Assembly: GCA_015179125.1 (NCBI GenBank) | Contig: WHVA01000545.1 | Coordinates: 1 to 64,000, forward strand | Origin: Gautieria morchelliformis | Lineage: Eukaryota > Basidiomycota > Agaricomycetes > Gomphales > Gomphaceae | Length of the DNA stretch: 64,000 bases | Reading direction: 5' to 3' | Shown here: positions 1 through 64,000 of the stretch, in pieces | Layout of the letters: every line of letters starts with the position of its first letter | Position numbering within the stretch: position 1 is the stretch's first letter | Program-made: the position numbers and the translations under genes | Notes under the pieces: generated by a model | Databases searched by the model: none | The model's input: the letters and a program-made list of their open reading frames with translations, nothing else | What the model was told of the DNA's origin: nothing

Positions 1-3000
1 TTAAGCTTGTCAATATTGGTGGCGGCTTTTTCCAGCTCTGTAGCTGGGTCATAGTCCCGCTGCTCAGCTATCCAACGGTTCCCACCAATCCCTCCCAGTG
101 CCCCATTATCTGTGGCATATCTGGGAACTCATCCAGAGACTTCCCCCCTGACGTATGATCTTGTCAATGAGAAAGAGACCAAAGTCATAGATTTGATCAT
201 TGGTAGGATGGTGAATGCCATGCCTATTTTGAAGCTGATACTCCAGGTCATCCAAATAGCTCCTGAAACTCCTCCCAGATTTGAGCAGGCCGAGCAGGGT
301 TACACCGAAGGAGAATAGTGACAAATAACCTCCTGAGCTGGAAACCTGTTTGTATATGTGCAGCCTCCTGAAGACACTGTGTCCACTCTGAATCATCTTC
401 TAACAGGCCCCTTGCCAGGCATGCAGCCTTGTAAGTAGGACAAAGGTCACCATCAAATGATCTAAGCTCCTCAAATGACGTTGCGCCTCTGACAACTGTA
501 AGGAGGGTTCGCAAGAAAAAGCGCTCTCCAGAGGCTGGACTTGCAAAATGAAGGCGACCGAGACTGAAACCCGCTGGCGAGGTTGCCACCGCTTGGCTTG
601 CTTTTTCCAAACATAGTGCTCAGGAAATTCCACATAGAGTAGTTCACGTGCCTCAGGATATCTGTATTGGCTTCAAAATAGGCCATGAGCATGGTCTTAG
701 CATCCTCTGCCTCTGCAAAGCCATGCCTGGATCCATATGAGGATCAAATATCACATTGTGCTGGCCTGGCAAATGGACTGGAAGTGCCATGACAGGAGGG
801 ACCTGAACATGCATTTTATATTCCAGCAGTCTCCAAGCACCTTCATGTGAGCTGACATAGCGTGCATCGAGGTACTGTTTAACCTCATCCTCTCCTTATT
901 AATGGTCATTGTGGTCTGTCAGGCCCTTGTACATATACTTGTGAATGTACTTGATAGAGCGCACATGGAAAGTGGGTTCCACATTAATATGGCATTCCAA
1001 ATTCCAAGAGGAGGGTGGGACAATAGGACCACGTCGCGGTTGTCCATGATGTTGCCTCTGACATTATGCTGTCTGCCATCATTAGGACGGCGATACTGTG
1101 GATAGCCATCTTCAGTGACAGATGTCACCTCACGAAATTCCTTTGGGAAATGTTTGGAACACTTGCCCTCTGTCATGCAAGAAGCCCGAGGACGCGCTTG
1201 TCCACAGGGCCATGAGTCATTAGATCACAAACTAATTTGTAGAGCCTTGGATGCTCTTGCTGATCAGGAAAGACAGCCCAAACCAAAGCATCCACAGCTT
1301 CCGGTGTCCTGATCTTATCCTCCTCTTTAAACCATATAAGAAGGTGCATATGAGGGAGCCCCCGCTTCTGGAATTCGATCACATGGACACGTGCAACTGT
1401 GCGACCAAGGATACCATCCTTCATGATACGTTTGATCAATTGCTCCTTCTTGAGATGAAAAACCCTTGCAACCAAGTCAGGACGATCACTGGGAGTCTGG
1501 CCTGGCTTGAGAGCATCTTTGATTTCTTTCCACTGGGGGTTTGCTGTCATTGTCACAAAGACATCTGCTGGACCATGCTTCCTAGTGATTGCCATTGAAT
1601 TTTGAAAATTCTCGTTCATATCCCTGGCGCTCCCAGTAAATGTAGCAGGCAAGATGACCTTTTGTCCCAAGTTAGCTGGATTGGCCTGATTGTCCTCAGG
1701 TCCAAATGTATCAATCATCTGATTGTAGACCTCAGCTCGCAGCTCATGTTGATGGTATTTGATCCAATTTAGCTTCTGCTGTTCAGTCGCTGCCCAAGCA
1801 TCCACAATGTATTGCTGAAAGAGCTTGCCAGCCAGGAAGAGAGTTTCAGCTTCACCCTCCTTGGAAAAAGACGATAACGATAGTATTTTGACATGGTCAC
1901 ACGCCTGTCACTTGAAGGGTCCTCCTCCTCCTCCCCATCCTGGCCTTGTCGTGGAAGAGCTTGGTCTATCCGTGGAATGTCCCAATCCCAGCCTGATTCA
2001 CCTCTGGGAAAGAGAAGGACATAGTGTAGTGGCGCATACAAAGCATGTTCGGCCTGAATTCGTCGCAGTTCTCCACCTCTAAGCTGAATGACAATGTCTC
2101 TAGTGCCTCCAGGCACACCTTCTCCAGGGAGCACAATGGCAATCTCATCCGCTGTAGGAATATTATATCTTCTCTGGTCTGTATGTGCTCTGTAGGTGAG
2201 TCTGGCCTCCACAGTCAACCTATCTGGCTGGTTCCTAAGCCTTTCCATTGCCTGCTGATAGATTGGAACCAATGGATTGTGAGCCTGCATCATTTCCTGG
2301 AGGTCACTTAAAACATCTGAATCCAAAGGATCAAAACTGTTATTGGCCTCCCTACGTCGCAAAGCCTCTGCTGGATCATAAAAGTAGAGCTGCGCATAGC
2401 TGGGTGGCCTATCCTGACCCTGAGTAGGAAGAAGAGCGCCATGAATATGATAGAGGCCTCCCTGAATTTTGAAGACATATGGCCCAGCTCTATTCACGAC
2501 ATTTTCATCTATGTTCACTCCCACAGAGACAAATGCCAGTGCAGCATTATAGTTCCGAATCTTTTCCCTAAACTGTTTTCCACGCCTGTCTTGGCTGGCC
2601 AAAAGAGTCTTTAGTGGTTCTGGAGGTTCCATCAACAATTCAAGGTGTATCTGGCCCTTTGAGCAACATATACCAAATTTGGGCTCAGCAATGGTAGAGT
2701 CGGCCAGACGCTCTGCCTTCCAATGCCATGCTTTACATTTTGGACATTTGTCATCCATAGCACCAAGGTCATGAGGTGCAATCTGTTGTTCAATCAAAGG
2801 GCGACGTGCTAGTGGAAGGTTTCTTAAAGGCATTGGTGGAGGCGGTGGAAGTGGAGGGGGCTGAGGAGCAGCAGGTGGATGCAGAGGGTGTGGAGGCACA
2901 GGGGGCACAGGGGCAACAGGAGGCACAGGTTGTTGTGGAGCAGGCTGATGAGGCAGTGGAAGTGGAGGGGCCCGAGGATGAGCAGGTGGATGTGGAGGCT

Positions 3001-3499
3001 GTGGAAGCACAGGTCGTTGTGGTGCAGGCTGCTGCTGGAGTGGCATTTGATCTGGGAGAGGTTCAGGGTTTGGATTCAATGCCTGAGCACGTCGTCGTGG
3101 CCGTCCTCGTTGTGGCAGAGGCATAGGATTGAGATTAGCAGCCTGGGCCCGCAACAGAGCTACAGCTGCAGAGCCTATAGGGACAGGAGGAGGAGGTGCT
3201 GCCTGGGCCTGTCTTTGACGCACAGGTGCAAGAGGCATATCAGCTAACTGTTCTTGTATGGCACGTACAGCATCCCGAGGACTTAGATCAGGTGGAATGG
3301 CATTTGAAGGTCCAGCCACAGGAGGCCAAGGAATTGCATTGTCCTGAGGGAGTAGAGGTCGAGGAAATGGCTGAGGAGGTGGAGGGTCAGGATTTCGAAG
3401 ACGTTCTTGAGCTGCAGCAAGAACCCTCTCCCGACGACGCACAGAAGGGGACGTCATTGGCAACCGACGCTGACGCTCCAGAGCACGCTCCTCCTGCAT
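1..3499 (-). pseudogene. Helitron Rep-helicase gene, N-terminal and Rep part, frameshifted
   Basis: This is the decayed counterpart of the copy 2 protein at 26768-31657. The opening reading frame (3499 down to about 1860) shows a proline-rich N-terminus, a CPKC...W zinc-finger-like segment and the start of the Helitron N-terminal domain. The Rep (HUH nuclease) motif GLPHMHLL and the tail of the Rep domain follow in other frames between about 1800 and 1170. Compared with copy 2 there are single-base losses near 1860 and 1210, a small deletion near 1030, and further indels near 715 and 665, so at least five frame breaks. The Pif1 helicase half is off the left edge. The ATG at 3499 was chosen because it lies just after an AG splice acceptor-like site shared with copy 2. 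No protein can be made. Confidence 0.88.
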
Positions 3500-3635
3500 A
3501 TCACGCTCTGGTGTAGAGGGTTCCCTTAGATTACAGTCAGTTTCAAATCAAGCCAAAATATATATATATAAAGGATACTCACATTTTCACAATGACTGTA
3601 GCTCACGACCAACAATAGGGGATACCAGGGAGGCA

Positions 3636-3995
3636 GTCAATGTCCACCTAAACCGTCTAAATCCAATGTGTGCCACCAAACCAATCCCAGTTCACAGACC
3701 ACACTGGCTAACAGAGTTGTAACTCTGGCCAGAATCAAACTGCAATGCAAGCTCCCAGTGCACAATCCAACCAACCAAACACCCAACCAAACAAATCCAC
3801 TACAGATACCAGCAAGGTGGTCAATGTCCACTTAAACCGCCTAACTCCAATGTGCACCACCAAACCAATCCTAGTCCACAGACCACACTGGAGTTGTAAC
3901 TCTGGCCAGAATCAAACTGCAATGCAGTAGAGTATGCCAGTCCACGATACAACCAACTGACCACGCGAACTGCTCTAGGAAGGTCAGAGATTAGC
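3636..3995 (-). repeat. Two-unit tandem repeat in the Helitron copy 1 leader (period about 182 bp)
   Basis: The phrase CAATGTCCAC(C/T)TAAACC recurs at about 3639 and 3821, each followed by the same 150 bases with modest divergence. The homologous pair in Helitron copy 2 is at 26285-26620 (period about 172 bp), so the duplication is older than the two copies. Confidence 0.8.
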
Positions 3996-4514
3996 ACAGC
4001 ACAGAGCACGCCAAAAACCAAGGAGAGAATCTAAAACATTAGCTTGAAAATCCAACATATGCATTGCAAAACCTTACCAAATAGCTGCAGGGCTTGACTG
4101 AAAGAAATAGCAAATCAGTCAGGGACCAAGCCCAAATAGGCCCCAAAAAGGCAAAGTTCCATAAGAATAAGACCATACCTAAGGAATGACAGACTGAAGA
4201 ACAAATCTGGCATAAGAAGTCAAATTGTGGCTGAAAAAGCGATATAAAACAACAAAAAATACCAGAAGGAAACAACTATAATTACCAGAGGGATTGCAGA
4301 TATATAAATACTTAAAATAGCAAATACAGTAGCATAACACTCACCAGAATGGGGGAGCAATAGCCAGGTAGGATGGGCAGTAGTTACAGGACCAAAGTCA
4401 ACTGCAAAGAGCCTAAAAAATGCCAAAAAAAGCGAAAATATAAGAAATAAAAACATAACAAAAATGAAGAAAGGCAGATACAGTAGCATAAAACTGACCT
4501 GCAATGGCAGACAG

Positions 4515-5425
4515 GAGGGAGGCAGTGAGAGGAGAAACCTGGGGTGAAAAAAGGTCAAAAAAAGCGAAAATAAAATGAAGAAATAACAATAATAAAAAAA
4601 GGCCAAAAAGCGAAAATTAATGGAAAAGAAGACACACCAGGGGCAGGGAAGGCAGCCAGGAATGGATGGAGGCAAGGAGAGGAGAAACCTGGGGTGAAAA
4701 AAAGTCAAAAAAAGCGAAAATAAATGAAGAAATACCAATAATAAAAAAAGGCCAAAAAAGCGAAAATTAATGGAAAAGAAGACACACCAGGGGCAGGGAA
4801 GCAGCCAGGAATGGATGGAGGCAAGGAGAGGAGAAACCTGGGGTGAAAAAAAGTCAAAAAAAGCGAAAATAAATGAAGAAATACCAATAATAAAAAAAGG
4901 CCAAAAAAGCGAAAATTAATGGAAAAGAAGACACACCAGGGGCAGGGACAGCAGCCAGGAATGGATGGAGGCAAGGAGAGGAGAAACCTGGGGTGAAAAA
5001 GGTCAAAAAAAGCGAAAATAAATGAAGAAATAACAATAATAAAAAAAGGCCAAAAAAGCGAAATTAATGGAAAAGAAGACACACCAGGGGCAGGGACAGC
5101 AGCCAGGAATGGATGGAGGCAAGGAGAGGAGAAACCTGGGTGAAAAAAGGTCAAAAAAAGCGAAAATAAATGAAGAAATAACAATAATAAAAAAAGGCCA
5201 AAAAAGCGAAAATTAATGGAAAAGAAGACACACCAGGGGCAGGGACGACCAGGAATGGATGGAGGCAAGGAGAGGAGAAACCTGGGGTGAAAAAAAGTCA
5301 AAAAAAGCAAAAATAAATGAAGAAATAACAATAATAAAGAAAGGCCAAAAAAGCGAAAATTAATGGAAAAGAAGACACACCAGGGCCAGGGATGACAGCC
5401 AGGAATGGATGGAGGCAAGGAGAGA
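4515..5425 (-). repeat. About six tandem 146-150 bp units in the Helitron copy 1 leader
   Basis: The mark AATGGATGGAGGC recurs at 4661, 4810, 4960, 5108, 5254 and 5404. Read on the element (minus) strand, each unit holds a roughly 50-base pyrimidine-rich block bounded by CAG on its left and GTGTGTC on its right. An AT-rich stretch of about 100 bases follows, with two copies of TTTTCGCTTTTTT, ending in CACCCCAG. Each unit therefore looks like a micro-exon plus a short intron. An analogous array of different unit sequence lies in copy 2 (24940-25760). Confidence 0.85.
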
Positions 5426-5610
5426 CAGGCAGGAGGCAGAGACAGCCCGTAGCAGACACAGAGGAGGCCAGTAGCAGACAGAGAGAGAGCAGGCTGCGCA
5501 GCTAGGAACGGCGCTCGCGGCTGCGCCGCTCGCGTTCAAACTCAGCAAATTACGTAACATTATTACGTAAAACACCCACAACCACCCTTCCAGCAACTTT
5601 ATACTATAGA

Positions 5611-6104
5611 TAAGAGTATTAATAACAACATATAGGAATATATAGTAGCATTTATAAGGAGAATAATAGATGTTATTAGATGATTCTGTATATATTTAAA
5701 CATCTCGAAGATATATATACATATGAGAGAGTATTAGACTACAAGATAGAGTAACAGATACTTGGAGAGATACTTGTAACAGATATGAGTAGGAGTATTA
5801 GTATGACTATTATAATAGAGAGTATTAGACTAGCATATGGAGTAATAGTAGTTGTGTAGATATTTGTAATATATATGAATAGTTATAATGATATAGTGTA
5901 TATTAAAAGTGGGTAGAAAAAATAAGAAGAGACGTAAAAATGGCAGAGGCGTTCTTGTCGGCGGAGCGCCGCTTGGGGAGGGACAAAATAAAATTATTTA
6001 TAGCCCAACAATAAGATTGGCATATACTTTCGTCCTCTTCTTTTCTATAATTTGAGAATAAAATGGGTGAAGCTACAGGTAATAAAAAGTTGTGAGCATC
6101 CGCC
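5611..6104. other. AT-rich spacer between Helitron copy 1 and LTR remnants
   Basis: Low-complexity AT-rich sequence with many TATA and AGATA runs. No coding frame, RNA gene or element terminus is visible apart from the Helitron boundary itself. Confidence 0.6.
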
Positions 6105-8333
6105 TTCCCTTACCCCGCTGTCTCTACGTTCCCCCTCGTCATTCCCCCTGCATCTTCACCTGAGTTCGCCCCACCCTTCGACCACCCTTCCTCTACATTC
6201 ACTCCATTCGCTGTTCACCCCATTCTCCAAACGACTATTCGCTGCTCGCATATTTCGCTAGCAGGCACGCCATCAAATACAATCGATACCATTTACCCGG
6301 CGTGATGGTTTATCACTAACCCCATCACCTTCTCAATCCAACCCCTTTAGGTGATTCATATGGCCGTGATACATTCGTGGGACGTCCTACCTGTAAGTCA
6401 TGTGGGATCAACCCAGCAGACGAAGAGTCTGTGCAGGGTGGTGTATATGCAGGTGCCAAGACATGGTTTCGTACATAGGTGCCTTCACCACCTTTACTCT
6501 CCATCGTTTCATTTTCACACTCTTCCATCACTCTATTGTATGTTTATTCCATCTACTTAGTATCATGACTGCGCACCCCTATCCAACCCTGACTCACGAC
6601 GGCCTCTTTCCTATTCACTGATACCTTACGAGCATTCAATATAAGTAGTTTACATTTGCATGTATATTCCCCAGTTCAACTATCATACGTCCATCTTGTG
6701 CAAACTTGACCTCACTGTGACTATCGTCTTGAGCCTTCTCCTGTTGATTTCTATCTTCAACCAGAAGAAGACTTAGGCATCACTGGTGAGTTCTCATACT
6801 TCATCTTCGTTACCTTAGCCTTCGAACTATTTGCTGTGCTGTTGGCGAAGGGATTGTCGCCACTTAGATGACCCTTCTGTGACACCTTGCACATTACATC
6901 ATCAAGTGCCACGGTGTCATGACGCGTTTATTTCCCATACTCAGATGCTCGGTTCTCCCACTTCCCACTCCACCTCCGTGTTCGCTTCGATCGCCCTTGC
7001 CGTATTCAGCGACTGATCTTTGCTGTTCACGCCATTCACCATGGCCACGCTGTCAAAGCATGATCGATGTCTTTGGACTGACTCAGTAGTCATCACTGGG
7101 CCTATCATCTCCCCTGCTCAACCCTCTTTCCATGGTGTTCCTATGATCGGATTGTCATGACTAGTGTATTTCCTGCACCTTGTTATCCTCATTTCCCCTT
7201 TCACCACTCCTCCCCCGTGTTCGCTCGGCTTCGCCCCCCACTTCGACCACTTCTCCCCTATGTCATCTCCATTCGCCCTTCCTCACATTTCACTGAACAA
7301 CTATTCGCTGCTCTCATCATTCGCCAACAGGCACGCCATCAAAAATACGATCGACACCCCCTCCCCGGTATGATGGTTCGTCACTACTCCCATCAGCTTC
7401 TTGATCCAACCCCTTTGGGTGTTCATATGGCCAGGATGTGTTCACGGGACGTCCCTTCCATAGGTCGTGTGGGATCAACCCAGTGGACAAAGAGTCCGTG
7501 CAGGGTGGCATGTATGCAGGTCCCAAGACATGGCTTCGTACATAAGTGCCTCTGCCACCTTTACTCTCCGTCATTTCATGTTCGCACTCCTCCTTCACTC
7601 TATTGTATGTTTATTTCATCTATGTTGTATCATGGCTGCGCACCCCTATTCAACCCTGACTCACGATTGCCTCTTTCCTATTTGCTGATACCTTACGAGC
7701 ATTCGATATAAGTAGTTTGCATTCGCATGTATATCCCCTAGTTCAATTATCATACGTCGTCCATCTTGTGCAAACTTGACCTCACTGTGATCATCATCTT
7801 GAGCCTTCTCCTGGAGATTTCTATCTTCAACCAGAAGAGGACTTAGGCATCACTGGTGAGTTCTCATACTTCATCTTCATTACCTTAGCCTTCGAACCAT
7901 TTTCTGTGCTGTCGGCGAAGGGATTGTCACTACTTAGGCAGCCCTTCCGTGACACCTTGCACATTACATCGTCAACCACGGGCCTTTTCACTATGACTGT
8001 AGATAGGGCGAGCTCTGTTCGGGCAACCCTCTTACCTTGTGAACATTTGTTGGTTCACCTATTCGCCGAACGGCATATTTATTCGCACAAGTTATTTGGG
8101 CATTCGCTGTGTTCACTAATACACGATATTAATGCCTAAAAACCAATCTTGACACACCGGCTACTTCGCTACGACTGTAGATCGGGTGAGCCCCATTCGG
8201 GCAGCCAACTTATCTTCTGAACATTTATTGGTTCACCCTTTTCGCCGAACGGCATACTTATTCGCACAAGCTATTCGGGCATTCGCTGTGTCCACTAATA
8301 CACGATATTAATGCCAAAAAACAAATCTTGACA
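6105..8333 (+). repeat. Nested fragments of an LTR family of about 1 kb
   Basis: Three or four pieces of one LTR-like family follow each other. A copy without its beginning runs from about 6105 to 6911. TGTCATGAC starts a short piece at 6912 and again at 7153, and the 7153 copy ends in CTTGACA at 8154. The piece 8155-8333 looks like the missing tail of the first copy, so the 6912-8154 block is probably nested in it. The same family reappears as the LTR at 13171-14531, where it follows a polypurine run. These are old, diverged fossils and no coding region is attached here. Confidence 0.65.
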
Positions 8334-8552
8334 CCGTAGTACTCTTCTGTATGGATAATGATGGCTGTTATCGTTGCAGCTGGCCATTATTGAAAAACTT
8401 GGCCAAATTGTTTTCCTATATCCGGCCACCACGACGGAGTATGCCTATTATAACTATTTGAACCACTCGTTCAGTAAGCCATCAAACATCTAGCAAGAGA
8501 AGCCTGTGTTTCTGCCAGGCGGGTCCACAAAGAACTTCGGAAACTCAACTAC
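8334..8552. other. Unassigned spacer
   Basis: Short stretch between the LTR fragments and the transposase remnant. I see no gene, element end or repeat in it. Confidence 0.4.
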
Positions 8553-9180
8553 CTACACCAATGCACTGTGATATAGGGTCATCAGCCTAACAGCCTTTCC
8601 TTGGCTGGACATTGGACATTGAAAAGTAATCTTGCAACTGTGGCACTGCATCAGTCGAAACTCTGCTTTATGGACACTCGTTGGTCCCACCAGTGTCCCT
8701 TGCCAGCCTTGAAATAGATCCGGTTCTGGTCTTTCACCCTCATGAACCCAGCAGCTCTTGCACCACTCATTAGCATAAAATGTGGATTCATCATGAGTCC
8801 ATAGAATGACTTGCTTTTCAGCAGGAAAGGTAGGCATTGCACAGGGTGGAATTGGTACATTATCATTTGTCCATGTCATCATTCACTCCTTGAGTTTTGC
8901 CCATACTGGCAGGAATATCTCTTGATGATATTCCACAATGTCCTCACACTCATGCCCATCAATGTACATGCAAGTTGGCTGCATGCCATATCGGTATTTC
9001 ATGGCATGCATCCATCGCCATGCTGCATGTTCACTTGGGGTCTTCTTGAGCTTCAAACGAGCTTTGACTTCCAGAGTGCTAAGGTACCAGATGATATCCA
9101 TTGCTGACAAGTACCTTTTTCCCAGCCCTTGCAGATGAATATTAATATCTTCTGCAAGATCCTTATCATGCAGTCATGAC
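8553..9180 (-). pseudogene. DDE-type DNA transposase fragment
   Basis: Two consecutive minus-strand ORFs (8883-9110 and 8553-8882) lie in the same frame and are separated by one TGA at 8883-8885. The reading continues upstream to about 9180. Key motifs are DGHECEDIVEYHQ followed, about 70 residues later, by WTHDESTFYAN. The D-E-S-T-F motif resembles the first catalytic Asp region of a DDE transposase family common in agaricomycetes. Downstream of that motif the reading becomes unrecognisable, so the later catalytic residues are missing. It lies beside the RAD51 fragment and in the same orientation. The superfamily assignment is uncertain and I did not find terminal inverted repeats. Confidence 0.6.
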
Positions 9181-9244
9181 ATGTTGTGACATCCATACAG
9201 ACTGACTGGCAACAAATCGAAGGAAAATAAGAGCAATTTACTTG

Positions 9245-9279
9245 CCTCTCTCAGTGAATTTAGTTGTCACTGAGAGAGG
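9245..9279. repeat. Perfect 13-bp stem-loop
   Basis: The arm CCTCTCTCAGTGA pairs perfectly with TCACTGAGAGAGG across a 9-base loop. It lies between the transposase fragment and the RAD51 fragment. Its role is unknown. Confidence 0.75.
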
Positions 9280-9370
9280 GGGGAAATGTGTCTTACTGTG
9301 CATATACTACCACCCGGCCCTTTAGCGCTCATGGCAGCGCGCGTTGAAATGATGGATAACTAGAACTTAC

Positions 9371-9793
9371 CGAGTTGTTGAAGCATGTGCCATGATATTT
9401 CCCCCAATGGGTTTCTTCTCGTTGGCTGCATACATACCCCCTGATGCATCCGGTGAAGACATGACCTGGTTTGTGACTACGACAGCCACGCCATACTGGA
9501 AGACAAGTGTTAAACTACATCAGAATTGATATTTTAACTAGGTTAACCTCATATGCAAGTCTCAGCAGAGTGCGTAGGAATTTTCCGAGATGGCCTTGAC
9601 AGGTGGATAGCTCCCCGCAACCATTGAAATCCGTGCGATACAGGGCCGTGCAAGAGTCTACGATCAATAAGCAGAATCTGTCGAAGGAATTAGTAGGTGC
9701 TATTGGGAAAAGCATTTCAAGGCACCTTGACTCAGCCATCAGTGCGCTGGCAGTGACCAGGAGGTGGTTCTGGTGATCGGCATTGTATGCACG
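9371..9793 (-). pseudogene. RAD51: RAD51 recombinase gene fragment, three exons with introns kept
   Basis: Three exons read on the minus strand: 9726-9793, 9548-9677 and 9371-9495. They are separated by GT-AG introns of 48 bp (9678-9725) and 52 bp (9496-9547), and a fourth splice donor GTAAGT follows at 9365-9370. The roughly 107 residues match RAD51 from the [10 protein letters not shown] segment through Walker B (LLIVDS), ALYRTD and the [15 protein letters not shown] segment. IVDS..ALYRTD distinguishes it from DMC1. Conserved positions are changed (GRGEL is GCGEL, SARQ is STCQ, LADE is LAYE), and the Walker A region and C-terminus are absent, so it cannot act as a recombinase. Because introns are retained it derives from genomic DNA, not from an mRNA copy. 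Its left exon abuts a copia pol fragment directly at 9793/9794. Confidence 0.9.
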
Positions 9794-11250
9794 GGGCTGG
9801 TTGATTGTCTGAATAAACTTGGATGGGTCTGTTCAGTGGTTGGAATACTTCAGAAATAAAATGGCGCATCCAAAGAGCTTCTTTGCCCGCATGGGTCAGA
9901 GTGACGAATTTGGCTTCAGTTGATGAGAGGGCTACTATTGATTGTTTCTGGAAACTCCATGAAACAGTGCCCCCATCAATCTGAAATAAATATGCTGAAT
10001 ACGAACACCTATGACTCTGTGAACCCCAATCCGCATCTGAGTACCCCATCAAGCCATCTTGATTTCTTCCAAGTGTCAATATGTAATGCTTTGTGCCTTT
10101 CAGATATTTGAAGACATGTTTGACTGCATTCCAATGTGTGCCACCTGGATTCTTGAGAAATTGTGAGAGCAATGACACCGCAAACGCAATGTCAGGTCAA
10201 GTGGCTACAGCTGCCCACATGAGTGATCCTATAGCTTGCCTATATGGGAATTTCGACATGGCTTTCTTGCCTTTCTCTGTAGAGGGACATTGGTCTTTAG
10301 ATGATTTAATGGCTGGATCAAGAGGCATAGCATAAGTCTTTGCATCTTCGAGATAGAATTTTTTGATGATTTTCTTGATGTATGCGGGTTGTGAAATTGC
10401 AATGGTTTTCTTTTGCCCGTCCCTTTCGATTTTGAGGTTCAATAACCAATGAATCTCACCTAGATCTTTCATACTGAAGACCTGAGCAAGATCTCTTTTG
10501 ACTTCGTCCAGGACTGACTGATTCTCAGCTGTGATGGTGAGATCATCCACAGCTGTTGCAATGATCACATGCCCCTTTCCGCCATGTCTATAAAAGACAG
10601 CCCCATCTGTGGCTGACGTGGTGAATCCTAACTTGTGGAATTCACTACTTAGATGTTTGTACCATTCTCTTCCAGATTGTTTGATGCCGTAAAGTGCTTT
10701 CTTCAAAAGGTGCACTTCGTCTTTGTTTCCAGACTCATATCCATACGGCTGCTTCATGTAAATAGGTTCAGGCAATGTAGCATTGAGGTATGCATAGTCC
10801 ACGTCCATTTGATGAATAGGCCAGTTGTTCCTAGCAGCAATGGCACATATAATCCGTAGGGAGGATAACCGAGCAACAGGTGAGTATGTCTCATCATAGT
10901 CAACTCCAAAATTCTGTGTGAAGCCTTGGGCGACCATTCTCGATTTAGGCATGATTGGTTTCCCTTCTGGATTACGCTTCCAAAGGTAGAGCCATTTATT
11001 ACCGACAATATTGGCTCCAGGAGGTGGTTTAGCTCGGTCCCACACTCCCTTGTCGATTAGGGCCTCATACTGTTTGTCCATTGATTTCTTCCACATAGGA
11101 TTATTCAGAGCTTTGTCTGCATTGCTAGGTTCAACTTGATTCAAATCCGGCGCCTCATTATTATCTTGACCGTCGGCTGGAAATGCACTGATGGCAAACT
11201 CATAGCTACTGATGCCATCAATCTCGGAGGATAATTCTTGGTGGAATAGA
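9794..11250 (-). mobile_element. Ty1/copia pol fragment (integrase tail, RT, RNase H), broken
   Basis: Minus-strand fossil of a Ty1/copia pol region. It shows the copia RT core with MVAQGF, YLN, ALYGIKQSGREWY and the VDDLT active-site box, then the RNase H region with SDADWGS and LSSTEAKF. There is no gag, protease, full integrase or LTR, so it is a fragment, with about one or two breaks. It joins a gypsy fragment at about 11250 and the RAD51 fragment at 9793. It belongs to neither full copia element in this window. Confidence 0.88.
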
Positions 11251-12800
11251 TTTCCTTCTGGGCCGCTGGAACATAGGTTCGGTTGTCAAGCTGAAGGAAG
11301 CCCTCGGGGTCTGTGGTCCATCTCGGGTCATTAACCAAGCCGAGGTGCAACTTGGCTATGGGGTCCGAGGAAAGGTTCGCTAGGATGTCAGCTTGGATCT
11401 GCCTGGTATCAAGCAGCAAAGCAGCTCGGAGTATGACGGCAGTGAGGTTAGTACCTCTAAGGGAAAATGCCAACTGGTGTTGAGTAAACACTGGTCGTAG
11501 GTTCTGTGGGTTTATGGTGGCATAGTCACTATTCCCCTCGTTAAGGTAGACGTCCCATCGTCTAGTGAGAGAGTCAGGCTTCGTTCTGAGGTGGCCAGGG
11601 CAGAAACAGATGGTGAGGTTGAATTGAGAGAGGCATTCTGACCAACGAGCTTGTCGACAGGTCAAGAGCTTCGTTGTTGAAAAGTATTCGAGGTTCTTGT
11701 GATCCGTTATAATGTTGACAGGGTCACCAGAACCCTCAAGGTAGTGTTGCCAGCATTGAAAGACTTCAAAGATCGCCAGGAGCTCCTTGTCGTGAACATC
11801 ATAGTTGAGCTCAGTAGAGGTGAACATGAGGGAGTGGAAAGAGACGGGATGAAGTTCACCTTCCGAGGTTCACAATGATAAGATCGCTGCTAGGGCGTAA
11901 TCTGAAGCATCAGTCTCTACCATTAGTGGCAGGTCAGGAATCCAGTGAGTACGGATAGGAGCAGTGGTGAACCCCTTTTTCAACAAGTTGAAGGCTTGTC
12001 AACAATCCTTGGAAAGTTTCCAAGGGGTACCCTTGTGGGTAAGTCGGGTTAAGGGAATGGTGATGTCGGAGTAGTTGTGAATAAAACGACGGTAGAAATT
12101 AGTGAAACCAAGGAAGGATTGGATGTTGCGAACTTTGCGAGGTTCAGGCCAGTCTTGAATGACCTTTACCTTATCGTCTGCCATAGTGAGGCCCTCAGGA
12201 GAGAGAATGTAGCCGAGGAATTCGACTGAGTCACAATGAAACTCGCACTTATCCTCCTTTGCAAAGAGGTTGTTGAGCCGTAGTCGTCGCAGGACTGCCT
12301 TGACATGTTCAATATGTTTGGAGGGGTCACTAGAATATATTAGAATGTCATCCAAGTATACCACCACACAGACATCCAAAAGGTTGGCGAAAATTTCGTT
12401 CATGAATCTCTGGAAAGCAGCAGGGCCATTAGTGAGACCAAATGGCATAACCAACCATTCAAAGGATCCATAGCGAGTCCTGAAGGCAGTTTTGCATTCG
12501 TCACCCTCAGCCACTCATACGAGGTGGTAAGCATGATGAAGGTCAATCTTCGTATATATGTGAGCGTTCTTTGGAGCATCAAGTAAGTCAGCAATCAATG
12601 GCAATGGATACCAATCTTTCTTCGAAATTTTGTTTAAACCTCGGAAGTTGACACACAACCGAAGTCAGCCATCCTTTTTGCGCACAAACAATACTGGTGC
12701 ACCATGAGGCGAGCGTGACAGTCGGATGAAACCGATGTTCAAATGCTTGTCAATGAACTTGCGGAGTGCCTTGAGTTTCCTAGACCTCATCATTGAGCAA
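11250..12800 (-). mobile_element. Ty3/gypsy pol fragment (RT and RNase H), broken
   Basis: Minus-strand fossil with the Ty3/gypsy RT signature ([30 protein letters not shown]) followed by the RNase H/connection region (HDKELLAI, TDHKNLEYF, ARWSECLSQF). No LTR belongs to it in this orientation. It is truncated at both ends and carries several breaks. It ends abruptly at about 11250 against copia sequence in the same orientation. Confidence 0.88.
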
Positions 12801-13170
12801 ACGAAAACCAGTAGAAAACAGGGTGATACTCACTTGAACTCCTGCCGCATCGACCAACCACTGCTCCACATCCCCACGTGACTCTCCCCGAATCTCTGGC
12901 CTAACCTTCGACACTGTCTGTGATCAATCGAGGAGGACTGAGGACCCAGGTGTCGTCATAGGGGCAGTGCGCTTGGCTTGGGTGCTTAGATGGGTTCCAT
13001 AGCCCCGTTCCGCGCCACATTTTTAAACAAAAAGAGAAGTCATGCACGGACCACACAGCTAGGCAGGGCCCAGACCTCAGAGATCCCATCGGGGGACCCA
13101 TTACGTCTTTAACGGTTCCGACCCACCATAGGACGCAGCGTCGTTGGACTCCAAAGCTAGGAGGGGGGTA
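12800..13170 (+). mobile_element. 3' internal tail of a plus-strand gypsy-type element
   Basis: Non-coding stretch ending in the polypurine run AGGAGGGGGG at about 13157-13167, directly before an LTR that starts TGTCATGAC at 13171. That arrangement is the usual 3' end of an LTR element in plus orientation, opposite to the pol fragments on its left. Only the tail remains. Confidence 0.55.
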
Positions 13171-14531
13171 CTGTCATGACCTGTCTATTTTCCCTTACCC
13201 AGCTACCTCTACGTTCCCCCTCGTCACTCCCTAGCATCTTCGCCAGAGTTCGCCTCACCCTCGGACCACTCCTCCTTTACGTCCACTCTATTCGCTGTTC
13301 GCCCCATTCTCCGAACCGATATTCGCTGCTCGCACATTTCGCCAGCAGGCACACCATCAAATACGATCAATCCCATTTACCCAGCGTGATGGTTCATCAC
13401 TAACCCCATCATCTCTCAATCCAACCCCTTTGGGTGTTCATATGGCCAAAGTATGTTCGCCGGGCGTCCCGTCTGTAGGTCACACTGGAGGCGTATAAAA
13501 ACTTTCTGGTCTGAAAAACTGTTCAAAAAACTGTAAAGATACTCCAAATTTTTTAGTGTTTTTAATGTAAAAAAACTTTAACAAAATTTTGTGTTTTTGT
13601 TAGAATTTGTTGAGCAAGAAATTGTAAAAAAGTTTAAAGTTTTTTGCAGGGTTTTTTATGTCTTTTATAAGTTTCTTTGTGAATACACAAAGAAACCCAT
13701 AAAAACCCTGAAAAAAACTTTGAATTTTTTTACAATTTTCTTGCTCAACAAATTCTAACAAAAACACAAAATTTATATAGTTTTTTTTATATAAAAAACA
13801 AAAAATAGAAAATCTTTAGCTAGTTCATATCAACGTTTTTAGACGAAGAGTCATTTATATGCATGCAGGTCCCAAGATATGGTTTCGTACATAAGTGCCT
13901 TCCCACCTTTACTCTCCATCATTTCATTTCACACTCTTCCATCACTCTATTGTATGTTTATTCCATCTACTTAGTATCATGACTGCGCACCCCTATCCAA
14001 CCCGACTCACACGCCTCTTTCCTATTCGCTGATACCTTACGAGCATTCAATATAAGTAGTTTACATTTGCATGTATATTCCTCAGTTCAATTATCATACG
14101 TCGTCCATCTTGTGCAAACTTGACCTCGCTGTGATCATCGTCTTGAGCCTTCTCCTGGAGATTCTATGTTCAACCAGAAGAGGACTGAGGCATCACTGGT
14201 GAGTTCTCATACTTCATCTTTGTTACCTTAGCCTTTGAACTATTTTCTGCACTGTTGGCGAAGGGCTCCAAAGGAGCACCTTCGCCAGCGAAGGGACTGT
14301 CGCTACTTAGACAGCCCTTCCGTGACACCTTGCACGTTACACCATCAAGTGCCACGGGCTATTTTCACCACGACTGTAGATAGGGCGAGCTCCATTCGGG
14401 CAACCCTCTTATCTTGTGAACAATTGTTGGTTCACCTATTCGCCGAATGGCATACTTATTTGCACAAGTTATTCGGGCATTCGCTGTGTTCACTAATACA
14501 CGATATTAATGCCTAAAAACCATGCTTGACA
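13171..14531 (+). repeat. LTR of the 1-kb family, carrying a foldback insertion
   Basis: Begins TGTCATGAC after a polypurine run and ends CTTGACA. It aligns with the LTR copies at 6105-8333. It is longer than they are because a foldback element (13483-13840) is inserted in it and a few tens of bases of LTR are missing at that point. I found no convincing target-site duplication. It is an old fossil. Confidence 0.65.
13483..13840. mobile_element. Foldback MITE, CACTG-ended family, right end degraded
   Basis: Starts CACTGGAGGC, and its left half is the approximate reverse complement of its right half (arms rich in AAAAACTTT and TTGTTGAGCAAGAA). The family matches the element at 50390-50791. 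The CACTG end suggests the CACTA/Plavaka group, but no transposase is present. The right terminus has decayed into AT-rich sequence. Confidence 0.65.
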
Positions 14532-15089
14532 CCCTGCACCCCCTTGTGATCCCCTTGTTCCGCATTAGTTACTTACCCCGTATGCCTACCTGATTTCCAC
14601 TCCTTCCAGAATTTGCTTAGTACTACCCTATTACCTATTATCTCAGCTCTTTGTATAAAACCCCACATGTATGTCTCCATTTCTGCAATCAGATAATTGA
14701 CTTCGATACGTGAACTCCTTCGCACTATCTCCTGTTCTTAGCACAGCAAGTCTTGCAAGCGCTGTCTCTCTCTCTCTGCCTTCGACACTCTGTCTTCCAC
14801 CTATTCCAACCTCTGTCCTCTGTCCTCCGACTCTCAGCACTCTCTTCCCAACTTCTGTCTTCTCTGACATCCGGAAGTCAAATCCAAAATACTTAGGATG
14901 GCAGTTTATCAGGGGTGCAACACATAAGTTGAAGCCATTGTCCTTTCTAGTTCTGACCTCCAGGATTTCCGATACATAACAGCCATAGGGCATGTTCGCG
15001 ACCATAACTGATGGTGGAAGGTAGGCGTGTGACGAGGAGAGGGTATGATACTCTGGGTGAGATCAAGCTTGAAATGAGATGTTTGTCAT
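14532..15089. other. Unassigned stretch, possibly LTR-derived
   Basis: Contains a TATAAAA box-like site near 14655 and a run of CTCTCTCTCT, which resembles a promoter or LTR of another element. A short minus ORF (14870-15005) has no recognisable domain. Nothing firmer can be said. Confidence 0.35.
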
Positions 15090-16115
15090 GAATGCCATCT
15101 GCAACTCCATATGCAGAAAGTAGTCATTGCAACCACCACATTGGCTTTTGCTGCTCAACCTTTTCCTGCAGGATCCACAACTCTGCATATAAAATATGCC
15201 CCTCTCCCACCCGATCAGTCTTCTCTTTTACATTCTCAACACAATCCAGGTACCCATCGATGAGAAGAATGAGGCCCTCATTTCACCTATCCAGCCGATT
15301 GATGATCATTGGCACCTTCTCCATGACATGGATGTCTTTATATGGGATGAAGCTCCTATTGCAAACAAAGCTGTCCTTGCCTGTGTAGATGAAACTCTCC
15401 CTTGGATAATGGAAAATGGGCTACCTTTTGGTGGAGAATTTGTCAGTCTCCTTGGTGACTTTCTACAACCCTGTCCAGTGGTCAGATATGGAGGTCAGTC
15501 TCAGATTGTCGATGCTTCTATACACACTTCAGAATTATGGCAGGATTTTGAAATTCTCCACCTAACCACACCCATTTGCAATGCAAAAGATCCAGAGTTT
15601 GCTCACTTTGTCCATGCCATTGGTGACGGTAAAGGCCCTGAAGTCGCTTTAGACCTCATCCAAACTGTATATGATGCGTCCTCCCTGGTAGACATTGTTT
15701 TCCCCTTCCTCATTCTTTCCTCCCCAGCAGAGTGCTTGACATAGGCTATACTTGCGCCAACAAACTCACAGGTTGACCTATCCAATTCAATACTCATCAA
15801 CCACCCCCAACATCCTGGGAAGACATACTTTGCTGCTGACAGCCTCCGTGAAACTGATGATGCCGAAATTCAATCTCCATCACCACAAAGCAGTCTTGAC
15901 TATGTTGCATGACAACCTCCACCTGGCTCCCACTCCATGCCTTGAAAGTCAAGGTCGGGGGTGTATACAGACTCCTTCAAAACTTCCCTATAGATCGAGG
16001 CTTGGTCAAAACACTAGAGTACTTATCACTCAAGTTGGAACAAGAATTGTCACAGTACATAATAATTGCACTAACATACTTTATTCTGTCAACAATTTCC
16101 CCTTGCTCCTGCATA
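15090..16115 (+). pseudogene. Pif1-like Helitron helicase fragment of a second family
   Basis: The plus-strand reading shows the helicase core after Walker A: VFIWDEAP (Walker B), LPFGGEFVSLLGDF (motif III type), QIVDASI, LTTPICNAKDPEFAHFV, and later GGVYRLLQNFPIDRGLV. This order is typical of the Pif1-like helicases of agaricomycete Helitrons. It differs clearly from the helicase of Helitron copies 1 and 2, so it comes from another family. The N-terminus with Walker A, the Rep domain and the last motifs are missing. At least three frame breaks and several stops occur after 15744. A Helitron-like hairpin end lies downstream at 16373-16402. Confidence 0.8.
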
Positions 16116-16372
16116 GGCAATGACATTCAACAGCTGTCTGGGCCTTACCCTGGATCATATTGGCATGACTGGCATTCTGTTGTGGCCAACTTTATTGTGC
16201 AATTTCCAGAATTCACCATCATGATCGTGCCAGCATCCATCTAAGTATTTTTCCAGTATTATTTTTTCTATACTACAATTAATGTAACTTACCCTGAAAT
16301 CTGACTCTAACAAACATCCTAGGTTTTCATACACTAAAATCCTGCCTTCCGTGCAACCACTAAACATGATCA

Positions 16373-16402
16373 GCCGGCGCGAAGCGCCGGCGGGTCTTGT
16401 AG
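16373..16402 (+). repeat. Helitron-type 3' terminal hairpin
   Basis: The inverted repeat GCCGGCGC-GAA-GCGCCGGC (16373-16391) is followed by GGGTCTTGTAG. Helitrons end in a short GC-rich hairpin a few bases before CTRR. Here the last four bases read GTAG, one change from CTAG. It lies downstream of the Pif1-like fragment and in the right orientation to be that element's 3' end. It is placed just after the 3' end of C2H2 locus A. Confidence 0.6.
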
Positions 16403-16419
16403 ACATAATCGAATCACAC

Positions 16420-17610
16420 TTATTTCACCTGCTTGCTTTTCGTGAGACAGCGCCTTGCATGCACATCACGGTAATCTTTACGAGCATACCGCTCGTGGCT
16501 GGTGGACAGAAACATGAATACCCAAACTACAAGGAAGAGCAACAGTATGCTTACCAGATAGTACACTCGAAGATCTTGCCTCGGGTTTCGCATGACGTGA
16601 CGGATCGCATCTGTTTCTGCGCAAAGGATTTTCCACTGTAAGATCAATAAGGATGAAAACTCGCAAGGCCTAGGGATTGAGATAGACTACCAGTGAGGCA
16701 TATGAAGGCGTCAGCTACTTAAGGTGGATGCGGCGAATATGAGATATGGCCTCTCGCCTCGTGTCGAAGTGACTTGTGGGAACAGCTCGGATAGTTACAA
16801 CGATAGCGTGTCTGGCCCTCGACTTTGGTCGTGGTGATGTACTCTTTGAGTTCGGGTGTCTTCGTAATGGTGCCAACCGGCATGTAGATGTGTTGGGGAT
16901 GTCCGGAAGTGACGGCAGGGGGAATATTCGGACCCAGCTGGCCGGACGCTTGTGAAGAATCACTATGAGAAGATGAATGTTTTATACAATAAACCTGGAA
17001 TAAATATTAGAGTTATCTTCTATTCCGGTGAGCTCCTCTGATGTATGCGGTATCAATGATGACTATTGATGTGACAGGATACAACATGCAAGGCTTACCA
17101 GCTGAATCTTCTTTGTCCAGGCTGGGAGCTGCAGTGAGGGTGATGTGTTTCAGGTCTCGTGCTCTGCCAGCGATAGAATCAAATACCAAAAATGTCTGGC
17201 CGGCACTGAAACCGGAGGATCCGATGTCTGGGAGAAAGGAATGTGAGGTAAAGGTGCTGTGTGTATCTCTGAGATGAATAACCAGATGAGAATGAATCAG
17301 CACACTCACGAGTATCGTTTGCTGTATGAGAATGATTAACATCTATCACGGCAGCAACACGAGGTGTGAGGGAACATAAGGAAGAGGAGCAACATGTTGA
17401 GAAGAAGAGTAGCCATGGCGCATGCTGTCCAGAATGAAGTTCAGCTCGTCACATGGCAATGGAGCTCTGGAATGGGTGCATGGATGGTTTTGAATGAGCC
17501 GGTGCTGTAATGCTAGTAGACAATGGGGGGGGGATGAGACGATGATAGGGTGAGCCGTAGGACACAAAGCATTATATGCCGGGGACTTGTTGCTAAGCCA
17601 GCGCGCCTCC
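16420..17610 (-). pseudogene. C2H2 zinc-finger gene, locus A, inactivated
   Basis: Minus-strand paralogue of the gene at 45638-46233. The last exon (16420-16498) is 79 bp, the same length as in locus C, and ends ...CLTKSKQVK. A 56-bp GT-AG intron (16499-16554) and an 81-bp exon (16555-16635) follow. The exon with the first finger (HIRRIHLK at about 16730-16800) carries a TAG where locus C has Glu. It is out of frame with the next segment and has Ser where a zinc-binding Cys is expected. A further upstream exon (about 17090-17260) and a TATA-like motif (about 17567-17579) correspond to the locus C upstream region. It is a dead copy. Confidence 0.7.
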
Positions 17611-17619
17611 ACGTCTGGA

Positions 17620-18125
17620 GTTACTAGCGGGGGTCGGGGTAGGACCAGGGCGTGCCTGTGTAGGGTGCGTGGGCGCCGAGGCAAGCGTGTGACTCACGGT
17701 CCTTCTCGAAGGGAATTCTGCTTTGAGAGCGTCATGGTTTGGGGACAAGATATAGGTCGCGACTGGGTGCCCAAGGGGCCGGGGCCCCAGGTGCGGGAGA
17801 TCGCGTGGGAAACATGCAGACGTGGGTTGGGGACAGCGTCAGCACGCCGAAGGAGGGGGCGACGTCGTCGTCGTCGTGTGCGCACCGGGGGGGCGCGTGG
17901 AGGGGTACAGTGCGCGTAGAGTTGGTGCACGAAGAGGGAGTCGGCGGCGGAGGACGCGGCGACGTCGTCGCGTGCGCACGCAGAGGGCGTGTAGAGGTGG
18001 CGGGCGCGGAGGAGGCGGCGGCGGAGGTGGAGGCGGCGGCGGGGCACGTTCCTGGGTGGTGGTAGCCTTGGGGGTGCAAGGGGAGGTGTGTGGGCGGCAA
18101 AGGAAGGATTGAGACGTCCTAGAAA
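17620..18125. other. GC-rich segment with GTCGTC and GGCGGC runs
   Basis: Strongly GC-rich, with arginine-rich ORFs in several frames on both strands, which is what such composition produces by chance. A block of roughly 120 bases containing GACGTCGTCG and GTGCGCAC is partly repeated. I do not call a gene. Confidence 0.5.
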
Positions 18126-19329
18126 AAATATTTGTATATTAGCTCAGCCATGTCCCATAGAATGACCAGCCTTAGCTTGTTTATGGGACACGGCCCCAGT
18201 GACCACACAGTGGGTGCCGGGCATTTCCCGCAATGCGCCAAACCTTGATGCGATGGCGGGACATGCGCTAAAAATGCAACGCAGGGCGGCTATGGGGGAA
18301 GTCGCGGCCGGTCTCTACCCGAGCCAACTGCGGGGAAAACGCGTCCCTCGCGCCGCTGAAGGAGTTCCTCAGCAGTGCGAGGGACCTCCAGGTGGTGGGC
18401 CGGCGTCCCCTTCGCTAGCGCGGTCGCAGGCTCGCAGCGGTCGTGGCTGGTGCTGACATAAGCAGCTCCGGCAACGGCCGTCGCGCTGTCTGGCTTGGCA
18501 ATGATCGGTTACGAGTTTGGACCGTGGGAAGTAGGTCCCTGTTCGTACCCTGTCCAAAAACGTGAACAATAGGGATTTCACTGGGTGGATTGGACCAAAC
18601 ATGCCTATCAAGAGAAGCCATGTATTCAAGTCAATGAATAGAAGACGAGAAGACAAATGATGAATAGTCGTCTTTGGCGATCCTTCGCTCGCCTGTCGGA
18701 GATCGCATCACATGTCTGAATCCGACTTAATTGGCAATGGAACGACAGTCAGCGTAGTGGACGAACCGCTGTTACGACCATGCTCTCCCTGACGATCTCC
18801 GACCGGCACTATGGCTATACATGGGTATAGGCTCCTCTCTTGACTGTAAGGACGAGACTGATCAAGGTTCAATCTACTTATCCTTCCATTTCCAATTATA
18901 CAGGAAAATTAGGCTTAGGACTTCGACGGCGACTCGGGCGGGGGGAGGGGGAGGTTGGCTCCATGATATTGTGCCCCTAGATATGCTGTGGATGATCAGA
19001 ATCCAACAATGTCACCCACGTGTATCAGTCTGCCTGCAGCGCCGCCATATGTATCCCCGCTGTATCTTTCCACCAGACCCTGCCAGGCGTTATCCGACAT
19101 GGCGTGAGTATGAAGCTGGAACCTACATGCATCACATGAGCGGGATGCCGGCCGTTTCTTCCCAACAAAGAGCTCAAATGGGCGCTGTGGTTTATGGCGG
19201 GTGGGTGTGTCCATTCATGATGGGAGTCTGGAGATGGCGTATGCTCCCGGCGTCTAGTACACTAATATCTATTTCTGCAACGTTCTAGGGTTTGGGGATA
19301 CAGTGTCCTGGCGCCCCACGTCCAGTATT
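18126..19329. other. Intergenic stretch without a supported gene
   Basis: Several short ORFs lie on both strands, none with a recognisable domain. The far right part begins to resemble the upstream flank of C2H2 locus C (about 47250), but only weakly. Confidence 0.4.
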
Positions 19330-19879
19330 AGGGAATCAGCCGCTTAGAACGTTTGTATCTGTCCCAGATCCTGGCACACCCCCTCATCTTGGCGACGTGG
19401 TTGCAGCGAGATTTACCTTCAAGTACTAGCCTCTTCCTAGAATCATGCTAGCGCGCTGTTTCCAGTACTGTATCGAGATACCCGGCCCCCTTTCCACCAC
19501 GACCCTGCACGATGGAGTTGTCCGCGAGCTGGGGTCCCCGTGGAAGCGCGCTGGCTATCCAAGTGGCCAGCAGATATAAAAATCTTGTCAGACCACCCAT
19601 ACTACCGTCCCTTATCTTCCACTTGCTTTCTATTACACCACAAGTGTTCAAAACATTTGTGTCCACCCCGGAGTGTATGGACAGCGACGGGCTGAACGTG
19701 ATGGGAAGCCTGTATGTGTGTCTTACGGTGCACAACATATCCCCCTTCGTCTTTATATTCACTAATGCTCCTGTTCTTCCCCAAACTGGCTTACCTTATA
19801 TCTCACTCGATGAACACGCTCGTGAGCATGCTGGTTCGTTCACATCCCGTCATTTATCTCAGAAATACACACAGGAATG
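19330..19879 (+). pseudogene. C2H2 locus B, upstream and 5' segment
   Basis: Closely matches the reverse complement of about 47170-46620 (upstream region of C2H2 locus C). Shared features are GCGCGCTGGC, a TATA motif (GATATAAAAA at about 19573) and an ATG followed by M-D-S-D-G-L-N-V-M-G. The segment stops at 19879, where the copia element begins, and resumes at 32443 after one more copy of GAATG. The gene is therefore split by insertion here. Host sequence in plus orientation. Confidence 0.75.
19875..19879. repeat. Target-site duplication GAATG (left copy), copia element 1
   Basis: GAATG directly precedes the LTR at 19880. The same five bases directly follow the other LTR end at 32443-32447. 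Confidence 0.9.
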
Positions 19880-19999
19880 TGTGAGCGCAGTGATATCTGA
19901 GTTCGGAAGAAGATGAGTATGATTCTTCTTCCGAACTCAGCCGCGTACTGTATAGTACGACGGGCGACTAATGCCCTGACTGCATCACGTGATGCAACA
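19880..19999 (-). repeat. Copia element 1, downstream LTR (120 bp)
   Basis: Bounded by TG and CA on the element strand. It holds two strong palindromes: a 15-bp-stem hairpin at 19898-19939 (TGAGTTCGGAAGAAG and its complement) and the perfect 16-mer TGCATCACGTGATGCA at 19981-19996. Confidence 0.9.
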
Positions 20000-22900
20000 C
20001 ACCCCCTTGATGCAGTCAATCTGCGATCAGAAGAGCCCCATAGCGCGACGGTGCCGTTCTACCGATTCACGAGGTAACGCTTTCGTTAATAAATCGGCTG
20101 GCATATCCTTCGTGGGCACGTATCCGACTTGGATGGCTCTCTGGGCAACTTTCTCCCGCAACCAGAAGTATCGGAGATCCAGATGCTTCATTCGCCCGTG
20201 ATGCTCTGGATTTTTGGCGACGGTGAGTGCGGATTTGTTATCGATGTAGAGATGAGATGGCTCCTCAACCCTCGAACCGAGTTCATCGAATAGGCTTCGT
20301 AGCCAGATGATTTCAGTACCGGAGAGGGTCGCTGCCACGAACTCGGCTTCTGTCGTGGATAGGGTAACTATGTTCTGCAGTTTGCTGGCCCAGCTAACCG
20401 TTCCAGTCCCGATCTTGATGAGGAAACCAGATGTTGAGCGACCGTTGTCTGGATTTCCTCCGTGATCGGCGTCCGTCCATGTCCGAAAGGTTTCGCCTGT
20501 GTTATTTGGCGCGAATGTGATGCTAGGTCAACCGTCCCTTTTAAATAACGTAGGAGATGTTTTACGGCTGCCCAGTGTGCTGGGTCCAGATTTGAGTTGA
20601 ATCGAGCGAGGCATCCAACGGCATAGGCGATGTCAGGGCGAGTGGCAATGGCCAGATAGTTCAGTGCTCCAACTGCGTTCAAGTAAGGTAGGTTTTGCAT
20701 TTCTGCTATCTCCTCTGGTGTTGATGGTCCCATTTCTGAGCTTAGGTTTAATCCGGGGCTCATAGGTGTGAATACAGGCCGGCAGTCGGACATGTGGAAT
20801 CAATCGAGTAGTTCCTCGATGTATTGTTTTTTGTGAGAGCTTTAGCGTCTTCTGCAGGCGATCATACTGTACTTCCACACCTAGTAATGATCTTGTTTCT
20901 CCTAAATCCTTCAATTTGAAGACTTCGGCTAGACGGCTTTTGACTCTATCAAGATCGTGTCTCGAATTTGATACCAGGGTGAGGTCATCAACGAAGACTG
21001 GTATAACGATCTTGATGGTCTCGCTTGTCCAGACATAGACACTTGGGTCGGATTTAAGACGTGTGAATCCCATGTTCTCAAGTGCCGATCCGAGCCGCTC
21101 ATACCACAGCCTTCCACTTTGCTTTAGTCCGTAGAGTCCCCGCTTGAGCTTGCATACCCAGTCGGCACCCCCTTGATGATATCCTTCTGGTTGTTCCATA
21201 TAGATTTGGGCATCGTCGCTTAGGATCCCATTTAGGTATGCATTAGAAATGTCTATGGACTCAATGTACGCTCCCTGAAGTGCCCCTTGCGCCAGTATCG
21301 TCCGCAGGGCTGCCCATCGCGTGGTAGGAGCGAACACCTTGTCGTAGTCGATGCCTGGTCGCTGGGTATAGCCTTTTGCCACCAGACAACTTTTGTATTT
21401 GTCCAGGGAACCGTCTGAGTTGAGTTTAATTCGGAATACCCATCGTGAACCAATGGCTTTTTCTCCAGGTGGCAGTCTCACCAATTCCCATGTCCCGTTG
21501 TCCAAGAGCGCTTGGATTTCTGCGTCTGTGGAATCCTTCCATAATGGTGTGTCAGAGCACCGCATTGCCTCAGCGAATGTTTTCGGGACACGATCATCTT
21601 TGATGGTTGCATTGAATGCTATCTCAATGGTGTCAGGTGAGATTAATTTTGCTCTGGTGACGTCCAATCCATCGTGTATGAATTCCAGGGCCTGGATTAT
21701 TGAGGCTCTGGCTGCAGCACCCCCTTCAGGCCCTGGATCGTCATGATCGGGAGGTGGTCGTGGTCTGAAGAAGGGGTCATGGAGATACCAGTAGTCGGGG
21801 CAGGCAGGAGCTCTGCTGGAACGGCGGGGTTGCGCAGGAGGTGCGGGTGGAGCGGGGTCTGGAGTTGGAACTGGCGGTTCAGGGGCAGGTGGGGCTGGGT
21901 CTGGAGGAGCTGGTAGATCATGGTCAGGTTGGTCTGAGATAGGAGGAGGTTGGATTTCATGGTGGGCATCTGGTGGGTCTGGGTCAGGTGGTGCAGCGAC
22001 CTCATTTGGAGTAAGACGGGTGTTGATCTGAGCAGACTTTGGGTAGGGTTGTTAGTGGAGAGGCCCGGGAACTCAGTCTCGTTGAAAATAACGTCGCGGG
22101 ATATGATAGTGTGCTTTGTGGTGGGATCGAGACAACGCCAACCTTTATATCCATTTTCGAAGCCAATATAGATGCATTTTCGAGATCTAGGCTGAAGTCC
22201 ATCCCTTTGATCCTTCTGCACGTGAACATGCGCTGTACAGCCAAAGGTACATAACATTCCCAGATCTGGTTTGTGGCCATGCCAGGCTTCGTACGGCGTC
22301 ATGTCTGGCAGTGCAGAGGTTGGTGTGGCATTGATAATACGGACTAGCAGTTGTAGGGCGTCTCCCCACATTGATGCTGGCAGACGAGCTTGTTGCAGTA
22401 ATGCAATCGTTCCTTCAATAAGAGTGCGGTTGGTTCATTCCGAGATTCCATTTTGTTGTGGCGTACCCCTCGTAGTGTGCTCATGGATTATCCCCTGGTG
22501 TTGGAAATGCTCGTCCCATTTCCGGCCTATATATTCCCCTCCTTTGTCGTCCCTGAATCTCCTCACTCGTGATCCTGTTTGGTTTTCGGCAAACACCTCA
22601 TAGGATCGGTAAGCATCGAAGGCCTCATCCTTTGATTTCAGGAGGTACACACATTGATAGCGTGTATGATCATCTGTGAAAGTTATCCAATATCGATGAC
22701 CGGACGGTGTGCACACAGGGAGGGGTCCATGTCCATCGGAGACAACAAGGTCGAGTGGTTTGGATGTACGGCTTTCGCTTCTTTTTGGGAACGGATTGCG
22801 GTGTTGTTTCGCCGCAATGCATGGTTCACAGATGGGTGGCATGCTTGCCTTGGAGTTTACATGTATTCCACGGGCCATGTCATGTTTTAGAAGTCTTTCC

Positions 22901-24242
22901 AAACGGGATGACCCTATGTGTGCAAGTCGCCTGTGTAATAGAGATCGATCTACGATGGGTGACAATGTGGAGAATGCGTATTCTGGGTTAGGGATAGTGT
23001 TTCCGGTTAGGAAACCAGTTCCGTTTCGCACCGTGGCGCAGAAACGTAACTCTCCATCTTGGACGAATGAGATACGGCTTCGCACAATATTGACGGTAAA
23101 ATTGTGGTGGGTGGTGAGGCGGACAACAGTTAATAGATTATTTTGGAGGGCTGGTACATGTAGGACGTTCGAGAAAATGATGTCCTGTGCCGTTTTCCCG
23201 TCAATTATAGGGGTGAATAGAATCTGTCCCTTTCCGGTTGAATAAACGACTTCATTCGTGGCTAATCGGATGGGTACGTGGTAAGGCTCATAGTTTCGGA
23301 GCCAGTGTCGGTGTGGAGTCATATGACTTGTCGCTCCCATGTCTGTGTTCCAGCGTAAGTTGGCATCGTCGCCATGGGAAGGGAAAGACAGCCGCAAATT
23401 CGCGTTTCCAGCGAGTTCCTGCGTATTTTCGCTCGGGGCGCTCTCTCTGGCTTGGTTTGCGGCCTTCCTCTTGTCATTTCGTGCTGGTCTAAGCTCTGAG
23501 TGAGCGATCCAGCAGCGATCTGCCAGGTGCCCTCGCTTTTTGCATACTGCGCACGTAAGAATAGTACTCTTTTTGCTTCGAGTCGTGGACGGTGCGGCTA
23601 CTGTTGAGATCGTAGAAGCCTGACGTTTCAGGTCTTCATTTCGGAACGCTGTGGCCATGGTGGTACGGTCAAGGGTGCTGATCAGGAGGAGGGCGGACGT
23701 GAAGGCTCCATATTCAGCTTGATCGAGTCCCGTAAGCGCCGCGTGTATGCCGATTTCATCGATAATGTTTTGCACGGTTAGGGTATTCGGTGCAAGGGCT
23801 ATAAGATCATTTGTAGCAGTGTTAACACGGGTGATATAGTCTATAAGAGATTCGGCGTCATCCTTTCGTACATTTAGCAGTTTTTTCATTGCATGGAATC
23901 GACTGTTTGCAACTTGCGACCGGTGCGCTGCTCTTAGCATCTTCCACATCTCAATGGGATCGTCCATCATGCCTTCAACGTGGATGTATTGTGTGGGCAA
24001 TAAGGATTTTAATAGGATGCCGGCCGCTTCCTCCTTTTTCAGTAGCCATTTCTCAGCCTCTGCTGCGTCGGTTGGCCGTTTGAATTCTTCGGTGATAATC
24101 CGCCACGCATTGATAGTCATTAGTTCGCCTTGTAGCGCTACCACCCAAACGTTGTAGTTTGTGCTTGAGAGCTTCGTGCTCTTCGTGTGGTTTTCCGCTT
24201 CTGAATCTGACATGGCGATGATCTCTCCTTCGACTACGGCGC

Positions 24243-24255
24243 GGGGCCCATAACC
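24243..24255 (-). promoter_or_regulatory. Primer-binding site of copia element 1
   Basis: GGTTATGGGCCCC on the element strand, directly inside the upstream LTR. It is complementary to GGGGCCCATAACC. GGGCCCATAACC is the anticodon-arm sequence of eukaryotic initiator tRNA-Met as I recall it, which suggests priming by an internal tRNA fragment as in Drosophila copia. The identical 13 bases occur at 39415-39427. Confidence 0.75.
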
Positions 24256-24440
24256 TGTGAGCGCAGTGATATCTGAGTTCGGAAGAAGATGAGTATGATT
24301 CTTCTTTATCTCCAAGATACTAACTACTTGCCTGAGTTCGGAAGAAGATGAGTATGATTCTTCTTCCGAACTCAGCCACGTACTGTATCTATAGTATAAA
24401 GTTCTAGGGGGGGCGGTTGTGGGCCTCCCTATATGAAAAC

Positions 24441-24854
24441 AGCACGCTCCACTGACATAATCCTGACATAAGCCTGACATAATCCTGACTAAGACGCAAA
24501 CAAACCATGCACTATGGCGGGGCTTGAATGCGAGCGGCGCAGCCGCGAGCAGCGTCTAATCCTGACTAAGACGCTGCGCACGACGCGCGTTCTCTACCCC
24601 CTGCCATCACGCTCTCCCACCGTCCTCCCAGCGTGCTTCTTTCATACAGCACGCTCCACTGACATAAGCCTGACATAAGCCTGACATAATCCTGACTAAG
24701 ATGCAAACAAACCACGCACTATGGCGGGGCTTGAATGCGAGCGGCGCAGCCGCGAGCAGCGTCTAATCCTGACTAAGACGCTGCACACGACACGCGTTCT
24801 CTACCCCCTGCCATCACGCTCTCCCACCGTCCTCCCAGCGTGCTTCTTTCATAT
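24441..24854 (+). repeat. Helitron 5' subterminal direct repeat, two units of about 207 bp
   Basis: CAGCACGCTCCACTGACATA begins both units (about 24441 and 24649), and each ends near CCCAGCGTGCTTCTTTCATA. Inside each are several CCTGACATAA words and a GC-rich inverted motif GCGGCGCAGCCGC. The same GC motif is near the 5' end of Helitron copy 1 (about 5515-5535). Confidence 0.85.
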
Positions 24855-24939
24855 CTATTTCTGTCTCAGGTATGTTCTCACCGCCTGGATCAATTGACTG
24901 ACCCTGATGAGGCATGCAGAAGCTTTTCATTCACTGGTG

Positions 24940-25760
24940 TGTCTCTCATTTAATTTTCGCTTTTTTAACTCATTTTTGGCCCCTTTTTTGGCCAGATTAC
25001 ACCTCTCAGCTCCTCTTCACTCTGCCTGTGGGTGTCTGCCTGCATCCTGGTGAGCATCCTGGCCCCATTTTCGCTTTTTTTGCATGGTTTGCTCATGCAA
25101 GCAGCTCTGCAGTGCCTTGGGTATGTTTTTCTCTTTTATTTTCGCTTTTTTAGGCTTATTTTTGCCTTTCTCATGCCAGATCTATCCTCCCAGCCTCATA
25201 TCTCTTAGGTATGGTTTCATCCTCTGAGCAATTCCCCTTTTCTGTGTTAATTTTCGCTTTTTTGCCCCATTTTTTCCCCTTTTCAGGCCAGATAACACCT
25301 CTCAGCTCCTTTTCACACTACCTGTGGGTGTCTGCCTGCATCCTGGTGAGCATCCTGGCCCCATTTTCGCTTTTTTTGCATGGTTTGCTCATGCAAGCTG
25401 TTCTGCAGTGCCTTGGGTATGTTTTTCTCTTTTATTTTCGCTTTTTTAGGCTTATTATTGCCTCTCTCAGGCCTGATCTATATTCCCTGCCTCATATCTC
25501 TTAGGTATGGTTTCATCCTCTGAGCAATTCCCCTTTTCTGTGTTAATTTTCGCTTTTTTGCCCCTTTTTTTCCCCCTTTTCAGGCCAGATTACACCTCTC
25601 AGCTCCTCTTCACTCTACCTGTGGGTGTCTGCCTGCATTCTGGTGAGCATCCTGCCCTCATTTTTGCTTTTTTGCATGGTTTGCTCATGCTAGAAGCTCT
25701 GCAGTGCCTTGGGTATGTTTTTCTCTTTTGATTTTGCTTTTTAAAGTTTATTTTGGCTGT
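24940..25760 (+). repeat. Leader array of about 2.7 units of 296 bp made of micro-exon and intron-like blocks
   Basis: Landmarks recur every 296-297 bases: GTGAGCATCC or GTGAGCATC at 25050, 25346 and 25643; GTATGTTTTTCTC at 25121, 25417 and 25713; GTATGGTTTCATCC at about 25208 and 25506. Each GT-type donor is followed by a pyrimidine-rich run containing TTTTCGCTTTTTT and by an AG. The blocks between an AG and the next GT are 15-55 bases long. The array lies upstream of the first coding exon and downstream of the Helitron 5' end, and probably forms a spliced 5' UTR. The opposite copy has an array of the same architecture with a different unit (4515-5425). Confidence 0.75.
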
Positions 25761-26284
25761 TTTTCAAGCTTACTTAGGCCTTTTTCATCCCAGATATACT
25801 TCCAAGCCTCCTATTCCTTTGGTAGGTTTTCGTTCTCATCACATTGTTGCTTTTTTGAAATTAATTTAGACTTTGTTATCAGGTCCTCCAACAGGCCTTC
25901 CTGTCATTGGTGAGTTTGGCGGTCACTTTTACTTTTCTTGGATGCTTATTAGATATATCTAAGTCCCTCTGGTATATTTGGTTGTTTTATATAACTTTTT
26001 CAGGCTTGATTTAACCTCTTCATTCCAGATCTGTTCTCCAGGCTGTCACTCCTTAGGTATCTTCCTATTCTCATAGCAATTTTCCTTTTTGGCACCAATT
26101 TTGGGTTTGTCCATAACTGATCAGTTTGCTATTTCTTTCAGTCCCAGCTATCCAGTAAGGTTTTGCCATCTGTATGTTGGATTTTCAAGCTAATGTTGAC
26201 TTGGCCATTAGTTTCCCTTCTTGGTTTTTGCTAGGCTCTGTGCGGTGCTAATCTCTCTGGCCTATAGTGATTGAGGTGGTTGGT
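25761..26284 (+). other. Helitron leader, non-repetitive intron-like part
   Basis: T-rich sequence with further GT...AG-spaced blocks (for example GGTATCTTCC and CCAGTAAGG) and no open frame. It is probably part of the spliced leader of the Helitron gene. Confidence 0.4.
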
Positions 26285-26620
26285 TGGTTGGATTGTGCAC
26301 TGGAAGCTTGCATTGCAGTTTGGTTCTGGCAAGAATTACAACTCCAGTGTGGTCTGTGAACTGGATTGGTTTGGTGGTGCATATTGGATTTAGGGGGTTT
26401 AGGTGGACATTGACCACCTTGCTGGTATCTGTGGTGGATTTGTTAGGTTGGTGGTCAGTTGGTTGGATTGTGCACTGGGGGCTTGCATTGCAGTTTGAGT
26501 CTGGCCAGAGTTACAACTCTGTTAGCCAGTGTGGTCTGTGAACTGGGATTGGTTTGGTGGTTTAGACGGTTTAGGTGGACATCGACCGCATCCCTGGTAT
26601 CCCCTATTGTTGGTTGTGAG
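26285..26620 (+). repeat. Two-unit tandem repeat in the Helitron copy 2 leader (period about 172 bp)
   Basis: TTGGATTGTGCACTGG recurs at about 26293 and 26465. Homologous to 3636-3995 in copy 1. After it, GAAAATGTGAGTATCC looks like a splice donor and TAATCTAAG at about 26693-26701 a splice acceptor before the coding exon. Confidence 0.8.
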
Positions 26621-26767
26621 CTACAATCATTGTGAAAATGTGAGTATCCTTGATAAAAAGAAATTTTTTTGGCTTGATTTGAAACTGACTGTAATCTAAG
26701 GGAGCCCTCTACACCAGAGCATGATAGGCAGGAGGAGCGTGCTCTGGAGCGTCAGCGGCGGTTGCCA

Positions 26768-29700
26768 ATGATGTCCCCTTCTGTGCGTCGTCGGGATAGG
26801 GTTCTCGCTGCAGCTCAAGAACGTCTTCGAAATCCTGACCCTCCACCTCCTCAGCCATTTCCTCGACCTCTACTCCCTCAGGACAATGCAATTCCTTGGC
26901 CTCCTGTGGCTGGACCTTCAAATGCCATTCCACCTGATCTAAGTCCTCGGGATGCTGTACGTGCCATACAGGAACGGTTAGCAGATATGCCTCTGGCACC
27001 TGTGCGTCAGAGACATCCCCTGTTAGCACCGCCACCTGTTCCTGTAGGCTCTGCAGCAGTAGCGGCACTGCGGGCCCAGGCTGCTAATGCCCAGATAGCA
27101 CCTCCTCCTGTCCCTGTAGGCTCTGCGGCGGTAGCTGCCTTGCGGGTCCAGGCTGCTAATGCCCAGATAGCACCTCCTCCTCCCGTCCCTGTAGGCTCTG
27201 CAGCAGTAGCTGCCTTGCGGGCCCAGGCTGCTAATATCAATCCTAGACCTCTGCCACAACAAAGACAGGCATGACGGTGCGCACGACACCCTGAACCTCT
27301 CCCAGATCAAATGCCACTCCAGCAGCAGCCTGAACCACAACAACCTGTACCTCCTCTGCCTCCAGGGCCCCCTGTGCCTCCACAGCCTCTGCATCCACCT
27401 GCTCCTCCTCAGCCCCCTCCACTTCCACCGCCTCCACCAATGCCTTTAAGAACCCTTCCGCTAGCACGTCGCCCTTTGATTGAACAACAGATTGCACCTC
27501 ATGACCTTGGTGCTATGGATGACAAATGTCCAAAATGTAAAGCATGGCATTGGAAGGCAGAGCATCTGTCCGACTCTACCATTGCTGAGCCCAAATTTGG
27601 TATATGTTGTTCAAAGGGCCAGATACACCTTGAATTGTTGATGGAACCTCCAGAACCACTAAAGACTCTTTTGGTCAGCCAAGACAGGCGTGGCAAACAG
27701 TTTAGGGAAAAGATTCGGAACTATAATGCTGCACTGGCATTCGTCTCTGTGGGAGTGAACATAGATGACAAGGTCGTGAATAGACCTGGGCCATATGTCT
27801 TCAAAATTCAGGGAGGCCTCTATCATATTCATGGCGCTCTTCTTCCTACTCAGGGTCAGGATAGGGCACCCAGCTATGCGCAGCTCTACTTTTATGATCC
27901 AGCAGAGGCTTTGCGACGTAGGGAGGCCAATAACAGTTTTGATCCTTTGGATTCAGATGTTTTAAGTGACCTCCAAGAAATGATGCAGGCTCACAATCCA
28001 TTGGTTCCAATCTATCAGCAGGCGATGGAAAGGCTTAGGAACCAGCCAGATAGGTTGACTGTGGAGGCCAGACTCACCTACAGAGCACATACAGACCAGA
28101 GAAGATATAATATTCCTACAGCGGATGAGATTGCCATTGTGCTCCCTGGAGAAGGTGTGCCTGGAGGCACTAGAGACATTGTCATTCAGCTTAGAGGTGG
28201 AGAACTGCAACGAATTCAGGCCGAACATGCTTTGTATGCACCACTACACTATGTGCTTCTCTTTCCCAGAGGTGAATCAGGCTGGGATTGGGACATTCCA
28301 CGGATAGACCAAGCTCTTCCACGACAAGGCCAGGAGGGGGAGGAGGAGGAGGACCCTTCAAGTGACAGGCGTGTGACCATGTCAAAATACTATCGTTATC
28401 GTCTTTTTCCAAGGGAGGGTGAAGCTGAAACTCTCTTCCTAGCTGGCAAGCTCTTTCAGCAATACATTGTGGATGCTTGGGCAGCGACTGAACAGCAGAA
28501 GCTAAATTGGATCAAATACCATCAACACGAGCTGCGAGCTGAGGTCTACAATCAGATGATTGATACATTTGGACCTGAGGACAATCAGGCCAATCCAGCT
28601 AACTTGGGACAAAAGGTCATCTTGCCTGCTACATTTACTGGGAGCGCCAGGGATATGAACGAGAATTTTCAAAATTCAATGGCAATCACTAGGAAGCATG
28701 GTCCAGCAGATGTCTTTGTGACAATGACAGCAAACCCCCAGTGGAAAGAAATCAAAGATGCTCTCAAGCCAGGCCAGACTCCCAGTGATCGTCCTGACTT
28801 GGTTGCAAGGGTTTTTCATCTCAAGAAGGAGCAATTGATCAAACGTATCATGAAGGATGGTATCCTTGGTCGCACAGTTGCACGTGTCCATGTGATCGAA
28901 TTCCAGAAGCGGGGGCTCCCTCATATGCACCTTCTTATATGGTTTAAAGAGGAGGATAAGATCAGGACACCAGAAGCTGTGGATGCTTTGGTTTGGGCTG
29001 TCTTTCCTGATCAGCAAGAGCATCCAAGGCTCTACAAATTAGTTTGTGATCTAATGACTCATGGCCCCTGTGGACAAGCGCGTCCTCGGGCTTCTTGCAT
29101 GACAGAGGGCAAGTGTTCTAAACATTTCCCAAAGGAATTTCGTGAGGTGACATCTGTCACTGAAGATGGCTATCCACAGTATCGCCGTCCTAATGATGGC
29201 AGACAGCATAATGTCAGAGGCAACATCATGGACAACCGCGACGTGGTTCCCTATTGTCCCACCCTCCTCTTGGAATTTGAATGCCATATTAATGTGGAAC
29301 CCACTTTCAATGTGCGCTCTATCAAGTACATTCACAAGTACATGTACAAGGGGCCTGACAGGACCACAATGACCATTAATAAGGAGAGGGATGAGGTTAA
29401 ACAGTACCTCGATGCACGCTATGTCAGCTCACATGAAGGTGCTTGGAGACTGCTGGAATATAAAATGCATGTTCAGGTCCCTCCTGTCATGGCACTTCCA
29501 GTCCATTTGCCAGGCCAGCACAATGTGATATTTGATCCTCATATGGATCCAGGCATGGCTTTGCAGAGGGCAGAGGATGCTAAGACCATGCTCATGGCCT
29601 ATTTTGAAGCCAATGACAGATATCCTGAGGCACGTGAACTACTCTATGTGGAATTTCCTGAGCACTATGTTTGGAAAAAGCAAGCCAAGCGGTGGCAGCC

Positions 29701-31657
29701 TCGCCAGCGGGGTTTCAGTCTTGGTCGCCTTCATTTTGCAAGTCCAGCCTCTGGAGAGCGCTTTTTCTTGCGAACCCTCCTTACAGTTGTCAGAGGCGCA
29801 ACGTCATTTGAGGAGCTTAGATCCTTTGATGGTGACCTTTGTCCTACTTACAAGGCTGCATGCCTGGCAAGGGGCCTGTTAGAAGATGATTCAGAGTGGA
29901 CACAGTGTCTTCAGGAGGCTGCACATATACAAACAGGTTTCCAGCTCAGGAGGTTATTTGTCACTATTCTCCTTCGGTGTAACCCTGCTCGGCCTGCTCA
30001 AATCTGGGAGGAGTTTCAGGAGCGTATTTGTGATGACCTGGAGTATCAGCTTCAAAATAGGCATGGCATTCACCATCCTACCAATGATCAAATCTATGAC
30101 TTTGGTCTCTTTCTCATTGACAAGATCATACGTCAGGGGGGGAAGTCTCTGGATGAGTTCCCAGATATGCCACAGATAATGGGGCACTGGGAGGGATTGG
30201 TAGGGAACCGTTGGATAGCTGAGCAGCGGGACTATGACCCAGCTACAGAGCTGGAAAAAGCCGCCACCAATATTGACAAGCTTAATGCAGAACAGAGGCG
30301 TGTCCATGATGAGATCCTCCATTCAGCCATAAATGGAGAAGGTCTTCTGTTCTTTGTCAATGGCCCTGGTGGTACAGGCAAAACTTTTACCTGGAACACC
30401 CTGGCTCATTCTATCAGAGGAAGGGGTCTTATTGTCCTATGCATTGCATCTTCAGGAATTGCAGCATTGCTTCTAATTGGGGGCAGAACATCACATGCTA
30501 TGCTCAAGATTCCAATTCTGATTCATGAGGGTTCTCTATGTGACATCAAAAGAGGCTCACCATTGGCAGAACTTCTCAAGCAGGTCCATTTGATCATATG
30601 GGATGAGGTGCCTATGCAGCATCGTCATGTAGTTGAAGCTGTCGACAGAACCTGCAGGGATGTCCTAGAGCGTCCAGATCATCCATTTGGTGGTATTACT
30701 GTGGCTTGGGGTGGAGATTTCCAGCAAACTCTGCCTGTCGTTCCTCGAGGTAACAAGGAGGAGATCGTGGGTGCTTCTATCCAAAGATCTCCTTTGTGGC
30801 ATCATGTCAAGGTCCTCCATCTTACTCAAAATATGCGAGTCGACCCTCATGATCCCCAGAGTGAACAATTTGCTCAGTGGCTCTCTGATGTTGGTCAGGG
30901 AAAGGATCTCCCTTTGGACAATTCATTCACACTTCCTCAGCACATGATCTGTGGACCACAGGTGTCAGATCTCATTGCAGCTATCTATCCTAACATTGGT
31001 ACTGGGGAGGCACTCCAAGACAAATACTTTTTGGAACGTGCCATCCTTTGCCCTCGCAATATGGAAATGGATGAGATTAATGCTGAGGTGCTCAATGTAT
31101 TCCCTGGGGAGGAGCGTCTCTATCCCAGTGCAGACTCAGTCAAAGGAAATGAAGATGGCAACGTGTATCCTGTGGAGTATCTCAACTCACTCAACATGGG
31201 TGGGCTTCCTCCATCTCAACTCAGGCTTAAACCTGGAGTGGTACTCATGCTTCTTCGGAATATTGACCTTGGTCGTGGACTCTGCAATGGTACAAGGTTG
31301 CGTCTCATCAATATGACCAACAGGGTACTCTTTGTGAGGATCATTTCAGGACCATTTGCAGGAGAGACTGCATTTATCCCTAGGATTACAGTGACACCCA
31401 CCTCAGACCAATTGCCATTTGAGCTCCAGCGTCGCCAGTTTCCTGTCAGGCTGGCCTTTGCCATGACTATCAACAAGTCTCAAGGGCAGTCTCTTGGCAC
31501 GGTAGGCATAGACTTGCGATACGTGGTATTTTCACATGGACAGTTGTATGTTGCAGTGTCAAGAGGCACTAATTGGAACAGAGTCCATATTCTTTTAGGG
31601 GAGGGGAACAAAACTTCTAATATTGTATACAAAGAAGTGTTGCTGAAGCCTGATTAA
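26768..31657 (+). CDS. Helitron Rep-helicase (RepHel) transposase, one in-frame TGA
   Basis: One frame runs from ATG 26768 to the stop at 31655-31657, interrupted by a single TGA at 27272-27274. The part after it is open for 1448 residues. Counting from 27311, a CPKC..W...E zinc-finger-like motif lies at about residues 75-85. The HUH nuclease motif GLPHMHLL is near 535 and the paired catalytic tyrosines (YIHKY) near 672. The Pif1 helicase follows with Walker A GPGGTGKT (about 1017), Walker B IIWDE (about 1096), GGDFQQTLPV, LTQNMR and INKSQGQS (about 1385). The protein nicks and rolls out the Helitron strand. The proline-rich N-terminus contains three tandem 60-69 bp repeats (27010-27240). At the TGA, copy 1 appears to have CGA, so a C-to-T change is likely, but an intron or a downstream start cannot be excluded. 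The true start may lie in an upstream exon, because an acceptor AG precedes 26702. Confidence 0.93.
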
Positions 31658-31755
31658 ATATGTATTTCCATTTGTATTTAATGTATGTAGTTGCATTTCA
31701 CCAAATAATTCTTTGATTCTATTAACTACCCATGTGCAATGTTAACCCTAAATAA

Positions 31756-31785
31756 CCCGGTGCGAAGCACGGGTCTATTGGCTAG
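31756..31785 (+). repeat. Helitron 3' terminal hairpin and CTAG end
   Basis: CCCGGTGC-GAA-GCACGGG forms a 7-bp stem with one bulged base, followed by TCTATTGG and the terminal CTAG. The next base is the host T. Confidence 0.9.
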
Positions 31786-31787
31786 TA

Positions 31788-32395
31788 AGGTAGAAGACAC
31801 CAGGAACCAGCACCCCTGATGTAATCGAGCGCTTAGATCACGTGACGCGCCAAATCGAAAGACTTGGATGTTGATTTTTCAAAAGTGTGCCAGACCATCA
31901 GTTTTTATATATAGAAGTTGTGTGAATTTTGTCTATAGTTACTCTACTTTTGATCTGATTTGCTAATATGTTATTGGTCAAGGCACTCTGCCCAAGTTTG
32001 CCCAACGCTTGGTGTCACGTGTCACGGGACCCCCCGAAATGGTCATGCGTCATCGGAACCGAGGTTCAAGCGCTGAGAACGCTGACAAATCATGTCACGT
32101 GACGCGCCAAATGTCGAGTTCGCAAAATACTAAAAGTGTCCAAATGGTTCCAAAGGACGAAATAAAGCATTTGGTAAAAAAATTCTTTTTTCTTAACATG
32201 TACTTCAAGGTAGTATAACTCAGCTATCATGCATTATTTGGCTAAATCCTTTCCTACAAGTTCAAGCTAGATATATTTAGAAAACCTCTTAGGACTTAGA
32301 TATGCCAAAATATGATGTGGGTGGGTGGAATTAAGAATGTCAAGAGGCGGCTGGTAGCTTACGTAAGGGGTGCTGGTTCCTGGTGTCTTCTACCT
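31788..32395. mobile_element. 608-bp MITE with 29-bp terminal inverted repeats and TA duplication
   Basis: The left end AGGTAGAAGACACCAGGAAC... is the exact reverse complement of the right end for at least 29 bases. TA flanks it on both sides (31786-31787 and 32396-32397), and removing the element plus one TA restores the copia LTR sequence TAGTACGACG. TA duplication points to the Tc1/mariner superfamily. No coding frame is present. It inserted exactly at the 3' edge of Helitron copy 2. Confidence 0.92.
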
Positions 32396-32397
32396 TA

Positions 32398-32442
32398 GTA
32401 CGACGGGCGACTAATGCCCTGACTGCATCACGTGATGCAACA
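32398..32442 (-). repeat. Copia element 1, terminal part of the upstream LTR
   Basis: These 45 bases are identical to the right end of the LTR at 19880-19999 and complete the upstream LTR that starts at 24256. The palindrome TGCATCACGTGATGCA is present again. GAATG follows. Confidence 0.93.
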
Positions 32443-32815
32443 GAATGTCCATCGCAGCCACTCTCATGAACCTTGCCATTTCCATTTCCAATGCAATCCA
32501 GGAAGTTATAGGTGTGTTCCTTCCATTCTTGCGAACGCGAGATTCGATGGTGCCTTTCATCACTACAGCCCCCTGCCTGGACAATTGTGAGGCCACACGT
32601 GAGCCATGCATTTGTATCCTGTATCACCACCATGAGCTTCCCTCGCAGCCTGTTCCACAAACACCGCCATGTCTAGCTCCAGTGCAAGTCAGGGAGCCAT
32701 GGGTATGTACCTTCCATCACTCCAGAAGGTGGGACTTGACGACGACTTCGCCTCATGGCCGCTCTCGGCCTGGGCAATGGCGAGGCCGCACGTGAATCAT
32801 GCATTTCGTATCCTG
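32443..32815 (+). pseudogene. C2H2 locus B, middle segment
   Basis: Continues locus B after the copia insertion and matches about 46620-46255 (reverse complement) of locus C. It includes the ATCACTACAGCCCC motif and the block ending GCATTTCGTATCCTG at 32815, where the DIRS-type element begins. Splice-donor-like sites (GAGGCCACACGTGAG, GAGGCCGCACGTGAA) suggest repeated short exons. No continuous frame is preserved. Confidence 0.7.
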
Positions 32816-33077
32816 ATTCGGACAAACGCCTTTGTCCGGGTTCTCTGGATGAGGCACGTGATATCTCAGCGTATTGTCCACAATTCTGCTCGCATTGTCC
32901 ACAAGTCTGTCCGTCTGTATATATAGAGCTCATGTTCCCCTTCCTCCCCTCACATCTCGTCTCCCTCACATATCGCGCTCGATAGGTAGAGTTTCCTTGT
33001 TCTCTCACGATCTCGTCTCCCTCACATATCGCGCTCGATAGTCATTAAGACTTCGAGTCGCTCTCTTTTATTTTGCA
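32816..33077 (+). repeat. DIRS/Ngaro repeat A1
   Basis: Opens with a hairpin GGACAAA-CGCC-TTTGTCC (32820-32837). It contains GGTTCTCTGGATGAGGCACG, a TATATATAG box near 32920 and a TCGCGCTCGATAG motif twice. Matches A2 at 37253-37514 with only a few differences. Confidence 0.9.
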
Positions 33078-36000
33078 GCCCTTCCTTAAGCTGCGTATGT
33101 CAACGTTTGGTCGCAGTCAGGTTGCCGTCCCTGCCCTTTGACCATTCGCAGCTCTAAACGCGCAACCGCTGCCACCCCGGCCTCGCCCCTTCCCATGTCT
33201 CAAAACACTGAAGCCGACACTAGCCCCTCTGCTCCATCTGCTGAGACCGGTACTACAGCCCAGCTTCCCAATGAAGAGAGCCCTGCGCTGAAATTCCTCG
33301 CCGAAGCTTTGGGCGCGCTTCTGCAAGGACAGAGTTTGCAGCAAGCTGCCATAGCATCCCAGCAGACTGACCTTCGTGAACAGCTGCGCCTTCAACACGA
33401 AGACACTCAACGCCTGCTTGCACAGATTGGTGGTGCCACCACCTCTTCCTCTTCCAGTCAAGCTGCTTTTCCCCCTCCGACCTCGCTCACCGCCCCACCC
33501 TCAGCATGCTTCTGCGCAGCTGCCACCCTCCCTCCACGTGCCCGCTCAACCTCTGCCTCCCCCTGTGCCACTGCAGCAACAGCCACAAGCTCAGTTGTCG
33601 GCTTTCATGCCCCCTTCAACGGGGAATACTGGTGCTGGTACGTCATCTTTACAATCCTTTTTCCCAGACATCGAGGAGGCTGTTCTTCTGGCAATTGGAC
33701 GCCATACCTTTTGGCCGGGACTTCTCTTCAAACTGGACACTCGGATCAGGGAGAAGTCGGTGGCCACTACGCTCGACTTCGAGAACGGCACGCTAGTCCA
33801 GCTCGATAAAGATCCCTCACCAAAGGACTACTCATCCTGGGCCTCCTTATTCTATCCTCTTCTCCGCTATTTCAGCATTCTCCAAATGCAGGTCTTATCT
33901 GCCGGCAATTCTTTTGCAGGTAAACAGTTTGTCTTTGGATGCAATGAGTACCTCCAATCCCTGTACACCATGTACTTGGAGTATGAATGGACGGCGGTCC
34001 TTAACTATCATTTCGCGGTGCATGCGAGACGTCTCACCGAAATGACCCACGGGGACTACTCTCGATGGGGTGAGATCGACGGCACACTTCTTAATCGCTA
34101 CCTCATCGGACATCCCCGCACGCGTGGCGTCAAAGATAAGTCAAGTCTAGCGTCGACATCTCCAAACAGACCTGCAACGACTTCAACTATCGCCAATGTA
34201 CACGAACCAAGTGTAGTCGCATCCACAAGTGCAAAACTTGCGACAGCAGCGAGCATGGACAGTCCTCTTGTCCATCGAAGAAGGCCATCTAGGAACAGGG
34301 CTTGGTGAGAGGTATACCCCTCTTGCCCCTCCTCTCACCTAAGCCTTTGGGGCAACATCTAGTATCTAAACCCCGTCTTGGTCCCCACGATTCCACTTCC
34401 TCCGCTCCTGCTTGCAAGCCCCCTTCTTGTATGCACACATCCCTTCCCCACGCCCACCTTTTTCCTCCCAGCCCTGCCCCACCAGCGCGCCCCAACACTG
34501 ATCCTCGCTGTAATATGGCATCAGCGTCTGCCGTTTTGCCCCCACCAATCCAATCGGCTCTATCGCGAGATGCTTGGGAGTATTATCTGCGAGACTACCC
34601 AGATCCCACCTTTGTACAGTCTTTATTATACATAATAGATCATGGTGCCCTACTTGGCTTTGCTGGTCCAGAACACTCACAATCTTGCACCAATCTCAAA
34701 TCGGCATTTGATGCCCCATTAGCAGTATCATCGGCGATCCAGAAACTCCTGGAGAACTCTCATGCACATGGACCATTCGAGTCCCCCCCACTCATGGATT
34801 TCCGGTCCTCCCCACTTGGCACAGTCACTCGCAAGCGTAACCCTAAACATAGATTGATTAATCATCTTTCCTGGCCCCGAGGCGATTCGGTGAACGATGG
34901 CATCCCTGACTCGGAGAGTCACATCAAGTATGAAGCATTTGAACGGGCGGTCCAGCTCGTTCGCTCGTTCGGGCGTGGGACACTTCTTGCAAAACTGGAT
35001 CTGAAAGAAGCCTTTCACCATATCCCCGTTGCCCCATCCCAATGGCATTTATTAGGCTTTCATTGGGCATCAAAGTACTACTACCCTATTGTTTTGACCT
35101 TTGGCATCAAATCTGCCCCGTATATTTTCAACCTCTTTGCCGAGGCACTTCACTGGATAATCTGTCGTCACCTTCCTGGTGACTTATGTCATTACCTTGA
35201 TGATTTTCTGCCAGTCTTCCGACCCCAGACCCCGGTTCCTACTGCTAATGCCGCTATCGACTGGTGCATGGGCCTCGGCATCCAGCTTGGTCTATGCTTC
35301 CAAGATGAGAAGACCATCCGTCCCTGCACAAACCTTGAGTATCTAGGTCTCGAGCTTGATTCTTCAGCCATGGAAGCGCGACTTCCCGCTGACAAACTAG
35401 CTTACCTCCTTGAGCTTCTGAATTCCACACTGACCGCCAGTTCCATCTCACTGCGGGGACTGCAAGAGCTGATTGGCTTCCTCCATTTTGCCTCTCAAGT
35501 TATCCCTCATTCTCGAGCTTTTATTCGTCGGCTCATAGATTTCTCAACAACATTCACATCTCCGTTCTCTCGCCGCCGCATCCCAGCCTATGCTTATGCA
35601 GATGTCAAATGGTGGCACTCATTTGCCTCCAGCTGGAATGGTATCCGCATCATTGCGCCCACTCACTCTACACTCCATGTTTACACGGATGCCAGTGGTA
35701 AGAAAGGCCTGGGCGGCATATTTGGTCGCCAATGGTTCTCGTCACGGGTTCCGCGTCGGTTCCGTGACCGTGATATCCAGTTTAAAGAAATCTATGCAGT
35801 CCTACAGGCAATCTTGCGTTGGGGGCACCTTTGGCAACACCACCATGTCGTCTTCCATATCGATAACTCTGCCATTGTGAGCGCCCTCACCAAAGAAACA
35901 AACCGTTCAAGGTTTACAATGTCGGTCGTGCGCTTAATTGTCATGTTGGCAGCCTCCCTCGATTTTTCTTTTTCTTCCTCTTGGCTTTCCTCTGAGTCAA

Positions 36001-37155
36001 ACTCGCTTGCTGATGCTGCTTCTCGTTTTCAATATGCCTGTTTATTCCTACTCGCACCATACTTGCCCCACCAGAGCTGCTCGACCAACCCCCAAATCGT
36101 TGGTTTCAAATCCATGCTCACGTCTCCCCGCAAGTTGCATTCTTCCTGTGGCACGGCCTCGCATCCAGCACACGCAAGACCTACAGCACCGGCCAAAAGT
36201 CCTTCCTCGACTTCATCACCCTCCACCCTCATCTCCTCAACAGCGACGGCTCATACCTCCCCGCTAGTAAAACAGCCATCCTCGAATGGGTCGCCCACCT
36301 CGGTTATTCGCGGCGTCTCCTTGCATCCACCATCAAGGCCTACCTCGGACATGTCAAAGCACTCCATGTCGATGCCGATGTCCCCTTTGAGGCTATCGAG
36401 TCACCCCTCGCCCAACGGGTCATACGGGGCATCAAGCGATACTTTGGGGATCGCGCTAGGAAGCCAACCGCCCCTATCACCCTCAGTGTTCTCCGACGAC
36501 TCGTTGCTATTTCAGACCCATCCACTTCCCTGGAGGCCGCAAATGTCGACGCCGCCATCAGACTCGCATTTGCAGGCTTCATGCGTTCCGGGGAATTCAC
36601 AGTTAAAGGGAATAAGTTCAAAGCCTTTGACCCCTCTGCCCATCTTACCAGAGGCTCCATTACCTTCTACCCCACCATTTCCAACCCGGCCTCCATTAGT
36701 GTCACATTCCCTGCCTCGAAAACCGACCCCTTTCGGAAAGGTGTCACCATTTACATCGCTGCCGTCGACTCTCCCACCTGCGCAGTCAAGGCGCTTCAAT
36801 CTCTCTTTGCCGCAGACCCGAGGCTGCCTGACTCCCCTCTCTTCTGCAACACTGATGGCACCCCACTCCAATATGAGGCCTTCGTTGCCAAGCTCCGTAC
36901 ACTCCTGACATCCGCAGGTTTCGACCCCACGATGTTTTCAGGTCACTCTTTCCGTCGTGGCGCCGCCTCATCGGCAGCTCAGGCTGGTTTCACAGAGTAT
37001 GAGATTCAGCAACTTGGACGATGGCGCAGCGATGCCTACAAGCTATACATCGACGCATCCCGTTCCAGGCTGCTTAACCTATCTGCGCGTCTTCATTGGG
37101 CCGTCCCCGATACTCCGCATTTCGAGCCTCCGTCTCTCCTCGTCGCTCCTTGCAT

Positions 37156-37252
37156 GGCTTGAGCACGGCCCAGTTTCACCCTGGCCGCGCAAGAGAGCGG
37201 TGGCGACGCAATAGACCTCTTGCTAGCCCATCACGCACGAGAGACAGAGATG
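37156..37252 (+). repeat. DIRS/Ngaro repeat B1
   Basis: 97 bases from GGCTTGAGCACGG to GACAGAGATG, repeated at 37564-37660 (B2). B1 joins A2 directly, giving the junction GAGATG-ATTCGG that a circular intermediate would carry. Confidence 0.9.
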
Positions 37253-37660
37253 ATTCGGACAAACGCCTTTGTCCGGGTTCTCTGGATGAGGCACGTGATA
37301 TCTCAGCGTATTGTCCACAATTCTGCTCGCATTGTCCACAAGTCTGTCCGTCTGTATATATAGAGCTCATGTTCCCCTTCCTCCCCTCACGTCTCGTCTC
37401 CCTCACATATCGCGCTCGATAGGTAGAGTTTCCTTGTTCTCTCACGATCTCGTCTCCCTCACATATCGCGCTCGATAGTCATTAAGACTTCGAGTCTCTC
37501 TCTTTTATTTTGCACCCACCCATTCCACTTCCCTACAACTAGTACCTGTATTTCGCTTCCGCCGGCTTGAGCACGGCCCAGTTTCACCCTGGCCGCGCAA
37601 GAGAGCGGTGGCGACGCAATAGACCTCTTGCTAGCCCATCACGCACGAGAGACAGAGATG

Positions 37661-37890
37661 TGTAATCATTGATATCATATACGGAAGACATCCTAGATGT
37701 TGCCTCTTCTAACAATTTTGGGCCGCAAACATCGGACAAGTATAATTCTTCCCTCGCCATTAGTCCTGGGGCATTCCACAGACCTACCGAACACAATCTC
37801 ATACAGTTCTATCCCATCGCCGCGGCAGCCGACCTCCAACAGTATATCATCACGATCAAAGCCAACGATGTCACATAGTGCATTTCGAAT
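37661..37890 (+). pseudogene. C2H2 locus B, 3' segment without zinc fingers
   Basis: Matches the first exon of the locus C gene: reading E-D-I-L-D-V, S-S-N-N-F-G-P-Q-T and D-L-Q-Q-Y-I-I-T, then a stop. The zinc-finger part and two last exons that locus C has after this point are absent. Homology resumes in the downstream flank (37895 onward matches 45590 and below). An internal deletion therefore removed the fingers. Confidence 0.8.
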
Positions 37891-37920
37891 TTGATGTAAT
37901 ACAACATATTACGACCTATT

Positions 37921-38080
37921 TTACAAGTGTCTCCGACAAACACCGTTGTCTGGGGTTCTCTGGATGAGCGAGGTATGTGACACGCGTGAGCGTAAAGCCC
38001 TTGCTCGCCAACTACTTAGGGCATTGGGAGATTGTGGGAATATATATATATATAACAACCTTCAGCCGACATTTTTTCGC
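37921..38080 (+). repeat. Solo terminal repeat related to the DIRS/Ngaro A repeat
   Basis: The hairpin GACAAACACCGTTGTC (37934-37950), then GGTTCTCTGGATGAG, then a TATATATATATA box, has the same order as repeat A1 but clearly diverged sequence. It is probably a lone repeat of an older, related element. The same repeat lies downstream of locus C. Confidence 0.65.
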
Positions 38081-39109
38081 GTATTTTTGCTGTTGCCAAT
38101 AACTCTAATCCGAGCAAGGGGTTTCAGCATCCCGACCCTGGGTCAGTACGCCGAGTGTTCTGTTGGTGATCGCCACGTGGCATTATGCAATGCAGCTCGA
38201 ACTGGTGCTTCCACAAGTTAGAAGCCCGGCCCATTTGGTGGGCCTGATCATTGTCAACTTACAAGCATGCCCAGGGTGTGCGTGTATTCTTCGTGGCTAG
38301 ACATACACGCATCGTGAACAGCTTCATAGAGCACTCGGGGTGAAACGTATGAATAGTGCATCCGAGTAGAAAAGGCAATTCTATATGTTTATGGTAATGT
38401 TTAGTATGCACTGTTCATTGCATGCTAGTAAAAGAAACACTCCAGGTCTATCCCGAAACGAAGCGACGTGCAGACAGGCACATGCCACCATGTCAAAGCA
38501 TTATTTATTGTCCTGCATTGACAATAAGGTGCGAATTCCCCTTGACCCGATGAGTGACTCTAAGAGCTCACGGCTCGGGGATAAGGAACGCTGGTGCCCG
38601 GCGAGGAACCGCAAGCAACAACTTGGTTGAGAGAGACGTATCTACGTGGTACATGGCAGAAAATGATGAGGTGGAAACTGAAGCTGATGATGGCATACAG
38701 AGGGAAAAAGAGTTCATGTCATGCAGGGGGCTCGGGGATAAGGAACGCCGGTGCCTGGTGCACCGCAAGCAACAACTTGATTCAGAGAGACGTATCTACG
38801 TGGTACGTGGCAGAACAAGATGAGGTGGAAAAAGAAGCTGATGATGGCATGTAGAGGGAAAAGGCCTCCTCGTCATGCAGGGATTCGATATGAATCGGAG
38901 GGAGGGAAAGACAGACTGCAATAAATTAGCTGGGCAAAGGTCAGGGTGAGCGCGTCTAGCGAGCCATGTTGAAGTGTGAAGAGAGTGCCGCAAGCTAGCG
39001 ATATCGATGGACAGCGGCGAACAGCGATGCTGGTAAATAGGCAAGAGTAGTCCTCACGCTGTGACTGTCCATGACAGTGAACTGTGACGCGTCTGGCGCG
39101 GCGAGCGAT
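38081..39109. other. Spacer with a two-unit 157-bp tandem repeat
   Basis: GCTCGGGGATAAGGAACGC recurs at 38573 and 38730, with the intervening sequence repeated at good identity to about 38880. The ORFs here come from the repeat. Otherwise I see no gene. Confidence 0.6.
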
Positions 39110-39114
39110 GAAGT
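39110..39114. repeat. Target-site duplication GAAGT (left copy), copia element 2
   Basis: GAAGT precedes the LTR at 39115 and recurs directly after the other LTR at 44114-44118. Confidence 0.95.
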
Positions 39115-39414
39115 TGTTGGGATGAGTAAGCGGGAACGCAGCCGGTGCGTCGGACGCACCGGACAACCAGTAACAAAGACCAGAATAGCCACGGTCATAC
39201 ATGACCGTGGTAGTATATGATACGGACAAGTAGCTACGCACACCTCAGTGAACTCCCCATTCACTGAGGTGCGTATACCCTTCTCTAGAACTAGGCAGAC
39301 CATGCTCACATGTCTTGTAGCTTGTTTGTCTATAGGTACAGTAATACTATACACTCAGTGAACTCCCCATTCACTGAGCTTGTTTGTCTATAGCTACTGC
39401 GCATAACCGCTACA
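39115..39414 (+). repeat. Copia element 2, upstream LTR with four hairpins
   Basis: Bounded by TG and CA. Inverted repeats: CCGGTGCGTC/GACGCACCGG (39142-39162), CCACGGTCAT/ATGACCGTGG (39189-39210), CACCTCAGTGAA/TTCACTGAGGTG (39241-39271) and CTCAGTGAA/TTCACTGAG (about 39354-39379). GCTTGTTTGTCTATAG occurs twice. The downstream LTR at 43814-44113 is the same. Confidence 0.93.
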
Positions 39415-39427
39415 GGTTATGGGCCCC
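39415..39427 (+). promoter_or_regulatory. Primer-binding site of copia element 2
   Basis: GGTTATGGGCCCC, identical to the site of copia element 1 (24243-24255, minus) and complementary to the anticodon arm of initiator tRNA-Met. Confidence 0.75.
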
Positions 39428-42400
39428 GCAGAGCCTACAATGTCCTCCACTAACTCAAAGTCATTTACTGTCCCGAAGCTTGCCCGAGACGGCTCAAATT
39501 GGGTTACCTGGAAGAGCCAGACACTGGCCACGTTGTCGTCGACTCGTGGCGCCAAGCGGCACCTGGAAGGGACCGCCCGGGTTCCTCCTCCGATTCCCAC
39601 TTACCCCACTGGCCACACGCTAACGGAAGAACAGGAGGAGGAGCTGGATGACCTGGAGAAACGATGGGACGACTACAACCAACGTGAGGCCACGATCATG
39701 GCCCAGGTCTTCACCACGGTCCCAGACAGTGTGCTAATCGAAGTACGTAACCTTGCCACTGCAAAAGAGGTATGGGACGCGGTGTGCGCGAAGCACGAGG
39801 CCCGAGCACTCACCATTAAGGTTGATATGCGGCGCCGGATGTACGAGCTAAAATGCGAAGACGATGCTAATGTCCGCACGCACCTGGAATCTCTTATGAG
39901 GATGCAGGAGCAGCTTGCCGGAATGAACGCTAAGCTCACTGACGATGACCTGGTCACGGTCATCCTCGGCTCACTCCCCAAGTCGTATCGCCCGTTGATT
40001 AATGCGATCACGATGTCAGCTGCGCATGCCAAAGCTAAGCTGGAGCCGGACCAGGTCGTGGGGACGCTGATCGACGAGTTCGAGAGGCTTACAATCGAGG
40101 AACGCCAGCTGAAGGCGAGCGAGAACGCGCTCGCAGTAGCTAAGGGCCGCGGGAAGCCCCAGGGCCGCAGCAACAACTCCAGTGGCACAAAAAGTGACGT
40201 AGAATGCTGGAAGTGTGGCAAAAAGGGGCATGTGAAAGCAGAATGTCGGTCTAAAGCTAAGAAGAAGGACGATGACAAAAAGGTGGGTGGATCGGCGAAC
40301 GTAGCAGCGGAAGGTGATGGCTTTGCCTTCACGACGACGCTCGCCGGGACTACACTCGCGCTGGGAACGAGTCTGTCGACGGAACGGGAAGTTGACGTCT
40401 ATGACTCGGGCGCATCAGGCCACATGTCACCGTACCGGCACCGGTTTACCACCTTCAAGGACATCACGCCGCGCGCAATCAATGCCGCGGACAAGACTGT
40501 ATTCAAGGCTACCGGGATAGGCAACATGCGAGTCGAAATCCCAAATGGGAAAACGACGACGCATGTTACCTTGAAGGACGTACTATACTGCCCAAACCTC
40601 GCTTTCACCTTAGTTTCCCTGACGCGCTGTGACGCAGCCGGGTTCACGGTCCTGTTAAAGGACCGGAAATGCTTAATCCGGGACGGGAAGGGGATGCTGC
40701 TCGGACAGGTCCCACTCACGGATGGGCTCTACAAGGTAGAGCGCAAGCCAACGGCGGCGGTGGCGAGTACAACGCGTAAAACACTCACGCTGGATGAACT
40801 GCACCGCCGCATGGGGCACATATCACCACAGACCGCCCGGAAACTCGTCCAGGACGGCACTGTGACTGGACTCGAAGTAGACACAACGAGCCAGGCTACC
40901 TTTTGCACGGCATGTGCGCAAGCGAAGCCGACCCGCAAACCCGTGCCGCAGAAGCGGGAGGGTCCGCGGGCCGCAAAATTCGGCGACAAGGTCCATTCGG
41001 ACGTGTGGGGGCCGGCCAACCCCCAAAGCTATGACGGAAAGGAGTATTTCGTCAGTTTCACTGATGACTATAACCGGTGGACATACCTGGTACCAATAGC
41101 GAAAAAGAGTGACACGTTCGGCTGCTACAAGCAGTACGAAGCGTGGATCGGGACGCAACATGGCGCCAGGGTCAAACGCTTGCAAACAGATCGCGGTGGG
41201 GAGTATCTCTCTGATGCGTTCACAACCCACCTGAAGACAAAAGGCACCGTGCGAAGCCTCACCGTGCATGACACGCCGGAGGAGAATGGCGTGTCAGAGC
41301 GGCTCAACCGGACGCTGTTGGAGCATGCACGGGCAATGCACATTGCAGCCAGCATGCCCAAGTTCCTATGGACCGAGTCAGTCCAGCACGCTGTGTGGTT
41401 GAAAAACCGCACATCAACGCGTGCACTCGACGGCAGGACGCCGTACGAGATGGTACACGGCGTGAAGCCAGACCTCATGGACTTACCGGAATGGGGTGCA
41501 CGGGTCTTCGTCCTCAAGCAGGACACTGGGAAACTGGAGCCGAGGGCAGAGGAAGGGAGATGGGTAGGGTACAGCGACGAGAGCAAAGGGCACAGGGTGT
41601 ACTGGCCCGGGAAACGTCGTGTTACCGTCGAGCGTAACTTGACGTTTGACAGACCAGTCATCCTCACCCCCGCTGACGCGCTGACTGAGGGGGAGACACG
41701 GACCCAAGGCAGTCAGAGCGCCAGCGGCGCCCTGCCCGGGCAACCACCCCCACTCCCTCCAGTCGACCCCACGTGCGACACACGTACCGCAGACCCCCTC
41801 GAAGGGCTCGAGGCCCCGGACCCCATCGCGGACCAGCCCCAGGGCAGGGGCCACCGCACGCGGAAGCCGTCCGCATATGTGCGCGACATCGCGGACGGTG
41901 CGGGGAGCAGCACAGGTCGTGCAAACGCACCCGCATACCCGCGCGGGTTGCCTCTACCCACCGAGCATCGCGCCCTCGCGGTCCTAGAAGAACTGCACGA
42001 GGACGTGGCCGAGGTCAAGGGGGGCACACACGTGCACATGGGCACGTACACACATGCACACGCGTCGCCCTGGTCCACCGCAGATCAGCCCTTCAAGGCC
42101 CTGGTGGAGCCAGGAAAGGACGGCGGCGGGATCGAGGGGGAGACGCGCCCCCTAGACCTCGCGCTGCATGCTGCCAGAGTTGAGGGGGAGATGCGACCCC
42201 CCCCCTTGATTTCCCGCTGGTGGCGGCGGCGACGCAGGGTGCAACAGTCGACCCAATAAGTCTCGCTGACGCACGCTCACGCGAGGACTGGCCCCTCTGG
42301 GACCTGTCCATCAAGCGCGAGCTGGATCAGCATGCGACACTAGGGACCTGGGACCTGGTGGAGCCCCCAGACGGAGTGAACATCGTCGGCAGTAAGCTTG

Positions 42401-43813
42401 TTTTTCACTACAAGCATGACGCGAATGGCAAAGTCATGGCGCACAAAACGAGGCTCGTTGCGCAGGGTTTTTCACAGGCGGAGGGGATAGATTACAACGA
42501 GACCTTCTCCCCCACCGCTAAGCTTTCCGCTATTCGCATAATTGCCGCAATCGCTGTCAGGAACGATTGGGAACTCGAGCAGACCGATATAGACGGTGCA
42601 TACCTTAACGCCCCGATCTCTGAGACTGTCTACATGCGTCAACCAAAGGGGTATGAAGCTCCAGGGAAGGAGCATCATGTCTGTCGCCTAAATCGCGCGA
42701 TCTACGGCCTGAAACAGTCAGGACGAGAGTGGTACGAGATGCTAAGCGGCATCATGTACCGGTTCGGGTTTGCGCGCTGTGAGGTGGAGCACGCTGTATT
42801 CTACAGATACGCTGGTCAGGACGCGCTCATAGTAGCCGTGGACGTGGATGATCTTACGATGGCAGGAAACACGAAGGACGCGGTGCGCAGATTCAAGGAC
42901 GAGTTACGCACCGTGCTCAAGATAAAAGACCTTGGAGACCTGCATTGGCTGCTAGGGATCGAGGTAGTGCGAGACCGCAAGCTACGCACGATCTCACTGT
43001 CTCAGCGAGCGTACATTGACAAAATCCTCGCGAGATTTTACCTACAAAATGCGAACCCGCTGAGCACGCCACTCGACCCCCACCACCGGCTGTCATTATC
43101 CCAATCCCCGTCCACCCCTCGTCAATTTGAGGATATGCGCGGCGTACCATATCGAGAGGCCATCGGCTCTCTGATGTACGCAGCGCTGGGCACCCGCCCT
43201 GACATCTCCTTCGCTGTGTCCTTCCTGGCGCAGTTCATGCAGAACCCAGGAAGGCCACACTGGGAAGCTGTGAAACGGGTTTTTCGTTACCTTAAGGGAA
43301 CGAAAGACATGTGCCTTACCATCGGCGCATCGCGTGGAGGCCTGGAGGCCTTCTCTGACGCCGATTGGGCCTCACAGGAGCACCGGCATTCGATATCCGG
43401 ATATGTATTTACCATCGACGGAGGTGCCATCTCCTGGAGTTCAAAGAAACAGCCCATCGTTGCGTTGTCAACAACGGAAGCTGAATATATCGCAGCGACT
43501 CACGCTGCGAAAGAAGCCCTCTGGATCCGGATGTTCCTCGCTGAAATCACGCGACCGCTCAGGCAACCCATCACCATCCACCTCGACAACGTTTCCGCTA
43601 TATCGATCACCAAGAATGATGAGTACCATCCGCGTACAAAGCACATAGACATACGGTTTCACTTCATACGGCAGGCCGTCGAACAGGGACTCATACACGT
43701 CGACTATGTTCCGACGGATGACATGGCCGCCGATATTTTCACGAAGGCGCTGCCTCGACACAGGGTCCAGCACCTGAGTACGCTACTGGGCCTGCGTTCG
43801 GCTTAAGGGGGAG

Positions 43814-44113
43814 TGTTGGGATGAGTAAGCGGGAACGCAGCCGGTGCGTCGGACGCACCGGACAACCAGTAACAAAGACCAGAATAGCCACGGTCATACA
43901 TGACCGTGGTAGTATATGATACGGACAAGTAGCTACGCACACCTCAGTGAACTCCCCATTCACTGAGGTGCGTATACCCTTCTCTAGAACTAGGCAGACC
44001 ATGCTCACATGTCTTGTAGCTTGTTTGTCTATAGGTACAGTAATACTATACACTCAGTGAACTCCCCATTCACTGAGCTTGTTTGTCTATAGCTACTGCG
44101 CATAACCGCTACA
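43814..44113 (+). repeat. Copia element 2, downstream LTR
   Basis: Identical by eye to 39115-39414. Preceded by the polypurine run AAGGGGGAG and followed by GAAGT. Confidence 0.95.
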
Positions 44114-44118
44114 GAAGT

Positions 44119-45013
44119 TCAGGGAGAAGGAAGCCTTCGCTAGTAGCGTACCGGTCAGTTTATAATACAAGAAAGAAAGAAGAAAGAAAGCAAAGCAAGA
44201 GGGCAGTTTCATGCGTGTTTCTTAACGCACCACTGCGCGCGGGTGCGGAATTCGCCGGGTGTAAGACGCCTACTTGTGGCTGTGAATCGGTAACCACGTA
44301 CCATAAAGCCATATTACGTAGGACTGATTGGCAGATCCACCGGCTATTCTTTTTGCTACCAATAGATATTAGCGCAACTGAATGGTGTGCCTAAGATTTT
44401 CAATTCAGTTGAGCTAATATAAACGTTGTGTGGCGATACACGTGGTTTGCCGCCCATTATGTAATAAACGGATCCTTGCGCGAATCCAGATATCTGGCTA
44501 GGATTACTGCCACGTGTGACAGGGAGCTGGCGGCGACGTACCTGGCACGCTGGACAGCCACTTCCCACTCTTCTTCTCTCTAAGCTGCCACGTGTCCAAA
44601 TCGTCCTGCTTGGGCATGCCAGGGCCTTCCAATCAGTGCACCGACGCAACATTTTGAAATGCAGGAGCCAGAGTACCATGACCTCCAGCTATTTGCTCCA
44701 GCCTCCACTCGGTCGTACCCGGTTACGATTTTTCCATTACTCCATCAGTCAAACAATATAACAATGCTCAATTTTGGAAACAGCTTCTTCAAGAGTTGTT
44801 TGTGCTTCATGCTTATGGATAGGTTGCCTCTCTTTGCAGGCAGGAGGGAGTGGTTTGTGGCGCTTGCATGGGAGAGAATATTTTTATCTAGTCCAGGGGG
44901 CCGCCCGCACGGGCGGAGCTGTCACGACTCAGCAGGGTCTATCGAGCTGCAAAATCGCTCAGGCACAGTTTTCCTGCTCCCTTGATGCATCATCAGACAT
45001 GATTCTACACCAG
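44119..45013. other. Spacer upstream of C2H2 exon D
   Basis: Contains a purine run of AAGAAAG units (about 44168-44200). I looked for the first and second zinc-finger exons of a C2H2 paralogue here and did not find them. No other gene is visible. Confidence 0.45.
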
Positions 45014-45089
45014 TCACGAGTCGTATGCCCGTGAAGACTACCGCAACATACACGAGAAGCGCTGCTTCTTGAGAAACGCCAAGAAATAA
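45014..45089 (+). pseudogene. C2H2 locus D, isolated last exon
   Basis: After a splice acceptor (ACACCAG) the 76-bp exon reads SHESYAREDYRNIHEKRC and ends in a stop at 45087-45089. It parallels the last exon of locus C (SHHRYARKDYRDKHERRC). The rest of the gene is not found upstream, so this is a relic, on the opposite strand to locus C. Confidence 0.7.
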
Positions 45090-45399
45090 GGCTAGGGTCC
45101 TGTGGTTGGCTTATGTCAATGCGGCTTTTCGTTGAATCTCTCAGATATTTTGATGGTCCTTACATACTCTCTGTGTAGAACGTATCTCGGCTGGACCAAC
45201 AGAGAGCGTATATAGCGCGCGGTTAGACCACCACTATAGCCACACACGTGTGTCGAGGATTTTGTGGGTGTTCAGGGGTTGCCAACTAGAAAAGCTGACT
45301 CTGTTGAGTATAACGGTCGGTTTGCACAAAAATTATCCTGCGCCCGCGTCAAAGATTCCTGATCACGCGGCATTGGCCACAGCAAAAACAACCGAAAAA

Positions 45400-45560
45400 T
45401 TGTCGGCAGAAGGCTCATATACATATATATTCCTACGATCTCTCTGTTCCCTGCCCTAGTTGACGAGCAAGGAGGGAATTACGCTCACTGGCGCGTGTCA
45501 CATACCTCGCTCATCCAGAGAACCCAGACAACGGTGTTTGTCGGAAACAGTTGTAAAATA
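45400..45560 (-). repeat. Solo DIRS/Ngaro-related terminal repeat downstream of locus C
   Basis: Minus-strand counterpart of 37921-38080, with the hairpin GACAACGGTGTTTGTC at 45527-45542 (plus-strand letters) and ATATATATGTATATG behind it. Its presence beside both loci B and C means it predates their duplication. Confidence 0.65.
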
Positions 45561-45637
45561 GGTGGTAATACAACAAATACATCAAGTTCAAAACACAAAC
45601 TTTATCGCATTAGAGACTGCACTACGTTGACATACAT

Positions 45638-46233
45638 TTACTCCATCTCCTTGCTTTTCATGAGGCATCTCCTTTCATGTTTGTCCCGGTAATCCTTTCG
45701 GGCATAACGATGGTGACTAGTGAAAAAAAATTTTTTTTGAATACGCAAACTACATAAACGGAACAGGAAAATGTGCCTACCAGCGACCACACTCATAGAT
45801 ATTGCCATGGTTCTTTGTAGTAACATGACGAATGCCTTCAGGCCTACCCATAAAGTACCTTCCGCTGTGAGAAGTCGATCAGAATGAAAGCACCCAAGGC
45901 TCACGGCTAGTGATAGACGTACCAGGTGCACTTGAAGGGCTTCACCTCATTAAGGTGTATGCGGCGAATGTGAGATTGGATCTGCTTCCTGGTGCCGATG
46001 AAGTGACATTGGGGTGAACCCGGCTGAAAATAGTTGCACCAGCACTTTGTGACACCGTTGGCTTTGACTGTGATGATATACTGTTGGAGGTCGGCTGCCG
46101 CGGCGGTGGGGTGGAGCTGTATGAGGTTGTGTTCGGCGCCAGGACTAATGGCGAGGGAAGCATCATGGGGAAGCCTGTCCCATGTTTGTGGCCCAAAATT
46201 GTTAGAAGAAGAAACATCTAGGATGTCTTCCAT
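45638..46233 (-). CDS. Small three-finger C2H2-type zinc-finger protein, locus C
   Basis: Three exons, 45923-46233, 45781-45864 and 45638-45716, joined across GT-AG introns of 58 and 64 bp, give 157 residues. Finger 1 is C-W-C...C-H-F with HIRRIH (about residues 70-100). Finger 2 is F-K-C-T-C-G with RHVTTKNH. Finger 3 is Y-E-C-G-R-C with RYARKDY, H and a final C (C2HC form). This layout occurs in expanded families of short zinc-finger proteins in agaricomycetes, presumed DNA-binding, with no known target. All frames are open and splice phases agree, so it may be functional. The start at 46233 is the first in-frame ATG (M-E-D-I-L-D-V), but upstream exons are possible: a TATA motif (46911-46920) and another ATG (46822, M-D-S-D-G-L-N-V) are conserved with locus B. 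Confidence 0.75.
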
Positions 46234-46254
46234 AAATGATATCAATGATTATAC

Positions 46255-46930
46255 AGGATAAGAAATGCATGTTTCACCTGCGGCCTCGCCATTGTCCAGG
46301 CAGAAAGCTGCCATGAGGGGATGTCATCATCGAGTCCCATGTTCTGGAGTGATGTACGCACCCATGGCTCCCTGACTTGCACTGGAGCCAGACATGGCGA
46401 GGTTTGTGGAAAAGACTGCGAGGGAATCTCACGGTGGTGATACAAGATACAAGCGCATGACTCACTTCCGGCCTCGCAACTGTCCAAGCCGGGGGCTGTA
46501 GTGATGTAAGGCATCATCGAGTCTCACGTTCCGCAGGAATGGAAAGCACACACATATAGCTTCTTGGCTTGCATTGGAACAGGAAATGGCGAGGTTCGTG
46601 AGAATGGCTGAGATGGACATTCCTGTGTGTATTTCTGAGATAAATGACAGGATGTGAACGAACCAGCATGCTCACGAGTATCGTTCATCGAGTGAGATAT
46701 AAGGTAAGCCAGTTCGGGGAAGAACAGGAGCATTAGTGAATATAAAGACGAAGGGGGATATGTTGTGCACCGTAAGACACACATACAGGCCCTCCCATCA
46801 CGTTCAGCCCGTCGCTGTCCATAACACTGTGGGAGGACATATGCTTTGAACAATTATGGTGTAATAAAAACGGGGAGAGAAGCGACGGTAGTATGAGTAG
46901 TCTGACGGAAGTTTTATATCTGTTGGCCAC
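46255..46930 (-). other. Upstream region of C2H2 locus C with repeated exon-like blocks
   Basis: Contains two or three copies of a block of the type CACTACAGCCCC...GGCGAGGCC followed by a splice-donor-like GTGAG, and two copies of a PSQSFPQTSP-like reading. The blocks are shared with locus B and partly with locus A. It ends at a TATATAAAAC-like motif on the minus strand (46911-46920). It may be 5' exons of the C2H2 gene or duplicated leader sequence. Confidence 0.45.
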
Positions 46931-47249
46931 TTGGAAAGCCAGCGCGCTTCCATGGGGTCCCAAGCCTAAAGAAAACTCCACCAGCGTGACCGGTTCGTGA
47001 GAGAAAGCGCGCCGGGTATCTTGATACGGTACTGGCAACAGCGGGCTAGCATGATTCTAGCAAAAAGGCAAGTACTTGAAGGCAAATTTCGTTGCAACCA
47101 AGTCGTTAAGGCGAGGAGGAGCGCCAGGATCCGAGTCCGGAGGAGGTGGAAACGTTCTAAGCGGAGGTGAATTTCACTGCAGCTGACGCCTTCATATCAA
47201 GCGGGGCAGATACTATATCCAGAATCCTAGAAAGTGAAACTGCTAGGCG

Positions 47250-49080
47250 CCTGCGTGTGTAGGACACGGGGAGGTGGCATCGATGACCATATAAGTTTAG
47301 ATGACCCGGACTTCTGAACACGGCCACCCACCGTAACCCACAACCCCATTCGAATGTGCAAGCACTGGTGAGCCCAGCGCCTTTTTACGGGAGTGATGTC
47401 AGACATGGCCTGTACATATGTGGGCGCTGCAGATATGATACATGTGGGCGACCATATAGTCATGACACCTCCTAAAAGCCTCACAACAAGTTAATTGCCT
47501 TTTTCGATAGGCGAGTTGTTCGATCCAGGCACATGAAGGCATGCCGCAACGGCACTTGATGTAAATTTGCCTGCAAAGGAAGAAGTAGACCGCAAATAGG
47601 AACATCGGAGGGTCAAGACGAGTAATCTCGATCAGTCATGTTCCCACGGTGAGCCACATTGTACTTAAGCGGAGATTCCTATGTTCTTATTGTAGACCTG
47701 GAAATCACGACTGTTTTGGTACAACGTGTCATTCGGTTACCCATTAGTGATGTAAATAACGGTGGCTGCCGGGCGTCTTCGGTACACGTGGAAATCTGCG
47801 CCACTCTTCCAGCTAAAGCATGTCGCCGCGCCTGTCGCTGTTCATGTTTGCGACTGCCATGGTAGCTCGGTTTGGTCGATATACGCAGTCCAGTATTACC
47901 CATATAACTGTCGAGGCAGATCTGTCATTTCCATGCACTGCATCGTCGCTTCCATTTCCGATTACTCATTGCTCAATACTCAGCCGGACGTTTGCTTTTA
48001 TTCAAGTAGACTCGCGTTCGATTACACCATAAATCCACCAATGCGGCCCTGGGTGCGGCCCAGCCGTAAGTATTCTTGTCACCTCACCCAAACAGCATGG
48101 CTGGCGTTCCATTCCTTTGAACACACACACATATATATAAAGAGTCTACACAACTTTTCAAACGTGCAGCCACGACGACAGGATGTTAACTTAGTCGTAT
48201 TCTATAAGTACTGCACGAACAACATGTAGAGATGCTGAACAGGATACGCCTAGGACGATAAATAATACAGGTCATCCTCGTAAACGCCATCATCTATCAT
48301 ATCAGTGATATGTCTATTCGGGACGCCAGCGGATTGCTACATGCCAGCATTGCCTGTAATGCGGCCCTGCCATCAGACTATTCACCTGAGACGAAAAGAA
48401 GTATAGTAGCTAGATCTGGATTGCTGTACGGTCGTGATTTCGCCGGGGAACCGTCCTCGTTGACTTCGTCTTCGTAATGTGAGGCATCTGACCTCTCATG
48501 AGACCGGCAATGACGCAACATATTGGACTTGACACTGAAACTACGCTCAAATCCAGGCCGTTCACAAGTAAACGCTGTGGCATATTCAGTACAGTTAATT
48601 TCGAGTCAGGAGAACTCACACTGAGAGCCCGTGTGCGTGCACACGGGAACCTGTTCGGTTTAATGTCCCGATTAGCTCACAGTTCTCATGAGTTATATCT
48701 CTGAAAATAAAAATACTGACTTGAAGACTGCTTGGTCTGTCGATTTTTTTCCCGCAGCAGTCCCATCTATATCGCTTGTCGGGGACCTCATAATAACTCT
48801 GAGAAGGACCACCGCCTTATCTTAAGATACGGAGGTGTTGCATGGACAAGCGAAATTCCAGTTCCAGATGTTCGCAAAACGCCAAATGCATAATCCTGCG
48901 CCTGTATTGGAGGCGGCCTGGTACTTGCCTACTGGCCCTTATGTTTTGGTGGCAGTCCTGCCGGGTACTCGGATTGATGTCGGTTTACCCATCCCATTTC
49001 TCTGGGATATACTGTGGCACGGAAATTTGCACTCCTTGCTGTATAGGGGGCAGTGTCGGGCCTCTATGTTCCCCCTGAAA
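47250..49080. other. Intergenic stretch without a supported gene
   Basis: Scattered short ORFs only. An ACACACACACATATATATAAAG motif near 48120 could be a core promoter, but no gene follows within the next kilobase. No repeat of this window matches it except the first 200 bases (locus B flank). Confidence 0.4.
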
Positions 49081-50120
49081 AAAAAAATAGATAATAACAA
49101 ATATAGACGAAAGGAGAACAATAATAGGGCTGATCACAGTAGAGAATCTGGAGGGGATTTGATGGGGATTTGAGAAATGAATTTGGAGGGCAAATCCATA
49201 CAAATCCTCAAATCACCTCCAGGAGGTGATTTGGGATTTGTGCTTGGATTTGGATTTCAGCCGGCGCCTTTGCGGGCCATACACTAGTCCCTTGGGATCT
49301 CCCTTTGTGCCTGCAGAAAGTAACCCAGAAACTGAAGCACTCACTGGAGTGACTCCATACTGCCACTACAGTCGAGTCACTGGCCTGGTCCAAGGCCATG
49401 CCGGCAACCAGTTATGACACCTGTGCAAGCCTTTGGATCTGGTCAATTCAGTGTAAGACAGCATAGCTGCCTAGTTGCAGATGATGAGTACACAAGCACC
49501 CACACACAGCTGTGTGGATTGTGGACAAGTACACTTGTCCACATATCTTGTTCACATATCTTATCCATCATGTCCACATTCTCTTAAGACCACTGCCATA
49601 CTATTTTTAGTTTGTCATTGTTCTCTGAGGATATAAGTAGCACAGGGTTTCCACCAAATAAATCATCTTTAGACCTCCCTTCCACTTGCCTGGCTCCCTT
49701 CTAAAGTCTACCCTTCGGGTGCAACCAGACCTGACGAAAGACTTACATCAGTAAAAACTCTAAAAAATACATACTTCGATCCTTTTTTATTCTTCAGTGA
49801 TTCTCTTCTATATTTTTATATAATTTTGAGTTTCTCTTGATCTATGTTATTTGTTATTTTAAGAGGACACCTAAAGGTAAATTAATGCTTTCACATATGT
49901 TACTTTGTATTTTTTAGGGATACATTATAGTGCAGAACCTACCTCTGGCTGACAGACCAGCAAGAGAGCCACCCTGCCATGTCCGGCACCAGAATTCTCA
50001 AATCCTCTCAAATCCAGTTTCAAAACAGGCTAATCACAGTTAAATCTCGATTTTGGGCCATTGTCGGGTGTTCTAAAAAAATTGAAATCCTCAGTCAAAT
50101 CCTCATCAAATCCCAGCCAA
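49081..50120. other. Repeat-like AT-rich stretch, possible solo LTR at about 49417-49750
   Basis: AAATC-rich words occur many times (49150-49250, 49990-50130), and AAATCACCTCCAGGAGGTGATTT at about 49210 is palindromic. The segment 49417-49750 has LTR-like traits (a GATATAAG box, a region rich in CTTCC, an end near ACTTACATCA), but no target duplication was found. No coding region. Confidence 0.35.
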
Positions 50121-50389
50121 ATCCTGAACTTGGGAGAGCTCTCTGAACATCATTGAGACTGAAGGGATTTCACTGGTCTACACTGCAGGCATATAAAAGT
50201 TTTCTTGTCTGAAAAACTGCTCAAAAAACTGTAAAGATATTCCAAGTATTTTTAGTGTTTTTTATGTAAAAAAAAAACTATAATAAAATTTTGTGTTTTT
50301 ATTAGAATTTGTTGAGCAAGAAAATTGTAATCCTGAACTTGGGAGAGCTCTCTGAACATCATTGAGACTGAAGGGATTTCACTGGTCTA

Positions 50390-50791
50390 CACTGCAGGCA
50401 TATAAAAGTTTTCTTGTCTGAAAAACTGCTCAAAAAACTGTAAAGATATTCCAAATATTTTTAGTGTTTTTTATGTAAAAAAAAAAACTATAATAAAATT
50501 TTGTGTTTTTATTAGAATTTGTTGAGCAAGAAAATTGTAAAAAAATTCAAAGTTTTTTATCAGGGTTTTTTATGGGTTTCTTTGTGTTTTCACAAAGAAA
50601 CTTATAAAAACACATCAAAAAACCTGCAAAAAACTTTAAAATTTTTTAAAAATTTCTTGCTCAACAAATTCTAACAAAAACACAAAATTTTGTTAAAGTT
50701 TTTTGACATTCAAAACACTAAAAAATTTGGAATATCTTTACAGTTTTTTGAACAGTTTTTCACACCAGAAAATTTTTACATGCCTCCAGTG
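50390..50791. mobile_element. Foldback MITE, CACTG...CAGTG, with a duplicated left half upstream
   Basis: The termini CACTGCAGGCATATAAAA and TTTTTACATGCCTCCAGTG are inverted repeats, and the arms pair over much of the element. The flanks CTA on the left and CTA on the right suggest a 3-bp duplication, which fits the CACTA/Plavaka group. The left half plus 59 bases of flank is tandemly duplicated (50122-50330 and 50331-50539, period 209). The same family occurs at 13483-13840. Confidence 0.75.
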
Positions 50792-50899
50792 CTAGTTCAT
50801 CTAGTAGGGAAAGAATTAGGATTCAGACATTTAGCTCACAATACATCAGACATACCTCTCATGACATCATGGATCGGCGGCAGATGTCTATCATGTGTC

Positions 50900-51062
50900 C
50901 CATTGTTGCAAGAGCAAGGGCTGTTATAGTAATTGCGAGTGTTGGATTGGAAAGTGTCAAGGCTGGAATGGCTGTTTTTGTCAGCATCTAGATGTCAGTT
51001 GTTTGTTTCAGTGCCCTATGGTTAAGAGGCATCCTGAAAATGTGACATTGCCGGACACGTAA
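50900..51062 (+). other. Cysteine-rich reading, unassigned
   Basis: One plus-strand frame has about ten cysteines in 50 residues (C-K-S-K-G-C, C-E-C, C-F-C-Q-H) and ends at a TAA near 51060. It could be a zinc-binding tail of a transposase, but it is too short to assign. Confidence 0.3.
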
Positions 51063-51089
51063 TGATCCAAAGCGTGTAAGGAAGGAACA

Positions 51090-53100
51090 CCTTACAATAC
51101 TGCCAATGGCCGCAAAGCTGTCAAACATAATGGTCAGAATGGACGGAGCGTACAGCTGGGCCGAGAAGCACCACTGCCAGTTTGCAATAGAGAAGTTCAG
51201 GTTAATGGGACTTACCAGACACAGAGAAAGGACCCAGAAAAGCCAAACAAGACGAGACCGGTGGAGAGGCCGTCAATAGCAATAGGCGAGCACGTGGTAA
51301 GCCAACGGCGACGCACAAGTTCCTAGGGGTAATAATGGATCAGGAACTCAGGTTCAAAGACCACGCAAACTATGCACTAAGAAAGGGAGAGGCGTACATA
51401 GGCCAATACAGGAGAATTGCGAAGCCAACGGGGGGCGCTGCAGCTAAGCACATAAGAGCATATTACCTAGTGGTCGCAGTACCGAGAATGTTATACACGG
51501 CTGGCGTGTTTCTTATACCAGCGACAAGGAAAAACAGAGGGACCAAAGGATACATCAACAAACTGGCGCAGATACAGCCCCAAGCAGCGTTGGACATAAC
51601 GGGAGCCCTCAAAACCACAGCTACTGACACGCTAGATGCGTATGTGAACCTACTCCCATTCTCGTTGTTAGTAGCCAAGCAAATACACAGAGCAGCGGTA
51701 AGACTCTCTTGCCTACCTCAGGACCATCCACTCGCAAAGAAAGTCAGCAGGGCTGTGAAGAGATACATGAAACATCACTGGTCGCCGCTACACGAGATCA
51801 TGTACGCCTTCAACCTGGCCCCAGACAGAATGGAGAAAATCCAAACCATTGTGTATGGGCCCAAGTGGGCCCCAGCGTTCAGCATAAGGATACCACAGAC
51901 AAAGGAGAGCGCAATCGCAGAGCACGACACAGAGAGAGCGGAAGTGACGGTATACTCCAATGGATCGAGCATAGAGGGCAACGTAGGGGCAGCGGCAGTC
52001 CTATACAAGAACGGGGTAGAGATGAGAACTGCAAGGCTATATATGGGACCGGACACCGAGCACACAGTCTTTGAGGTGAAGCTGGCCGGGGTGGCCATGG
52101 GAGCAAAGATGCTGAATCAGGAAAGGAGCAAGAGATATGTGATTGTTATAGACAATCAAGCTGCGATCCAGATGACCAGGAGGGAGAGAGATATCCCTGG
52201 GCAGTATCTAGTCAACACGCTACACAGGCAGGTCCAAGGGGTTGTCCAACAGCAGACAGGAGCGGAAGTGGTCATGAGGTGGGTCCCAGGGCATCAAGGG
52301 GTGGAAGGGAACGAGAGGGCAGATGAGGAAGCGAAGAAAGCGGTGAAGGGAGCAACCAGCAAGGAGTGAGACATACCGATCGAGTGCTGGGGAACACTCC
52401 CGACAAGCAGAACAGCCGAGATCCAGAGACACAATGCTGAGCTAAAGCTGGAAGCATGAAGGATGTTTGCTAAGTCACCCAGAGCTCGTTTCACGCATGA
52501 GATTGACCCTACAATGCTGTCAGCAGCATTCGCAAAAATCACAAAGAACATGCCGCGTAAACACACGAGTCTACTTGTGCAACTCAGAACGGGACACGTC
52601 GCACTGAACGGGCACCTCTACAAAATAGACAAAAAGGACTTGCCCATCTGCCCAGCATGCAGGAACGCGAATGAGACTGTACACCACTATTTGTTTCGAT
52701 GCCTGGCCTACAATGAACAGAGGAAGGTACTGAAGAAAAAGCTCGGGAGAGGGGCGGACACCATCAGGACACTGTTGGGAGGGCACAAAACCATGGGGCA
52801 TTTGTTCAGATATATACATGACACTGGTCGGTTTAAAGAACAGTACGGGGATACCTTGCTCCCAGTGGAAGAGAAGAGTGGCTGAAGGGAATGAGCAAGT
52901 GATAGGAAGGGACACGAAGAGCGCGAGAACACACACATCTCGCCAACACAGGCACGGACATGCTCAGGGCTCTTCCCAATGAGTACAAGTGGAGATAGAG
53001 GTCTAAAGGTGAGAAGGGATACGCGGGAAGGAATTTGTATCAACCATCTTACATAGGGTGATGCCCCAAAAGACGTTAAATTGGATAATAATAATAATAA
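51090..53100 (+). mobile_element. 5'-truncated Tad-like LINE with (ATA)n tail
   Basis: Plus strand. RT thumb-type sequence starts at about 51130 in decayed frames, the RNase H and C-terminal zinc knuckle follow, and the element ends with an ATAATAATAATAATAA tail at 53085-53100. The endonuclease and RT core are missing, the usual 5' truncation of LINE insertions. I could not define a target duplication. Confidence 0.8.
51335..52885 (+). pseudogene. LINE ORF2 C-terminal part: RT connection, RNase H, zinc knuckle
   Basis: One frame from 51335 to 52885 is broken by two TGA codons (52367-52369 and 52457-52459). The N-terminal third is the RT connection region (FLGV before the start, then KHIRAYY and LYTAGVF). 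RNase H spans about residues 205-340: VYSNGSS at the first catalytic position, TVFEVKLAG (Glu), VIDNQAA (Asp) and GNERADEEAK (Asp). The first motif normally reads TDGS, so Asp has become Asn and the nuclease is probably inactive. The last 140 residues hold CPAC...HHYLFRC, the zinc knuckle common at LINE C-termini. Both stops are TGA, which is consistent with transition mutations. The copy is dead. Confidence 0.85.
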
Positions 53101-54434
53101 ACTGCCGATGGCCAGGTTGCCCCAGCAAGAGTAGAATCCAGGACATAATTTGTGTACAAGCTTGTATGTATTTGGGCAATGAAATTCTAGAATGGCAGCA
53201 AGACAATGCCTGAGTGTTGAGCTTCATGTGTGACCGTGGGACTACTGCTTGAGTTTCGAGAGCAACCAATATGGATGGGAATTAGGTAAAGCCAAAGCAT
53301 GATGGCCAAGGGAAATCAGAGATCAGTCCAGAGGTAAAAATTTACCTCAGTGGTGTTGTGGGCAATGATATATTAGCAACTCCTGTATGACTGTTTTTAC
53401 TAGACAAAAATTAAACTGAAATTGAAATCACTTAAGTAATCTCCAATGATATTTGGCAATGATCTATCATTTTCTATGATTTGCTATGATTTGCTGTGAT
53501 TTGCTGTGATCTGCCACGACCACCTGTGATTTGCCATCCATGACTAGCTGTAAGTTGCCCTAATTGGCTATGATACTCCCTGGTTCTGCAGGATTGGGGA
53601 TGATTTTGTAGTAAAATTTTATACCCTACATGACATCCTAGGATAATGTGAGATTTGCTAGAATCATCTGAGATTTCATGCAACCCTTCAAGAAATTATC
53701 ATAAGTGATTCTATTTGATTTTGAGAAATATTCAAGGATTGATGTAAGTAGGGCAAATCACATGGGATGTTCTAGTATCTTCACAAATTCTTGGGTATTG
53801 GCTGGGATCTCAGATGATCTTGCCTATGTCAATATCATGACAAATCAGGTGTTATCATTCATTGTGGAATGATTTGAAAGTATCCCATGGGATTGTAAAA
53901 TTTCATGGAATCTCATACCATCCCTTGTGATTTTATAGTATTATGAACAATTATACATGATTACCGGTAACCTCATTCTTCAACCAAGAATATGATTTTG
54001 GAGAACAAACAAAGGATAAAAACTTGATTTTCAGGAACTTTCAGAATCTAACAATTACTGATCGTTCTGGATCTCACCTAGCAGTCCATCACTAGTGTAT
54101 GAAAATTTTCAGCTCTTACTCCTCATCCCATACTATAAGCATTCAACTCTACATGCCCTCACACTATTTCACACCTAGTCTTGCTCTGTTAAAGCCCACA
54201 CTTTGCTTTCTAGCACACCACTTATTTTAACCTCTGACAGTACCAAGACATGTCATATGGCGCATGCAGCACATGTGCTCAGTGTTCACAATATTCACCT
54301 CTCCAACCAGTCTGTCATATACATTACTCTCTTTGACCTCTCTTGTTTACAATAAGATATTTCCTCTAGGCAGTAGATTATCCAAGTTTACATTGCCTCT
54401 GTGGCTGCCTGCCTACTGTTCATATTCTTCTTGA
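53101..54434. other. AT-rich stretch with degenerate TGATTTGC words
   Basis: TGATTTGC-type words recur between about 53440 and 53540, and TGAT-rich wording continues to 54000. The part from 54060 to 54434 is pyrimidine-rich without open frames. No gene is visible. Confidence 0.5.
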
Positions 54435-54439
54435 TACTC
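54435..54439. repeat. Direct repeat TACTC (left), flanking the large inverted-repeat unit
   Basis: TACTC directly precedes the terminal TTACACCC at 54440. The same five bases directly follow the opposite terminus at 62719-62723. Confidence 0.75.
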
Positions 54440-55066
54440 TTACACCCGTTTGCAGTACCTAAGGCACGCGTCGGATTTGCTTCCATTTTAGCGCGCAAAC
54501 TTCGAACAACGATATCTTGCTTGATATCACTCCGATTCGCTTGAAATTTCATATCTGAAGCTATGTGGACCATAGCTAGGGCATAGAACTAAAAAATCCG
54601 AATAAAACAAGCATTTTTTATTTTGCATTTTGGGTGCTGAGGGGGGAACAATGTCAAGCTTAGCTTACTGTATGTAGTTCAATGCAGGTTTTAATTTTGT
54701 TTGCTACTTTGTACTAATGGTGAGAACCCACTACAGGAGAATCTCCAGAAGAGGGTGTCATAGGATTGGAGAGGAAGGGCTTAGCTTCTTCTGACATTGG
54801 ATCAGTGAGATCTGACGGTAGGCGTTCATTCTCGATGTCGGATTTCCTCCTGTGTAGCATAAGCCCCGAAATCTTTGATCCCTTCCGCACCGAGTGCCAA
54901 TGCACCATAAGGCAACTTCGCTGATCCTGGCACGTTCTTGAGCTCGGAAACCGCGGGGGCGCACACGTATGCGGTGGGGTGAGGGGCGCGGAGGTGCTGG
55001 GGTGGGCGAGCTGGTATAGGAGGACGGGGTGGTGGGGGAGCGGGCGGCGGCGGGTGCGGGTGCAGG
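54440..55066 (-). repeat. Left terminal inverted repeat
   Basis: Reverse complement of about 62092-62718 with few differences. The inner part is GC-rich. Reading outwards (minus), it encodes P-Y-G-A-L-A-L-G-A-E-G-I-K-D-F and, in another frame, S-E-E-A-K-P-F-L-S-N-P ending S-H-H at a stop, and the right arm has the same readings. The outer 280 bases are non-coding and AT-rich. Confidence 0.8.
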
Positions 55067-55400
55067 TGTGGGTGCGGGTGTGGGTGTGGGTGCAGGTGCG
55101 GGTGCGGGTGCGGGTTGGGCGGCAACGCGAAGGACGCGGGGGCGGAGGTGGGCGAGCTGGTGTAGGAGGACGGGGTGGTGGGGAAGCGGGCGGCGGTGGG
55201 TGCGGGTGCGGGTGCGGGTGCAGGTACGGGCGCAGGTGTGGGGACGGGTTGGGCGACGACGCGAAGGACGTGGGGGGCGCACGCGTACGCGGCGGAGTGA
55301 GGGGCGCGGAGGTGCTGGGGTGGGCGAGCTGGTGCAGGAGGACGGGGTGGTGGGGGAACGGGCGGCGGCGGGTGCGGGTGCAGGTATGCGTGCCCTGGGA
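55030..55400. repeat. G-rich minisatellite at the inner edge of the left arm
   Basis: Runs of GTGCGG and GGGTGC-type hexamers, plus about three imperfect copies of a longer block with GGGCGAGCTGGT (near 54996, 55150 and 55325). The right arm has only a short version (about 62092-62125), so the left side expanded. The G-runs could form quadruplexes. Confidence 0.75.
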
Positions 55401-55482
55401 CACGAATGTGCCTGGGCCGTGGCGCTCTGCGGGAGTCGAATGGTCAGACACCCTGGTATGAGGAATACAGGCCGGGATACTC

Positions 55483-55719
55483 ATGGAAGTTGGCCACTGG
55501 GGTTATGGGGGAGTTGACAGGGAGCTGCTGGTACTTGACGGCGAGCCTGTGGAGCTAAGCGAAAAGGCGCGATTGAAGAACAGGGTCAGCGGATGCTTCG
55601 AAGCCCGGGGCAAGTTCATATGGAAGATGAGTGCCGAACCAAGAGAGGCTGAAGTGTCTGTGGTGCGTGGTGTTGTCGATGGTGCAGCGCGGCAAGCTGC
55701 CTATTATGAATCGGCATAA
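55483..55719 (+). other. Short ORF of unknown function
   Basis: 78 residues with R-E-L-L-V-L-D-G-E-P-V and E-K-A-R-L-K-N-R-V-S-G-C-F-E, a composition unlike the GC-rich repeat beside it and plausibly real coding sequence, perhaps a terminal exon of a lost gene. It ends with ARQAAYYESA. I do not recognise a domain. Confidence 0.35.
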
Positions 55720-55749
55720 CCCGACCAAGTTCAACTTGCCTTACCAACA

Positions 55750-57434
55750 ATGGGAAATAACAAAAATAAAAGACAGCCCCCCACCAAGTCAACACGAGCA
55801 ATGAAAAAGGTCAAAGAACCTCAGAGGAACTGTTACCTGACATAGCAGGAATTCAGGGCAAAGGTCGGTTTATATATAATGATGCTATTTCAAGCTCACC
55901 AGTTATTTAGAATCTGTTCAAACTACTAGCACTTTTCGACCGCAACGTCAGGTGGCAAAAAAAGTAACTTTTGAAGACTTAGAATCTGAGTCAGGGTCTT
56001 CATATGAGGAAGAGACCCAGCCGGCTCAAAGTGCATCCGAGTCCGAAGCCGAGCCCAACGACCCTAATCGAGACTCAGAGTCTGAAGAGTTAGTAGAGGT
56101 GGCAGTTCCCAAACAGGTAAAGGATATTGATGAACCTGGTATGCCATCATATTTTTCATTTATAATTTGATGCTCATTTCACGGCCTAGTAATTATCTTG
56201 CGTGTTCCAGACGGCACTGAAGCCGAAGGGTTTGTTGAGCGTGTGAAGCTTCCTGCCAATGTCAGTTACAAGAAGGTCGAGGAACGTATCTTCAAAGCGA
56301 TAGGGTGCTATCAAACAGTGAAAAAGATGCCGCACCTAGCTTACCGGCTCAAAGGTGTGCAAGATAAACACCTTTTGAAACTGGCAAAAGAAGAGGACTG
56401 GGACAACCTCAAGGATGATGTGAAGGGCGCTCAGGCAAGGAAGAAAAAGGGCGATGCCAGTGGTGTGGAAGTAGACATCGTTCTGGATGAAAGTGTACGT
56501 GTGCATGTGACTTTGCATGGCAGCCGCATCTGATATTATAAGAATTATAGTACATCGCATCGCTTCGCCATACACTTTCCAGGAAAAGGGACAAAACTGT
56601 GACAAATGCAGCTGGCAGGGGCAAAAAGAAGAAAGCTCGTATTCAGGACTTGAACGCCGATTCTGACACTGAAGGATCTGAGATCGAAGAGCATGGCCTA
56701 CCGACAAAACGGGAAAGGGATTTCATGGAGGCGTTGAAGGCAGAGTATTCAAACTGTGGCAAACCGGCATGTGCTTCAAAAGTCTGCAAACTGAATAAGA
56801 ACGGAGAGCACACGCATTTATCATGGTGCCAACTCCAGTCCTGGGTAACAGCCTTGGTGAGTCCAACCTTTGCATTTATATGTATTACTCGCTGCTAATA
56901 ATGCGAATTTAGGTTTCTAACATTCACGGGGTCACTCTGAAAGTTCCTCCAAACAACGCTCACTTCGAAGATTTCCATTATCGCAAAGACTCTATTCAAA
57001 AAGAGAAGACCGATGAAGGGTCAACCGCGAACCTGCCCGGCGCTGCATTGGGTCTTCAAGGATCATTTCCTATGATGATGTTCCCACCAATTGACTATCG
57101 AATGTTTGCTCAGAACATGGTCCTGAACCGCCCTGTTACTCCAGTCAATCCTGACAAGAGACCGGAACAGTTGACCCCTGCGACTCCCGGTGACATCGCT
57201 TACCCAAGCATCGAAGAGTTTCTTGACGATGTCCGTAATTGGCCTGAGGCTAGGGGGCGGAACATTGACGAATTCAAAGGTAAATTTGAAGCAAACAACG
57301 TTTACTTCCTAAACGAACTGAAGGAGGTGACGGCTGATGTGCTCATGGCCAACATCGGGATGTCATGGGGTGACGCGAATTTCTTCAAAGGAGCGGCTAG
57401 AAAGGCTATAAGGAAGCTTGCTAAGAAGGTGTGA
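55750..57434 (+). CDS. Five-exon gene of unknown function with Cys/His cluster and SAM-like C-terminus
   Basis: Exons: 55750-55809 (starts M-G-N-N-K-N-K-R), 55952-56138, 56211 to about 56493, about 56582-56856 and 56913-57434. All but one splice junction are GT-AG with consistent phase. The junction between exons 3 and 4 does not keep frame with the obvious donor and acceptor, so either a different donor is used or the copy has a frameshift. The N-terminus is basic, then very acidic (Glu/Ser-rich). A middle domain (VERVKLP to about EDWDNLKDDV) looks like a folded ubiquitin-like or PB1-like region by spacing only. A C..C.....H.H cluster precedes SWCQLQSW. The C-terminal 70 residues (YPSIEEFLDDV to AIRKLAKKV) have the pattern of a SAM-like helical bundle. 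Similar proteins are frequent as unannotated genes in agaricomycetes, and their function is unknown. Confidence 0.6.
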
Positions 57435-57735
57435 GAGGGAGGCAAGCAGAATTATGCCAGTAGGACACAATAATTAGATTTACTATATACATCAAAAAGA
57501 ACAATTTAGAGAATTATGGATATTTGAGATCGGCGGCCTTAGTACCGTCTGAGGCAGCGCACGGCACATTATTGGTATTTAACCTTGAGGCCGCTACCAC
57601 CAACACACCGCAAGAATGATGGTTCACTTGTCATGTGACTTGTCCGCATGTTGACAACAGCTCTGCCTCTCAGACTCGCACAACATAGTTCTTTACTTGT
57701 TGTCTGCCTCTAATTCTCGATATTTGTTATTCCAG

Positions 57736-60048
57736 ATGCCATCAACACCGCCCCAATCTCTCAATCTTCCGTTGATGACGAGTACACCATATAGCGCCAG
57801 TTCCAGTAAATCTCATGAATCACACATTCGGACCCAGGATGATTTGAAAAAGCTGATGAAGGGCGAGTTCTCCGGTGCGATATTCGAGAGTAATTCTCTG
57901 CTTGAAGAGTGCTGTCGGGCGGATCAAAAAATTGTCGACGCTGTCCTATCCAAACTGAAACCTGGCGTGTTCTGGGACAGCCCAACCGAGACTTTCAAGG
58001 AATGGCCCAGCCGCACTGGTCCAGAAAGCGCTCATTATGCGCCGTTGGAGTGGTTACTCAACCAGATTCTGTCCATCTCCTCCAAAAAGCTGCCGAATGG
58101 CAATATCCACCGAGGTCTTCAGTTTTACATGAACGGTCGGGAAATGGCTGAAGGACTTGACACAGACTCCCCCCTAAAACCAGACCTTGTTGGTTGTCAG
58201 TCTGTTGGTGAGAGCCGAGGCTCGAAGCCGAAGTTCTCATGGAACGAGGCTGAAATTTGCGTAGAGGTGAAGAATAACTGGCCTGGTTTGATCCTGCAGT
58301 CAAGCACGTACGCGCGCTGTATGTTCACACACCGATTGGATAGACTCTTCGTCACTGTTATCCATTTCAACAACGCAACGATGGGGGTGCGCTTCGGATT
58401 TTATTCTCGCATGGGTCTGGTTGTTACGCCGGAACTTGACCTCTCGAAGGAGGGAGGCTTTAAAGGATTTGTCCGCGGAGTGGTTGGGATTAATTCTTGG
58501 ACCGACACAAACCACGCTGGAATCGATACTACTCATACCATCACAGACATTGCGATTCCCGAGAGGGGTATATTCAAGATTTTGAAAACACTTTGTGACC
58601 GATGTTGCGTTCGCGGACGAGCAACGCGTGTGTATCTTTTGGTCAAGAAGGGTGCATTTTGACGTTTAGAGATCTGGGCCAGTAGTTAACAATTGGGTTT
58701 GAAGATGCAACCGCCACCGATGGTTCTCCCGCTCAACCTTCGTCCACTCACCGGTATAACTTACGAAGTCACCAACCCCCACGTTCTCAGCCTGGAAAAG
58801 AGACTGACAGTCGAGAACCCTTGAGGTTGAGGGAGGCATATCTTTTCTCTTGCCGGACACTGTCATTCTGAAAGATTCATGGCCATTGAAAACCCATAAC
58901 GAAGAAGGCACAATGTTTGGAGCGTTATCGGGCGGATTTGGACTGCCAGACATCCTTGTCTCATACCCTGTCGAGGACGGAATGGATAAGCTCATACCTG
59001 ATGACGCAACGTATTGGCCCGTGTGTGCGCCAGAGCCATACGCCGGGGTTAGGCCTGACGAACGAATACATATGCGATCTGTTTTTGAGACCCGAGGGAC
59101 GTCACTGCGAGCTGCACAAAGTCCTCGATTGCTCATGCGTTGCATAGTGCACGCCATGTTGGGTATGTGAACGAAGGGGGCATCGGACATGATTTACCTA
59201 TAATGGTGATCGACAGGGCATTTTGGGCTGTTTAAGAATGGCTGGTTGCACCGCGACGTAAGCGTCGGGAACGTCATGCTGATGGATGAAGCTGAGCGGC
59301 CGCCTGTGGCAGAGTACGTACCGTCTTTCACATCAGTCCTTTCATTTTTTTATGTTTGCTTCAGTTTTGCCGTGACTCAAGAAGTTACTAGATGTGTGGG
59401 ATTCATATGCGATGGGGACCAGGCGATTCGTTGGATGGATCAGAAGCGGGAATTAGCAAAGCATCGCTCGGTGGGTCTTTAGTTGCTGTGTGCGGCTTGT
59501 GATTTACATGGTTCTAGGGTACGCTGCCTTTCATGTCTCAGGCGCTGATTGTTGCTTGGGACTCTGGAACGCAAGTTGTGCACCAAGTAATTGATGACCT
59601 GGAGTCGTTTATATGGGTTTTACTTTGGTCGATTCTGGAGATTCTGGAGACCAAGGGGGCACTCGGGCGACTAGAACAGAATTACCGTCAAACGATGCTC
59701 TCCGACGAGTTACCTGTGTTACAAGCTAGGGGAAGTTTCCTTGATAGGTTAAAGCAACAGGATGCCGCGAAAAACTTCTCCAAGGGCTTCAAGCCATTCT
59801 CTGAACTCTTGATTCAATGGTTAACGCTTTCTCGGGAGACTGCTCTGGAATGGCTGACACCAGACTTCGTTAAGGTGAACGCCGATGAGTACACTTTACA
59901 GGCCACCAAGCCATACAAGCAGTATGTAATGATTGGGCTTGAATCTCTTTCAGACCTGCCAGAGAGTTGGGATTATGTTAATGAGGGGGAAATGACAGGT
60001 GAAGAGAGAGTCGAGGAGGGGGAAATGACAGGTGAAGAGAGAGGATGA
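57736..60048 (+). CDS. FunK1-type fungal protein kinase, multi-exon, probably damaged
   Basis: Exon 1 from ATG 57736 runs open to 58662. It ends near GRATRVYLLVKK, the usual start of the FunK1 kinase lobe, and contains E-V-K at about residue 176 (CVEVKNNW) in an N-terminal region reminiscent of a nuclease-like fold. The kinase resumes at about 58820 with VILKDSWP (Lys of the ATP site). Three short GT-AG introns follow (59163-59216, 59314-59364, 59471-59517). LHRDVSVGNVML is the catalytic loop, ICDGDQA stands where DFD is usual, and GTLPFMS with DDLESFIWVLLW is the FunK1 signature. The stop is at 60046-60048, after a duplicated GEMTGEER motif. The part between about 58662 and 58820 has stops in all frames and no clear intron, so the gene may be interrupted there. 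The DFD-to-DGD change could weaken catalysis. FunK1 kinases are an expanded agaricomycete family of unclear role. Confidence 0.8.
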
Positions 60049-60259
60049 GCTGGGAAAGACCGCATGTAACGCATATAATATTATGAGATCCTGTAGCCAC
60101 TGTAGGAATTATCACAATACTACGATACTCGACGCACGTAATTGGCCAATGAGTACTTTTTGCACTACTAAGTGTTGTTTACCAATATCATCCATCACAT
60201 TGCAGATAATTTTCAACATTCTGACAACAAAAAAATTACATTACAGTAGTACAACTGCA
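60049..60259. other. Spacer between kinase and transposase genes
   Basis: Convergent 3' ends. I searched it and the stretch at 61466-61700 for terminal inverted repeats of the transposase and found none. Confidence 0.4.
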
Positions 60260-61465
60260 CTACAGATAGCCATAGTCCTTCATCCACCCTCGCGCATGTC
60301 TGCGTGTAATCCGATCCAGTGCCTCATAGAGAAACATGAATAGCTCAGCCCTCTCCTTACTTGCAACACATGCACGGAACTCGGCACCATGACGTCTGAG
60401 GTGAGCTTTGATGAAGGAGAATGATTCTTCGATCGGGTTGAGATCGGGCGAGTACGGCGGAAGATACATCAGTTTGATTCCTCTGCAAATGCAAGATTAG
60501 ACACTAGTGAAAACAGTTTATAATGGTAAAAACCTTTGGGCACATAAGAGTGAGACCTCAGGTATGTGGTGAATGGCGCAGTTATCCATAACAAGAACGC
60601 TCTGTGGTGCCGGGTAAGGGTTCATTACCTCTAAAAGGCCCTTCAGAAACCCAAGGAACTCTGGACCGTCGTATGCCCCTAATTTGATATGGCTATAGAT
60701 GATTCCATCTTGTGAGAGCGCCGGAAGGATTGAAAATCTGAGTGGATATTAGCGATACAATAATGGAGGCCCATGCACAAATCGTTACCTTTCGCCCCTT
60801 TGGAAACGTGCTCGCACTCGAGGCCTACATCCCTTGTAAGCCCATCCCATTAGTCTATACGTTGTGCGAAGGTCAATTGCGCTTTCATCTGTGAAAACCA
60901 AAAGGTCCGGTGGTTCACTACCAATACGAAACTGGAAAGCAGTCCGCGAGGCTTCACAGTGCTCTGCGGCTGCCCGTGAAAGCTGGGTTGGAGACAAATA
61001 TAAAGGTTGTCACTCTTCAAGGATTTAATAACTCACTTTCTTTCTTTGCAAGCCAAGATGTCGAAGCGTCCTCCAGACAGTTGATATACTTACTAAAATA
61101 CCATGCTGCACCTCTAGCTCTTCGACAAGCTCATCGAGGTAAAGATCGGGCGAGCGTTCAAGAAGCGCAAGAAGAAACTGTTATAAAATAAAATAAGCTA
61201 CAGCTAAACACAGACATGAATTACTTACTTCACTCTGAGCTGAGGTCATTTTTGACCCATGAGATAGCCGCTTTGGCTCTGCCACGACGTCTCCAACATC
61301 CCGCCAGAGTTTGATTGTGCGTTGAACTACACATAGTGACATATCGAGGTCAATTGCAATATCGGTTGATTTCTTGTTGAGCTTGAATTTTTGGTGTATA
61401 ACGCGATCCCGCAGATCCTTGCTGTACATGTGACGAACAGGTTTAGGGTTGCCAGGGCGAGGCAT
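60260..61465 (-). CDS. Tc1/mariner-type DD34E transposase, five exons, apparently intact
   Basis: Exons on the minus strand: 61229-61465, 61037-61177, 60789-60982, 60534-60737 and 60260-60482, separated by GT-AG introns of 51, 54, 51 and 51 bp. They sum to 999 bases, 332 residues, with no stop. The N-terminus has a helix-turn-helix region ([10 protein letters not shown], then [17 protein letters not shown]). The catalytic triad is FTDES, VMDN and [11 protein letters not shown] with 34 residues between the second Asp and the Glu (DD34E), typical of IS630/Tc1/mariner and the DDE_3 domain. The length is normal for the family. Start ATG 61465 gives [10 protein letters not shown]. It could cut and paste a TA-targeting element, but no matching terminal repeats were seen around it. 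Four introns are unusual for this group and suggest a resident, host-spliced copy. Confidence 0.85.
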
Positions 61466-62091
61466 ATGAGCGATGGTGTGGGTAGTACATACAAGGAGAA
61501 CGGAAGTTCCCGAAACACACACCCTGACCAAGAATTCTATGACATGAATCGTGCGACAGCATTTTCACCCTTACTCCCAATGCTGAACCCCAACTCAAGT
61601 GTAATTTTCAGGTGTCGAATGGCCACTATCCCGTTTTTATTGGTGAGTTTGCTATTTATGCTTACTTTACATCCTCGCTGAAAGGGCTGTCACGCGTCCC
61701 AACTACAAGTCCACCATTGTGACTTGAAGCGCCCCTTCTACTCATACAAGCACGAGCAGTTCCTTCCTGTCGTCCACCCGCACCCCAACCGACCGCGGCT
61801 CCATCACTCCTACCATCAACACCCTCGCGATGACCACCGCCACGTCCCGCGCCTCCACGCGCTACCGCAACACCAACCGCAGCGACGCCCTCGCACGCTT
61901 CGAGGGCCGCCAGCCCAGTCGTGTCACGTCCACACTCCCGTCCCTCTACCGGCTGCCATTTGGGCCGGTATCCCCCATGTCCCCTGCGTGGAGTCCCCTG
62001 GGTGTCAACGTGTGTCGACACCCCCGCACCCTGCTAACCGTATGCCCAGTCTCCTCACGATGAGCTCCGTGTCGTCCGTGCTGCAATCGCA
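61466..62091 (+). other. GC-rich inner flank of the right arm
   Basis: 61466-61680 shows nothing. From about 61680 a plus-strand frame reads S-R-A-S-T-R-Y-R-N-T-N-R-S-D-A-L-A-R-F-E-G-R, which may be coding but has no recognisable domain. No matching sequence is on the inner side of the left arm. Confidence 0.35.
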
Positions 62092-62718
62092 CCCGCACCC
62101 GCACCCGCCGCCGCCCGCTCCCCCACCACCCCGTCCTCCTATATCAGCTCGCCCACCCCAGCACCTCCACACCCCTCACCCCACCGCATACGTGTGCGCC
62201 CCCGCGGTTTCCGAGCTCAAGAACGTGTCAGGATCGGCGAAGTTGCCTTATGGTGCATTGGCACTCGGTGCGGAAGGGATCAAAGATTTCGGGGCTTATA
62301 CTACACAGGAGGAAATCCGACATCGAGAATGAACGCCTACCGTCAGATCTCACTGATCCAATGTCAGAAGAAGCTAAGCCCTTCCTCTCCAATCCTATGA
62401 CACCCTCTTCTGGAGATTCTCCTGTAGTGGGTTCTCACCATTAGTACAAAGTAGCAAACAAAATTAAAACCTGCATTGAACTACATACAGTAAGCTAAGC
62501 TTGACATTGTTCCCCCCTCAGCACCCAAAATGCAAAATAAAAAATGCTTGTTTTATTCGGATTTTTTAGTTCTATGCCCTAGCTATGGTCCACATAGCTT
62601 CAGATATGAAATTTCAAGCGAATCGGAGCGATATCAAGCAAGATATCGTTGTTCGAAGTTTGCGCGCTAAAACGGAAGCAAATCCGACACGCGCCTTAGG
62701 TACTGCAAACGGGTGTAA
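62092..62718 (+). repeat. Right terminal inverted repeat
   Basis: Reverse complement of 54440-55066. It ends GGTACTGCAAACGGGTGTAA and is followed by TACTC (62719-62723). The outward-reading ORF ends match those of the left arm. Confidence 0.8.
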
Positions 62719-62723
62719 TACTC

Positions 62724-63600
62724 ATTGATGTTGTTCCCTTAGGTGGATGTTCAGATTGACAATAATGTACATTTTTCTAGGATATGTTAGATATCTTTTA
62801 AAATATCATAACTGAATTCGTACTCTATCATTTTGAGCAATTTGTATATTTTGGATATCCTAAAAATTTTTGAATGTTCTGATATTTTAAAAATATGTTT
62901 GTATGTGCTGAAACATAATGTGTAAGATAACAGAGCAATTTCAGATAGGATTTGGATGACTATATGTTAAAAGTATATATGAAGTTTGTTAGATGTACAG
63001 TGATAGAGTGTAGAGGCAACTATGGACCATATGACTATATTGTAGAAGTATATATGAAGCGTGTTAGATGTATGATGACAGAATGGAGAAGCAAGTATGG
63101 ACAATAACTCTACTATATTATTATACATGGTTGATAGATCTGATTAGAAGGTATAGTTAAATTAATATGCATGTATAGTAGGAAGATATATAACTATTGA
63201 TGTTTAGACAATGGGGTATACACCCTTTCCTGGGGGAGCTGCAGACTATGAGATAGATTTTTAGGGTTAGGATTAAGCATCGTTTACAAATTCTGGCAAC
63301 TGTCTCAATTGTGATATATTTTATGAAATATAGATAGATTAGCTATATATACATATATACGATAATTATAAACATCCATCTTACAGGATGCCAGGGTTTC
63401 CAACCTAATCAACTGGTATGATTCCATATTGACCTCTAGCTAGCTTAATCATATAATCATATTGTTTCTGTAATGCAGACTGAACAAATTACTGAGCAGT
63501 CACATTGTATATGTGGTCAGCTTCTCTCTGTACGTGTATGGGGAACCACATCTCCTAGTACTGGCAGGTAAGTTCCTAATTCACATCTATAATAGTTATT
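62724..63600. other. AT-rich stretch without a gene
   Basis: Contains a partly repeated sentence (TATATGAAG(T/C)(T/G)TGTTAGATGTA near 62980 and 63050, period about 74). Two telomere-like TTAGGG units at about 63261-63271 are too few to mean anything. Confidence 0.5.
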
Positions 63601-63626
63601 CAGACCAGACAAATATATATTTCAGG

Positions 63627-64000
63627 ATGGCTTCTCATCAGCCACCATCATCTCTCCCACCATTTACACTTCCACAAGGACTGGTGACAGCAAATCCTAT
63701 CCGTCCCTTTCAACAAGCTCAACTGGCTCAGCCTCAGGCTAGTCAAGGAAATGTAAATCAATGATGTGTAGTCAATGAAGCACATGCCCATTCAGACAAT
63801 CCCTCTGCTGCACATCAAGGTCAAGGGGGTTCTCACACAAGAAATAATTCCCAGCGAGCAGTTAGACACACTTATGAAATTAACCACTCTTGGGCCCTGC
63901 AGCTACCAGATTCTCATCAGTTTTAGCCAAACACCGCTCTGATAGGCTGTCCTAAAACTGGATGCACTCGTCCTGCCAGTGTATTGCCACCATTTTCCAT
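63627..64000 (+). pseudogene. Exon-like ORF start, unassigned, continuing past the window
   Basis: After an acceptor-like TTTCAG, ATG at about 63627 reads M-A-S-H-Q-P-P-S-S-L-P-P-F-T-L-P, with a TGA at about 63762-63764. The same frame continues open afterwards (V-V-N-E-A-H-A-H-S-D-N-P) to about 63925. Proline/glutamine-rich low complexity. It could be the 5' exon of another mobile-element protein. No domain is recognisable. Confidence 0.35.

Follow-up and report, generated by a model that had tools for sequence, protein, structure and literature searches.

A probable long-armed DNA transposon with FunK1 kinase and DD34E transposase genes in Gautieria morchelliformis

We analyzed a stretch of 64,000 nucleotides from Gautieria morchelliformis (the window) and found that its positions 54440-62718 (8.3 kb) are most likely a single DNA transposon, inserted fairly recently, whose inverted ends are unusually long. 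It probably belongs, as a variant, to a transposon group already known, although the marks at its ends would also be consistent with an unusual mode of insertion. The region is a single bounded unit containing an open transposase gene with DD34E spacing, for which no inverted repeats of its own were found, and TA is present at both ends of the unit. The explanation we favour, with about as much doubt as confidence, is a long-armed, cargo-bearing IS630-Tc1-mariner DNA transposon that is moved by its own DD34E transposase with duplication of TA.

Results

Boundaries of the unit

The unit is bounded by two inverted arms of 636 bp each, located at 54440-55075 (forward strand) and 62083-62718 (reverse strand), which differ at 14 of 636 nucleotides (97.8% identity), 13 of these mismatches being transitions. 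The outer tip TTACACCCGTTTGCAGTACC is exact at 54440-54459 on the forward and at 62699-62718 on the reverse strand; with up to three mismatches allowed, these two sites at the unit ends are its only matches in the window, and none was obtained in each of 100 shuffles. The original prediction had described exactly inverted termini and matching arms of about 620 bp, and both descriptions agree well with these measurements. Searches of viral contigs (with 18 bases of the tip) and prokaryotic contigs (with 20 bases), collections that are uninformative on fungi, gave no matches.

The inner part of the left arm is a G-rich repeat tract. A G-rich unit of 121 bp is present in three copies at and beyond the inner end of this arm (54955-55393, forward strand, with starts at 54955, 55101 and 55273); the later copies are 74% and 93% identical to the first. 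Both arms hold long open frames, among which a Pfam scan found no family at its cut-off and thus no captured gene piece. No hairpin was detected in the outer 261 bases taken as single-stranded DNA (z = 0.39). A check for inner direct repeats of the IR/DR type yielded a 12-nt pair (92% identity, at 54470 and 54837) and a 14-nt pair (86%), neither of which is the tip and which may be due to chance. A composite transposon, in which each arm would be a complete two-ended repeat, was considered and rejected: the outer tip is absent from the inner ends of the arms, which are therefore not complete two-ended elements.

The dinucleotide CpG changes sharply in frequency at both outer ends. The flanks are depleted, with an observed/expected ratio of 0.09-0.31 over three 400-bp blocks on the outer side of each end, compared to 0.65-1.08 in all 19 blocks that lie wholly within the unit; the likelihood change points, 54447 and 62711, are the first and the last CpG of the unit. 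This step provides new support for 54440-62718 being one unit. Under the explanation that we favour, the insertion is young compared with the sequence directly around it. The CpG step, together with the long inverted arms and the flush duplication described below, sustains the earlier view that arms and interior form a cargo-bearing DNA transposon.

Genes within the unit

The transposase gene is located on the reverse strand (60260-61465) and consists of five exons, separated by four GT-AG introns of 51-54 nt, which encode 332 amino acids without a stop. The spliced protein matches DDE_3 (E = 4.5e-27) with 34 residues from the second D to the E, in agreement with the DD34E transposase that had been predicted inside the unit. 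Its N-terminal HTH matches lie under the Pfam cut-off (HTH_32, 1.7e-07, 32.1 bits with a cut-off of 33.7; HTH_Tnp_Tc3_2, 0.00085), and the sole transposase among the six PDB matches listed, a weak one (E = 0.081), is Sleeping Beauty, a DD34E Tc1-type enzyme. Neither local alignment nor a TA-anchored comparison revealed inverted repeats bounding the gene more closely than the 636-bp arms, so that it probably encodes the unit's own enzyme. A nested mariner was rejected on the same searches, which could have missed ends that are strongly degraded or contain gaps: the best local alignment scored 19, compared to 22-27 for the ten highest of 200 shuffles, and the best TA-anchored pair had 14 of 28 matches, compared to 16-19 for the ten highest of 60 shuffles. 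A second transposase or integrase domain was found by Pfam in none of the 33 stop-to-stop ORFs of at least 80 amino acids in the unit, the first transposase exon being scanned within the spliced protein. Comparison of the transposase with viral and prokaryotic contigs, which are uninformative on fungi, gave one and 48 candidate stretches, respectively, none of which was confirmed.

A FunK1 kinase gene (PF17667) occupies 57739-60048 on the forward strand, with an intron or frameshift at about 58660-58810. Four separate ORF pieces match PF17667 in profile order, and the spliced downstream half matches it at 3.5e-29. Kinases of the HRDLKPEN type have a Lys where FunK1 kinases have a Ser. The catalytic loop of the kinase in the unit, HRDVSVGN, has Ser at the eighth active-site position, which is the FunK1 rule in the available text of PMC3203195; together with the profile match, this substantiates the FunK1 assignment made originally. 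When part of the kinase was compared with viral contigs, again uninformative on fungi, the one candidate stretch was not confirmed.

The remaining cargo gene, previously labelled SAM-like, extends over 55883-57434 on the forward strand (exons 55883-56138, 56211-56494, 56551-56856 and 56913-57434), its 5' end being provisional with the start codon not placed, and includes a Cys/His-rich stretch. Its exons join in frame, so that the gene itself stood up to analysis; the SAM label did so only in part, as the product matches no Pfam family at its cut-off and the label derives from a low-confidence structure model (pLDDT 57), for which the Foldseek list has several SAM domains, all with E > 1. The product may thus have a SAM fold, as weakly suggested by this model. 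Further Pfam rows under the cut-off in the unit (XAF1_C, 0.0089; TDBD, 0.005; TNFR_ELAPOR1_6th, 0.011) resemble chance matches and were not taken as real.

Target site duplication

The sequence TACTC is found directly outside both ends, at 54435-54439 and 62719-62723, as had been reported, and gives the appearance of a 5-bp duplication flush with the arms. The layout of the ends, TTA-CACCCG...CGGGTG-TAA, nevertheless has TA at bases 2-3 of both arms (54441-54442 and 62716-62717), the terminus then being CACCCGTTTGCAGTACC. Because TA is palindromic, a duplicated TA would simply read as part of the inverted repeat. The resident DD34E transposase, as an enzyme that duplicates TA, had originally been judged not to explain the ends, a conclusion that is not supported in view of this TA. 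Nor can an undescribed type with mobilisation in trans be deduced, given TA at both arms and the lack of terminal repeats found around the resident transposase gene.

If the duplication is TA, the flush TACTC must be due to chance. Under this reading, TA is followed outwards by one further base of complementarity and then by the flush TACTC, and the flanks have only 5 bp in common outside the arms; the chance of any flush duplication of 5-10 bp outside a TA-flanked element in the window is 0.0016, and that of the exact configuration is 0.00027. Under the 5-bp reading, the chance of a coincidental TA at bases 2-3 is 0.048. The likelihoods alone thus favour a true 5-bp duplication (0.048 versus 0.0016). 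As a control, we determined that in 5 of 74 inverted pairs (at least 18 nt) from the same window, direct duplications of 4-10 bp lie flush with the ends, two of the five pairs being the 8.3-kb unit itself at two registers. The other three, none of which has an arm longer than 26 nt, comprise a 10-bp duplication within a palindromic 42-base motif that is present twice (19924/24348), a 7-bp duplication within direct LTRs (39260/43951), and a 4-bp duplication that looks like chance (10084/17574), which indicates that flush duplications beside inverted pairs also have other origins. With a single copy of the unit, its true ends are not fixed. The predicted empty site is GATACTCATTG for a 5-bp duplication and GATACTCTTAATACTCATTG for TA; open frames across the reconstructed site span only 2-37 codons under either reading and hence do not decide between them.

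Discussion

We infer that the resident transposase moves the 54440-62718 element, with TA as the target duplication. In this view, the spliced DD34E enzyme encoded at 60260-61465 would recognise and bind both arm ends, excise the element and re-insert it at another site, and the FunK1 kinase and SAM-like genes would travel as passengers or accessory genes. Most simply, TA would be duplicated, so that the element would extend from 54443 to 62715 and TACTC would be a coincidence. According to the available text of PMC8533490, most Tc1/mariner families duplicate TA, and extra-long terminal inverted repeats (TIRs), of 1362 bp in a fungus, are reported for Sailor of the IS630-Tc1-mariner superfamily. 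Against our explanation, a length of 8.3 kb and two additional genes would be unusual for a mariner element, for which 1.3-2.5 kb is given there as typical; the single copy and the HTH matches under the Pfam cut-off also count against it.

It is possible, if doubtful, that the unit is a transposon with 636-bp arms and a true 5-bp duplication (ends TTACACCCG), spreading FunK1 genes by means of either a DD34E transposase off the TA rule or an undescribed transposase acting in trans. A staggered 5-bp cut by the resident DD34E transposase as it moves its element, TACTC being real and the target rule new, is unlikely. In favour of this reading, TACTC directly adjoins the inverted repeat at its maximal extent and is less readily explained by chance (0.0016) than the TA (0.048), the resident transposase is open and searches for separate ends around its gene found none, and a non-TA duplication, TATA in Sailor, is known from the IS630-Tc1-mariner group (PMC8533490, available text); the case rests, however, on a single insertion, most Tc1/mariner families duplicate TA (same source), and among the literature joining Tc1-mariner with a 5-bp target site duplication, as far as available, only work on fission yeast was found. 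Mobilisation in trans, as originally proposed, in this case of a non-autonomous unit by another transposase, KDZ-like or unknown and making duplications of 4-8 bp, with the DD34E gene as cargo or nested remnant, is slightly less likely still. It would account for the flush TACTC, and the anatomy is close to that reported in the available text for KDZ2 and KDZ3 of Cryptococcus (TIRs of 139 and 169 bp, 9-10 kb, duplications of 4-8 bp; PMC12810828), yet KDZ, CxC and other second transposase domains were found in none of the 33 ORFs scanned, and a remnant would not be expected to have kept an open frame, as the DD34E gene has, for which separate ends were likewise not found.

The terminus CACCCG with TA is also CMC-like, which counts against the mariner reading. 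We consider it quite improbable that the unit, read with CAC...GTG ends and a TA duplication, belongs to the CMC/EnSpm type, as CNEST and ESTA do, and depends on a transposase of that type acting in trans. The TA reading does give ends CACCCG...CGGGTG, and in the available texts CNEST (about 7.2 kb) has ends beginning with CACGG and a TA duplication (PMC12810828), while ESTA shows TA duplications, its CMCT clade having mostly CA..TG ends (PMC12730594); however, Pfam found no CMC transposase domain inside the unit, the TIRs of CNEST measure 33 bp versus 636 bp here, and TACTC would again be a coincidence. An origin without any transposon, by segmental inverted duplication around ordinary genes or by two separate repeats facing each other by chance, is very improbable: the long open frames in the arms, the possibility that single arms recur as repeats at other genomic sites, and the three further inverted pairs of the window that have flush duplications of 4-10 bp but are not such units would be consistent with it, but there is no copy of the outer tip at the inner arm ends, and both the CpG step at the two outer ends and the flush TACTC argue against it.

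Several fungi have expanded sets of FunK1 kinases, and those of Paracoccidioides are found preferentially in non-syntenic regions (PMC3203195, available text); a transposon carrying FunK1 would be a ready vehicle for their spread. If the 5-bp reading is true, the unit would represent a physical vehicle for lineage-specific FunK1 expansion, and either the TA rule of DD34E would be broken or an unknown enzyme would be implied. No FunK1-carrying transposon is described in the titles and beginnings of abstracts of the literature on FunK1 and transposons, and no literature joining FunK1, transposable elements and Agaricomycetes was found, subscription papers being mostly outside both searches.

Comparison with known systems

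Mutator-like elements combine long TIRs with duplications of 9-11 bp; the unit differs in that its flanks have only 5 bp in common and Pfam found no MULE domain. EnSpm/CACTA elements have CAC..GTG ends with a 3-bp duplication, whereas CACCC..GGGTG of the unit is preceded by TTA and followed by TAA. Pfam includes KDZ and CxC models, and neither domain was found in the unit. In the available text, KDZ1-3 of Cryptococcus resemble it in length (9-11 kb) and in having TIRs of 139-241 bp, and its 5 bp falls within the range of duplications of KDZ2 and KDZ3 (4-8 bp; PMC12810828), although duplications of 7-8 bp are given as the group feature. As far as described in the sources available, an additional gene (TET/JBP) is present in some families of Kyakuja and Dileera, and Kyakuja of Laccaria, with CA..TG ends, 7-bp duplications and no TIRs, is unlike the unit. 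Plavaka elements have, in the text available, TGT..ACA or CATCA..TGATG ends and duplications of 2-3 bp, in contrast to the TTACACCC or CACCCG ends found here. IS3EU of rust fungi, also a DNA transposon, includes a kinase gene oriented opposite to the transposase; its 6-bp duplications, TAYGG..CCRTA ends and alpha-kinase instead of FunK1 are not matched by the unit (PMC12730594, available text). Under the TA reading, the unit shares TA with CNEST and ESTA and the CAC.. end with CNEST (available text of PMC12810828 and PMC12730594). Sailor, compared by description, is similar in its extra-long TIRs (1362 bp) and as a 7-kb element in a fungus, and differs in its DD82E spacing and TATA duplication (PMC8533490, available text). 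With IS630-Tc1-mariner DD34E elements, finally, the unit has in common a DDE_3 transposase with 34-residue spacing, TA at both ends and TIRs bounding the gene, from which its length of 8.3 kb, two extra genes, 636-bp arms, flush TACTC and the four introns in the transposase gene set it apart.

Boundaries of the unit

The 20-base tip TTACACCCGTTTGCAGTACC is located at 54440 on the forward strand and at 62718 on the reverse strand, and no other site in the window matches it with up to three mismatches. Inverted arms of 636 bp extend inward from both tips (54440-55075 and 62083-62718). They are 97.8% identical and differ at 14 positions, 13 of which are transitions; mismatches are concentrated at the inner end, with four among bases 1-90, none among bases 91-418 and ten among bases 419-636. 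On its inner side the left arm passes into a G-rich tract, in which a 121-bp unit occurs three times. TACTC is found flush outside both ends, and the exact inverted termini, matching arms and flush TACTC of the original prediction are thus borne out. As a control, all 74 inverted pairs of at least 18 nt in the window were screened for flush duplications of 4-10 bp. Five pairs showed one, two of these being the unit itself (54440-62718) at two registers; two others lie within other direct repeats and the last (4 bp) is chance-like.

CpG content provides independent evidence, and it strengthens the status of this region as a single unit. Observed/expected ratios are 0.18, 0.09 and 0.15 in the 400-bp blocks to the left (53201-54400) and 0.31, 0.23 and 0.20 in those to the right (62801-64000), compared with 0.65-1.08 in all 19 blocks wholly within the unit (54801-62400). 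The best-fitting change points of CpG density, 54447 and 62711, coincide with the outermost CpG dinucleotides on the left and right side of the unit. The interior is uniform, with ratios of 0.79 in the SAM-like gene, 0.90 in the kinase, 0.85 in the transposase and 0.82 in the outer part of the left arm. As arms and genes share one CpG state within CpG-poor DNA, they most likely arrived together and form one unit. Farther left, 51201-53200, which holds an RNase H frame, shows 0.45-0.80. Ratios vary broadly across the window (0.18-1.15 per kb), so that the step dates the insertion only relative to its immediate neighbours; it carries no information on the transposition mechanism.

Genes carried by the unit

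The transposase gene (61465-60260, reverse strand) comprises five exons and four introns of 51-54 nt and encodes 332 stop-free amino acids. Its product matches DDE_3 in Pfam (4.5e-27), all helix-turn-helix matches being below the cut-off, and its acidic residues are D158, D242 and E277, with 34 residues separating the second D and the E. Sleeping Beauty was the sole transposase among six PDB matches (E=0.081). A Pfam scan of the 33 ORFs of at least 80 amino acids revealed no second transposase domain in the unit, and no terminal repeats belonging to the transposase gene itself were found inside it.

Four ORF pieces at 57739-60048 (forward strand) match the FunK1 profile PF17667 in profile order. 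The spliced downstream half (3.5e-29) contains VILKDSW, HRDVSVGN and GTLPFMS, and the serine of HRDVSVGN agrees with the FunK1 signature serine described in PMC3203195. At about 58660-58810, 162 arithmetic intron combinations span a gap in the frame; none of the 15 inspected was convincing, and this kinase copy may therefore be frameshifted there.

The exons of the SAM-like gene (55883-57434, forward strand) join in frame; no start codon was found and no Pfam family reached the cut-off. The last exon was modelled from its sequence alone; the overall quality is low (pLDDT 57), but the final 75 residues are mainly helical. The top Foldseek matches include several SAM domains, among them those of Scm, Ph, PHC3 and Eph receptors, all with E>1 and mixed with helical domains of NusA and RadA, so that the putative SAM identity should be read as a lead rather than a finding.

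Target duplication and proposed mechanism

The ends read TTA-CACCCG and CGGGTG-TAA, with TA at 54441-54442 and 62716-62717, the position expected for a mariner-type insertion. Because TA is identical on both strands, its duplication mimics two extra bases of inverted repeat. The original prediction held that DD34E enzymes, which duplicate TA, do not explain a 5-bp duplication, an argument with a gap, since a TA duplication hides in the inverted repeat and TA is present at both ends; nor is an undescribed type mobilised in trans established.

If TA was duplicated, chance must account both for the flush TACTC and for the one additional complementary base (T/A); if TACTC was duplicated, the TA is coincidental. 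By a calculation on the window's own sequence, an element flanked by TA would have a flush outer duplication of any kind, 5-10 bp long, with a chance of 0.0016, and the exact configuration seen here with one of 0.00027. A random terminus would have TA as its second and third bases with a chance of 0.048, and anywhere in its first four bases with 0.14. Likelihood by itself favours 5 bp roughly 30-90 fold, and more with the exact configuration. In our judgement it is counterweighed by the prior, namely an open DD34E gene for which no ends of its own were found and the lack of other transposase domains among the 33 ORFs scanned, and by selection, as the unit was picked for showing this coincidence. 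For this single insertion we judge the probability of a TA duplication with the resident enzyme as mover to be about one half, and that of a true 5-bp duplication, by either enzyme, about one third. A TA duplication can also be read as the work of a CMC enzyme acting in trans, because CNEST combines CACGG ends with TA (PMC12810828).

Most likely, the resident DD34E transposase would act on the long arms by cut-and-paste, with the kinase and SAM-like genes travelling as passengers or accessory factors. A bounded unit, an open transposase and the positions of TA and TACTC are shown by the sequence, whereas action of this enzyme on these arms is inferred; the element may be mobile at present, and the kinase might play some role.

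Other elements in the window

Near-palindromic AT-rich elements occur at 50181-50791 and 13478-13868. Within the former, 50390-50791 (CACTG...CAGTG, CTA outside both ends) resembles a CACTA-type foldback MITE; CpG observed/expected is 0.00 in 50401-50800. A Helitron at 27275-31657 has an open 1460-aa frame (PF14214, PIF1), and an inverted partial copy at 1-2959 is 98% identical with split frames; both are CpG-poor (observed/expected only 0.25-0.44 per kb). An array of imperfect tandem repeats (4415-5424; period about 150 bp), strongly A-skewed, adjoins this broken copy. At 39115-44114 lies a Ty1/copia element whose two 301-bp LTRs are identical and whose frames at 39407-42259 and 42184-43806 are long and open; it is probably a very recent insertion. 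At 34293-37162, a reverse transcriptase that also matches RNase H weakly is followed by a tyrosine-recombinase frame (PF00589), together a DIRS/Ngaro-like element. The Helitron, Ty1/copia and reverse transcriptase-recombinase elements, along with FunK1 and the short introns, suggest a basidiomycete as the source. The 42-base near-palindrome TGAGTTCGGAAGAAGATGAGTATGATTCTTCTTCCGAACTCA flanks a copia pol region in direct orientation (19898-19939 and 24333-24374); it possibly lies within copia LTRs and could form a stem-loop.

Comparison with known transposons

Searches of viral and prokaryotic sequence collections with the tip, transposase and kinase detected no relatives. Judged by the usual features of that group, the unit does not fit Mutator-like elements. 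The ends and duplications given for Plavaka, IS3EU and 3-bp EnSpm in PMC12730594 (sections 3.1 and 3.2) do not fit either. The KDZ elements of Cryptococcus (PMC12810828) are 9-11 kb long with TIRs of 139-241 bp and duplications of 8 bp (KDZ1) or 4-8 bp (KDZ2/3); their general anatomy agrees with that of the unit, which however has no detectable KDZ domain. A kinase-carrying transposon is not new in itself: every TET/JBP-bearing IS3EU family described in PMC12730594 has an alpha-kinase gene as well. A long-armed, kinase-carrying DD34E element would be a variant on a known kind of transposon.
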